A stretch of DNA of 64,000 bases from Candolleomyces eurysporus. Its lineage: Eukaryota > Basidiomycota > Agaricomycetes > Agaricales > Psathyrellaceae. Below the pieces are notes generated by a model, which made no database searches, was not told the DNA's origin, and saw nothing but the letters and a program-made list of their open reading frames with translations. The position numbers and the translations under genes are program-made. Numbering within the stretch: position 1 is the first letter of the stretch; each line of letters begins with the position of its first letter. The stretch lies in the NCBI GenBank assembly GCA_027579435.1, contig JANBPK010000818.1:1-64000 (forward strand). The letters run 5' to 3'. This document shows, piece after piece, positions 1-64,000 of this stretch.

Positions 1-1050
1 TCTTCCTGACATGCCGAGTTCGTTGACCTGAATTTGGGAGCAAATTTCCAGAGAAAGCGATGAGAACCTGTCATGCTGTTAGTACAGCCGCGAGCTGTCG
101 TACTTTGAATGGAGGTCCTGGAGGCGGTATTATTAAGATTGAACAATTGCAAGTCATTCGAAATATTGCTGCTGGTAAGCTTTGGTCCTGCTTGTGAGGA
201 GAGTGCGCTGTTCATGGGTCCATTGACTGATTGCAGAATAAGTGGTTAACTGTGATGATGCGAGAGGTCCGCAAGGATCCAGAGCATACATCGTTAACTA
301 TCTGATAACCTTGCGTCAGCTATTGGAGAGCCTGTATGGAGACACGTGTATAAAAAGATTAAGAGATAGAAGGCGCAGGGGTCAAGGAGATATTTACCGT
401 CCGGACGATGGACGCCATCGAGGCCATCACGGCTCGCTACCTATGTGTGTGTTCGAAAATATAAATAAAAAAATAAAAAAAATCGAAGGGAAAGAGAAAA
501 ATAAGAAAAGAGTAAGAGTTATAGCCCACCTCGATAGCAACTCGCACTTGATAGGGCAAGTTGCTTGTGCTCGTTGTCAAGGTAAGAGAGCACCGCCGGT
601 CAGGGAAGGGCGTTTCCCAGAAGGGATATTAGTAATATTGAAATCACAGCCACCGAGGTAGGGAATTCCCTACCTTTCCCTACCTCGTTAAATAATCACC
701 AGCGCACGAAAAACTCCAGGAAAAATCAGGAAGAATTCCCTCATTTTTGGAAGCGAGCTCACAGATTTCCGTATCAATATGTGCGATACCCATTTTTCTG
801 GAAGCATTTCTTTTGATTTCCCTAGCGGATCTTGATAAGATATGATAAGGTAACTGATCCGTTGTTCCGGGCTGGCAGATCCACTCCTATGCGATTTCCT
901 CAATATCTCGAACATGAATGTGACCGTTCCTTTTGCTGTTATTTGAGTTGGGAACACACAATCTATACTATTGAAATGAGCCTTTTTACGATACAATTGA
1001 GCCGCTAGAAGTGCCATAATTGTGTTCGATTCTCTGAGCCGAGGGTATCA
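1..1050. other. No credible gene; AT-rich sequence with a short hairpin
   Basis: Open frames here are short, low in complexity and lack introns or recognisable domains. The stretch at about 455-520 is an A-rich run that only looks like a Lys-rich peptide. A 10-bp perfect inverted repeat at 654-663 and 678-687 is listed separately. I see no gene I can support. Confidence 0.5.
654..687. repeat. Short perfect inverted repeat (hairpin)
   Basis: The arm CGAGGTAGGG at 654-663 is the exact reverse complement of CCCTACCTCG at 678-687, with a 14-base spacer that itself contains another CCCTACC. It could be the tip of a degraded transposable element or a fold in a transcript. Nothing around it decides between these. 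Confidence 0.5.
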
Positions 1051-1054
1051 GAGG

Positions 1055-2050
1055 CTGGATGATATTTTCAACATCATGAGGTGAGTTTTTGATCAATTTC
1101 TTTAATTTCTGGCTTTATAAGCTCTCTCAAATAACATTCTTTTATTGAGCCCTAATGCATAGCACAGCACTCACTCAAAGTTGAGCCTGTTAAGGCATAC
1201 AGGTATCTGGGTAGAGAGATGCCAAGGTCTCTATCTCAGTGGGTTAGGCTTTGTTTGATTTATTTTCTTTTGTGCTATTCTCTTGTGGCTTTCAGGTTTC
1301 CAACAGCTATAAAAGTAATGCAATTGGCACTCTTGGGGCTCTGGAACGCTTCACCTTTTGTGCCAATGAACATGGCCAATGCATCACACTTTTTATTGAG
1401 GTTTCATGATGAGTTTTAGCTCTGTTCTTTCATTAATTTTCTTGTCATACCTGCAAGACAAGTATAAACCTGTTGATACTAAGTACATCTTGTAAATTCT
1501 ATTCAAAAACCCAGAACTTGTCATTTGGCCAAAGGCAGAGGAAGACAAGACAGTTAGTTAGACTCTTTGGGACAAATTCTTGATTTATTCCTTTGCTTTT
1601 ATTAAACTCTTTGAGGTATTCCATTTATGCAGATGTATAATACACCATAACACATACCCTCAGATCCAAGCTTCTTCAGGCATAGTGGGAACTTGAGCTG
1701 GCAGAAGTTTTGGTCCACATCTTGGTGGTTCAGGTTTTGTTTCATGTGCTGCATTTGATGCTATTTTTCTGTAGCCTTTATGTCTCAAATGGCTATAAGA
1801 ATGCCTTAATCAACACCCTAAACACTTCAGTATGCTGCCTTTGTTGTGTTGATGAAGATGACCAATGCCCTACTCATATTTTCGAGTTTTTGCGGTGAGT
1901 TTTGACTTGGTTCTATCTCTCTTCTCTTGGCTGTGCTCGCAGAATGCGTACAAACCCGGCAATACCAGATACGCCTTGTCACAATCATTCAACTCAGACT
2001 TATGTTCATTATTCACTCTTGAGAGGTGCAGGAACTGTCAGCACTAGACT
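1055..2050 (+). other. Possible degenerate multi-exon gene with repeated exon-like segments
   Basis: Several short segments on the plus strand are framed by plausible GT-AG introns. Two exon-like stretches (about 1299-1400 and 1771-1893) share the same order of features: an aromatic-Lys pair after Ser-Asn, a Leu/Asn-rich middle, then Cys residues and a Gln-Cys near the end. A third, weaker one is at about 1942-2022. Splice-like GTGAGTTTT follows the segments ending near 1080 and 1896. I recognise no family and see no convincing start codon. It may be a decayed gene with duplicated exons, or chance. Confidence 0.2.
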
Positions 2051-3640
2051 TCTGATTTCACCTTGATTTAGGGTATCCTCATGCATTACTAGGACTCTCT
2101 TTCAACCAATTTCAGTGTAGAATACCATGACAGGCAAAGCGCAAAGACTTGGTGTGGCAAGAACGGACCTCACAACGCTCGCCTTGTGGATGGTACCGCA
2201 TTTGGCAGTACCATCACCGATTTAAACTCCGACGCCTAGGGAAAGGTAGGGAACACAGCCATGGTCAGCGAGCCCCATCACAGCCGGAGTCAGGGTCCAC
2301 CCATGGCTGTGACGGTCATCTAGCTGATTCCTGGTCGGCTGCCAACCCCATCAGTCCGATAGACCTGGCAACTCTGATAATGCCTGGTATAGGTCAGGAA
2401 CTTTCCTGTTGTTTGGATCGCTGAATGATTACCAAATTTGGGTCAGGCTCACGGTACAGCTGGTTGCAGACAGAATCCGCTGCGCTCCCCTTTGATTTCT
2501 TTAGCGGTGGAGCAGTGGCGCAGCAATTAAATAAATTTGAGAGGATTTTACAGTGAGGGAGGTGACCGTTGAGATCAACGACCGAGGCCGTTTGGACGTC
2601 ACATTTTATTTGTACGCTCCACAGATAAACAAATATCAAAAGGGGAGCGTGGCCGATTATGGTCTATCGATATGCAACCAGCTGTAAGGTATGATGAAAA
2701 TAGCCTTCCGAGTCATGGTATAGGTCAAGGAACNTTTTTTACTTGCTTGTATCTGCATAGTCATGGAAAAATTCTAGTTAGGCAACCAAGGGTCTGAAAC
2801 GAGAGAATTGGAAGACCTTGACACTGAATCTTGTCCTGGTCGACGTCCCTGGACTTTCCACATAATTTCTCTGGATATACCGGACTTTTTTCTGGAAAGC
2901 CCACAATTATCCAGAGAATATCCAGAGATATTCGACCAGGTAAAAAGTCTGGGCTTGCTACAGGAAATTTTCTCAAACATTGGAAGCAAATCTCCCTGTC
3001 CTTTCCAGGCAATTATGCTCAGGGGCAACCAGTTGATTTCCATGTTAGTATCACTAGAGTTCCCAATGCATTTCCAGGTTCATGCACATGGCATTACCAC
3101 CGCATCTCCGGGCGTAGTTGCCTGGTAACCCACGAAATATCACAGTATAATCCAGGTATTATAATTTCAGGAAACATATACAGGGAGAGCGGGATAGGGT
3201 GTGGGTGCAGATCTGAAACAAATGTAGTGTAGTTTGAAGATGGATACAGAGATAAGCCATAGCCAGTGGAATTCGGGGATGATTTACCAGTACACTTATT
3301 GCTGAAGCGGTACTGGGTAAGCGCGTCGACAAGCCCTAAATGACGATACCGATGTTTTGTATGATCTCGGGGAAGTTCTCGGTCGTCTGGGGATCGAAAT
3401 CAAATATTGATGACCGCTGATGTGGATATTGGAGGATGAAGTGGTAATTAACGTACATAAGGAGACATTACTTGGCGCTTTCTGAGGAGCTCTCGTTGGC
3501 TGAAAGTGTCCTTGAACTTGATGCCAAAAAGATCCAGCCTTTCCGAGCCGTCGGCTATAAAAAGGGTCGCTCAAGCATTCCGTCTCGAGAGAGTGAAATG
3601 AGGAACGCACCAAGAGATCACAATAAACCTCGTTGCTGAC
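2050..3640. other. Non-coding, probably degraded repetitive sequence
   Basis: Overlapping open frames on both strands at 2760-3230 reflect a lack of stops rather than coding bias. The motif GGTATAGGTCA occurs at about 2388 and 2710. An 11-bp inverted repeat (2868-2878 with 2918-2928) lies inside a stretch built from variants of CCAGAGA and TCTGGA. There is an N at 2734 beside a T run. No gene can be supported. Confidence 0.4.
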
Positions 3641-3734
3641 GCCCGCAGCAGTAGCAATATGGAAGCCCCTCCGCTTTCCACAAGTTTTCGTTCTAGGCCC
3701 ACCAGGTCGTTCATGTTCTGATCTAATAACGATT

Positions 3735-4815
3735 TTAGGAGGAAAGATCTAGGAACGAAAGAGATAACGCCTGCGTACCTTTGGCACTTGCTTGCTCAGG
3801 GGATTTCAACGGCCCCTCGAAGAGTGCTTGAAGCTCCTCTTTGAGCTCAAAGTCGGGTTTGTCGCTGTCTTCGCTATCATCTCCAGAATCGCCAGGCCGG
3901 CGAGCATTGGCTAGACGCTGGTGACAGAGCGGATCGCAGCGATGTTTCAGTTTGAAAGGGTGACCTGTCAAATCTTTCGTAAAGAGGTGGGTGTGAGAGA
4001 TGGAGATGCTTGTTAAGTGCTTCGTATATCTGAATTGCTCGCTGCACTCACATTTCCGGCAAATTATGACCACAAATCCAGAGCCAGTTTGGTGTGGTCT
4101 CAAAATCGCATAGCGTCAGCCCGAGTACCGTTTAGGACGTATTCCTGGTCCCCAGGGAGCAGGCCAGAGCAGTCCTTTGATGACTGCACATCCTCCAAAC
4201 GCTATGGGCGGGGATTTCGCTGCGCATGAGTGAGCATCATGAGAGTAATGAGGAAAGGTGAACACGTACACCGCAAGCCGCACATCCGCCACCAGATCCG
4301 TTCAGAGCATCGTCCTTGGCGTGTGTTGCACACCACTTTAACAGCAAAGCCCACGACAGCTGAATAGGGATATACTTCATGGGGTCATGCGCTAAGCCCA
4401 AGATGAGACCAGGGAGTAAGTATGAAGGGCTGGGCTGCGATTCTGCCTTTTCTTGAACGAACCATGGATCACGTGGAGTGATGGATGGGATGGCGGCATG
4501 ATGCAGTACTAACTTGAACTTAACTTCTTGGTTTTTACTAGTAGTACATTCGGATAGTAGGTGGTCAATTGTACGATTGGGAAGTTGAAGAGGGAACTTG
4601 AAGGACTCAGAGGCAACATTAGCAAAGAACAGTCGCACATTGAATTGAACACTATCATTAGTAAAATGTGAGTGACTTATGCTTGAGTAGTTATCGTCTG
4701 AATAATCGTAACGATGAAGAGAACAGACGGAAGCCGGATTCCAAAATGACAATTTGATGCAGAGAGATGGTGAAGAAAGGAGCATAACGGCAGAGCGAGA
4801 GTAAAGCTGGATCAC
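3735..4815 (-). CDS. Hypothetical protein, multi-exon (low confidence)
   Basis: Two minus-strand open stretches (4815-4237 and 4103-3735) read like exons of one protein. The second has a strongly acidic section (Asp/Glu/Ser around residues 75-95 of that frame) after a Cys-rich segment with Cys-x2-Cys and Cys-x3-Cys-type spacing. The likely start lies near or inside the 3' end of the upstream minus-strand gene, so the two models may be one gene. I do not recognise the family. It sits among other lineage-specific genes near a transposase. Confidence 0.3.
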
Positions 4816-7711
4816 CGAACCTCCCTCCTAGTAATGACCTCCCGAGATTTCTCCTCGACGATCGTCGAAGTCTACGTTTCCATTCACTACGGGGTAATGG
4901 TTTGTAACTGTTCTCGATTTCCTCCAGTCGCTGAAGGTAATGGGTTTCTGCGTCCGTAGTCCAACCTAAAGGGCCACAAAGTTGCTCCCAAGGATCGATG
5001 GGCGGCCACCAAGACACTCTACCCATTTGACCAAGTTCACCGTTTTCTCCTGGGGAAAAAATAAGTAGAAGAACAGGCATCATAAAATGCAAGCAGAAAC
5101 CTACTTATTAAATGATCGTAATGGCCACATATGCAATCTGCCGCATCCGCGCTCAAATTGTCATCGATCAGAAATCCCCCATACCCAGTTCCATGAGTTA
5201 CACCATGGCCTTCAAACGCTGTACGGCTTGGTCCAGCGAAGACAGCACCAAACCCGATGTCTTCCATCGCCAACCTCCACACAATACCCCCTCTGAGAAG
5301 TGCTGCACGTCCTGCTGAACCCATCAGGAGCTCTTGACGGTTATGTAGGTAGCTTTCGTAGTCGTCCTTGCTGTATTGGTAGCTGTTGCTCCGAAATTGG
5401 ATACAATGGGTGGTAGATCGAAGTTGGATATTAGGAAGACTTGACACCGACCTCCAAGTCTGGAAACAAACCCCGAGACCAAGCAGGGCATGGGCAAGCG
5501 CCATGGGATCGGATAGCGACTGGTCCAATCGACAGATCAAAAGAGCAACGCCGGGAGATAGGCAGCCTACGAGCCACTTTTGGCCATGATCACTGGCAAA
5601 CCAGAAAGCCTCTCGAGCCTCTTCGACAAGGCGGCTCTGTCGACCTTTGACGTTGTCCCACTCCTCAATGAGTACATGTACCGATGCCATTGACCGCCGG
5701 AGATCTTTGAATCTTGGGAGGGCTATGACTGGCATCCCACTACCCTTCGCTAGGTCCCAACACTCGTGCAACGGAAAGCCTTTGGCCAGAGATTTGACGA
5801 ATTTAAGAACACTCTGACCATTGGCAGACTGCCAAAACGGATCCTCGCGGGGAACGAGTTTGGATATGCCCAAAACTTTGGGAACAAGGCCAAGGCAGGA
5901 ATCAATTGAGTTGGATGGTGAACATTGCAAGGATCCAGGCGTCGCAGAGCTGGCGAGGGACGCGAAAGCAAATGTGTAGCCAAACAGTTTATAAGCCGTA
6001 ATTGGAACTTCTGTCTGGGCAGACGGTTGCGTTGGTGGCTCACCCGGATAAGCTGTATCGACCTTGATTGAATTTAGAAGGGATACTTTGTCTGGAGAGG
6101 ATTTACCATCGCCCCCTGTCCCTTGTATCAGTGGAGAGAGCCCATAATAAGCGCGACACCGTGCAAGTTCTTCTTCAAAGGTTTTCCCTTCATAATCAGC
6201 CCATGTTCGAGCCATGTAATCGAGCTGTTCTTCGTCTGGAGGACCAAAGTACTCGCACAGGTCCCATTCATTGTACACACTGTCATATTTCGCTTGCCTC
6301 TTCCCAAACCTTCCACTTTCTGTAAAGATGTCGTCCATATCGTCTTTATCAGCGNGCCTCCGAACGAATGCATTACTGGTAGGATCCATTTCCCAAATGA
6401 AGTAGCGAGTTTTTCGCGGGTTGGTGGGCGGACACCGCTCCCGGTTTTCCCGCTTTACCCTCTCCTCTGCCAACTCCTGTGAGAGCAGGATAGCCCTACG
6501 AGCAGCACGCTCTTCAAAATGCACTTCCCAGGTTCTTTCTTTGGGCGCTGGCTCGGGCCGTTTCGGATAAGCCTTTGCCCTTCGCGCCTCTGGGACATTC
6601 GCAGTTGAAGGACAAAGCGCACCAGATGATGGAGGGCCAGTATAGGTCAAAAGTTTTATGTTGTGATTGCAACCAGAATTCGGGTACACGAGAACTGCAT
6701 CGGGGGGAGGAGCGTAGCGCTGCCAGAAGGGGTACCTGGAGGCGATTTCCATTTCTCTGGCTCCCCACTCGTACCAAATGGGGACACCCACTTCACACAG
6801 CCAATCGATCGACACCAGGTCTTCCAAGTCACCGTCTGGGATTTTGACAAAGACCCCAACCCTTTCCACCGACCCGTCAAACCGAGAGACGCAGGTGTTT
6901 TGAAGGTCTGATACGAAAATTTCGTCCAAACACGATGGCCCTTTCGTCTGTATGGCGGTAATACCTGCGCCGGTCTTGTTGATCTCCCTTTAGCAGCGTT
7001 TCCACCCATCCCGGTAGATGACAAACCCCTACTTCTTTCGCCCTGTCAGACATTACTTCGCTCACAGCAACTGCATACGAAAGGCATCCCAGCCAGACTG
7101 AGAACCAAGAAAAAGCGGTAAAAATGTCCTTCTTCAAACCCCCCCTTTGTTAGCCCCTTCCCTAATTCCACATTGGCATCGACCCGGGCACAAGGATAGG
7201 CAGGACGCACGGCAGCGGCTCCGGAAGCAAACAGCAAAAGGTGAGTGGCCTCAGCAATCTGGAATTGCAGTTTCTGCCACGCTGACCAGACCTTCTGCTC
7301 CGGGATGGGAAGCTTACATTCGTGGTCATAAATGACCCTTGGCATGTGCGAAAGTGGGTGGAACGGTGGGGTAGCAACGTTCGGAAAGAGGGGCGTGAAG
7401 GCGAGATATCCATGAGCTTTAGTCCACCATTGCGGTTTGCAGATATCGGGCATTTGATAGTCACGGCCTTGCAAAACCCCGTCATTCGCATTGGAGAGGG
7501 GAGGAGGAGGGGTTACGTTGGGACGATTGCAGTTTGGTGAGAAGTAAGTCCGACCGTCTATGTTGTACAGGAATCCTCGAGACTTGAGAGCCGTCTTGCA
7601 GCCTGTATTGTCTTCTCTATGTCTCGGGAGGATCGCGCTTGGAATTCCGTGCCGACCAGGGACTAGCGGATCTGGAGGGTGCGCCAGGTACGGATACCCC
7701 AGGACTTCCAT
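4691..7711 (-). CDS. Large hypothetical protein, expanded Agaricomycete family (multi-exon)
   Basis: The core is a long open exon, about 6929-5110, with clear protein-like composition. It includes a repeated Glu-rich stretch with many Arg and Ala residues, and an acidic linker (DMDDIF). A 5' exon lies at 7711-7080, and a 3' exon at about 5053-4810 joins in frame through an intron with GTAGGT donor and CCCCAG acceptor. Proteins with this layout are common as uncharacterised families in mushroom genomes; that is recollection, not a search. No enzymatic motif was found. The N at 6355 is in frame and appears to stand for a real base, unlike most N characters in this window. Exon borders at 7080-6930 are unresolved. 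Confidence 0.55.
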
Positions 7712-8350
7712 ACTGAATGCTCTACACTAGTCGGGGTTAGCGTAAGTTTATGTTCATGGGGTCAAAAGACACGGATCTACTAACCAAATCTTTCGAAGGG
7801 GGCGTCGCCCTCTGAGAAGTTCGAGTCTGTGGTACCAGCCGAATCCTTGCGTAAGTAAGAGGGTCGTTTAATGTCCGCCCTACTCTGAGAGGATCGAAAT
7901 GGCATATAATTGAGGGAGTCCAGCTCTAGTAGTTGGATACTGAGGAGGCCGAACGAGTCCAGCTCCTTGGGTCGCTGCCAGTTGAAGGCTCCTCCCCAAT
8001 TGTCGGAACCCGAACCTCAGAGGTAGAGTCAAGTTGAACTCCGAATATAAACTCAGCGCCGCAGCCAACCGGTCGAACTCCGCTCTACCAGAACTCCGAC
8101 GAGGCGTGCGAGTAAATGAGTCAGAGCGACTCACCACTGCCAGCAGTCACGGTGAGCCTCAGAGTCTGCCACCTTACTACTAAGGCCGCCAGGTGCTAGC
8201 ACCAATGGTACCAGTGCGATCCTGCACGCATCTTTCAACACGACTTACTTCTTCAAGTTCTCCGTACCACTCAGCTACTATTCAGAGCGGCCATCCTCGA
8301 ATCGTTCCGCCGAGTCCCTGCCGCTCAGTAGTACGTCTACGGTGACGCAA
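7712..8350. other. Intergenic; possible 5' exon of the gene to the left
   Basis: On the minus strand, about 7890-7790 reads as a short Ser/Asp-rich segment ending at a GTTAGT donor-like site, so it may be an upstream exon of the 4.7-7.7 kb gene. The phase with the next exon does not match cleanly. The rest contains imperfect copies of GAACTCCG and no gene. Confidence 0.3.
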
Positions 8351-8351
8351 T

Positions 8352-8780
8352 GTCGTTGAACTAGACGTTCCGTGTATGAAAAGGTCATCCGAAGGGATCC
8401 AGCAAGTCATTGTTAAACCAGATGGCCCGCTCCGCCCTGCTCAGTGGTACGTTTGTGATGGCGGTTCGTCGTTAAACTGGACGTTCCGTGTATGAAAGGG
8501 TCAACTGAAGGGATCCAGCGGCTCGTCGTTAAACTAGATGGCCCGCTCCCCTCAGCTCGGTGGTAAGTTTACGGTGACGGGACGTCGTTAAACTGGACGT
8601 TCCATGTATGTAAAGGTCAACTGAAGGGATCCAGCGGGTTCAAGCTGCCCGCTCCCGATCCTTGCTCGGTAGTGTAACTTTGGATTATCGCGCCGTCTGC
8701 GTATGGCAGTGACGGGATGTCGTTCAAAAGCCAGACGTTCGGTCTCCCTTTGGCGTGACTCCGAGGCGGGGGTTAGTAGC
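8352..8780. repeat. Diverged tandem array, 116-bp unit with internal half-repeat
   Basis: The anchor GTCGTT followed by an AC-rich stretch and GACGTTCC occurs at 8352, 8468 and 8584 (exact 116-base spacing) and in a diverged form at 8719. Inside each unit a second GTTAAAC is followed by AGATGGCCCGCTCC (about 8412 and 8530), so each unit looks like two related halves of roughly 58 bases. There is no open frame through the array. It lies between the minus-strand genes and could be subterminal repeats of a transposon or a minisatellite. Confidence 0.7.
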
Positions 8781-9114
8781 TAGATAGCCCGTTCAACAGC
8801 TCGATGATGGAAATTCACACCTGGCGAGGCTCAACCAGCTTCGTCATTAGCGTAGTCAGTTCACTTCTCCCATCTGGGTGATGCCCTTCAAACCATGACT
8901 CGGATGGGACGCTGTTAACTAAACGGTCCGCACAGACAGTCTGAATTGTTAAGTTCAAGGGGGGTGTACTATGGTCATGGACAAGGTAGTTACAAGAGTG
9001 TGGCCCTATGGCCGGGAACAGGCTGAGTGTGGTTGGGGAGCGGGAGCTCAGTGCAAGAAATGATACGGAATGGGGGAAAAATTAGTCGAGCTGCTGGGGA
9101 TCCAGGATCTGCGT
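8780..9114. other. Intergenic, downstream of the DUF6698 gene
   Basis: Weak echoes of the array unit (CTAGATAGCCCG near 8780, GTTAACTAAACGGTCC near 8916) fade out here. No open frame with coding character was seen. Confidence 0.4.
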
Positions 9115-10660
9115 TCAAGGGAGTTGGGAACGTTCGGCTTCATGTTCTCGCTGCAGTTCTCTGCGCCGGAGCTTGATTCTGGCGACGACAGACTCTTCGT
9201 GGATTGTGCGGCTATCTGATGTATTGAGCTTCGGGAAAATCTGTCTAGCGCAAATAATCAGTCGAGCAGTCTCTCAAAGCCACTGCGCAAAGTACCTGTT
9301 CCACCACCTGAGAAGTTCTTCGGCCTCTTCTCGCTCCTCTGGATCCTCCAATACCTCAACTATGAGATTATAGAAATATTCGGAGTCGGTTACCCGATCG
9401 GTTCGCGAAAATATACTGGCCGAACAGAGTGCAAATCGGACCTGGTGATCGATAGTTAGCCCGTGTATACACTGACTGGAATACGGAGTGGAAGGCTTAA
9501 TTCATCGGTGTCATACCTGTGTCGCGATGTATGCAATCGATGGAGCAGTAACAGATTTCATGCCGTGTATGCGAGCATTGCAGGACCTAGTGGCACGATT
9601 CTCATTCCGGTCGTTGACAGAACTCGGAGAGGTAAAGACATGCTTGAAGGCCTAATAAGTAGCGACAAAATCAGTCAAGAGTCAGGCACTGGTTACAGAG
9701 AAACCAAAAAATTCGAGTACCGAAACCAAAAGCCGACTTTGCAGGAGGCCTTCCCAAGGGTTTGTGGGATCGTATGTATAGTCCCTGTAAATGAATCGAG
9801 GCCACATGTCTCCGGATGGCACAAGGGTGCCAGCTTTGAGATCCCTGCGAATTCTGATAGTAGGTGAGCCAGGGTCACTGGATCCGGCGCTACCAGACGT
9901 TGGTAAACTGACTTACTTGGGATCATTCCAATCCAGATTTACTGGGCAGAGAAGCTGGCCAGTTGTATCATGATAGAAACCACGATCGGTCTTCACATTG
10001 CGTTGGATTGGTGGGCTCAAAACCCCGCTAAATGGCGTGATCAGATCAACAACGGCGGATTTCAGCGATTTGCAATCATCTGCACGAGCTGCGTTGATTC
10101 CCTTGGTTATCTTTATGGACGAGGTTATCAGCTGTCCTAAGCCAGTGAGTTAATGGTACTGCACCATCTCCGCAACGTAGTACAGCTCTTGCTCTGATCC
10201 TGTGCTGAGCCTCTCTTCCAGGTTGGGAGACAGCGCCAGGAGCTGGCAGTAGACTTCGTGCTCCTTCTTTTCACTGTAGGCAGGGTTGTTACAACCCTCA
10301 ATGGTTTACCACTTTCAAGAAAGAGTGGAGGAAGGCGCACCTTGGTGAAAGATCGCTCTCAAAAAGACGACCCAATTCCAGTTGGACTGTCCTTGAAAGT
10401 CCGTTCTTGATGAGGGTTTGTATACGACAAAATGTGCTAACCGTTCTGCCAAAATGACGGCCATACCCGACTAATGGGTCTGTTTTCACCCTAAAGACAG
10501 GAAATGGTAGTCAGTGGCACGACCGTGGAGTTGGAATGACTTAGACGTGCTGTTTCCTAACCGGTCCAGCGCTTGTGAAGACCTCGGGGAGTCCGCGTTT
10601 CAAACGGGTACTGTTCGCCTGCGAGCTTTCATTTCCCGTGCTGGGGTCTAGAATACCGCT
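9115..10660 (-). CDS. DUF6698-family protein (Agaricomycete-expanded)
   Basis: Seven exons join in consistent phase by canonical GT-AG introns: 10490-10341, 10273-10165, 10110-9917, 9853-9721, 9651-9517, 9441-9296 and 9244-9115, with introns of 51-75 nt. The protein has the family's landmarks in order: a DPL..GRHFGRTV segment, a charged helix ending near LEERL, ARADDCKSLK, RGFYHDTTGQLLCP, FTSPSSV, NARIHGM, RTDRVTDSEYFY, RWWNRQ and FPKL. These match what I remember of DUF6698, whose biochemical role is unknown. The first exon (about 10660-10541) is uncertain because its donor phase does not fit. No stops or frameshifts occur in the body. It lies about 400 bases downstream of the Plavaka transposase on the same strand, so it may travel with that element. 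Confidence 0.8.
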
Positions 10661-11049
10661 GGCCATTGGCAGATGCCCAATGACAATTGCTACGACGGTG
10701 GAGTGGGGTCGAGGTGAGAGCAAAGGAGAGAGGAGTGGCTGCTGATAGTATCGTGGCACTGACTCGCCTGGCATGCCGGTGGTGGTTTATGTATCAGTAC
10801 GCTAGCCCGATAGATCTTCAGCCTCAAGTTACCGCAAGCCACGAAGTTCAATTGGGGCCATGCTCGGGTTGGGTGCCGTAGTAGACTTCCGGGAGTGTCC
10901 TGTCAAGAGGCTAAGCGTGCCCATGGCAACTGGCACTGCCAGTAAGTTGCGACATAAAAATGCAGAATAATTTGTTGCTAGCCCTAACGGTAACGTAGCA
11001 GCGTGCCCGATCGCTTTCCGTTTTGCAACCCATTGCACACGATAGTATG

Positions 11050-14000
11050 TCAAGCGTAGTCTATCGGGTACATGTCATCGTATGCTACCAGCTCTCGATC
11101 ATCCAACTCATCTAATTCGTTTAGTTCATCGGGTTGACGAGGATCACTTTCAGTATATTCGTCCTGAATTCCATCGTCGGCTGACTGAGATGGAGGTAGT
11201 GTGCAATTGCTTGGTGACGAGTCGGAGCACCCTATTTCTGGTGCTGAGGGCTGTGTGGTTGCTGTAACGAACATTTTAAGGGAACTGCTAATCGGATCGA
11301 ATGACTCTCGGAATACACACCATGGGTTGCGTGGCCCTGTTGGGTAGCTGCTGGCTGTAACAGGCAAAAGTCAAAGTCAGGCGAAATAGGAGGAATGGCA
11401 GGCGGCGGAAAGTCAGGGTACATGTACCTATGCCCGACGGCCATTCCCCACTGGTACCTCATGAACATGTCGCGATCAACAAACCTGGCAAAACGGCGTC
11501 AGTGGATTTATTGTCAAGAGCAGCAAGGTTGGCCCACTTATTGACGAAGTATGTGTTCCATAGATCCGGTCCGCCGGTACTCCAACGGGAGTTTACTTCG
11601 TCTAACTTGCCACATGAGAATCGCGGGATAAGATGAGTGCCGCGGATCACATCAGCGGGATCGATAAACCCCATGGCGTCCACGTCCGTGAGGGGACGAA
11701 GCTTCACTTGGACCAGAGAAAGGTCCACGCTGTGGCATCGAACGGCATACCATCGAACCCAGAGGAAGTCTAGGCGATGCAGCTTGTCACGCCTTGTACC
11801 ATCGGGAAGGACTCCAACAAAAGATGCATTCGCATGGAAGATTTTCAAAACCTTGGCGTAAATGTAGGGGTGTTCGCTTTGCTGGCTGCCGGGCGTGTAA
11901 CTAGCGTTCAATAGCATAACATTATGCTGGGAGGAGTTCGTATGAATGACGTCTTCATCTCTTCGCATGTCGTAAGTGGTAAAATTGAATCTCGCGACTT
12001 TATGTTCATATATTCGTTCGTGTTGAATCTTCACAGAGGTCCATTCCTCCAAGTCGAGGGACGCACCACGCGAGAATCCCATGCGCTGAATGACGCGTGG
12101 AAGCAGATGCTGCTTCAGCTTGGGAATGAAATCCTTCAAAACAAGGTGTGAGCTTAACCGTTGTGAGTTTGGCATCGCTTGACCTACCATTAAGTAGGGG
12201 TCTCTGAGATGAGTCACGAAGTAATGCAGATCCTGTGGGCTGTTTTGGTTCATTCCCATGGCATACGGTAAATCTGGAGATGCCATGGGTTGTGTCTCCG
12301 CTACAGGTGTTTCGGACAAATTTGCTCGTATTGCGGCGAGCCTGGCCTGACGGCGTTCGATTTGGGCCATTTGATGTTGGTAGTCCTTTTTGTCCGTTCG
12401 TGGATACCAAGACTTCGGCTGACGATGAAAAAGTTCTCCCTGAAGGCATCAGGGTAAGCGGGCATCACAGCAAGTAACGAAGTGTTGACTCACCGTCTCG
12501 GTCGAGTAAGAATCTGTCGTCCCAAATCTTTGGATCGTTGTAACATAGTCTCCCAGGTAGTGGAACTTTATTGTGTAGATGCCCAAAGAAACCGGCTTTC
12601 GGGAAGTGGTGGCAGAACCCCCGTTCTTAGCACTTCGGCGAGCCCGTGCCTCTGCCTCCTTCGGAAGCTCTCGGGTTACCACCTTCGAGCACGTATCCCT
12701 GTCAAAACTCCTAACCTGTGCACCTAAAAGTGTTGTCGAGTATTCCAAAAGCTTTAGAGTGAAGTCGTTGTGTAGCCGGAGTTTTGCTAAGGCGTGCCAT
12801 TGGGCGAAGCTGTACAACACTCTAAGGAGGGTTGTATTGTGCGGTTCAGGCAGCAAGGACTCGAATGCTGGGATAGCACACTGAGGATCGTCAGTCGGAT
12901 GTCGGCTCGTCATTGAAGGATACCCATACCTGGAGAAGATTCTCATAGTCCCTAGCTGCTCTACGTTTCATCTCGGATGCATTACTGGAGAATTTACGGA
13001 TGGAATCCTGCCCAAAGGTTGGGGTGGATCGATATCTGGGAGAGATCAGTCGATTGCAGCCAAACCAACTGAATATAGAGTTCCTACCGAAAGTCGAGCT
13101 CGGCAGCAAGAGTTGGTCCAGAAGGCCGTGTAAACGCATCGAGTAGCCGGATGAAATGTATAAAGAGCCGCTTCCAAACGCCAATCTCGACCTCGTGGAG
13201 GAGATCAACTACGAGAGTGGAAAGGATGCTGAAATCGAAGGATGCCAGAGATGTTTGCAATGCATTCTAATGGAGATGGGCCTCAGAAATTGAAGGTGTC
13301 TATATCTGACAAACGATTCGCACCTCAACCGCGATGAGCGACTCGTTTTTCAGGTGTTTATCAACTCGGTCACCATCGATTGCGAACCCGCCCTCAAATG
13401 CTTCGACTCGCGCGTCCGCGATGGATTTCATTTGCTTCTGCGCGTCGCGCAGCCGTGAATGCCTCTCCGAGTCTTCAGGTGCACCAAGTTTGGAGAGATC
13501 AAACTTGGATTTAGTGACGAGGCAGCGGTGGCAAGGGTGATTCCCATTAGTTCGAATGGTCGAAACGAGACTTCTGTGACATGGCAATCGCAAACGAGTT
13601 AGCTGAAGTCTTATCCGCTACTGATAGGTCATCCTACTTCTCTGGGTAATCGGCAGAGTAGGTAAAGATCCGAGGGAAGAAGCGGCGCCTCCGCCCATCC
13701 ACACAGGTCAGGACGATACCACTTTGCATTGCACTGATGAGTTCGCCGTCAAGCAGTGATGACCACTGCTTGTGAAAAACTTCACGATTGCAGTGGGTGA
13801 TCAGTGCGTCAGATGGAACTTTGCCTTCGTTCTTCTCCTTGAGAAAATCAATGAAGCTATCGGATAACTGTACATGCCGTTCAGCAATAGATACGCCTGC
13901 AAAGACAAACAATGTTGAAGGAATACATACAGATTCGAGATAAGCAACTTGGTTGCACAATCGCTCCGTTGGCTTGCAACGACGGTACTTCGATTCATTG

Positions 14001-15402
14001 CCGAAGAACATATAGATAGGCCAAAGCGACGCAGAACCAAATGATGTGAGAGACGTGGAATCTGACCAGAACATCAGCGCTACGACCGCGCGCTCCAGAT
14101 TGCAATCTTCATCATCGAGATGGAGCTTTTGAATCTCTTCGTGGGCTTCCCGGAATACGGGCGACATGTAGAGTTCTCCATAGAGAGGGGTTTCTGGGAA
14201 ATGAGGTGCAGGCTTCCAAGTGGCGGAGAAAGGGTAGTAATGAAATCGGGGTTGGTCGGTTTGGCTGGTGAGCTTCTCTTTAATGACTGATACAATGCTG
14301 CGACAGCGCATGTTGCCAACGAAGTATGAGTGGGTGCCGGGGTTCTTCATGCGGCGGTGGAAGGGAACATCGATGGAAATAGGCACCGTCTTCCATCCGT
14401 CGTCTTCGATCCATGCACTATCAGCGTCATCAAGGTCTTCTCTGTTTGCACCCAGAGCGCGGAAGGCTGCGTTCCAACCAGTGTTTGCAACATCGGGGAT
14501 TGAGAAGGTAGGGTTCTTTATAATTTGAAGCAGATCATGGAAGTCGCGCATCGATTTGTTCGGGGATTTCCAGTACCAATGGGCAAGGGACAAGGCGCTT
14601 TGATTTGAAAAGGGACCGTACTTGTGACACCGGGCCACGGTTCCCTGGCTTGGGATGTCGGTGAGATCAGACAAAGTGATGCTTTGGTCGGGATCATGAA
14701 TGAAGCGAGATCCAGGCGGCATGGCGTACTGTCGGGTGACGCCAAACGCACTTGGTCGAGACCGAAACGCTACGAGGGATATTGAAGTATTCGCTGCAGT
14801 TGCTTGTGAGGCGACAGTAGCGGAGGTGTAGTCGACGACCGTTGAGGTAGAATCCTCTTCTCTATCGAGCTGAACGGGTGGGGGACGCTCGGGAAGAACG
14901 TCATCCCGGTAGCGGGCGGGGAGGCGAATCCGTCTGCTAGACTTTCTCATTGCGATGGGTTGGTCTATGTTCTTGAGGACGTCAAGATGTCAGAGAGACG
15001 ATAGGGCTATAGTGCCGTGGAAAAGCGTACAGCATTGCCCGGAAGGTCGGTGAGGTTTGGCACAGCAGGAGGTGCGTTTGGTTGATTCGCCTGAAGCCAA
15101 CACAATTAAGCTCAGCGCGCGCCATCACACAACCAAGTGGCACCCACCGAACGTGTCGGTACTAAGTTTTCGGCGCTCACACCCTGTGTATCAATACGGC
15201 GCCGCTTCCTGGCTTCCCAAATGACCTTTGTCTGGGCCAGGAGATCTGAAAGCTCCCTCTTGGTTCCCTGACATTGTCGGCTGTGGTAATCAAGAGTCCA
15301 CGAGGCGGCGAAGGTCTTCTTGCATCCGGCGCATGGAAACGAGCTTTCGGAGGCTCGTTCATATTCAGACTGTCGTTGACGAAGTTGGGATTTAGCCAGC
15401 AT
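11050..15402 (-). mobile_element. Plavaka-family DNA transposase, complete multi-exon gene
   Basis: The N-terminus carries a C2H2-like zinc finger (FPCAGCKKTF, then H and C about 15 residues on). A long exon (14950-13620) follows, with typical landmarks: YPFSATWKP, LYGELYMSPVF, VALMFWSDSTSLTSFG, WPIYMFFGNESKYRR, THCNREVFHKQW and FPRIFTYSADYPEK. Then come HPCHRCLV (about 13540), VVDLLHEVEIGVWK (about 13165), PTFGQDSIRKF, FHRQPKSWYP (about 12415), FVDRDMFMRYQWGMAVGH (about 11480) and an acidic tail ending PIDYA. Every junction checked uses GT-AG and keeps phase, with no internal stop. This family belongs with the CMC (CACTA-like) DNA transposons found in fungi. An intact frame suggests recent insertion or retained function. 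Terminal inverted repeats and target-site duplication were not located. Junctions at about 15000 and 11370 are approximate. Confidence 0.85.
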
Positions 15403-15429
15403 GGGTATTAGACAGCAGTCGCCCACCAT

Positions 15430-15770
15430 TGTTCAAGTTTGAAATGCGAGCAAAAAGAACAGGGAAGAGGCCGAACACCTGAAAGAAACAACTGTTCGCC
15501 GAGCGGGGACAATGTCGTCACGGTCTTCGAACCAGGTTGAAGGAGGCGGCCGGGGAGAGCCGTGATTGAGGCGCAGTAGATCAAACTGGCACGAGGGTCC
15601 GTCAAAAATGGCAGGGGAAGCATGTGACCGCGTTCCCGGGCCGGTCAATTTAGCACAGCCCGCAGCAAGTTACATGCAATCTTGGCAGTCAACGTATCAC
15701 ACATTGCGCAATTCAGTATGTACAGGTGGGAAGAAATATCTATGCTAAGTGCGACTCTAAGGAGGCTATA
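15430..15770. other. Intergenic between the transposase and the Cys-rich gene
   Basis: About 340 bases upstream of the transposase start and downstream of the next minus-strand gene. It should hold the transposase promoter and possibly one element end. No clear TATA box or inverted repeat was identified by eye. Confidence 0.35.
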
Positions 15771-16985
15771 TCACCCTCTCCTCTCAGCCAAAAGCTCTTG
15801 TAGGGTTGGCATCTCGAAGTCACTACTCTCCGCTTCTGTATCGGGGTCAAACTCTTCTACTTCTTCAAGAGGTGTTCGATTTATGAAGAGGGGTCTGCCA
15901 GCAGTAGAACGAATTGGAGATGGCGTTTCAGGTCTATCCCCTGGTGTGGCCTCAAACCTTGTCCTAATGCGACGAGGGTTTGGGCCGTTGGGGGCACGGG
16001 CCTGGATCGGGTCGGTGTTGCGGTTGAAATTGAGGCACTCAAAAGAGTGATTAACCGCGAAAGTGTCGCGGAACATGATTCTTCGGCAGCGAACGCATTG
16101 GACGAAGGTCGCCCAAAATCGGTGTTCGCATACCCCGGTCTGAAGGTGACGATAGAGAGCACTCTTCTCTGCTTGTTGGTCGGCGGGGTCTTCTGCTTCA
16201 AGCCCTGCCAATTATCTCAGAAATGGCGATGTTTAGCGCCAAAAGGTACTGACCTCCGTTAGGTCGCCCGCGAACGACCGCGTCCTGCATCACCTGGAAC
16301 AGGCCGTTACCCCCGGAAAGAGATCGTCCAAGAGATGAAATGCAGGTCAGCTCTTGCGGTGGCAGTGGCTGAGCTGGTGAAGGCTTGGCGTCAATATGTC
16401 ATTTAACGCTGAGCCAAGGATCGAGTGCTTACCTCTTTTGCGGCATTTTCGTAGTTTGAGATGACCTACGGCGTAGAATCTCTCCAAGCAGACTGAGATT
16501 TGGGTCAGAATTGGCAAAGGCCTTGACTGTGCTGCATCACTCACGCAAGTATCCGCAACGCTGCTTCGCGCAGATTGCGACATATTCGCCATGTAAGGTC
16601 GAAAGGTTGCGGTCTCGATCGTCGTTCAAGGTTTCCACAATACCGATCCGAGATTCGGTGTAGTCCTGGCCATCAAGGTGAGCACACATACAGCTTGGAG
16701 CTTCAAATTCATGTGTGCGTCGATAGCCCTCGAATTCGCTTGGGAACAGCCGGCGTCCCATCTCCAGGTCGTAAGGCCTGGTTTCCGACCGCAATTAACA
16801 CGACGTTGAATGACAACGGGTATGCTTACAACGTACCATGGATAATCCACGACGGATTGCATGCTAGAGTCGTAGTGCATAGGGCGAGGGGTGGAGTGTT
16901 TGGTGTGAACGTGAAAGGCTTCCACCTGGCGCAAAAAGTGGGCCACTACAATTCGGGGGTCTGGAGTTTGGAAAAGAGGTTCCAT
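15771..16985 (-). CDS. Cys-rich hypothetical protein, probably zinc-binding (multi-exon)
   Basis: The start is MEPLFQTPDPRIVV at 16985. Exons join in phase: intron near 16836-16778 (GTACGT...ACCAG), intron after CGYL near 16552-16500, intron after LRKCRKRG near 16431-16384, and intron near 16253-16210 (GTCAGT...GGCAG). The protein has CMCAHLDG, CAKQRCGYLLCLERF and a C-terminal CVRCRRIMF..N.SFEC segment, so pairs of Cys spaced two apart could bind zinc. The tail is acidic (DPDTEAESSDFE). The gene seems intact. It resembles uncharacterised families common in mushroom genomes; the Cys clusters may relate to those described near transposon genes, but I cannot prove this from sequence alone. Confidence 0.6.
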
Positions 16986-17084
16986 TGTAGAAAGCTAGAG
17001 GGTAGATGGTAGATGTTGTTGGGATTGTAGCGGCCAACTTCTAGCCACCCCGTATATATACTACCGTGAAATATGTCTTCTGCC

Positions 17085-17460
17085 TCAAGCTGCAATTTGA
17101 TCTAGCGCGTAACGTCGCGTCTGTGTCAAGCTGGCATTCGGGAATTGTGCTCGCGTATTGAACCAGTTGCCATGACTTTTACGTGCCACTTCCCTACTCA
17201 ATACGATACTCAGAGCTACTAATGGCACAGCCTTGAGTGACCAACCGCGCTTACTATGGTACCATGCCATTCGGCTTCAAGCGTAATATCGCGTCCGCAT
17301 GAAGCGGGTATCCAGCAACTCTGCTCGAGTATTAGCACCAGTTGCCATGGCTTTGACATGCCACCTCGGCGCAATATAGTTGAAAATATTCGGAGCCCAG
17401 GAGTCGCCCGTCTCCAAGTGACCTTGGCGGCGGTGGCAGTGGCAAGGGCACCGGGCGGTG
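17085..17460. repeat. Diverged direct repeat of about 92 bp, spaced 174 bp
   Basis: Copies at about 17107-17199 and 17281-17372 share GCGTAA..TCGCGTC, then a CTCGNGTATT segment and CAGTTGCCATG followed by GTGCCAC or ATGCCAC. The copies flank a short unique stretch. They sit 5' of the Cys-rich gene and 3' of the next minus-strand gene. They could be remnants of a duplicated promoter or of an element end. Confidence 0.6.
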
Positions 17461-17573
17461 GCTCTCAACATAACTGAGCAGGCTAGCGGACAAGAGATAT
17501 CGCAGGTCTTATAACAGCTTTGGACAAGATATACATCGCGTAGAAAGTACACATGATTCGAAAATGTTCAGGT

Positions 17574-18828
17574 TCAATAGTATGTCATACGTTCCTTACC
17601 CTTGCCACCACTGGCACCAGCGGCCCCATAGTAGTTTACGTCCTCCGACTCGTAGAAAGATCCGTCGCTGTCAGGGCTATTGTCGTCATCGGGGCCATCA
17701 TCGCCGTCATCGGGGCCATCCCCATTGTCGTCGAACGCGGGCGGGAAGTCTTGTGCGGGGGGGGGAAGACTGAGCGGAAGAACGGGGAGGAATCGGTGGG
17801 AGCATGCTGATAAGAAAATTCGTAGGTTGCGAAGGAATCGTTTGGCAATGGTACCCTTGGTGTTCGGTAACCAATGTACACTTCGTATAAAGCCAAGCGT
17901 TGTGGAACCAGCTTCCACCGCCTTCCGAGTCGGGCAAGTAGACAGGGTCCCGACCCAACGTGCAGGGCCGGGGATCGCAGGTGTCTGGAGGAGGGGCCAC
18001 GCTGATACCACCATAGTAGGTGGGCAGGAATGTTCCATCAGTCGTCGGGAATACGAGGGGGGTCGCCGGCTGGGCGGGTTTGGCGTGTCCCTTCTTCTTA
18101 GGCCTCCACAGGCGTTGAAAAGCCTAAAAAATAAAAGGTGTCGGTAAGCGCCAAGATCATCGACATACAGTGGGGTTCCTACCGTGATCAAGTTCTCCCG
18201 GCCGCTCGTCTTCGGAACGGGCGGTTTCAGAGCGCCGACGGAGGGTGGGGCTGCATAAAGCCCAGGGCCCATCCCTGGGCTGACGTCGGACATCTCTGTC
18301 ATCTAATATGATTACCAGGGCAAATCAGCCTATTGGAAGCGTTCACAGATCATAGCTTCACTTACCCCAAAGTCACATACACGGTGGTAATTAATCATTT
18401 GGCGCAGTGCCATAACCCGCGCATGTTCAACCAAGTGCCGGAGGTTCTCGTCGTGAGCGCAATTCCGGAACCTAGAATCAGTGAATTACATCTAGTTGTC
18501 AGCGGGTTGGAGTCGTCGAAAAAGTAAGGTGGACTGACCACGCCTCAATACTATCCAAGCACTGCCTTGCTCGGTATAAGGTGTCCAAGTCGGACGCGTT
18601 GCCACCTTGGCCGGTGGGAACGCCGCCAGCATTGGAGTTGCCACTGGGAGCACCGCCAGCAAAGTTGCCACCACGGGGAGCGCCAATAGCAATGCCAGGA
18701 GCGGCAATAAAATCGGCAGCGTCAAGGAATATCGCAGGATCGCCGTCTGACCGGCCAGTGCTGTTCGATCGTGCCGAGAGTGGCACAGGCTGCATGGGAG
18801 GGCGGCGGGAAGAAGAATCACTGCTCAT
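17574..18828 (-). CDS. Hypothetical Ser/Gly- and Asp-rich protein (multi-exon)
   Basis: It starts at MSSDSSSRRPP (18828). Exon 1 is a low-complexity Gly/Asn/Ser region ending LDTLYRARQCLDSIEAW. The following exons encode FRNCAHDENLRHLVEHARV (about 18470-18370), a short Gly/Pro segment (about 18302-18180), and a section with GRDPVYLPDSEGGGSW (about 18120-17800). The C-terminus is strongly acidic, with repeated GDGPDDGDDGPDDD, ending GGKGKERMTYY. A frame jump coincides with the C run (G on the plus strand) at about 17757-17765; one base fewer gives a continuous frame, so a homopolymer error is the simplest reading. The family is not recognised. Same strand as the transposase. Confidence 0.5.
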
Positions 18829-19024
18829 GACGGTGTGGTGGGACTGGCTACCAGTAGTACTAGGGCAGTTATATTATGAGGTTGACTCCCATCTGGGTGT
18901 ATTCAGGTCTATTCGACTTCAATCCGGGAGCCCTGCTATCCTCCTCACCTACCATGGCAGGCAGTCACGGTGTTCATGCGTTTTCCAAACCTGGGTTCTC
19001 GTCTGACCAGTGAACGAAGAACTT

Positions 19025-19352
19025 TTTACGTTTCAGCAAACCGTGACCATTTCAATGCAGAGGCTACATGGAAGTGCGATATCTTTATCTGTCCTTCCGC
19101 TGCATGGGGATTCAAAGCGCCAATTCAAAGACCCTTCATCCATGAGTTCGGCGCGATGCTCATCGATTTGAATAGATGATACTATCGAAATTTACGTTTC
19201 AGCAAACCGTGACTATTCAAACGCAGAGGCTACATAGAAGTACGATATCTTTATCTGTCCTTCCACTGCATGGGGATTCAAAGCGCCAATTCAAAGACCC
19301 TTCTTCCAGGAGTTCGGCGCGATGCTCGATTTGAATGGATGGTACTATCGGA
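19025..19352. repeat. Tandem direct repeat, 166-bp unit, two copies
   Basis: Copy 1 (19025-19190) and copy 2 (19191-about 19352) both begin TTTACGTTTCAGCAAACCGT and share AGGCTACAT, GATATCTTTATCTGTCCTTC and CATGGGGATTCAAAGCGCC. They differ by scattered substitutions and a small deletion. A third, badly diverged copy may start near 19408 (TTTACGTTCAAGCATCCCGT). The repeat has no coding frame. It could be the terminal part of a non-autonomous transposon. Confidence 0.75.
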
Positions 19353-19911
19353 AGGTCACCAAACCTGTGGTACCAAATTTGGCTCGCTTTTCAAATGAAG
19401 CCTAATCGTTTACGTTCAAGCATCCCGTGGCATTCAAATCAATGAGGCTGCAGGGAAGTGAGGTTGCTTATTATGACCTGAGTCAACCCTTCAGTGTAAT
19501 ATGAGAACCCCAAACCCTCAATTTGAAACGTGGGCCCCGCGAGGCTTACTGCCTATCAAGGTGATATTCTGGAAAACTCTGAACTCAGTCAAAGTCTTAT
19601 CGCTTGCGTTGAATTGGCCCTTGCCAGAGCTGCGAGGCATACGGATTGGCAGCTCTCACTGTTACGAAACATGCTAAGATGCATTTGGCACAGCCCGGTC
19701 ACCAGTGACATAGCATATACTTGAAAAATTGAATTTAATACCGGTTGCTTGGTTATATTCTGGACAAAAATCTAACCTGTCCAAGGTCGGCTGTGCTGCC
19801 TTCTACCGTTGTTAGTTGCTCGCACGCGCCGATGGCAAGTTTCCAATCCTTTAAAAACCGTCTCATTGAAATCATCTTAATTAGCCCTACTACCTATCCC
19901 TTGAAAGCCCC

Positions 19912-20465
19912 ATGACCCCCACCACCACCCACACACCCGACGCCGCCGCCACCGATCGGATGGATAGCTCGGAATTCACGGCCCCGGCTCCGCCGCACGA
20001 GCTAAGCGAGGCATGTCACGCCAGAGCCAAAAGGCGATGTGGGTCACTTCCATCACAATGCTCAGTCAAGGACTGACAAGGGTCCTACTAAATGCAGATG
20101 CACCGAACACAGCCGGTCCAGAAATAGTTCTCTTACGAATGCACCGAACGGAGCGTCGTCTGAAGGCCCAAGCTCAGAGACGTAAGGAAGAACTTGAAGA
20201 TTTGAAGGACGAGCTGACGGGAACGCGAACGGAGGTAGTGCTCCTCCATGAGCGAGTGGGGGACTTGAAGGACACGCTCGATGAGACACAGGCTGCTCTA
20301 GAGCAGGCGAGAAGACTTGTGGATCAGTTCCGGGGATGGTGGATCAATGAGTATTATTTTGTCAAAGTCCTCCTGCGCATGCTTCCTTCATCTCAAAGGA
20401 AAGGGGTCGACAAGATTGCAGACTCCTCCCAGGCCCGATACCGGGCATTCTTCAATAGCCCGTAG
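19912..20465 (+). CDS. Small coiled-coil hypothetical protein
   Basis: ATG at 19912 opens a Thr/Pro/Ala-rich N-terminus. An intron beginning GTGGGTCAC near 20040 and ending at an AATGCAG acceptor near 20098 joins in phase to a second exon ending at 20465. The C-terminal part is a heptad-like charged helix (ERRLKAQAQRRKEELEDL, then LHERVGDLKDTLDETQAAL) followed by an aromatic segment RGWWINEYYFVKVLLRMLP. The product is about 165 residues. There are no membrane segments or signal peptide. Similar short coiled-coil proteins are frequent orphans in mushroom genomes; the function is unknown. Confidence 0.55.
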
Positions 20466-20809
20466 AATTGTTGCCATCCGAAGCTCTTCTTGCCCCTGAT
20501 AATTACCTCTTGTTCCTCCCTTCACTTGTTCATATATCAACTTAGGCTGCCAGAACTGTGCTGATTGATATTGAAAGGCTACGATCCACATCGAGGTAAT
20601 AGAGTCGGGCTGGGTGTGGTGACGTCCACATCTGACTACATCTGACTGTGTTCACGGAAAACTACATGAAACAAAGAATATAAACCACCATGGGTATACT
20701 GCCCTCCAACGAGAGCGCCAGGCAAAAATCATAGGGTAGTAAAAAGTGTGCAGGCATGAGTGTACGGACAATTGAGAGGCCAGCATCCGAAGAGTCGAAT
20801 GCAGGGCGG

Positions 20810-21510
20810 GTCGAACAGCTGGGCCGTCGAGGCCTCACTCAGCCCGCGAGGCGGTTGAAGGTGCCGTCATTCTCCGACCGGCCTTCCCACCGAATGAACC
20901 CGCTGAGGATGGGGTGTAGTTTTGAGAATAGGAGAATAGACAGTCCAGAATATGATGAACCTACTCGACGATCTGAGATGTTTCTCATATCCCCCCCCTC
21001 CATGCTACCTGGTACTCTTCTACCATAAACCGTCAGTTGTAGGAATAACGGAAGGCAAATGAAGGCTTACGAGGAATGCGAGCGGCTATCGGTCCCTTTT
21101 CGATCCAGAACCTTGCATCCAATATGGCAGACGAAGAGAGCCGTTCATGGTCGACTGCCAGCTCGAGAACAATGACACTGAGCATCACATCGTGCCAGAG
21201 CTGTGTATAGTCGCTTTCGGGGCATCCGCCCCGAATCTTCTTGGAGCAGTCGTCGATCATGTTCACCGCCTCTCGGACGGCTTGATCACCCACGTTCCCA
21301 TATCCTGGAGCGCTCCTGGAGCTATCACTGGGATTACACCGTCAGTACGCTCACGCATTTGCACTCGCCCGCTGCTGGGCTTACATGGACTATGGGAATT
21401 GTCAATTCCTTGAAAATATAGCTGATCAGAGAAGGATTACCGGTCTTCCCAGAGGAGTCAAAGAGGTCTTGGAGGTCATTGTCATGGTCGCCATGGTGTG
21501 AGTGAATATT
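20810..21510 (-). CDS. Hypothetical small protein (low confidence)
   Basis: A minus-strand exon at about 21293-21060 has protein-like composition (a segment with WHDVMLSVIVLELAVDHERL and RFWIEKGP). It is followed by a GTAAGC donor and a possible further exon at about 21030-20810, containing GFIRWEGRSENDGTFNRLAG before a stop. A short 5' exon around 21500 with an ATG is possible. The run of C/G at about 20991-20998 may hide a frame error. I do not recognise the protein. Confidence 0.3.
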
Positions 21511-21514
21511 CTTG

Positions 21515-22777
21515 GTATGGGTTCACCTGCAAGTTAAGTTGAGAGAAACTGTTGTCACACCTGTGACAGTTCAGCGCGCTCAATTATAGCTTGTGACATC
21601 ACCGGGCCGGGGCGGATCTGTCTTCAATGGGACACTGGGCCAACCCGCCAGTTTTAACATACTGAGCCGTGGCCTGAGGCGGTGAGGGCTAACTTGAGGA
21701 GTCTGGCATCACGCCGGATTGTACTCAGACTCCGAGACGGATCATAACACAATGAAACCAAAAGCCCCCGGTGGCTCGAGAGTGTCGCTTCTATGACAAG
21801 GCTTCCATTCCATGCCATCACGGGCCTTGCGATCAGGGCCGTCGCACAGGCTGAAGTACCAGCTCAGCTCGAGGTCCCAGAATCCCGTCGCCACCGTTGA
21901 TGGAGCGTCGACCCTGAGTCGGGAGATACCGAATCGGTAGCAATCAGAATCTCGGCATGTCGGCAAGCGAAGAATTTGAATTCTTGAACTCGTTGCTGCA
22001 TCGGCAGCGTGGCCCACTGGTATGGAGGGACGCTTGAGCTCTACAGAATACAGTAGCACACAAGCCCCACGGATTCTCGACTAGTAGCTGGCCAGGGAAT
22101 GTGACCCATAGCCTCGCACCCCCGAACAGGCAGAGAGGGTATTGAGAGATTATGTGTCCTGGGCAAGACTGAGTCATGAGCTACAAAGGCTGCCAAATTC
22201 ACCTCGATTCCTGCAGAAACATGCTAAAATGACCACTAACACGGGCAAATTTTAGTAACAAACCGCACGCAAGCCCGTCTCTGTGCCAAGTGAACCCAGT
22301 GGGAGCTGCTCATCATGCCGTGTTCCCACCAGGTTTCTGTATTTGGAGGGTACCCCCTACCCAGCCCGTCAATCATGTTCAGGATCGAGGAACCTGAGGC
22401 CTTTTCCTGCCACTCCTCGCCATGATAAACGGACGTCTGGCGAGCGCTCCATGTAGCGTTCGCTCTGATTGGTACTAGTCGAACCTGGATTGGCTCCCGA
22501 TCTGCTAGTCAGGGCTCAAAGTTGCTAAAGATTCGGGGCCGGCAGTACTAGACTCAGTGCATCAATCGCCGGGGGTACGAGCCTTCCCAGTACGACCGTT
22601 GGTACCAGCCTCAGGCTTGGTACCGTGCCATCCCGGCCCGTTAAAGAGCGCTTTCCGTAAACGTGATTAGGCTTGATAATATTTGATGTATGACAAGCTT
22701 GTGGCGATGCGGTGAACTTCGTCACGCTCAGGTGGCATGCTCAGTCAGTGAACGTCCGAATGCTACTGTTACCCAAA
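21515..22777. other. Intergenic, no credible gene
   Basis: Short open frames on both strands lack introns, conserved motifs and coding bias. Sequence is mixed in composition with no repeats noticed. It should include the promoter of the plus-strand JmjC-like gene starting at 22778. Confidence 0.4.
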
Positions 22778-25700
22778 ATGAAGCGCCCGCCGTCTACCTA
22801 CCGCTCTCTCATCCCATTTACAACGTCCGCTCCAATTGCTGATGCGCCGCTGCAGGACCACTTCCCCTCGGGGAGTCAATACCGGGTGAGCTTAACACCC
22901 AGGCGCTCACCCATCACATGCTCACAGCGGGCTACTACTAGACGTTTGCTCATCAGCTCGACAAATTCGATCAAGACCTTTCCAATGCCATTCCTTGGGG
23001 TGTTTACAAGCCCGCCGACCTTCTGCTTGACGATGAGTCGGAAGCAATGCCCAAAACCAGCATTTATCGCGTCATGAGTGGTAAACTCGCCCCTTCAGTT
23101 ACGGAGGGGCTGGCAATGTACACAACTGCCTACAGATTCTATGATGTGCTAGTTCGATTGAGGGGGTCAGCAAGCTGCCGCTCCTTGCCTCGCCCACTGA
23201 GGCACAAGAGGCAGGATGGTTGGGTAGGGAAAGAAAGCCAGTGGCCGGTAGGCTTCCTCCTCTGCAACTACCCAGCACCAAATGACGTAGGCTTGCTCTA
23301 GAATTTAGCCGCCCTATCCGACTTGACACAGATGCTGAAGACCTTTGTAGATGAAGGGCAGACGGCAACCAAAATTCTTCTCACTAAACCCCGGGCTCCA
23401 GTCGCTGCGAAGTCACAGACAAATGCCTCTGTCCGCCTGGCTGATGAAATAGCAGCCGTCAAAAGGGGCAAAAAGGTGTTAGTTGTCGTCAAGAATATGG
23501 CTTATGTGGCTTTTTGCATCAGCGTCATGATGAGGGTGTGTACCCCCATACTCCAGCATCCAAACCTTGTTCTGAATGCCAATCTATTTCAAGGGGTACC
23601 TGCAAGTTCCTGACCATGCTGATGAAATTGGCTTTGACGAAGAAACCGCAGCTTCCCAAAACGTAGCACCCCTCATGAAGAAAGTAAAGCGAATGCGACA
23701 AGCTTTGCAACAAGTGACCGCGATATCGCCGCTTTTAGCTCTAGTTTCAGAGGACTTGACCGATCCGTTCCTGTGCCATGAGGAGCTACTGCTGGTGAGT
23801 CAGTTTCCTGGGAGCCCGAAGACAGTGCCTTACCAGCACCCTGCTAGAACATGAAGTTGCTCGGAAATGACACCCCGGCGCCCATGCGTGCCCTCGAAGA
23901 TGAGGTTTGGAATGCAATACTTGGGATCGTTGAAGGCCGTTACACTTCGATTTCCGCATACCTCCATCTGCAAACCGTTGTGAAAAATTTCCTTGGGAAT
24001 ACCACGCTAGACACCGCCGGGAATGGTTATTTTGGCCGCTGTGAGTACTACAAAGATGGATGGTGCATGGCTAATCAATAAATCTGCGAAGCATACCCAA
24101 TTTTCTACCATAAGGCGATGTCCGTCTATACCGCCTTTCCTGAAGATCCTCTTCCATGCCATTGGCCCCTTCCTCCAGCCTCTCGATCATACCTTGCCTG
24201 TAAATTCCTGGATGAACAAGGCGGCTGTCAGGATCCAAGTGCTGCGAGCGACCCTTCGATTGGGACTGGCTCGTGTCCTTCAGCAGACCAAGACCTTCAG
24301 CCAGGTGGGGAAGCCGCGGCCCCAGCAAGCAGTCTTTGGCGCACTGTTCAAATGGCGTCTGACCCCACAACCTCACCCTTAATCAGCCCACAATCTTGTG
24401 ACCACGGCGATACAGTGGAGCAACAGGAGTCAGATGTTGAGGTGACCCCAGCTTCACCTGACACGAGTCCTACCAGCGACGATTCCGTGGAGCAACGTGG
24501 TGCAGACCCTGAAGCTCGCAAGACCCCAGGGCTGTCGATAACACCGTCCGGCACGAGTCAGAGCGACGATTCAGCAGAGCCAGAGGTTGAGGCCCGCAAG
24601 ACGCCAGGGCCCTCTACCGCTCCGCTTGACGCGAGTCAGAGCGACGACGATTCAGGGGAGCAGCAGGGTACAGAGACTGAAGCAACTGCCCTGCAGAACA
24701 ATAAGCACCCTCAGCCCATGACGAACGTCAGAGACAGCCTCCCATATCCAAACGAAGACACACCAGCTGATATGCCAGTCGATGTTACCAAACCTGCCAG
24801 GCGCAAGAACCCTGAAAGGGAAGCCTCACGTTTGCCATTTGTCAAGCCAGCGGGTGTTACCAAAACCGTTAAACCCAAGAACCTTAGAAAACATGATTCC
24901 ACCTCAGCTCAGACCCCGGAAAATGAAGTGATATTGGTGGACCTCGAAGATCTTGCACCAAAGGGTGAAACGGAACGCCTCAAGATCATGAAGGACATCA
25001 TCACCGTCGTCAAGGTGGAGGATTCGTCAGTAAGTCAACGACTAAACTCGCTGATGACGGTGCTCATCTTGGGTCTAGGTCGATGCACAGGCGGTCGAAG
25101 GCGGCACGACTCAGCCCTTACAGCTAGGAGTTCTAGTTGAGGTAAGACGTGGCGTTCAGTATGGCACAGAATCGAACTAATGGCTGTATATAGCGCTACT
25201 CTAAGGAGACCAAGGAGATGGAATTGTGGGACGGTCAAGGACGGTGTCATCGATATAAGCCCTGCGTTCACGTATGCTCTGTGTCTGGATGCTTATAGCC
25301 TATCTTCTGACTTCTCCATTCTAGTTAAAGCAGGATTATACCACGTGGTTTTCCATCTATGAGGCCTGCGTCTCGAATTACACCGACGCTCTCTGTCTTG
25401 GTCGACCCAGGCCAAAGTTCATTGACGATCCCCAAGGATCACTGTTTCGCTGTCTACGGCAAGACGAATATGAAGCGATGACGGCTCCCGAGGTTCAAAA
25501 GATACTGTCCTCGCAGAGCATTGTCATCACCCAAAGTGCTGGGCCAAAGATTTGCTTTGACGCATCAGGCATTGCCTCCCTGAACACGAGTCTGACGCGT
25601 GAAACTGACATTCAAGGTATCTAGTACACTTTGACAAGTATCGAAGCGTTTAATTCACCACATTCGTTCAGACCAATCTATTCCAGATGAACAGGGTGAC

Positions 25701-27402
25701 TTTTCGGTTCGCGTTCGCAGAGGGACCCCTAAAGATCTCCTCAACTGCTCCGCTGCACCGTCCGAGATGAAAAAGAGCTTGAATGCCTTGTCATTTCCAA
25801 ACCCTCTTGCCGGCATACATCCTAGCGCCTACGCTACCGACGTTCGGGCTTTTTTCCGCACTGGGAAAGATGAACACTGCGTTCGTACTTTGCCCACTGA
25901 GGATATACGATTTGGCCTGGCCGCGACCGAGGGTGCACATCATTATTGGCACATAGACAGTCGTGGAGAAGGCACGTTCGTTCGAGTCGCTACTGGAAAG
26001 AAGATATGGACCCTTGCTGCACCCATTGACCCATCTGACGTATCATCAACGACAATATGGAGTGTTGATCTTGATGTGCGAATGCTCGATTGGTCGAAGT
26101 GGAGGGCAGAGATGATCCTTCTCAATGCAGGTGACACCCTGTGAGTCGCATCGCTATCATTGATGCAGCCAGCGGCTGACTTGTTCATTCAAGTGTCATG
26201 CGGCCAACGACTGCGCATGCAGCTTTTACAGTTGAAGATGCTATATGCCACGGGGGCCATTTTTTGCCGGTGTCATGCCTGTCGCATATTGTCTTTGGCA
26301 GCGCCCACACGTTTTTTNGAGGGGCGCGCCATTACCAACATCGATCACCCTTCTTTCCAATCCCGCATGAACCTTCTAGTCGGGTTTTTCTTCAGAACAA
26401 TGGTACTTGGCGATGTCGAGGAGCTTGGTGAGTCAAACCGCGGTTTCCAACAGGCTCGACCTCATGCTTGATACAGATATCGGACACATCCCTGACGTCT
26501 CGACGACAGCCGGGCTATCTGACTTTCTCATCTTTGCATGCGGCATTGAACTTCAAAATTGTCTTTGCAATACGAGCTACCTCCCTACCGAAAACCCGAT
26601 TCTGATAGAGACTCTTGCAAGAAGGAACTCGCTGTCACCCGAAGAGGCGCTCTGGAAGTATGACGTGTCCTCTATGCCCCATGAAACAAGACTCCATAAT
26701 ATAGCCAGCCGCGCCCGGGTATGCGTCATTCTCAGAGAGATCTTCAGCCAGATCGCGGTCATGGACGGAGCCGGCGCTGTTCAAGAGCCCTGGAAGTTCT
26801 TATTTTTCCCGACACTTGCTTGGTATATCCATGCGTTAAAGGGCTACTATGAGCGATCGTTTGGACAAGATAGCCTTGCCGCCAAGGGGCTTTCAAAACG
26901 GGATGTCCCCGACCCGAACCTCTTTTACCGGCAGCTAGAATGGACGTCGAGGCGTTGGCCAGAGCTCAAGCCCCTGGTTGACCATTTGGAGCAGCAGAAT
27001 GTCAAGGCAGACAACCTAGTCTACGCTCTACCTCCGTTCACGATTCGTCCATGGGATGCCACGAAAGCGAAAGGTAATGAATCTGCGCCGTCATGAATCA
27101 TCCGCTTGCTGAACTCTTGGCTGGATAGGTGACGTTGAGACGGGGGACGAGCTGTTCATGCTTGGTATGAGAGAAGGTGACACATCCTACCTTTCAGCTT
27201 ATGCCTCCTGTGCCAAGTTCGATCCCTTGCCTGCATCCGGTTTGCGACGGAAATTCGAGGAAGATGAAGATGAAGATGAAGATGACAGCGCTCAAGCCAA
27301 AGGTATTCAACGACTGCCCATTGATGCTGGAGAAGAGTCACTGACAATGGAATCACAAACCCATTTATAGTGCAATCTCACAAACGACGGCGCGAAAAGT
27401 AG
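22778..27402 (+). CDS. Large protein with C-terminal JmjC-like 2-oxoglutarate/Fe(II) dioxygenase domain
   Basis: Exons link in phase by GT-AG introns; verified ones include 25079-25141, 25194-25271, 25325-25616, 25672-26140, 26194-26427, 26477-27073 and 27129 onward. The N-terminal half is uncharacterised, followed by an acidic disordered zone with three related SDDS..ARKTPG repeats (24463-24660). The C-terminal domain has HHYWHIDSRGEG, giving an HxD iron ligand pair (His 25950-25952, Asp 25956-25958), then KIWTLAAP, and MRPTTAHAAF with a candidate distal His (26216-26218), as in JmjC folds. The N at 26318 must be dropped to keep frame into FEGRAITNIDH. The tail is EDEDEDEDD, then a basic KRRRE end if the last intron (27309-27370) is spliced; otherwise the stop is at 27370. 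Likely nuclear; substrate unknown. The part before 24.35 kb could be a separate gene. Confidence 0.6.
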
Positions 27403-28017
27403 TAGCTTTCGAAGCGTTATTAGTAGACCTGCCTACCTTAGTCCGATTGTTAGTTCAACTATTGCTTTGTATCGCCTGCGATGTCCGCCTTCCCAAAGGC
27501 GTGGGGTGACCATTCGCTGGCAGTCGGGGCTGCCCAGTGGACATGCACTGGAAACAACTTGAAGGTGAGTGGCAAAATGGCGACAGGCGCGGGCCCCAGC
27601 CTGGGCCAAAAGTTGGCCCCAACTCTCGCCGGACCGCTGCCGAGAGCGGAATTTGCCGGAAGCGCGGAGCTAACGGTTGGCACTGAGCGCCTGCCACATA
27701 TTTCTGCGACTGCTAGTATGTAGGCCAGCCTTGAAAAGCTCCGACCGCGTTTCCCGCGCAACTCTCCCCACCCTTTGTGCCGCTGCGTTCTCTGGGCCTC
27801 CACACGCGCGGGTCGCTTTCAGGCGGATCTAACCCAGAGGTCTGTAGCCTGTGACCCGCGTTTGCCAAGCACCGGCGAACCCACGGAAGCCACTCGCCTC
27901 TCCAGCCTTGGCAGCCACCAACCCCAAGCTTGCTGCTAGGTGCGGCACCCTGCCGTCTGCCCCGCGCCTCATTCAGCGACCACCATTTCCGGCTCGCCAA
28001 CGTCAAGCCTACGCCTT
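27403..28017. other. Intergenic between the two dioxygenase genes
   Basis: About 600 bases, GC-rich toward the right. Long open frames exist on both strands because stops are rare in GC-rich sequence. Some could belong to the 5' end of the next gene, whose open frame extends back to about 27930. No separate gene is supported. Confidence 0.4.
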
Positions 28018-29916
28018 GCATGCTGCCGTCCGCCAGCGCCTCAAGCTGGGCCTCCCAGCCATCCGCTGGGCCAAGTAGCCCACTCCCGCCGCCGCTTGAC
28101 GCACTGCTGCCAACGCACGACGCGCCTCCCCCATTCAATGCCCTGGAGCCCGCGTATGACGCGCTGCTGAAGGAAAATAGGCTACGACGGACGCTGCTCG
28201 CACCAGGCATCGGCGACGTTCCGGCTGGACGGCTTGGCGTCATACACGCCCAGTGGGACAGCAAGGTTGGATTTGAGCAGGCGTTTAGCCGACAGAGTGA
28301 TAGGGGCGACGAAATCGACGAAGACAACCCAGACTTGGTTGTTACAGGCCAAGTGTGGGCTGTACCTCCCGACCAGCTCAACTTGGACGTTGCCGGGAGC
28401 TGGAATGCGGACCTGGTAAGCCCTGAGCCCATTCGCTGGCCCGACTCACTGGCGCTAACCTATTTATGAAGACCTCTGCCAACCCCACNGCCGGTCCCCC
28501 CCCTGCCTCCTCCCCCCCCTGCCTCCATCATGCCAGGGGCCGCCAGCGAACATGCGAGCATGCGGAAGCAACGCAAAAAGCGACAGGGTCACAAGCTTCG
28601 CCGCTCAAAACAGCGAGAGAAGGACGCAATCGAGCAGAAGGTGAAACCGTTTGATCAATTTGCAGGCTACAGGCACAAGCCTTTGACGCTGACAAGATAT
28701 GGAAAATTCCAACAAATCGCAAGTGCCCTCTCTGCCGACGCTCTCCCCCGAAGCAGCGGCCCATCGTGGATAGGGAAGCGCGACCCCAAGCGAAGCAAAA
28801 AAGAGATCGAGACTTCAGTCCCTCACAACGTCGACACGCTGGTGAACGTCTACGGCTACCAGCTAGTACGCTATGAGCCTGGGTGGGTGCCATAAGCCTT
28901 CCAATACATATCCTCTGTGCTGACGCTTCCCTTCAGCGTCAATAAGGTCATTGTAGGTTCCAATAATGTCATGATTGTCGGTCACTTTGATCGACCTTGC
29001 GACCTCGAGTGGGACAGGAGCATGGCTGAGGCAGAGCGTGCCTTTGCTGCTGCTCGTGATGCTGGGATGGCCGATGGAACGTTTACCCTTGCGAGCTTGC
29101 AACATCGTCGAGGTCACTTTCTAGCCCTCCTCACCGGCGTATCATTTGGCGGAGGCCAGCAGGTTGGTTCCAAATTGCAAGGTCCTACGTGCCACGCGTT
29201 TATCCTTTTTAGCACCCAGGAAACCTTTATCACCAGTTGCACGCTCAACGCGTTCTCACTCAGTCCATTTTGCAAAACAAAGCTGTCCAGCAAATTGCCG
29301 GCTATCAATCCAGTAGGTCAATGCCCAGCCCAGCCTTCCCTGGCACTAATTACTACCAGGTACCTTCCATATGCTTGCACCTAAGCTCTTTTGCTTTTAC
29401 GGCACTGAGATAGGCAAGCTTTTCAGGAGCCAGCCCGAGCTACAGCATAACTTCACTAACAGCATATTTCCCGCAGTCAGCTTCAACTGCGGCCCCGTCA
29501 GCATTTCGCTACCCCACCGCAACTACAACAATCTGTCGTTCGGCCTCTGCGCCCTCACAGCATTCGGCAACTTCGACTATACGCAGGGCGGCCATCTTGC
29601 TCTTCATGAGCTAAAGCTCGTTTTTGAGTTTCCCTCAGGCACGACCTTTCAAATTCCTTCTGCAGCAATCAAACACAGCAACACTCCAATTCAAGATGGG
29701 GAGGAGCGATACTCAATGGCACAGTATGCCGCTGGGGGCCTGTTCTGCTGGGTGGCATATGGCAACAAGACTGCAGCCACCTTGCAGTCTACCAATGCTG
29801 GTCACCGGCTCAAAGAGTCAGTGGATATGGCAGACGGAGAGCGGTGGAGGGACAGGCTCGCGATGTATTCAACAACCGACTCGTTTTTTTCAGACCACAG
29901 CGCCTCTCCCACCTAG
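28018..29916 (+). CDS. TET/JBP-like 2OG-Fe(II) dioxygenase with Asp-to-Asn change in the HxD motif
   Basis: Exons: up to 28415, 28472-28882, 28937-29162, 29213-29312 and 29360-29916, all GT-AG and in phase. The start is uncertain (28018 used; the frame is open from 27930). A basic Lys/Arg stretch (about 28556-28640) precedes the conserved part. The latter has HRRGHF, HPGNLYHQL, IAGYQ, NFTNSIFPAVSFNCGP, GGHLALHELKLV, FQIPSAAIKHSNTPI and RYSMAQYAAGGLF, closely following fungal TET/JBP proteins, which act on modified or methylated DNA bases. The iron motif reads LPHRNYNN: His (29515-29517) is kept but the usual Asp is Asn (29521-29523). The distal His (29674-29676) and the RYS Arg remain. The frame is otherwise intact, with one spurious N at 28489. 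It could be catalytically dead, or a weak or altered enzyme. Confidence 0.8.
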
Positions 29917-31870
29917 CACATCCTGGACTTGCCTGGGCCATGCTTCTGTTTCCACCCAGTCGCTCAAGTGAAGGCAGGACGCATCCACCTCTTGACGCTG
30001 CCGCCTCATGGTCCAGGCTCGCAAACTGTGACCCCACCCTGGGTTCCAAGTGAAAGGTTCCTCCCAACTTGAAAGCGGCTACTCCTCGCAGCCCCGCGAA
30101 GGTTGATCCATTGCAATGGGACGTCGTGTTTTAGGGACTAGTTCTGGATTCATTTGTAGCTTTGTACGGGTATGCTACACACCACNTTTTTCTATGAACT
30201 CCTGGCACCCTTGCCGTGCTATGCCTTCCAACATGCCGCTGAATTAACTCCGAGTTCAAAATAGGTGACAGCCTTGGGACTCTGTCACACAGATGTCACG
30301 CCACGTGATGTTGAATGCAAGTTGACTGGCACTAAGTTCAAGTTGAACCATGGTGCCTGGCATGCTGCCAGACTGACTGCCGGTTGGTCACAAGTTTGGG
30401 GACGGCCATCTCTCTGCTTACTGCCTACCAGAGCAACGGTATCCAAGCGCCTCACTACATCCAATCCCTACTATGGCTGGTTACAGACTTGGGCAAGACT
30501 CTAGCCCGGATTTGCTGAAGAACGCAGCTGACGGCGCTGCCTGGGCTCTAAGCTGTCGGCGTCACTGACCGCTGGCCTCCACCCACAGCATCCCTTCTCC
30601 AGCCTCGCCTTTCCTGTCAATCACGAAAGCAGGGCCCTGTTGGATCCCTGCGCCCCCGCCCTCCAGGAGCTCCCGCGCCTACCGCTCCCCACCTCCCGCC
30701 GCCAACGAAAAGAGCGGCTACCGGGATGAATGCTGCAGCGCTCAGTACAAGCCCACATCGCCTAGCGCCAGCAGATGGCATACCCAGCTGCCTCACTCAC
30801 TGCTTCCGCTACAGGCAGTCGGATTGTAGGAGGGCTTCAAGTCTGTCTCGCGCCAGGCAAGCCACGAAGCGCCGAGCAGCTCGAAATGCTCTCTTCACGA
30901 CTATCCACGATCCCTTCATTCGAGTTCTCCCTGTGAGCTGTAATATATTTTGCCACTTTACTCTCTTGGTTCTAACTAATTCATTCAGGCGACGCACACC
31001 CTGACGCTCCCAGACGTCCATTCAGCTGCAGCGCTGAGAGGGCTGCTTCTCCCTATCTCAGGCATGCTCCCATCAAGACGACCATTCAAGGCCAAATCTG
31101 CCCTCCGAGCCACTCCCCCAATACCTCGATCGCTATACTGAGGGTGTTGACTTGTTCCGAAACCTCAAACGTGCGCACCTTTCGCAATATTCTCCAAGCT
31201 AGCTGGCTCCAAATCTCCAAAGAGAGTTGGCAAGCTTCGACTGACCCAAACACCGACCGGCACCAGCTCGAATCAGGTCCCCAGCTCCCGCTGACAAAGG
31301 ATATCGACCTTCCAATCACTCCATGGTGCGGTCCATCTCTCCGTACTCCTTGATCAACCGCTGAATTGTCGTTGCCTGCAGAGTCTGTCCAGCCTAAGCT
31401 CACGATCGGGAAGACTGTTGAATATCGTGCTGAGTTGTAGAATTATCTTCGGATTTCACCTTCTTACGCTCGCTGAACCTTTACCCTATGGTAACTTTCT
31501 ACTGTCGCTATACCTGAGCTATATGCTAGATACACAGTGGCTTGGTGATCTTCCTACGACTTACCTATAGTAGCGTTACTCAACGTCCATGGAATGCGAC
31601 GTCGTATACGCTTCGTTCTCGACCTCCAACCCGTACCTGGTGTGAGGCATGCATATCACCCTGGACAGCCGTGCTCACCTAGCGAAGACTCCCGACGAGA
31701 TACTCAATTCGTTGCAAAGTGCCTTGCCTCCTGCTTCGGAAGCGATGCTGCGTGCCCCAGCCATGTAAAGTGCTACCGAGGCCTCTGCCCGCGGTAAGTA
31801 CTTAGCTTACCCGCTCGGCTCAGCCCGCTTTACGAACCGTATTCTCAGCTAACGCCGTTCTGGCGACTAG
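29917..31870. other. Gene-poor stretch with no supported coding region
   Basis: Short frames of under about 100 codons on both strands, with stop-rich neighbours and no splice-linked continuity. An N at 30186 lies next to a T run. No known domain, repeat family or RNA gene was identified. Confidence 0.4.
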
Positions 31871-32217
31871 GTTCGCGTATAATTGAAGACTGCTGGACTG
31901 GCAACTGAATCTGCCCGAGAAGAGTAGAGAGCGGTGGCCTTGAATTTCAGAAGCAGTCCGAGAAGCAGTCCGACGTCGCTCGACCCAGAGTGGGAGACTT
32001 AAGCTGGAGTTAACAGCAAGTTGGAGGTACGATTCGAGGCCGCAGCGACTGGGTTGGCGTATACTCGAAGAATGCTGGACGGGTAAATAAATCTGCGCGA
32101 GAAGGTTAGAGGGCAGTAGCCTTNAATTTCAGAATCAGTCCGACGTCGCTCGAGCCAGAGTGGGGAGGCTTAAACTGGAGCTAACAGCAAGCTGGGGTTA
32201 CGGATCGAGGCCGCAGC
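31871..32217. repeat. Tandem duplication, about 182-bp unit
   Basis: Copy 1 starts GTTCGCGTATAATTGAAGA at 31871 and copy 2 GTTGGCGTATACTCGAAGA at 32053. Both go on with TGCTGGAC, AATTTCAGAA, CAGTCCGACGTCGCTCG and end GAGGCCGCAGCG near 32045 and 32217. Copy 1 has an extra internal duplication of AGAAGCAGTCCG. The N at 32124 is in copy 2, where copy 1 reads TTGAATTTC. Non-coding; possibly a transposon end or minisatellite seed. Confidence 0.75.
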
Positions 32218-32569
32218 GCGGAGCCGCAAGTGGTCACGAGCACTTCTGGTCACCCCTTCTCGCGACGACGAACGCTTTTGGTCGCTGTCTCTCGCGGCCA
32301 CAAACAACTCCAAGCACCTTTGAGTCGGTTCTCGCGGCTCTCATTTCTTCAACCACTGCAGCCAACTCTCTCGTGAAGCCACTATAATCAACCGCGACCG
32401 CCCTTGGCCATTTCTCGCCCCTGCCACCACCCTATCGCTACCGAGCCAACCCATAGGCGCTAGAATACTCCCGCTGCGCATATCTATCCCCGGTCGTCCA
32501 CCAACCGCGAACGCCAATCACGAAAGCACGTCGCCGATCGTTCCATTCTTCTTCCACCAATCCATTGGA

Positions 32570-33011
32570 ATGCCGATCCCCAGCGAACTCCTGATCCTCA
32601 GCGACCAAATCCCTGCTAAACTCGAAGATCTGGAGGAGCTTCGAAGTTGCTCCGAGTCTGCGATTTTCGGCTACGATGAACGCTGGCCGGAGTGGCCCTT
32701 GGCCTTTTGGGTTGTTCAGTCAGTCCCGGCCCTCAACAGGGTTTGTCTTCCTTCTCGACTGACTCCGTCCCCCCTTCCCATCCCTTTCTAGTTCGGCCCA
32801 TCTTCACCCAACCGTATCCGACTCACGTCGCCACTACACGCTCCGCGGCTACCTCCCATCCGGAATCGCCGTCCGCACGCTCCACGTCTATTCCGACGGC
32901 GACTGGAATGTGCGTGTAGATGGCGGCAAGTACGGCTGGAAGCTGACCCCCAAGGGAATCAAGGATCCTGCATATCGCCTCTCGTTTCGCGAACGATGCG
33001 TTCCCCTTTAG
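32570..33011 (+). CDS. Small hypothetical protein, two or more exons
   Basis: ATG at 32570 begins an exon with MPIPSELLILSDQI and an aromatic run FGYDERWPEWPLAFWV. After a candidate intron ending in a CTTTCTAG acceptor (about 32790), a clearly coding exon reads HYTLRGYLPSGIAVRTLHVY, then SDGDWNVRVDGGKYGWKL, and ends RERCVPL before a TAG at 33009-33011. The donor phase at about 32740 does not fit perfectly, so one junction or base may be wrong. The second exon looks like a compact beta-rich domain. Family unknown; about 140 residues. Confidence 0.4.
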
Positions 33012-33873
33012 CACACAGGCTGCCGGGAGCGCTTGATAGTCTGTAGATTTTCGTCGCAGCTCAGATTTGAGGCACGTTACTCAGACGCTGCACAAATAAC
33101 CCAGCTTTCTTTCTTCCCTAGTCGCCTCCCTCATCATTGCACGCCATTCGGTCTAATATTTGCTTTCGAAAATTTTTGTCCTTGTTCATACCCCTGCTAG
33201 CTCCGCTATACCTTGACATACCTGCATATTTCTATCTTTCTCTGCACATCTGTATATTGTAGGATCATATATAACTTGTAGCTGTATCCCTGTATATTGT
33301 AGGATCATATATAACTTGTAGATGTATCCCTGTATATCTGTATACCATACCATCTCTTGGCTCTCAATTTAAAGGTTCTTATAATCAAATGCTTAGCTAT
33401 GGTCATCAGCAGGTCTGCTTTTGCCCAATTATGCATTCCATAATTCAACAGGTAAAATTCATAGCATATGAATAGGGAAGGAACTAGTAACCTTTCTAGG
33501 TATGTCAGATTTACTACTAGAATAAGCCTCAGACTCGTGGCTCATGATGTTGAAGAAGCTGCTCCATTAGACCTAGAATAAACGCAGAGTACATGTAGCT
33601 CATATGCACGCCCTCCACTGTAATAAACAAGGATCGAAAGTACATACCGCGTCGATAGATGATTCACCGCACTCGCAAGCTTCACCATCCTGATACCTTT
33701 CAGACAAACCATTATATTCTCCGGTGCCGTCTGATCAGGATGTCAAAAACTAGCATCAGTCCGACAGTTCCCGATCAGCTATATCTGGCCATATCAGCTC
33801 TCCCACAAACCCCTGATGTAAGCGAGGGACGATCAACTGTCTTTCCGTTGTGCATTGTCCCTCTTCATCCAAC
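33012..33873. other. AT-rich intergenic region with a 40-bp tandem repeat
   Basis: No gene. It contains the 40-bp tandem repeat described separately and AT-rich sequence up to the start of the KH-domain gene. It coincides with the change from the accessory to the conserved half of the window. Confidence 0.5.
33251..33330. repeat. Perfectly spaced 40-bp tandem repeat, two copies
   Basis: 33251-33290 and 33291-33330 differ at one position (GCTG versus GATG within the unit). The unit runs TGTATATTGTAGGATCATAT and on through ATAACTTGTAG to TATCCC. Flanking TGTATATCTGTATACC suggests older decayed units. Near-identity points to a recent duplication. Confidence 0.9.
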
Positions 33874-35616
33874 ATGACCACAGAATCGAAATCCAAATGG
33901 GACCAACCAGGTCCTCAGAAAGCTCAAGAAGCATCCCCAGCACCGCGCTCTGGGAGCGCGGATGCGGCAGCGAAGAAAGTGGACGCAACTCAAGCAGCTG
34001 CTCAGGCGGCGGCCATTGCTGCAAAGATTGCTGCACAATTTGCTTCCGGCGCTGGCCCTTCCGATGGAGGGCATCCGGAACACCAGTTCGTCAAGGATAT
34101 TGATATTAATGATGTGAGGAACCGATACATGTTGACCAAGGGGGTTACACAGCAACAGGTGAGCTCAGTTCTACTAGATTCATCTGTTCGTTCTGCAAAT
34201 ATGACGACTCAACCTCCACCCCTACATCGTAGATCCAAGAGGAATCTGGCGGAGCCGTCGTCAGCACGAAAGGTATCTGGTACCCAGACCGAAGCAGAGC
34301 AACCGAAAAAGATCCCGCACTCTACCTTCATGTCACCGCCCCAACCGCTGAGGTCTTGCAGAAAGCTGTCGACAAGATCAACGAGCTTATGTCTGTTGAC
34401 CTAGGTTCTTTAGTCGAGGATAAGAAGAAAGAGAAGGTAAAGTAGCTCGCCCGAAGATTTCCACCCCCTTCTCTATTTCATTCTTGTTTTATCCGCGAGG
34501 TGAGGTATGCTGACCATTTGGTGCTTTTTTGACACTTTACCCCTTCATATTTGACCACTATAGCGTAAATGGCCGGAGGAGAAACTTACAGTTGGGTTGG
34601 AGTCGATCCGAAATTTCAATGTCAGGGCGAAGGTGGTTGGGCCCAGTGTATGTTGCGCTTCCTCTCTCAGTAGATGTTCACGTTACTCATGTTTTTCCTC
34701 AGGGATCTTTTGTCAAGTACATCCAGCAAGAGACGAATGCACGAGTGCAGATCAAAGGTATTGGGTCGGGCTTCATTGACCAAGAGACTGGGAAGGAACA
34801 CGACGAGCCTCTGTTCATCCACGTTACGTACGGGGTTCGACCTAAATTCGCACAAGCCTTTGGTATACTAATGGTTGCAACAGTTCCCCGGACGAAGGTC
34901 AGGTAGCACGAGCGAAGGTACTGACTGAAGATCTCCTGCTCGTGGTCCGTTCAGAGCATGCAAAGCAGCTGGCTCGCATCCAGGAAGAGCAATCAGCGCT
35001 TCACGCAGCTCAAATGCAATACGCTGCATACAGCGCATCGATGGTACGTTGGCTAGGGTTGAGTCGCGCGTACGCCTCTAACAGCAGTGTGCAGGCATAT
35101 GGCGCCAATCCAGCAGCTCCTAGTGGTGCGCCTCCTCCACCTCCCGATCAGCCTCCTCCACCGCCACCTGGCTCCGCCGGTGCCAGCAACCCTGGATCAG
35201 CTGCTACCCCGGACGCTTCACAGGATCCCATGGCAGCGTATACAGCATATTGGTACGTGTAACTTCTGTTCAAGCCCGTTATCTCACATCATACCGCTCC
35301 GGTTGACGGCGTCTTTCTCTTCATTCACCTGTTTGTCCGTCCATTCTACTGGTACACTAACTGACGCTTCCATTGTCGCTTTCTCTCTCTTCCATTCTTT
35401 GATGCACTACATGCATGTCTTCTAAACAACAGGGCTGCTTACGGATACGACGTTAATTCGCCGCAGTTCAAGGAATGGATGGCGCAGCAGTATCAACAGC
35501 ATGGTCAAGGATCTGGAGGTGCTCCTGAAGGGGCTGCTGCCAGCGGTGCTAGCGCGGCTGCCCCTCCTCCCCCACCTCCCCCGCCTGGAGCTGCACCGCC
35601 CCCGCCTCCATCTTAA
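33874..35616 (+). CDS. KH-domain RNA-binding protein, KHDC4/BLOM7-like
   Basis: Seven exons fit exactly: 33874-34158, 34233-34436, 34564-34647, 34703-34827, 34884-35043, 35095-35252 and 35433-35616, giving about 399 residues. The N-terminus is Ala/Ser-rich. A first KH-like segment holds VRNRYMLTKGVTQQQIQEES, GIWYPD and PALYLHVTAPT. The second KH domain contains FNVRAKVVGPSGSFVKYIQQ and TNARVQIKGIGSGF; its GPSG stands for the GxxG loop that contacts RNA. The C-terminus is Pro-rich (runs of PPPPP) and Gln-rich. This arrangement matches the conserved eukaryotic KHDC4 family, linked in animals to splicing. Likely nuclear. No frameshifts. The gene opens the conserved part of the window. Confidence 0.88.
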
Positions 35617-36877
35617 ATCCACAAGGTTTCGGTATGGTAGGATGGTAGTGTGCACTATGATTTACTAGGACGTGGAACCGCTGGATTGGTCTACATCCCT
35701 CTCTTTTTTCATAGTTTTCGAGCCAATTCTTCAACTGATCTAGTTTGTGTAATGGTTTGTCTGTCTGGTTAATAACACGAATTTATTGTTGTCGTTGTTC
35801 AAGGAGCGATCAGCGACTGATAGTGAGAGCCTTGTTAAGATAGCGTGGCCGAACCTACCGAGCTGAGATAGTTTCGAAGCTTCGATATTCAGGTTTGGAA
35901 TACCCAGGTACGAGTAAATTTTGACAGAGAGAGGGGAAGGTATCTATAAGTTAATTGCGACAGGTATAGAATAGCATCAGNAAAAAAAAGTACACAGAAG
36001 ATTTGAACGAAAGCGAAATAAGTAGGTTGGTTGGTTGGATGTATAAGTAAGTCAGAAAACTGATAATTGCTGTGTGCAGTGGACGGGTATCGTTTGGTGA
36101 TGACAGAATGAAGGAACGAACGTGGTGATGATGATGATAATCAAAGAAAGGGTATGTGAAAGAGGATGTTACAGGCAAGGATCAAGACATGTCGAGTCAA
36201 TACACGGTGTATCAGCAGCAGCAGATCAATAGTTGGATGGATAGACAGCTGGATAGCGACGAGGATGTTTATGCTACAAAACGCGGGAAGGCTAGTGGAA
36301 CCAAAAGGAATGGATGGGGTTGCCCTGCAGCCCAAAGGCCAAGGGAATCGGTAAAAGAGGATTAGTAGAGGGATATGATTGGAGTAAAGCAACCTGTTTT
36401 CGTCCTGGTGCGGGAGATAGCGGAGGGTTTGTACAGTAGTGGTACACGAGGCGTGATGGGGAGGATGAAACAAGTGCGACGAGTTCGGCGAATAGCAAAG
36501 AGGAAAAGGCAAGCGAAGGGCGGTGCAAAACGAATGTCGGGGGCCNGGGGGGCTATTGACAGATAGATTAAGAGACGACCACGGATCAACCGCTTCGATG
36601 AGATGACGGTCGGATTTCAGAGCCATTTGAAGAGGTGGATCTGGAAGCAAATATCGGGAAAGGAAGGGAGTATCGCTTGGTGAGCGTTCGGAGTCGTTGA
36701 TAGGTTTTGCCTTTCGAGTTTCCTCGCACGAGCGATTCAACTCGTTCAGTGGTCGTTTTAGGAGCGTCTACGTTCATCCAGATAGAGGGTATACCGCCGG
36801 GGCCGTCCTTGTGGGCACCTGGTTCGGGCGTTCATCAGTTACATGTCAATGTCTATTTAAAGAACAAAATACTATAG
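35617..36877. other. Intergenic between convergent genes; no supported gene
   Basis: This is the shared 3' region of the KH gene (plus strand) and the coiled-coil gene (minus strand). The minus-strand frame at 36740-36141 is rich in Leu/Ser/Pro/His without domain signals, broken by N characters at 35982 and 36546, and looks like chance. Long A/G-rich tracts are present. Confidence 0.5.
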
Positions 36878-39214
36878 CTATGCAGTAGGGATCCACGACT
36901 TACGTTCTTTGCCTGGTGTTTTCGGGCGAGGTCTAGCAGCGTATTGCTCCATTGGAACAACCTTTGGGGGAACTGGGGGAGGGACGCGGGGAATCATCTG
37001 GATACCGCTGTCTGGCCTGAGACTGCGCCCGAGCCCAAAGGAGGCGGACTCTTTCTTGGTTGATTCAAGGTACATGTCATCCATGGCAGAGTTCCAAGGA
37101 ATCGGTGTACGATGACCGTATGTGCCGCAGGCCGAGTCCAAACTCGTTCGTCGTCTGTGGTGATTAAAACTGGAAGGGGTGTTCGCTTCCGCGTTGGTTT
37201 CGTGGAGTAAAGTAGACGATGCGTTGGCAGAAGGTACGTTCATAACAGCCCCGGGGGTAAAATGAATGGGAAGTGTTGGGACGGGAGGAAGCTGCTCTTC
37301 CTTGTCGTAAGGCGTTCGGGGTCGGGATGGATTGCTTTGTTTTCGGCTTACGCCAGCGGGAAGACGGAGGCTGCTTTGAGAAGCACGGTAGCTGCGCGTT
37401 CGAGCGGCAGATACAGTCGCTGAGCGAGTGGGCTCACGGCCTGCAGTGCTGCGGTAACTCTTGGCGCTTTTTGTACTCCTCGCGCTCTTGATACTGACAG
37501 AATCAGCCATGTCCGTTGGAGTTTGGTTCCCTTTCGACGATCCCTTGGATTTCGAGACGGACGAGAGCGGAGATTGGTACAAGAGATTCAGAGGAGGTGG
37601 TGGACCGCGTGCATCAGATCCCGGCTTGCCTTCGAGGACCAGAGAGGTCAATGGAATGCTGTCTGGTCCGGGAGAAGGTGATGTCGCACGGGCCAGAGAA
37701 ACCGATACTTTCTCGGCAGTTTCGATAATGGCTTCATCATCGTCCGAGAATCCGTCGATATCATCTATCTCGCGCGCCATCTTCTCCGCCTGGTCCCATG
37801 CTTCTTCCAAAGCAGCTTCCAGTTGGGCAATTTTCTCCTTGGCTGAAGCAAGGTCAGAGGTCCGCCTTCCGAAGCTTCCATTTAGCTAATTCATTTGATG
37901 ATGGGGGAAGTGGGTTCAGGTGGGGCAGAAGGGTGGGGCAATTCGTTAGCTGGTAGGTAGAGGTAAGGGAAGACGATCTTGGGGAGCTTACCTTGCGCAA
38001 CGCAATCGCAAGGGCACTAGCCCAGTGGTTATCGAGTAGCTTCTGAACCTGAGCAATCTGATCTGTTATCTTCAAGAGTTCTTGCATGACGAGATCACAT
38101 TCGGCGACAGTTTCTGACAACTGAACGACAAGCTTCGTATTGGTCAGAAGACCCTCTTCGTTGCTATCCTTTGGGTTGGAGGGTGATAGCGATGACGACA
38201 GAAGGGCCTGCAGCTGCATCGTCCTCCTGTGTACGAGGAAACGATACTTGGCCTGGGTAATTGTTTTGGATGATTGCAGGCGCTCCAGCTCGGCCGGGAG
38301 GGTGTTGTCCAGACATTCTATAGTTAGGAGGCGAATGTATGATTCAATAGCGGAGGACCGGATAGCACGCGACACGATCGCCTGGAGCTCCTTCGAATCG
38401 AAGGTCCCTACATCGTAGGATAGTTGTCGTCAATATAAGCTCAAATGCATAGAGGATAGTGGTGGGGCTTACAGAGTGCAGCGTCTAATGTCATGCCTTT
38501 CCATTGCACTGGTTCAGATTCGAATCGAATGGGTGGCGGTGGGGTCAATTTAGGGGAAGGCGCTATGGTCCTCACCGTCGATGATGAGGGAGTTCGAGAG
38601 GGAGCTGATGAGTAGGCTGAAGGGAGTGATAGAGTAATGCTGCTTGGAGTCTTCGCCACTGGCGTAAGCTCTTCGCTCTCGCCATATGAAGGCACCTCTT
38701 GCGCCTCCCGATCTGGCTCCTGAGCGCGCTCCTCTGGTCCATCCTCCACTTGTCTCTCCTCCACTTGGCTCTCCTCCACCTCTCTCTCCTCCACATTCTC
38801 AACCAACTGCTCCTGGACCGGTTCTTCAGCTGTATGTTGTGCATCCTGGTTCACGGCGTCCGGGGGTTCTTCGGACTCTTCAGGAATGGTCGGCGCCGGG
38901 AGTGGCTCCTCGACAGGTAATGGCGAGCTTGAGAGAGCGCTTGGCTTTGGCTCTGCTTCAGATATCGGCGGAAGGGGCGCACTTTCCGGCACTGTCGCTA
39001 CTGGTCCAAATTCGGGGAGGTAGAGGTTGCTTGCGGTTAGGGAACTGCTTGCCGGCCCTGATGGCGGTGAGAGGGGCATAATGAACGACGATGTTGCGGT
39101 CATGTTCGACGACCTATTCCTCGTCCTCGGCCCCATAGGCGCGTTCGACGGCCTGTTCAGAAGGGTGCTGGCGCGAGACATTGTGCTGAAGCGCACGGAG
39201 GGGTCGACTGGCAT
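36878..39214 (-). CDS. Conserved hypothetical coiled-coil protein with disordered ends
   Basis: Three exons (39214-38473, 38407-37992, 37885-36878) give 721 residues in perfect phase. Residues 1-245 are low-complexity, with a Glu-rich block of repeated VEE.EVEE units around residues 140-175. The middle (about residues 246-420) is helical and leucine-rich, including WTFDSKELQAIVSRAIRSSA and KITDQIAQVQKLLDNHW, followed by a coiled coil AKEKIAQLEAALEEAWDQAE. The last 250 residues are Ser/Pro/Arg-rich and end WIPTA. No catalytic motif. An alternative start is the Met at 39181. It could be a cytoskeletal or trafficking adaptor; I have no direct evidence. Confidence 0.75.
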
Positions 39215-39249
39215 TTTGTATCAAGAGGGAGATCCAGAGTGCTCCTGTG

Positions 39250-40712
39250 AGAACGGGTCAACTGCCTCCTGATTGCGGGCTCTGGGATCCAGGGGAAAAA
39301 GGAAAGTGTGGCTCCCAGAGGACACTTTTAGAAGAGAATCAAGAAATGAGAAGAAGCTCGTTGGCAAATCTGCCCAGCCATTTTTCAATTTCCTCTGTCT
39401 CGGCCCCCCTTGCCCTTACGTTCCCTCCATCAATCCGGTTGTACGGCCAGGACGACAGTAACCAAGGTCTGCTATTTACTTGTTTCCGTCACTCTCGTTA
39501 TGCTTATAATTATTACAGGCAACCACAACATGGTGTGTCCGACAAGCTCGAGCTCCTGGCAGGACTCCATCTGCCAGAAACTGTCTCACAACCTCGCAAT
39601 CTTCGAGATCTTGGAGCATTTTGCGCTCCAACCAAGGCCGGCAGATTTATTTACTGCGCGTCCCACGTTGCTCGCAGTATGTACCTTGGGCGAAAGTCCA
39701 TACTCCTAGATCTGGCTTCACAGGGGTTCCGCAGTCCTCGAATTGCACGTGGCAAACATGGTGGCAAAAAAGGCCACTGCAGGTACTGCACGCATTCTCG
39801 CTCATCAAGCCACCCTGACTCCCACTCGAGGCTCATTATCAGCGGGACCACCACAATTCAAGCCGTCCATTGGTTTATTCTTGGATCGTCCAATCCTCAT
39901 CTTAATGAAGCTCTTCTCTGACTTGTTATCGTATTTGGTGTGCGCTTGTGTCTGTATCAGGCTTCTCCTCTTCTCAAACCCTCCCGAGCTCCTCGCGATT
40001 CTGCTGGGTATCTATCTGGCACACGAGTGGTGCTTCGAACCCTGGCATAATGTCTACTTCCACGCCTTACGGGTCAGTCCCGAAGTGGTCGTATGACAGT
40101 TCTCCAGCAAGGAAACAACTCGACGCGTTTGATCTGGTGAACCACACAGGGGTCTGTCTGGCTGTGCTCCTTGAAACCTCGCTCCTCGCAATACTTACGG
40201 CCACGGACTCGACGGACTCAACGGAATACCCAAACTTTGAACATACCGCCTGTCTATCACCTGCCATCTCGAAATGGAATGATTTACATCGGATTTACAT
40301 TTTCAGGAAGTGCACTATATCATTATTGCATTGGACTTATTGCGGTCATGGTTGTACAGTGGTGGTTGATAACACGGCGGTTCAGCGTCTCGATTTGTGA
40401 AGAAATTCAAGTAGCGTCTCCGAGTCAATACACCTCTATTTTTGAAGACGATGAGTATCTAGGCCTGTGTTGATGGTAGTATTGTATAGTCCCCGTTGGG
40501 GAGCTGTAGGCTGCCGTACAGGTGGGTTTGAAGGGTGTGCACCTTTAGTATCCAAGTATACATTGTGTGTGTTTACGAAAGCTCAGTCGCCTAATACTTC
40601 TATTGCTTCGGCATCAGAATACTACACTGCAAGAAAGGATAGGTATATGATCATCTGCAGTAAGATACCGAGAGTGCGAAAACAGGGTTAACTCGAACGA
40701 AATACAGCCCTT
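39250..40712 (+). other. Region of uncertain coding status on the plus strand
   Basis: Several overlapping frames look partly coding. One at about 39752-40096 has hydrophobic runs (FLDRPILILMKLFSDLLSYL and LLAILLGIYL) and another at about 40048-40165 reads MSTSTPYGSVPKWSYD. They could be exons of a small membrane or mitochondrial protein, but no set of splice sites gave a convincing whole. The end of the region (40470-40712) is intergenic. Confidence 0.25.
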
Positions 40713-41685
40713 CTACTTTGAGCCGCCCCGGTTCGCAATCATTATTTCTGCTCGAGTCCAAAAGTCTGCGTCACCGGATGCACCAGCCCAGTCCCTCGCA
40801 AGGTCATCCGTTGAGCGAAGAATCACTCTTTCGTGGACGAAGGTATTATCAGATCCTTCACTAGCTGCGAAAACAACTCGACTATCGAACCGAGTTATCT
40901 CGAGGTTCAAACTCTGGAGGTCTGAATCGCGAAAAATAACGAAAACGACAAAAACACGCAAACTTTGTGGGGAGAAACGCAGGACCTTTCCGATGAATTT
41001 AACAAGGTCATCGTTGAATGGGGAAAAGTGGCCAAGGGACAGGTGTGTAAGGTGCTTTAGTTGCGCCAGGGTGTCCCACTTCCAATCATCCGGTGGAGGT
41101 CCATCATTGAGTAGTTTGATTTCCAAGTGGGAGAGATTGCGAAATATTGGAGAGGAGAAATCGTGTTGATCAAGACGACCGCGACAGGACAATGAAAACC
41201 GGGCGAGCTTTCTAAAGGTGGACCCCTTTATACACTTCCAAGCCTTGTCTTCATTCGTTACCCGGCCTGAACTCTGGCGCCAGTATGCCAGTACCTCAAG
41301 GTTTTCGCATGTGTAGAGAAACCTGAAGATGAGGCTGGTTTCCCCGGTGTCCAAAACGATGACCTTGACATGCTGGGCAAAGAATTCGGCTGGTTTGATT
41401 GTTAACATTGTTTGATAAAATTTTTGCGGTTGTCCGTGCTCGAGTAGGGAAACGCGTTTATAGAGGATGGGGTCAACCCTAGGACATAGAACACAATATC
41501 ATTAGAGCATTTACTTGTCAACAGTATAGCTGAAGACATACCATGATTTTACTTGCTTTGAGACCAGAGCGCATGCTAATCCATTGCCATCTTCCACCGA
41601 TATTTCAAAGATAGTCCTCCCAATATCTTCAGGTAAGTCGAGGAAGAATGCAAACGAGTTGACGTCNGGGGGTAGAGAATTCCAT
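40713..41685 (-). CDS. F-box-like / leucine-rich hypothetical protein
   Basis: Exon 1 runs 41685-41542 and exon 2 41478-40713, joined by a GTATGT...CCTAG intron in phase. Exon 1 reads MEFSTP then DVNSFAFFLDLPEDIGRTIF once the N at 41667 is dropped; with it, the frame is lost. The LPEDI..IFE segment, followed by ALVSKQVKSWVDPILYKRVS, is the usual N-terminal signature of Agaricomycete F-box-like proteins. The rest shows irregular Leu-rich repeats such as FRNLSHLEIKLL and LAQLKHLTHLSLGHF. About 300 residues. If it is an F-box protein it would act as a substrate receptor for an SCF ubiquitin ligase; the F-box match is partial. Confidence 0.65.
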
Positions 41686-41732
41686 GGGTGCGTCAGAAGA
41701 ACTGCCCTGCCAGTGCGTCGTGACGAAGGCGA
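41686..41732. promoter_or_regulatory. Compact divergent promoter region
   Basis: Only 47 bases separate the start codons of the F-box-like gene (minus strand, ATG at 41685) and the cardiolipin synthase gene (plus strand, ATG at 41733). At least one transcript must start inside the other gene's leader, or a downstream Met (41775 or later) is used for the synthase. No TATA box is visible. Confidence 0.45.
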
Positions 41733-42933
41733 ATGAAGCGGGCCGCATTCGGACCGTCGGCAGCTCCAACGGTGATGCGCCGCGTCAGGCCGACGGCCAG
41801 CATCATCGTTGCTCGCCGTCGACCACCACGACCAGAGCCAATGCAAGTCGCGTTCAGAGCCCCCAGGCCTCTGGCACGATCCTTTCAACGCGCAACATGC
41901 CAGAGAAAATCTCTAAATTCCCTCTTTACATCCTCCCATAGACCACTCTCGTTCAACCCTCGATCAAACTTTTTCCCGGCGGTCGCGGTTCCTCGCGCAT
42001 TCTCAACAACCCTCCTCAGACGTCAGCAACAGCAACCAGTGCAGAGAGAGGAAAAGGACGAGGATGGATCCATTGCAACAACCAGCTCTCGAAAACCCTC
42101 AATACGAGAAAACATTTACACAATCCCGAATTTGTTGACGGCCTCGCGAATATTGGCATGTCCCGTGTTGGGGTGGTCTATCCTGGAGAGTAATTACGAG
42201 CTGGCCACAGGCCTATTGGTATACGCTGGTTTAACAGACCTGGTACGTGACTCCTTCTCGACGCCCTTGCCGGAGAACCCTTGCTAACTCTGCTTACTCT
42301 TTAATGAAGATAGACGGATACCTCGCTCGAAGATTTAACATGAGCTCGGTGCTTGGAACTATTCTTGACCCAGCTGCAGATAAAATCTTGATGACCACGC
42401 TCACTGTCACTTTGACTATGCAGCACATGATTCCATGTACGTCCGTTCACCACTCTAAGGAAAATGAATCCCGTTCTGAATTGGCTTGTTTCGCAGTGCC
42501 TCTGGCTGTGGTCATCTTGGGAAGAGACGTTTTGCTTGCCCTTTCGGCGTTTTACATCCGTTACACTACCCTACCACCTCCAGTACGTCCCTGCTCGTAT
42601 TATATATCACATCCACAAGCTCACATGGACCCACAGAAAACCTTTGCTCGATACTGGGATTTCGGTTTGCCCTCCGCCGAGGTTATACCAACAACTGTTA
42701 GCAAGGTCAACACAGGGCTCCAGCTACTCCTCATGGGCGTGACAACGGTCAGCCCACTCCTCCCAGATATGGGTATGGCATTACAAGGACTCCAGTACGT
42801 TCGACACCCAACACGTTGTACACCCTCAACTGACGTTTGTTCCAGATGGACAGTAGCAACTACGACAATCTGGAGCGGTTTGCAATACCTGTTCTCTAAA
42901 GATGCTGTCCGAATCGTTGCAAAGAAACCGTAG
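41733..42933 (+). CDS. CRD1: Cardiolipin synthase (CDP-alcohol phosphatidyltransferase), mitochondrial
   Basis: Five exons fit exactly: 41733-42242, 42310-42436, 42497-42582, 42637-42794 and 42846-42933, giving 322 residues. The enzyme joins phosphatidylglycerol with CDP-diacylglycerol to make cardiolipin in the inner mitochondrial membrane. The CDP-alcohol phosphatidyltransferase signature D-G-x2-A-R-x8-G-x3-D-x3-D is complete: DGYLARRF, then G, then DPAAD across exon 2. The first 100 residues are Arg/Ala/Pro-rich with almost no acids, a good mitochondrial targeting sequence. IPNLLTASRI precedes the first membrane segment, as in the family. Hydrophobic helices follow in exons 1, 3 and 4. Start at 41733 or the Met at 41775. 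Head to head with the F-box-like gene. Confidence 0.92.
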
Positions 42934-43272
42934 CGTTTCAGTTTCGTCATTCAAATCGTGTTAATCAGTGGAATGGCATGCAATTACGCGACGATATTAC
43001 TCATGTATAATACACGGTGTGCTTGGGTTTCAAGAGGTTGGAAAGTCAATCTAAGCTACATACAATTACAGACAGACAGACAATTATGCATGAGAAAGGA
43101 GAAAGGAAGCAGACAACGAGCGTCCACAGATGGAAGAAAAGAGGAAAGTGGGAGCAAGCAGACAAAAAAAACTCAGAAAAAGCAGTCGGTCCGAAAGATG
43201 AAAGAAGACCAAAGGGGAAACGAAAAGATATCACGGTCTCGAGGATCAAGAAAAAAGATTAATTTATGATGG
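42934..43272. other. Intergenic between convergent genes, purine-rich
   Basis: Shared 3' region of cardiolipin synthase and the pericentrin-like gene. The long A/G-rich stretch at 43075-43262 keeps frames open without coding meaning. Confidence 0.6.
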
Positions 43273-46200
43273 CTATGACGATGCGGCCAACGCTCTTCTC
43301 CGGCGAACATCCTCTAGCGCTGCAGAAATGGCAACCTTGGAAGCCCGTTGCTCTTGCCATTGCTCGCTATTCCGCCTAGAAAACAATCATCATCAACACG
43401 CGAAACTGATTCTGAGATGGCCTTGAAACTTACTTGATGCGATTCATGAACACAACCACATGCGCCACGCTCTTCAGAGATCGTCTGCGTTTTGCCTGCT
43501 GCGGTTTCACCGGGAACCCAATCCTCGCAATCGAAGCAAAAATGGTTCGTTCGCTGGGTGTCACATCGTGATGAGAATTGTTCTTTCAACCAAATTTTGG
43601 CATTGAAGCTGACTCACCTCTTTTCGAACTGAGCCAAGAGAACCAGGAGGTACCGCTTCTGGTATGTAAGGTCGCCTCGGAACGACGATTCCCGAGTGAA
43701 TTTGGCTTTCAGGTAACGTATTTGAACCATCAGACCCTTGCACTCCTTGTTATGCTGCATCTTCAGGTCCGACACTTGTTTGCTATCCCTGTCAACAACA
43801 ACCCAGGTCAGCAAATCGAGACACGGCAAATGTCAGAAAAAGACCACATACGCAGCACAAACATGGCTCTCATACACCTCAAGCGCTCTGGCTGCCCTCT
43901 GTTTCTGTGACTCCAACTGCTCATTAAGCAGTCTAACCTGAGTCTGCGACTGCTTCTTCGCTCTCTCTCCTTTCTGGACCTCTTCCTTCAGCTTGCTTTC
44001 AAGTTTCTCCTTCTCAGCTCTCAGCGTCCTGAGATCACGACCAAAGGCTTCGGCGTCTCGTCGTACACGTCGAAGGTCAGCTTCGAGGCCAGAAACTGTC
44101 TTGGCAACTCCATCTTTCTCTGAGGCGATCCTCTCCTTTTCGCGTTCGGCCTTCTTGAGCTGGCTTGAGCGATCGTCGAGAGCTTGCTTGAGTTCGTCGA
44201 TTTCGAGCACCTGGAGGTCGAGCTTGTGTCGCCAATTATCGTGCGAGGTAGAATGGGCAGCGTGCTTCTCGCGCAGCCGGCTGACAGTCTAAGGAATTGG
44301 TCCACTTGAGAAAAATGGCTACAAATGCATGCTCGTGCATACTCACCTCTGATAATTCAGAGTAACGTCTCTGAAGGTCCTTGTGGTCTTTGGTAATGAA
44401 AGAGCGCTCTTGCCTCAACTGAGCAATGGTGTCCATGTTTTCTGCCACCTTGGTTTCAAGCAACCTTGCTTTCTGATCGGCCGTAGTGTTCTCTACAAGG
44501 GTTATCGTGAGTCAGGGTCCACATTCCGGGTCATCAGTACTCACGTCGCAATTCCTTCTCAAGCTCATTGTTCTCCTGCTTCAAGCGCTGTAGCTCCTGT
44601 TTGACTCCGTCCATATCCTAGCCGATGAAATGAAAGTTAAGCATGGGTCATTCCAGCAACCAAACAATAAGATCCTCTTACCGATTCTGCCCTTCGAAGG
44701 TCAGACAAGACATGCTTCTTGTCTTTCTCCGCCCGTTCTTGCTCAGCAGCAATAGACCGTAATCGTGACCGTTCTTCGCTCAAAGCACGCTCTAGGTCAG
44801 CGATCGTTCGCTTCGCCTTATCAAGTTCTGTCTGGACATTCGACTTCGCTTTTTCTCCGGCACGACTCTCTTGCTTGGTCTCCTTGACCTTGACATTAAG
44901 ACGCTTGTTATCAGCTTTGAGATTTTCCATATCCGTTCTCAATTGGTCAAGACTGGCATTGGCAAGCTGCAACTGATTCTTCAAAGCTTCCGAGTTCTTC
45001 GTGAAAGGTGTAGGCGGGTCAGCTTCCATGTCGTCCCTGGACAAGTCATAGGAGCTACGAAAATNGGGGGCACAGAGAAGGTCAGGATAGGCCAAATTGG
45101 GTCTAAACAAGCTTTCAACGTACCTTTCATCAGTAATCAAATGAGGGAGATCGAGTTTAGTGTTACAGTTCTTGCAACGAGCTCGAGCAAGCCGCCGTGA
45201 GTAGCGATCCTCTTTCCTCGAAAGTCTTGCTATCTCATCTTCTAGACGAGAGATCTTGGCACGCGCATCTTCGAGTTTCTTGGTCAGACCGACTACGCCC
45301 AGGCCTGCATCTTCGAGTCTGTCGAGCTTATCGTCGATGCTGTCGTTGGCGACATCTAGTTCCTTCTGGAGACGGTGAATCTCAGCGATGAGTGGTGATA
45401 CCGTGGGGTCATTCGTAGAGTTGTTCAACCACGACATCTGATTCGTAAGTTAGAAATGTGTTCACGGCGCTATGACAGTTAGAATGGCACTTACATCCCT
45501 CAGCGGCGCACCAGGCGTTCGGGGCGCTCTAATCGACATCGACAGAACTTGGCGGTGGATAGGAGAAATGGTGCTGCCGTTCACATATTTGTGGGGCGTC
45601 GTCATTTCGTTATACGTCATCCTCAGAGCCTTGTTTCGCTCCAGCAGTTCTTCGCGTTCCCGCTCCAGCATCTCGATGCGAGCGTCCTTGGCCTTGTCTA
45701 CTGCCTCGCGTGCAGAGGATTGACTCAACAGTGTATTGAGTCGACCAATCTCCCTGTTTGCCTCGTCGAGTTCCTGTTCCAGTGCCTCCAGCTCTTCTTC
45801 AGTCGGTCCAAGCGGTGTCGCTTTCCATGAAGGTTCATGGGGCATATCGGCCATTTTCTGGTACTTGTCCCGCTCGCGTTCCAGGGATGAGATCTTTCCT
45901 TTCAGATTCGCGATTTCCGCCCCATCCTCCACCAGTTTATCGTGGGCCTCTGCTAGAGCGTCCTCGGTCTGAGCGGTGAGATCTCGCGCTCGTTGAGCTT
46001 CGCGCTCCAGATCCTGGATCATATCAGCCGTCTGCTGCTCAGCGATGTGCATCGCCTCCATAGTGGCCTTCGCTTCAGCGAGCTCCCGTTCATGCTGCTC
46101 GACGGTGACAGCCGCTCCTTCTTCCAGCTCGTCGACATATTCCTTCATTGAAGCAACCTCCTCTTCCAAGCTATTGATCTTTGCTTCCATTCCTTCGACT

Positions 46201-48846
46201 TTGCCTTGCTCTGCCTCCAAGGCATCGACGTTGGTGCGAAGTTCTTCTTCCAGATGGGCAATGATATCTTTATCCTCGCGGAGATCCTTCTCGAGCTCGT
46301 CAATCCTATGGTCGGAACGGACAACCTCCTCTTGAAGATCCTCGATCTGTGTGTTGGCATTCCGCATGTCTCCCATAAGCTGACTTATCCGTTCGTTAGC
46401 TTCATTGAGTGCACCACCGAGGTCTTTGCCATTCTCCAAGAGGCGTTCTGCCTTTGATGCCCGGTCGTTAGCGAGATCCAACTCCTCCTTGAGCTCCTCT
46501 ATCTCTCTGTCCAACTCTCGGCGCTGTTGCTCGGCCTTTGCCTCCGCCTTGGCTACTTTCGCCTCTGCCTCACTCGCATTCTTTCCCAAATTCTCGATGA
46601 TCTTCATAGCCTCTTCTTCAGCCTCCTCCACACGAGCTTTCCAGCGCTGCTGGTCCCTCTCCCGCCCCTCTTTCTCTTTCTCCAACTCCTTCTCAATTTC
46701 CTCCTTCTCAACCAGCAATTTCTCGGCTTCCTCTCTAAACTCTTCCACCATCTCCTCCAGCTGTGCCTTCTCTTCAAGCCAACCCTCGGCGATATCTTCC
46801 TGCACATTGTCTAACGCTCCTCCAGTACTAATCCGACGATGAACACCACTCGAACGTCGACTACTGCCAGCACTGATAGACTCCACAGGCGGCTCGGCTT
46901 TCCTGTCTTCTTCCAATTTTCGCACTCGAGAGAGGAGAGTCTCGTTTTCCTCCTGGAGTCGCCGATTCAACCCATGCAAGTAATTATTCAACTTGCCCGC
47001 ATTAAACCTCCCAACACCGTGGCCCTTCGCAGCCGCTCCGAAGCCCATAGCAGGGTCGAACGACGTATTGACACGGTGGTGCGTAGTCAAATCATGCGAA
47101 GAAGCAGTCGAGATGAACGATGCTTTGTCCATGGTCCCATCATAAGGTGACGCCTGGGCGGGAGTAGCCCAGGGCTGCAAAACTGGAGCTCTACGTCCTG
47201 GTTTGACATCTGCCACGGATTCCGAGTCCGAACCTGCAGGGGAAGCGGTGTGTGTTTGAGAAAGCGGATGGGAAATTCTCCGAGTAAGGGGTAGTTTCGG
47301 GCGAGGCGTGACTTCAGCAAATGATCGCGGCGAAATGGATGCAGACTTCCCAGAGGACGATGGTGTGCTCTCGATACTGGGATGAGGAGGTGACTCCGCA
47401 ATACTAGGCGTCTCCGGGACAAATTGTCGAGGGTGTGGAGTTCCAAGGTTCATGCGAGGTCGAGCAGAAGAATTGATGACGGACAACAGGAAAGATCGTC
47501 GACGGGTATNGGGGGGTAACGAGATCCTCGTCGTCGTTCACTGTCTTTGGAGCGGGGGTCGAAAGCAAGTCTGTTGGTGGTTTGGGAAGGTCAAATCGGG
47601 CTCGAGGCCGGGGATATGCGGGTGTTGGGGTCATGGCGAGGGATGGAGCAGGGGAGGATGCTGCGATAGAGACAACGCCAGGAGAAGGCATTGAAAGGGG
47701 CATGACGGTCCTGTTGCTGTAGGCATGAGAGTTAACCTCTCCCTCAGATGAGAAAGTTGGTTCGTTGTATTCGAGATGAACTTTCTCTTCATCTGAATGG
47801 TGCTGATCGTCACTTTCGGCTTCCTTACCGTCGTCACTCGCGTCGATTCTCTGGGGAGAGATGTGAATATCTGTGATATCCATTGAGGCCCCCGTTTCGT
47901 TCGAGTCTCGACTTCTATCCATTTCTGAATTGATTTCCTCGCGAGCACTAGCATCACCCCTCCGTTGTGCAGGAGACGCGGTCGCCGACCTAGGGAGTGG
48001 CAATTGAGCTGGAGAGATGGCGTCGGCGGGAGCAAGATTAACAGATTTGTTGCTCTTGGGAGTAGAAGCAGTAGGAGAGGAGTCTGATGAGCTGGTGGTG
48101 CGAGTAAGAGAAGGTGTCCGCGTTCGTGCAAGGGTTTTTCGCATAGCTACGTTGCGGTATTTGTCAAACGGAGAGGTCTAACGTTGGCTAAGTGAGCTGG
48201 TCTAGGACACCTAACAGTGAAAGCATACCTTTGGCTCAGACTTCAGACTGACAGAGTAGTCATACTGCTTTTTCGGGGTATCATTCTTGGCAAAAGGAAT
48301 TGGCGGGGTGCTGGCACGGCTGACAGATTGAAGAGCCTCTGATAATGAAAATTCTGGTTCGCCAGCCTCTTCGTCATCTTCTGCATGCAACTGGACAGGT
48401 GGGTTGCTATTCCGGCGCGAGTATTCACGACTCTTGTTGAAGGTAGAGTTTTCTCGAGGGATGGCAGATAGGGAAGGTATATCTGTGATATCAAAGCTGT
48501 CGTGTGTCTTCAACGTGGTGGGACCGACTGATGACTTTGAAGATCTAGAGGCTATTGATTGCGCAAACCTGGCAGTACTAACTGCGCTCAGGTGTGCATG
48601 AATGGTTGTTGTGTGGGTATGGTTCGATGTGGCCGGTGTCGAGTGCATTGGCGATGAGATGTCTCCCAGTGAGTCGTCGAGGTCATCGTCCAATCCATCC
48701 GGAATGACACGACTGGGTGTAGGACCTTCAATTTCTTCATCTGAGCCGTCAAAAGATGGTAGGGATGGTAGAGATGGCATCTCTCGGTCTTGTACCGCTT
48801 CAATACGGCGCCATATCCGAGACGGGGTTTCTAGCATGGCTGCCAT
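43273..48846 (-). CDS. pcp1: Pericentrin/Pcp1-like spindle pole body protein with PACT domain
   Basis: Exons include 48846-48229, 48177-45495, 45437-45124, 45054-about 44690 and several short 3' exons; the checked junctions keep phase. Exon 2 needs the N at 47510 dropped; the N at 45065 lies in an intron. The first 430 residues are disordered Ser/Thr/Pro-rich with DITDI motifs. After that comes a coiled coil of roughly 1,000 residues, broken by a Pro-rich hinge near 45520. The C-terminus has QIRYLKAKFTRESSFRGDLT then YQKRYLLVLLAQFE, TIFASIARIGFPVKP and a basic end with SVAHVVVFMNRIK. That is the PACT calmodulin/centrosome-targeting domain of Spc110/Pcp1/pericentrin. The protein would anchor gamma-tubulin complexes at the spindle pole. 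Stop at 43273-43275. Confidence 0.8.
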
Positions 48847-48849
48847 GAT

Positions 48850-51529
48850 TCAGCTGGGAGTACGGTCAGTAGGCCCTCCTTCACAATGGTGTGTATGAGC
48901 TCACCTCTCTACTCAGGACCTCTCGGAGGGCCGCTATCGTGGTGGCAAGCGTGCTCTGCTCGGGGATTCAGGAAGAGAAGTCGACGCGACGGTTCAACGG
49001 AGGCACCAACAGCGCGTAGCGTCACGTGGGCGCGCCTCTTTGACCCACGATTGGGCGGGCCGCCATCATCCCACGGTACGCTCCTTTGCCACCGACTAAG
49101 TACCTCCTGAGTCCCTCTGAGGGATGGCTTGTCATCATGGACGAGTGGCAAGCGCTCTGACCCCAAGATAAGCCAAGGTCGGTGCGCACGGCCAACCAGG
49201 GCGCTATGTATTAATTTTGATCGTGTCTCACCCTTAACCATTGACAACTTTAGGGCTCACAATACCAGACCCGGCCGTGCAAAATAGTCTGGTTCACCTT
49301 GAACAGCCTCGTGCTAGCTCCGGGCTTCCTCCTCTGTTTTCACCGATCGTCCTCTCCAATCGACTACGATGAAACAACTTGGCAACTGCGATAATAATGT
49401 CCCCCTGCCGATCGCCAGAGTGTGTGGACATCTCGTGGTCGAAGCAAGGTCGAATTTCATTAAAAACCCGATCTGTGTTCTTCGACTGCTTTAGATCCGG
49501 GCCCAAGTGCTGTGGAGGAGCGCGCAGCACGGAAACCCTTGCTGAAGGCAACGGTAACTAGCAATGCTTGCTGGTTCATTCAGTTTACCGACACATCGTC
49601 ATTCACTTGACCCGCCTTTCGGCGCCGCTCCAGAGTCGATTATACCTGTAACACATCTCGGGACGGGCTTCAATCAATTGCCCTCTCTCCATGGTGACGG
49701 ACCATGCACCATATCAATTGGCCACCCTCTCCGCAGTTATTGGCCGTTTGCCTGCAGCTATCCATTCGAACCCTTGACAAGCAGGCGCTTGTGTCGATTT
49801 GGAAGGCTGGTTCCAGTTGACCCCGCTCAGGTCGACCCCCATCCTCCTGGCCTTGTTACCTGCTCGACTCTGTCGTAACGGTTTCTTTCTATGACGTGAT
49901 CCGTTCCCTTCTGCCTTCTCGCCAAACCTTCGGACACGGAATCTTGAACGCGAAATAGAACATGCTACTCATTACAAGCCCTGCCACAGTCTCTTCATCC
50001 CATCATTGAACTTCACTTAACCTTTCGTAGAATCCTTGTTCCTATTCACAATTCACTCTGATCGCCTTTGCACGGAGAAAGTAGCAAACTTCCCGCAATG
50101 TACAGCGAATCACTCGATCTAGGAGCTTCATTGGCACCTTCCGTTCTCGTTACTCCTTAGCTTGAACCCATATTGCCTCATACAACCCCTGCTTAGCACG
50201 ATCCCAAATATTATTCATTTCAAAACTAAGCACCTGACGCACAGTTAGCAAAACAACCTCCCGCGCCTCTATTTTGGCACCACCTCCCCGGAATAAGACG
50301 CGTATAATTCCACTTCGCTTAAAACCATCTCAGACGACTCTTGAAAAAAAAAAACAAGGTTATCAACGTTACGGGTACCATTTCCATCCAATGAGGAATG
50401 ACCCGCAAAAAATTAAGCAACGTACCTCATCCCGAACGCGGCGGTACGGCAAGGGGTAATATTGCTGTAACTCGCCTCGCCTCACAGCTCCTCGCCAGTC
50501 CACCGTTCTCACCCCAAAAGTTTTACCTGNTTTTTTCTCCCTCTGTCGTCTGCCTGTCTGTCATTCGGAATCGGAATTCCAATCCATCGTAAACTCGTGT
50601 TCACGTCCATGATGACGAAGAAAAAACACCAGCCCTTACCGGGGCTAAGTTCCAGAGCCAATTGGCTATGCCCGGTTGGTGGGGCTGCACGCACCTGGAC
50701 CACCGCTCGGGTCAAGGGTATGTATCCTCGAAAAGGACTGCGTCGAGGCGTACATCGTGTTCGACATATCCCGGTGGAAGAATCCACAGCTCCTAACTCA
50801 TGCCTACTTTGGTATTTCGAAAAGCATCATCGGCAAGATAATCGCGGCTCTGGCTGGCTGTGACTCGACGGCTACCGCGCTGCACTGCAACGTCGAGTCA
50901 CGCATTCCGGACCATTCAACTCAGGTTCAACCTTACCGAAGCTTTTCCTTAGAGGGAGACAAGTCACACAAACGACGCATGAGAGATGAAAACGTCCGTT
51001 TAGATTGCAAGAGGTAGACCCGATGTGTAAAGAAAACAGCAACTACATGTACGAGATATACTAATAGTATGGCGATGCCGGTGAAGGTGAATCTTGTACG
51101 AAGAGGATAAAAAGAATACGAGTCTTCGATGCTATGTAATGATACTATTAAAACACAGGTGAGGAAGAAAAGTGGGAAAGATAGATGCAGTGAGGTTGGA
51201 TGGATGGTTGAATTGATTGGTTACATACTGTACGATGAATGCCAGGCAGGAAACAACAGTAACAGGAAAAGAGCAGAGGAGAGAAAAAAGAAACCCGATC
51301 GAGAATGGATACCAGTCGTGTCCAGAGCTGAAAATACCACAGAGAGAGAAAGTGACAAAAACGAGATAAGTATAAGAGAAACCAGGAGAGAGAGAGAGNA
51401 AAAAAAGACAGAAAAATGGATATAGTAGGACTGGACGACCCGACCACAAACGCACCACACGATCACCCCCCACCGCACATAAAAGAGTAATAAATATACA
51501 ACCACGCACCACCGACGCGGAGTCCTCGT
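48850..51529. other. Long intergenic region; no supported gene
   Basis: Roughly 2.7 kb between the 5' end of the pericentrin-like gene and the 3' end of the REG1-like gene. Frames at 49294-49880 and 50597-51017 lack introns, domains or coding bias. The stretch 51150-51420 is A/G-rich, with (GA)n near 51390, and has N characters at 50530 and 51400. The left third should carry the pericentrin-like promoter. Confidence 0.5.
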
Positions 51530-54500
51530 TCAAGGAGACGGCGTCGAAGACGAATGGTTCCACAATCCNAAAAAACGCCCCCGCAATCTCGGCAGCTTTT
51601 CCCATGATCGTGTCTGACTGAGGCGATTTCGACCTTCCAGCTCGTCCTGCGGGCGACCGCTCCCTGATCCCCAGAACATCGGATGAGGGTGTAGTCGGTG
51701 TTTTCATCAAGCGCGAGGGTGACGGGTTTCCCTTGTTGGTAGGACTTGAGACTGCTGTATAAGATGTACTCGGCTTGGCAGGATGAGGAGGTGATGGTAC
51801 CAATGGTGGAGGTTTCGCCTTGGCTGACGTCGGAGATGCAGCGGCAAGTTTGCTAGTNGGGGGCGGCGATGTTCGTGGCGGAAGAGGCGGCGGCGGCGGC
51901 GATGGATGACGGCGTGGGCGTTCCCTGCTCCGAGGCGACAGGCGGCGGTACTACAGGCGGCGCCCGCATCTGGATTACAGGAGAGTTCGAGGGAGTAGGA
52001 CCTGTCCTTCTCAAAAGTTCCTCTGCCTCCCGCTGATAATCTTCCTCCGACATTGGAGGACTCGCAGGCTCTGCAGGAATGACAGTCTTGCTACTGCTCG
52101 TCGACGAAGCAGACGAGATGAAACTGGAATCCATCTCCGCACTGGCCACTGTCGAGGTAGTCGTCGCCGAGCTGCTTTCCCTCTCGATCCTCGGACCCCT
52201 GGGAGGCTCGGGACTATTGCTTTGACTGACACTCAACCTCTTGTCCGTAGTCCGATCCCTTCCACGCTCGCGTTCTCGGACCGGCTCCCTTCCCCTCCTC
52301 TCACCACCCGTTCGGTCCCTGTCTCGCTCCCGGTCTAGTCTTCCACCTCCAACATACGCACTCGCACTTCCAGTCCGAGAACTCGCGCTGTCAGGGGACA
52401 TTCCTCCAAATGGGCTGGTGCTGCTCTCTATCGAGGAGGAACCGGATGTCCGGGATGATGTTCGGCCGCGCGATTGTGATTGTGCGGATGGCTGCGTTCT
52501 AGACGAGCTCTGGAGCAGATCTTGATGTGAGCGTACACGAGTAGGCGGCAAGAGGTGAGTGGAGTAGTTGGGAGAAGGAGATGCAGACGAATAAGCACGT
52601 CTCAGAGGCCCCGAGTCGCTGGCAGGTGGGATAGGATCCATGGCGGGGGAGGGGGTCCGTGAATGACTCTTGGACCGCGAGCGCGAGCTAGCAGTTCGAG
52701 AGTTTGAACGCGAGGGCCGTTCATCACTACCGATCATGAATCTGCTGCCAGAGCCGTAGCCCGGTCTTCCTGGTCTGTGGACGGGCCCCATGTATTCGTT
52801 CCCGTAGTCCGGATCATCACCGTCGAAAAAGTCTGCCTCATCCTCCTCCACGATCGGATTGAACTTCCCTTGCTCCATCACCACCAGTTTGGGTATCGAA
52901 GCCTCTGCGTTCGCCGTGGAGGGCCCAATGTACTCCATGCGGCCGATGTCACTGGCGACGGGTATAGGAATGGGCAAGCCGGAAGCCGGGCTGCCGACGA
53001 GGTGCTTATCGCTCGAGTCTGGGTAATCTTCAAAGCCAACACTGCCCGCCGCCGTACCCCGATGGAGATATATGTCGGATGCAACACCATCCGAGTCTTC
53101 CCTGCGATAACTCGGCCGAGAGTGAACGATACCGGATGCATAGTCTTCCTCCTCCAGCTCTTCGTCATCGCCAAAACCGTGCAAGCCTCCAAGGCTGTCG
53201 TCATCCTCGTCGTCATCCTCAGCCTCTCCGTATCTTGAATGTTCATACGAGAAACGGCTGTTAAANGGGGGGAACGTAGACCAGCTCCACCGGAGTGCCG
53301 CTGGCATCCGAACCTTCATCGTCCCCGCGGCGCTTGATTTTGCTCTTGGCAGGCTTGTCGTTGTAGCCCCACAACCGCTCTCTCCAGCCAAATCCATCGT
53401 CACTGCCCGCCCCTTCGTCACCGAAGCCTTCCTCCCACATGTCTGTTGTCTTGAGTACTGTCGGAGCGATTGGAGCTATCGTGACGTGAACATGTTCTGG
53501 CGGGGGGCGCACAAGATGGGGGCGGTAAGTGCTGGCGCTCGTGCGTCTGGTAAGTGGCTTGCGCTTGGCTGTTGACACGGAGGACTGTGAGGCGGAATCG
53601 CGCGAGTGAGAGGATGATGAAGTAGCTGTGGAGTAGGTGGTGGAGGAAGATGTGGAGACTGATGAGGATGAGGAGGCGTTGGAGGCTTTCGACTGCGAGC
53701 GGGGTCCCTTCTTAGGTGTCGCGTGGCGGAAGGAGGTCCGCATCTCGATGATACCATCCTCTTCCTCTTCTTCTTCGATATCGTCTGGGGAATTGTATCC
53801 GTGGACACCGGTGGTACGTATCCGTGGGTGACTCCACGGAGCTTCGATGCAGGTCTCCTCTTCAGCAGAGTCTTCCTGGTCCTCTTCGTACCTATGAAGA
53901 GTATTAGGAATAAACGACGCTGCAGAAGGAAGGAGAAAGGGGACTGACCCATCGTCATCATCATACTCTCCGCGCGAATCCCAAGACCTCTCCGAAATAG
54001 TGTAGAAGGAATTTGAGCGTTTGGGCTTGTCGATGGCGATAACCTGCTCGACGAAAGTGTTGAAACTGATGTGCTTCTTCTTGGCGGCCTTCTCGCCGTT
54101 GGTGCTTGTGCCTGCGCTCGAGTTGGAGTCTTGAGACAGGGATGTGCGCACTGGACCGCCCGCTGAGACCTTGGGAAAATAGTCTTCTGTGTGGTGACCA
54201 GGCGGCTCTATCCGTGGTGGCGAGTCTTTCCTGAACGCCCGACTGGGCCCCAGCGGGTGATGTGTGTGTCGCTCTTGGTGTGCAGGAGCTTGGGCCGCTT
54301 TGGAATGGACTCTGGCGAGGGCAATGAAGTGCCGGCCGCGAAGGTCTCTGTTGAAATGGCGTCTAGCTGCGGGTCGTAGCGAGAATCGTGCTCTTCGTCA
54401 GACTCTGCTGGGCTGAAGAGGGGAGAGTTGGGGAGGTCGGAGGTGAGGAGCTCGCTTATGCTGCGGTACTTGAGAATGGGTTTGGTTGTCCGCGAGCAGT

Positions 54501-54942
54501 CTCCTGACGGCGTCGGCTGGCTCGATGCATTGTCGGCGATACCTGGGGGTTTGGGGAGGGGTTTGTCGTCGTCAGCCGTGTGCAGTGGGCCGTAGAGCCA
54601 TGTCACATCCGAGTCCTTGAGCCTGGAGCAAAACTGAGTCAGGGCGCGGGGATGCGGTTAGCAGGGGACACACCAGTTGAGAGTCTCCGGCGTGACCGTC
54701 TTGAGCTTGTTGCGCTGCTTCCACCATGTCCGCCAGGAGGCGTTCTCGAGTCTGATACCGTTTGTGATTTCGTTCTTCTGCCGGGTCATCTTCCTCCAAG
54801 ACCTCCACACATCCTCCTCCTGCCATTCGTGCGAGAGATAGTCGACCTGGGCGCGGGGCCGGGTGGAGAGGGCGGAGTCGTCGGGGGCGACATTGGTGGT
54901 GACGGAAACGAGGAGGACGGGGAGATAGTTGGCATTGGCCAT
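51530..54942 (-). CDS. reg1: REG1-like regulatory subunit of protein phosphatase 1 (DUF1752/GATA_AreA-type)
   Basis: Exon 1 (54942-54674) and the next (from 54622) join in phase. They encode VDYLSHEWQEEDVWRSWRKM, RLENASWRTWWKQRNKLKTV, then TPETLNWLKDSDVTWLYGPL, the conserved Trp-rich DUF1752 block of fungal Reg1/AreA-type regulators. Further on, KKHISFNTFVEQVIAIDKPK holds an RVxF-type PP1 docking site (KHISF), as in Reg1. Reg1 directs the phosphatase Glc7 against the Snf1 kinase in glucose repression. The rest, about 1,100 residues in all, is disordered, acidic and Ser/Arg-rich, ending GLWNHSSSTPSP. Dropping the Ns at 53266, 51858 and 51569 restores frame each time. A one-base loss in the four-C run at 54248-54251 explains the break before DSPPRIEPPG. 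Confidence 0.8.
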
Positions 54943-57170
54943 GGAGGAGGGGAAAGAGGAAAAGGGTATTATTATAGGATAAAGTAGAAAATGGGATTAT
55001 CTGCGCCAGATGGCAGGCATAGACGATAAACAAGAACGGGTGTGACAGCGGGTGACAGTGTGACGTGCCAGATCTGGGTGCTGTCGGACCGGAACAGCGG
55101 CTACGAACGCGACATCGTGCTGCTGAGTTCCGTCCGATCTCTCCGTGCGTGCCCAATTCACATGGCGCCGAAAATATTCTTTATTTTCTGCTATTTCCCG
55201 TGCAAATCCACCTTCCGTCCGTTTCCCACGTGCTCACCCCGGAATGCGTTCGCCTACAGGCTCGACACTGCTGAGCTGCCCAGCTGCGCTCCGCCAGGCG
55301 TATGCATAATCCTCGGGTCTCTTCCGTGGCATTCTCTGTGCCCGACGCGCGTCTTGCCCGTCCCAGTTTCTCCGCGTTTCCCCTTCCCAGTGATGCAGGT
55401 CTTCACCTGATCCCTCCACTCACGGCCAAGCTTATCGCCATTGTCGCGAATCCTTCACTTATCTCCTCTCGTCCCAGCCCGAGATCACGATTCTGCACCA
55501 GGAACGGCGGCGACGCCATGCGTCATCTTCGCTAAAATAAATTGGGCGTTGGGCAAATCTCCAGATTTGCCGCATTCAGATCTTTCCAGTCGATCACTTT
55601 TTCGCTCGCGGGAGGGCGCGACCTGCCCAGTCTGGCAAGACCGATCCTCTCGACCAGCGTGTCACGACCAAGTCGACGGCCTTGTCAGTGTCACCTGTAC
55701 TCTCCCAGCGTCATCTCCACGCATGCGAGAAATAACCTTTGCCCATTTCCTCTCGCAATTACTTACGCGAGGAACCCTGGAAAACACCCTGGTCACCCAC
55801 TCTTCCCTTCACATTGTGAATTCACCTTAAATCTACCGCCCACCCCAAAACCCTTAATTAACTCTGGCTCTCCTTGTATCGAAGGTAGTCAAACTTCCCT
55901 TCCCGAAACCCTAATCTTTTCACTGCGGTGTGAACTTTCACTGTTCACAATGAGTGCCTTAGCCTCTTCACGCAAAGGTTTTTCGCTAGGTACGCGCTAC
56001 CTCTTTGCTGGCTCACCCTCACCTACTTTCCTAGAGACTANTTTCCCCCAGTGATCGTCAGCTGTGCAGAGCGGAATTCATTCTCACTCCCGCCGCTCTT
56101 CACTCTGCGGCGTGTCCTCATCAGGTCAAGTCATCCCGGACACTCTAATTCATTTGAATACACGTCTACCCGCCTCTCATGATCGCTAGCTCAGGCCATA
56201 AACCTGGTACGCAGTGTGTGTTGCCTGTCAACCCAAGTACGGGGTCAGATAGCAACGCCGACGCCGGGTGGGCGCCTGAACTCCGCAGCGCCAGCCATCA
56301 CATCCTGGCCTGCCTATTTCTCCAGCTTCCCCTTCCGCTGTCACCGTGACAAGGGGTGTGGCGTTCTGGGGTAACGCGCCATTCCGTAAACGACGCTCCA
56401 GACCCAAGGGTCCCACCCCGCACTCGTCGTTCGGGGCTAAGTAAGTTTGCTCTGGTTATCTTCGTCCCCTTTGAGTTCAAATTACCCAGTTGAACTCTTT
56501 TTGGTGTCGAAGGCCCACTTTAGCAGGGGGCTTATCTCTCCCCTCCCACTGTTGTTGGTTTCAATTGGTCCACTGACCAGGATACGACAAGATATGGCCT
56601 CGAGGCGTTCTTCTCGATCCAAAAACAGCGATTTTTAATGTCGGCTCTTTCATCCTCTAACAGCAAAAATAATACACGCTGCGACTTTTCCGGAAGCTGT
56701 AAGGATTTCATACAAATAGATCATAGGAAAGAGGCGCTCGTCGACTCGAAACATTTAGTCCATCTAGGAGCAATCGAAAGGTTTCACAAGGTCCGGTCGA
56801 CTCCATGGGCATCATCTCAGCATGTTCGCAACAAGCTGGCTACCAGTGCGCATAGCCCTCGGAACCCACCTCCACCTCCACACCACTGCACCCAGTATTC
56901 TCCTTTGCGCAACATTACTTCCAGGCTTACTGATGCACTACAGCCTCCGACTCGGAGAAAGAGACGCAAAAGCCCATCATGACACTGCTTGTATACGACC
57001 AGCTCAAGACCCGACAGACGTGACAGGCAGATGCCACGATAAGTTCGCAGGCCGAAACGAGAACGACCATAGTTACCCAGAAAGGACACGCAACAAATCT
57101 ATCAAGCGCGCAATGTGCGGTGGCGGGCGGGGTGACACAGCTTCGGGTCTGACCTTACTCTTTCGTCGTC
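54943..57170. other. Intergenic/upstream region, no supported gene
   Basis: Promoter side of the REG1-like gene, then about 2 kb without a convincing coding frame. A short ATG-led segment at 55950 followed by a GGT-type donor, and one at 56594, were considered but could not be extended. N at 56041 lies beside a T/C run. Confidence 0.4.
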
Positions 57171-57174
57171 GTCG

Positions 57175-57900
57175 TTGTTCGTTCTCGTCTCTTCTGGGTT
57201 CCTTTATGATGCTGATATCATGGAGTTGCTTCGTTGGGTAGGAGTACTTATCTCTTTGACGTGGGCTTCCGCCCGGATCCTACTTTTGCTTTGCTGGCTT
57301 GCATGCATATGCATTCTTGGGATCCAGCCCCGCCAGCCCCTTCTTGCGCGGTCATGGAGGGATCAAATCGAAGGTGCGCTCACCACCCTTGAGAGCTTCC
57401 TCCTTGGTTCCGTTCCACCGACTTGTTCGTTTCTTGGGTTCACATGCAAAATGAATGTGGTGTGTGTGCCAAATTTGCTGGCTGTTAACCCCGTCCTTCG
57501 AGCTCTGTTGCTCCACAGCCAGCTGCCAACCACTCAGGGTAACGTTCTCGATGTCCACCCGACCAAGTACTGTGATCATCGAGACTATTACACCGAGTAC
57601 GGGTTTATTCGAGCTGTACCCTTTTACACCACCCATCGTACTTCTTCCCTCCAACCGCGGCGAACTCGACTTCGATTTAGCAGATGGGAGCACTCGGACA
57701 TGTTTTCAATTCACTCGTTTTGCGCGCAGCACGCGATATCTGTGGTTCGAAGACGTCGTTCACCGGGGCCTTTAGAATTCCACTCTATTCATTCGGCACT
57801 GACGTGCACGGCGTATGTTGTACTTGCTTTATGCATATGTACATACAAATGGAAACAACCTGCGGTATGTATGTATGTATGTAACGATGGGAGANTTTTT
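57175..57900 (+). other. Uninterrupted 242-codon frame, doubtful coding value
   Basis: The frame begins with a hydrophobic stretch (a run of Leu/Ile/Trp including VGVLISLTWASARILLLLCW) that could pass for a membrane segment. The remainder has many Cys, His and Arg and no pattern of a folded domain, ending at an N (57894) next to a T run and a TATG microsatellite. Other genes here have introns every few hundred bases; this has none. I rate it probably non-coding. Confidence 0.15.
57865..57883. repeat. (GTAT)n microsatellite
   Basis: Nearly five units of GTAT in a row, immediately before an N and a T run. Confidence 0.9.
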
Positions 57901-57904
57901 TGAT

Positions 57905-60552
57905 AGGGGGAGGGTGACAGAAAAAGGTATGCAAGAGCCAAATTTGCGGCTCGGCAAAGTCGTGTTACAGCAAGATGTCATAGCTTGTTATTCACGGACT
58001 ACGGAGATGCACAGTGGAATGATGGGTGACTGAATGGGTACTAGCGGCACTTGGGTAGAATGGATACGCCTTTATCGTTCCCCAACGGCGGCGGCGTTGT
58101 ATTGTGTGGCCCTATCACTGGCAGTTCATGTTGTTACTAACGTCCATCTATATTTGCTCTGCGGGGTAGATAGTAGTGCCTACTTGCTTGATAGGACGAG
58201 GGCTCATGACTTGTCGTCGCGGGTTCATTTTCATTTTAGAGTTACTCTAATGGGATTTACGCCCTAATCGTACTAGTCTAGTTGAAATATCGTTATCTTG
58301 TCTATCTGTGTAGAAACACAAGCACTGTTTCGAAAAGGAGTTGGATGAAGTCATCCATCGGTCTATCGGTCGACGTCGGGGAATTAGAACGGGGATCCGA
58401 GCGAGAGTACCTGCCCAATTGTAGTTCACGAAGATCATATGAACCTGTGCCGTGTCAAAAGGTCCTTCGACAACGGGAGAAGATAGAGCTACCTAGTAGT
58501 AATGCCATTCAAAGGATGTGCACGGTGTTTATGCGACGGGATGAAGATTTTCGCGAATGGACTAACCGGCCGATGAGATGCGCAGCTCACACTGGGGAGT
58601 CTAGTTGCAAGCCAAGTGGTCAGTAGTCGGCTCAATAGGAGGAGTTCCATCGGAGAAAGAGAGGTGGAGAACGGCTATAGGCTTCCATCGTCCAAGTTGG
58701 CTGCCAGTGGCACGCTAATGAATCCAATCCATAACATATGATACTAGGTAACTAGGCAGCCCAAAGGTTCTAGAGGCGGAACAGTCCTCGAAATTAGACT
58801 ACAGCTGGCGACCCAAGGCGCTTTGCCTATTCTCTCAAGATCCACCGACTAACACTTCGTTCCATTAAATGCCGTCAAATGCTAAGTTCCAATCCATTGT
58901 CAACTTTCGCACCACAAAAAGACATGGATCACGTACTAGTATAATGAAAATCTCCTTGGAGATGTGCTACTCCCTATTGTCACATTGCAAGCAAGAGCAT
59001 TAACCTGTTAACAACAGTGGTGCATGATTACGGAGTTTCGCAGTGCTTGTGTGGGGAGAACATATGAACGGAACATTTCTTCGGCGTCGGTGGTGACGGC
59101 CCCATAAACTACTATTTTCGGTATAGCCTAGGTCAAGCGCCGATCTCTCGCTAACGAGCGCTCGGTTGGATCAGGTCCCTTTCACTACTGCAGTGATATC
59201 ACTCCGAGTCGGACTAGGAAGTGGGTCCGCGCTAAGCCCTTCGGTCTAGAGAACCCTCTCGGAGCTTAAGCTAAGCTTTACACCAAGCGCCCAGGCCAGT
59301 GAGACGGTTCGGTGCAAGTGGAGTTAACGTTTTCATATCATCTCGTGCTTTCCTTCAGTTCCACAGTGTCCCACGATGCCCCGCTCTGTGTTCGGTGGAA
59401 CTTGGAGAAGACTTGCGCCCATCTTTCTGAACTTGTGCATGTGTCGGGTCGGCTGGCCATGGACTCCACATCTCGCCTTTTGTCGCCCGAGAACAATGGA
59501 CGCGACATGGAAACAACGACATCATCACTTGAATCTAGATGTGGATGCGGGGTAAGCTCCGTATCAATAGAACGGGAGTTGAGGCCATCCAGGATCTAAA
59601 AACTCAAACTACGGTAATGGAGAAAACACGCGTTCTCTTTGTGTTTTCCATATAAATAGGAATTGAGTGTATGCAGCAAGTATAACAATGAACATTCTGT
59701 GCCGCTGGTAACCTTTCTACTTGCTGTTCATACCCGCAATGAACGGGACTAACTGCGACATTCATCTTCGCGGGAATCCAAGTGCCCTCCCTTTAATTCC
59801 CGAGTCGATACAGCAGCTCGTTATTAATTAACAGAGGTGCGCGGCATGGGAAAAACATAAGGGCGTGCATTGAAGGGCTTGGATCCGCAAGGCTCAAGGT
59901 TCGAGCCAACTGTTCTCGTGCCCCCTTCCCACCTGTTCATTCCATTAACGCACCCTTCGTCGCTGAAGCCATGAAGTCAACATTATGAACACGCCGGCGC
60001 CAAAAAAAAGGGGGTACTGGACTGCGACAGGACACAAAGAAACACGTTTTCGTCACCGAAGCTGGCTTCATTCCAACGGGCAACAAGAATTTCGGGGTCA
60101 CCGACGGGAATACGGCAGAACGAGTCCAGAGTCATCCTGCTCCAGAGTTGGTAGAATGGAGGGCGACCGAAGAAAAAAAAAGCATCTCCTCTCCCCCGGG
60201 TTGCCGGGTCACAAACAGGCTTATGTTATAACAGGCATAGCTGTGCAGTATCGCAGCAGAACCTCAGAGGTTCCCAATATCAGCGTGTCGCGAGTCGGGT
60301 ATTTGGTTTCATTGTTTAGGAGAAGCTTCGTGAGGGGTTTCAGAAAGTGAGAGGGACCGGGTTACCAGTTCTCAACAGCAATGTTGGGTAGGATACGCAC
60401 CTCAAGGCGGTAACGTGTTAACTCGACAACGGTTGAGTCAATGGGGTACGAACCCTAGAAGCGTCGTAAAATATGCAAATTCAATCTATTATCCTCTTAC
60501 TTGGAGTACCATGCTCGTGAACCGCATCACGATAAACCCGGTCCCACTAATT
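57905..60552. other. Gene-poor intergenic region
   Basis: About 2.6 kb with short frames only (those at 59312-59599 and 59985-60350 have no introns, motifs or bias). No tRNA or rRNA gene, tandem array or transposon end was recognised by eye. Confidence 0.45.
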
Positions 60553-61453
60553 TTAGGCAGCAAACGAACTTGATCCTCGACTAACGAAGCCGAGCGACGG
60601 GATGTTCAATGGCCACGGTCGACCCATCCATGTAGCCAATTCAGTGTGGTCCTTGAGGGCGTCGTCCGTGTTAGGATGGATAAGAACTCTGAGCCGGCAA
60701 AGTCGGTAGACAGTGAGCAAACGGTATTCTACGTAAGGGATATAGGTATCACTTACGAGCACGGTCCTCGATTTACGGCAAGCCAAGAAAAGAAAGCACC
60801 GGTTTGGTGAGGGGTGAAGGTGTTCACTTCGAACATAGCCGTTGGATGGGGACCTGTTGATTAGATCATGTCAGCCACAACATGCTTTGATAGAAAGTTT
60901 CCCCGCTCGATATCAACTGACCGACTGCCTTGTCCCAGAACCTGTAGATGCGAAGCTACGTAGCGAAAGAATAATCGTAAATCAGATGTCAGAGATGGGA
61001 CGCGCGGGAGGGGTTCGAAAGAAGGCGATGGCTGGGGTTGTCCATCACTGATGGTTTGTGCGGTTTCTTACCTCTGGGAATTCTCTTCGAATCCTCTCGT
61101 GAAGTTCTTTGGCAAACTTGGATTCGTCAGGACTAGAGGGCATGTAATAGACTGGAGAATGTGGTGAGTTTATCACATAGTACTGAGCGAGTCGGAAAGA
61201 AAAAGCAAGGTGTTCCAGCGGGCTTTCCTCGAGCGTAGGGTGTCAGTGTCAAGAGGAACCTTGGCGACTCACTGTGAAAATCAAAGCCGTTGTTAGTCTT
61301 GATAATGGGCTCGGGAAAGGTGACGTAGGCATCTGAGAGTTTCTCAGCAGGTGGGTTTACGAGCGATTTCCCATCTGGGTTACGAGCCTCTGAATCAAGA
61401 GGTGGCAAGTTCTCGTAGCCTTCGAGGGGGGACTTGTAGGGGAATGGAGACAT
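60553..61453 (-). CDS. DOPA 4,5-dioxygenase-family protein
   Basis: Five exons fit exactly: 61453-61273, 61151-61072, 60955-60922, 60853-60757 and 60688-60553, giving 175 residues. The family opens the DOPA ring between carbons 4 and 5, the step leading to betalamic acid and muscaflavin in some mushrooms; many members have no known substrate. Landmarks: FDFHIYYMPSSPDESKFAKE near residue 60, then LRIYRFWDKAVGPHPTAMFE, TPHQTGAFFSWLAVNRGPCS, and VLIHPNTDDALKDHTELATW. The His residues in FDFHIYY, PHPTAM, LIHPNT and KDHTE are the candidate metal and catalytic ligands. No signal peptide; cytosolic. The first intron (121 nt) is longer than usual here. It shares a roughly 525-base divergent promoter with the gene at 61978. 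Confidence 0.88.
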
Positions 61454-61977
61454 GGTGGGAGGTGAGGCGAAGCTTTGGAGCTCAAGCTCGAAGCTTTAAT
61501 AATGCTTCAGCGCTGAAGGATTATTAAGGGCGCTTAGTACATTAATTAGCCACATCGTAATGAATGCTTACTCAGCACTGAGATGAGGCCTGGGCTCCCC
61601 TGTCTGATGTCCATCGCTTCAAAACTTGAAGTTTGATAGGTATCCTGCTCGTGCCTATGAACTGGGGTTAGAAGGCTGCTGTGCCCCCCCTTGGAAGTTG
61701 ATCAAAGATTAGATTCGTGAAACCATCACGAATGTGATGGCTCCGGACACTGGCGGGCAGCAAGTGAGTGGTTACCGAAGCGTGGTGCGCGTACGACGGA
61801 CGCATGTGTCTGGACCCCAGCGGTCATTGAGCAGCATTTGTTACCTCGCTCAAGACGTTCCAATAAATTTGTATCAACGGGAGAATGCGCTGTATCAGCG
61901 ATAATTGATGGGAGGACCGAAAAAGGAAGTATCGAGGGTGTGAAAAGGAAGCGGGAATTGCAGTTTGGAGGTGAACT

Positions 61978-64000
61978 ATGATCCCAGCGCCTCCGCCGGC
62001 TTCGTGGCAGTCGCCCTCGTCGCACTCGCTCCAGGTGCCGCTCACCCCGACCTACACCGACCCCCGCTCGGCCCCAAAGCCGCCCTCCCTCTCCCATTCC
62101 ATTCGCGCCGCCTTCCACCGTGCACCGTCCGTGCGCTCCGGCTACTCCGCCTCCTCTTCCAGCGACAACCACCCCTACTCCCAGCCCCGAATGGCCCCCA
62201 TCCCCGGTGTCTCTGCCCATGGCGCCGTCGACGACGACGACGAGTGCCCCGTCTGCCTTGAGCCCCTCAGCTTCTCCTTCCGACTCCCAGGCGAAAAACC
62301 CCATATCGTCCCCGAGTGCGGCCATGCTCTGCACGAGGTACGTTCTAGATCGTCTCCTCCCGCCTTTTTCTCACATCGTGCAGGCCTGCTTCACTGCAGT
62401 ATACGGCCCACCTCCGAACCAGAGCAGATCGGTGCCCCGCAAGTCGAGTGTAGGAGTCTGCGGTGTCTGTAGACGACCCATGAAGGTTGGCGATGGAGAC
62501 GGCGGGAAATCGAACAGTACGTCCTTTAATTTTTTCTCAACGGGTGGGCCCTTATCGTTTCGCAGAGCTCGCCGCGCTGACTGGCATGGGGGACAGTCGT
62601 AACTCGCCGATGTACCCTGGCAGAGATACCCCTACCACCCGCGCGCGGTCGCAATCCCAGCCATATGATCCCACAAAGGATGATCCCCTCGACCATGCGA
62701 AAACCTCCGCAGATTCCACCCCCTACATCGTTGCGCCCTCTATCGAAGTCCGCCCAGAGTTTTCGTCTCTCACAAGATCAAATGAGGCCAGTCAACCGTT
62801 GACATGCCTGGTTGTTATCGAGCTACCTGCCAGGCGTGCCCCGGCACCACTGCCTCCCGACAACTACAGGACGCAAAGCTTGAGAGAATCTGCCGCATCA
62901 CCGCACTCTGGCCGTTCGAGTCCTCACACAGCTCACACAGAGTCGACGTCGCGCCAGCAACAACATAATCATCGCCACCCACCAGAGTCTTCTAGGGGTG
63001 CCTCTCCTCAGAGCTTCCAAAATCGGCCGTTGACGACAGACTCAGATATTCAGCCAACATATGGAAATCATTCCCTTATACACTCAGAAGAGGACTCGCC
63101 ATTTGCAGCTATCACTGAGGATCTCCGCAACCGGATTATTGACTGGAAAGGGCACCCTCTCTCCGACCTTGGCCCGCTGCAGATGTATGACCTCCTCAAT
63201 GTCCGCAGAGACTCTGCAATACGCGAGTTCTACGTCTACTTGTTCAAGGAAGCGATCATCTGTGTTGTCGAGGAAAAAAAAGAAGGGACTGTCGCGCCTC
63301 CTGGGCGAGACGAACTCAATACCTTCCATGGCGGGTCAATCCAAGGGCGTTTTACGGCTGAAGGGCAGGATCTACGTTCGCCACATCAAGAACGTCACCG
63401 CTTCATCGGCGGCGGGCGAGATGAGCCTGACTATCGACATGGAGGACGAGTTGGCTTCGTTCATTTTGATTTTCAAGGAACGCGCCTCAATGGACGCTTG
63501 GAAGAACAATATTCAAGCTTTGGTTACCACATTCCAGCGTCAAAATGGAATCATGCCTCAGGCTTCTCAGCAACAGCGCCCTCCTGATCTCGAAGAATTT
63601 GGAGGCAGCGCCAAGGCTATGCGAATGCTGAGCGGGAGCACTCACACGTCCATGAGCACGGTGGACTCCCTTCTCAATACATCCACACGATCAACGGTCT
63701 CGTCGTCAACCTCCCACAACGGGTCTCTATCGGCAGCCCAGCATCAAACTAGACCGCTGCAGCACAAGCTGTCGACACTCGGAGAGGAGGAAGACATAAT
63801 CGACGAATACGATTACAGCAGAACACCGGCGCCTCCATCGCCTGTTCCATTCGTTGTCGCACCGCATACCGGTCCTTCTAATTCACTCGAACCCCTCCCA
63901 CACCCCCCCTATCGACCTTATTCTCGTGATCTCCCTCCCACCTCCCACCGCTGTCCCTAGCACGGCGCAGCTTAAAATCCGCGTGATCAAAGCGACCCTC
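61978..64000 (+). CDS. RING-PH-VWA scaffold protein resembling Ste5/Far1 (3' end outside window)
   Basis: Exon 1 is 61978-62337, exon 2 62384-62516, and exon 3 runs from 62566; introns are 46 and 49 nt. A RING-like domain spans CPVCLEPL, IVPECGHALHEACF and CGVCRRPM. After a Ser/Pro/His-rich linker comes a PH-like domain: YVYLFKEAIICVVEE, then LRLKGRIYVRHIKNV, LTIDMEDELASFILIF and SMDAWKNNIQAL. Near the edge, PIDLILVISLP starts a VWA-like fold. RING-PH-VWA is the layout of the pheromone-pathway scaffolds Ste5 and Far1. Two breaks fall in homopolymers, the A8 run at 63274-63281 (one A too few) and the C7 run at 63903-63909 (one too many), so the gene is probably intact in the organism. Orthology is inferred from domain order. 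Confidence 0.7.

Follow-up and report, generated by a model that had tools for sequence, protein, structure and literature searches.

A TET/JBP-like gene of Candolleomyces eurysporus with Asn at the iron-binding Asp position is probably a decaying duplicate

Organization of the locus

The window, the whole stretch of 64,000 nucleotides analysed here, corresponds to contig C1104 in a search of the 65.9-Mb assembly of C. eurysporus (1,296 contigs), and contains a gene related to the TET/JBP dioxygenases together with the following exons and neighbouring features:

13634-14986, minus strand: open frame matching the Plavaka transposase (Pfam E-value 3e-17)
25325..27096 (approximate limits), plus strand: JmjC-like gene, recognized from its frames and from 2 of 7 relatives being named JmjC domain-containing
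28020..28415, plus strand: upstream coding exon, an open frame of 132 codons from ATG with the donor gtaagc, closely similar in contig C1108
28472..28882, plus strand: exon B, with the family frame starting from ATG 28530 and an N at 28489
28937..29162, plus strand: exon C, with an Asp to Gly change at 28956
29213..29312, plus strand: exon D, with two Arg replacements, by His at 29213 and by Gln at 29291
29360..29916, plus strand: exon E, encoding the catalytic double-stranded beta-helix part and the stop codon
33817-34404, plus strand: open frame weakly matching KH_12 (E-value 0.002, below the curated cut-off)

Exons B to E are separated by GT-AG introns (28883-28936, 29163-29212 and 29313-29359) and join in phase to give a 411-amino acid reading from ATG 28530; by-eye comparison placed the same three junctions in the gene on contig C988 (L010) and in its database protein P0003. 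The first-pass annotation had described the gene as otherwise clean and in phase throughout, which holds for these four exons but not for the upstream exon, which falls beyond the span that it covered. Across its GT-AG intron (28416-28471), this exon joins exon B out of phase; exon B exceeds its C1108 counterpart by 16 bases, which causes the shift, and includes a C-rich tract as well as the N at 28489. According to a paper on a related genome (PMC12786890), Ion Torrent data predominate in the GenBank assemblies of C. eurysporus and two of its congeners. For this reason, and because extra Ns break the frame of the C1108 copy, the exon B frameshift is not counted as proven and cannot be called real or false. 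Among the 18 Ns of the window, those at 47510, 51858 and 53266 coincide with frame switches of long frames and those at 6355 and 45065 sit within unbroken frames, and some of them probably mark indel uncertainty.

A sequence profile search of solved structures returned no TET relative among its five matches (E-values 0.22 to 0.79), and a fold search was therefore needed. It was carried out on P0001 (H1R20_g16678), a C. eurysporus protein 95% identical to the window protein, rather than on the window protein itself, with an alignment of 58 of 120 relatives chosen for spread. The AlphaFold model of P0001 (pLDDT 92) adopts a TET-like double-stranded beta-helix, and its best PDB matches are CcTet, NgTET and TET2. 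The Pfam family PF12851 is matched by 8 of the 58 relatives at an E-value of 1e-3 or better, and exon E alone scores 12.2 bits against it, below the curated cut-off of 34.9.

Among the neighbouring frames, one set of seven contained the only Pfam matches above cut-off, to the Plavaka transposase and to CDP-alcohol phosphatidyltransferase, while scans of two other sets (5 and 8 frames) gave nothing above cut-off. The JmjC-like gene lies upstream of the TET/JBP-like gene and largely inside the same duplicated block. On C1104, C1108, C288, C303, C1008 and C1092, matches to one exon of the JmjC-like gene occur together with matches to, or remnants of, TET/JBP genes, at distances of 4.9 kb on C1008, about 12 kb on C303 and about 29 kb on C1092; the two genes could possibly form a paired anti-silencing cassette. 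At the other side, the block shared with C1108 ends where the frame at 33817-34404 begins, and this frame may mark the beginning of a host gene.

The iron motif and other conserved residues

Four positions in exon E, all on the plus strand, describe the state of the catalytic site:

29515..29523: His-Arg-Asn (CAC CGC AAC) at the HxD iron motif
29674..29676: distal iron His (CAC), kept
29707..29709: Arg of RYS, kept, which we take to be the 2-oxoglutarate Arg
29746..29748: Cys (TGC) in place of the FRW Arg

The initial assignment to the TET/JBP family, the HRN reading of the motif and the presence of the distal His and of the RYS Arg were all borne out. The HxD...H iron triad is broken in the window copy at its Asp, and the Arg after the distal His, which presumably binds 2-oxoglutarate, is in place. 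In TET enzymes, exchanging the Asp of HxD for Asn abolishes activity. A database search gave 133 relatives, 120 of which were listed and counted. In these 120, the iron position is occupied by Asp in 116, Asn in two, Val in one and a gap in one, and the motif His, the distal His and the RYS Arg are present in 119, 119 and 115, respectively. The two closest relatives of the window copy, C1108 (CAC CAC GAC, HHD) and P0001 (HRD, with RPGN and FRW), are both of the HxD type, which answers the concern that close relatives might also use HxN.

The conserved blocks, noted at first pass as present throughout, carry further losses. The FRW Arg replaced by Cys at 29746 is found in all 118 listed relatives that have a residue there (gap in 2 of 120; 133 matches in total), the Asp replaced by Gly at 28956 in 101 of the 106 listed relatives with a residue at that column, and the Arg replaced by Gln at 29291 in 110 of 117 listed relatives. 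Across 121 sequences, the window copy departs from the conserved residue at 6 of 55 columns, compared with 2 of 55 for P0001 and a median of one, and ranks eighth or tied eighth. It is hardly conceivable that catalysis is altered rather than lost, with Asn serving as the third ligand: both His residues and the 2-oxoglutarate Arg are all that remains in favour of such an enzyme, other conserved residues, the FRW Arg among them, are also gone, and HxN occurs in only 2 of the 120 listed relatives (of 133). The proposal of an altered activity is thus without support, since private replacements also occur at near-invariant columns away from the iron site.

Copies, substitutions and the origin of the Asn codon

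The last exon has 28 matches on 25 contigs of the assembly. On 20 contigs besides the window, in a tally that leaves out the matched contigs C992, C1101, C744 and C1007, the iron position is Asp in 18 cases, Asn in one and unreadable in one. Two stretches of the window are duplicated on a larger scale:

25616..33820: block of about 8.2 kb colinear with contig C1108, 95.5% identical
22652..33287: region matching contig C288 (L035) in colinear pieces, 66-86% identical

The limit at 25616 is the end of the C1108 contig, whereas beyond 33820 there is no match longer than 80 bases between about 39 kb of C1108 and the right side of the window. The pair may have arisen by segmental duplication, as a transposon copy or as two haplotypes. 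Two extra Ns, one in exon A and one in the last exon, break the C1108 frame and are taken as assembly marks; when they are omitted, the gene encodes Arg at FRW. Contig C288 lacks 28234-29916, i.e. the TET/JBP-like gene. Since apparent remnants of both gene ends are visible by eye at the junction (L035 positions 6090-6160), the gene, as judged from these remnants, was probably deleted there. Another TET/JBP copy, on contig C502 (L021, about 44,700-45,120), reads HCN (CAT TGC AAT) and contains a TGA within the match, and a relative, L013, reads CAT CGC GAT; the Asn of C502 thus appears to reflect a change similar to that of the window.

The divergence between the window gene and its C1108 counterpart is dominated by transitions at CpG sites. 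The 69 substitutions in the gene comprise 62 transitions and seven transversions, and 43 of the 69 are exchanges between CpG and TpG or CpA, with CpG lost 28 times in the window and 15 times in C1108. The rate of CpG transitions per site is about 12 times that of non-CpG transitions in the gene and about nine times over the block. If the HRD of P0001 is the older state, the window lost the CpG of the Asp codon, and C1108 lost that of the neighbouring Arg codon, which makes two adjacent hits of a single kind; the Asp to Gly replacement at 28956 does not involve a CpG. In the flanks, CpG changes make up 57 of 137 substitutions with the direction reversed (16 losses in the window, 41 in C1108), so the window locus overall is not the more decayed one.

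This pattern bears on two further explanations of the Asn codon. Very little probability attaches to an assembly or sequencing artefact, such as a mixed consensus of near-identical copies: the assembly is fragmented, with 18 Ns in the window, the data for C. eurysporus and two relatives are reported to be predominantly Ion Torrent (PMC12786890), and searches of the 65.9-Mb assembly did not recover the 3,990-base contig that carries P0001, but the AAC site lies outside homopolymers with no adjoining N, and its codon is one of 28 CpG losses on the window side, a pattern that errors would hardly produce. It is possible, though on balance unlikely, that the copies are alleles rather than paralogues, C1104 and C1108 (or the 3,990-base contig) being dikaryon haplotypes with HRN polymorphic. 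Such an interpretation agrees with the 95.5% identity across 8.2 kb and with a GenBank assembly size of 70 Mb, where two relatives have 33.6 and 60.6 Mb (PMC12786890); against it, colinearity with C1108 ends at 33820, and about 39 kb of C1108 beyond that point shows no match over 80 bases to the right side of the window. The allele interpretation is compatible with the decay mechanism.

No purifying selection was seen between the window and C1108 copies. From 28530 in exon B to exon E, nonsynonymous and synonymous differences number 32 and 13 (dN/dS 0.73 by NG86), and a neutral simulation weighted for CpG gave 66% replacements compared with the observed 71%, with 78% of the runs at or below the observed value. 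By protein parsimony on three copies, with P0001 available as protein only, private replacements number 20 in the window, 12 in C1108 and one in P0001. Four of the 20 affect columns that are strongly conserved (Asp in 101/106, Arg in 110/117, Asp in 115/118 and Arg in 117/117 of the listed relatives, excluding P0001), and nine are Arg losses, as expected from CGN codons. The window-private Ile at P0001 position 113 is the commonest family residue there (90 of 106 listed relatives), and so may not be a new change. Simulated neutral copies remained free of stops in 12% of cases with 45 substitutions (both lineages) and in 26% with an assumed 28 (one lineage), and the open frame is therefore weak evidence of retention.

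These results leave a low probability for a retained pseudoenzyme, in which the dead protein would bind and shield modified DNA or interfere with active paralogues. A four-exon open frame with the distal His and the 2-oxoglutarate Arg intact fits such a protein, but purifying selection is not seen against C1108, and the FRW Arg, universal among listed relatives with a residue there, has been lost along with other conserved residues. The suggestion that a dead enzyme is kept for another role has no support here, given the neutral proportion of replacements, the private changes at near-invariant columns away from the iron site and the existence of Asp copies in the same species. Two Mycena proteins, P0032 (Mycena vulgaris) and P0040 (Mycena metata), carry HxN and otherwise conform at the conserved columns (1/55 and 1/54 departures, respectively), and HxN is therefore not always tied to general decay. 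These are better pseudoenzyme candidates than the window copy, although they represent two species and only 2 of the 120 listed relatives (of 133). It is very doubtful that the recurrence of HxN in the window, C502 and the two Mycena proteins reflects repeated selection of dead DNA-binding TET/JBP proteins as guards or dominant regulators; if true, mushrooms would possess a regulatory layer of such proteins.

The window gene is thus probably a decaying, non-functional TET/JBP duplicate, whose iron Asp was most likely lost by a CpG transition, and very recent inactivation is the best supported of the three readings offered at first pass. Mostly CpG transitions relative to C1108 and private changes at conserved residues count for decay; the absence of stops and frameshifts from exons B to E and the integrity of the iron and 2-oxoglutarate residues other than Asp count against it. 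It is likely that a TET/JBP dioxygenase gene was duplicated several times in C. eurysporus and that the window copy decays, probably under CpG methylation. The ancestral motif would have been HRD, and deamination of the 5-methylcytosine that pairs with the G of this codon's Asp form would have converted GAC to AAC, for which ordinary deamination of methylated CpG would suffice. The product, if made, would lack the carboxylate ligand, would not hold Fe(II) properly and would be catalytically dead, and presumably nothing retains this copy.

Comparison with known TET/JBP systems

For transposon-borne TET/JBP genes, the resemblance lies in an agaric TET/JBP gene with a Plavaka transposase match about 13 kb away, while the difference lies in the motif: the PE-type proteins have HxE for HxD as their hallmark, as described by Kojima 2025 (PMC12730594), and the family of the window gene has HxD. 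Glu was found at the motif position in none of the 120 listed relatives (of 133). The duplicated block (22652-33287/33820) and the Plavaka match were both seen, and element ends enclosing the match and the TET/JBP-like gene were not found at the locus. The AG-type proteins are marked by Gly331 and Asp337 of CcTet; a simple count from the motif His, as opposed to an alignment, would place Asn (+5) and Cys (+11) of the window copy at these positions.

Literature searches found, among the papers listed, no reports of TET/JBP pseudoenzymes with HxD changed to Asn or of CpG decay in Agaricomycetes, and either may still be in print. On a small scale, the locus shows clearly how members are lost from an expanded family of DNA-modifying enzymes: TET/JBP copies seem to die through CpG mutations brought about by methylation, the mark against which the enzyme is believed to act. 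It also cautions that, when the codon of a lost catalytic residue lies in a CpG, an open frame says little for a retained pseudoenzyme.

The structurally characterized CcTet of Coprinopsis cinerea (PDB 7w5p, 8jkk and 7vpn; 14% identity) binds metal through His326 and Asp328, where the window copy has HxN. By descent, the latter appears to be a broken TET/JBP homologue and not an active member. Activity is predicted for 47 of the 74 TET/JBP genes of Laccaria bicolor and for 32 of the 47 of C. cinerea (PMC8889193), the latter being counted as 32 of 46 in PMC12730594. These expanded families therefore include paralogues for which no activity is predicted. Such mushroom TET/JBP paralogues are thus already on record, and the window copy adds one more to this class.
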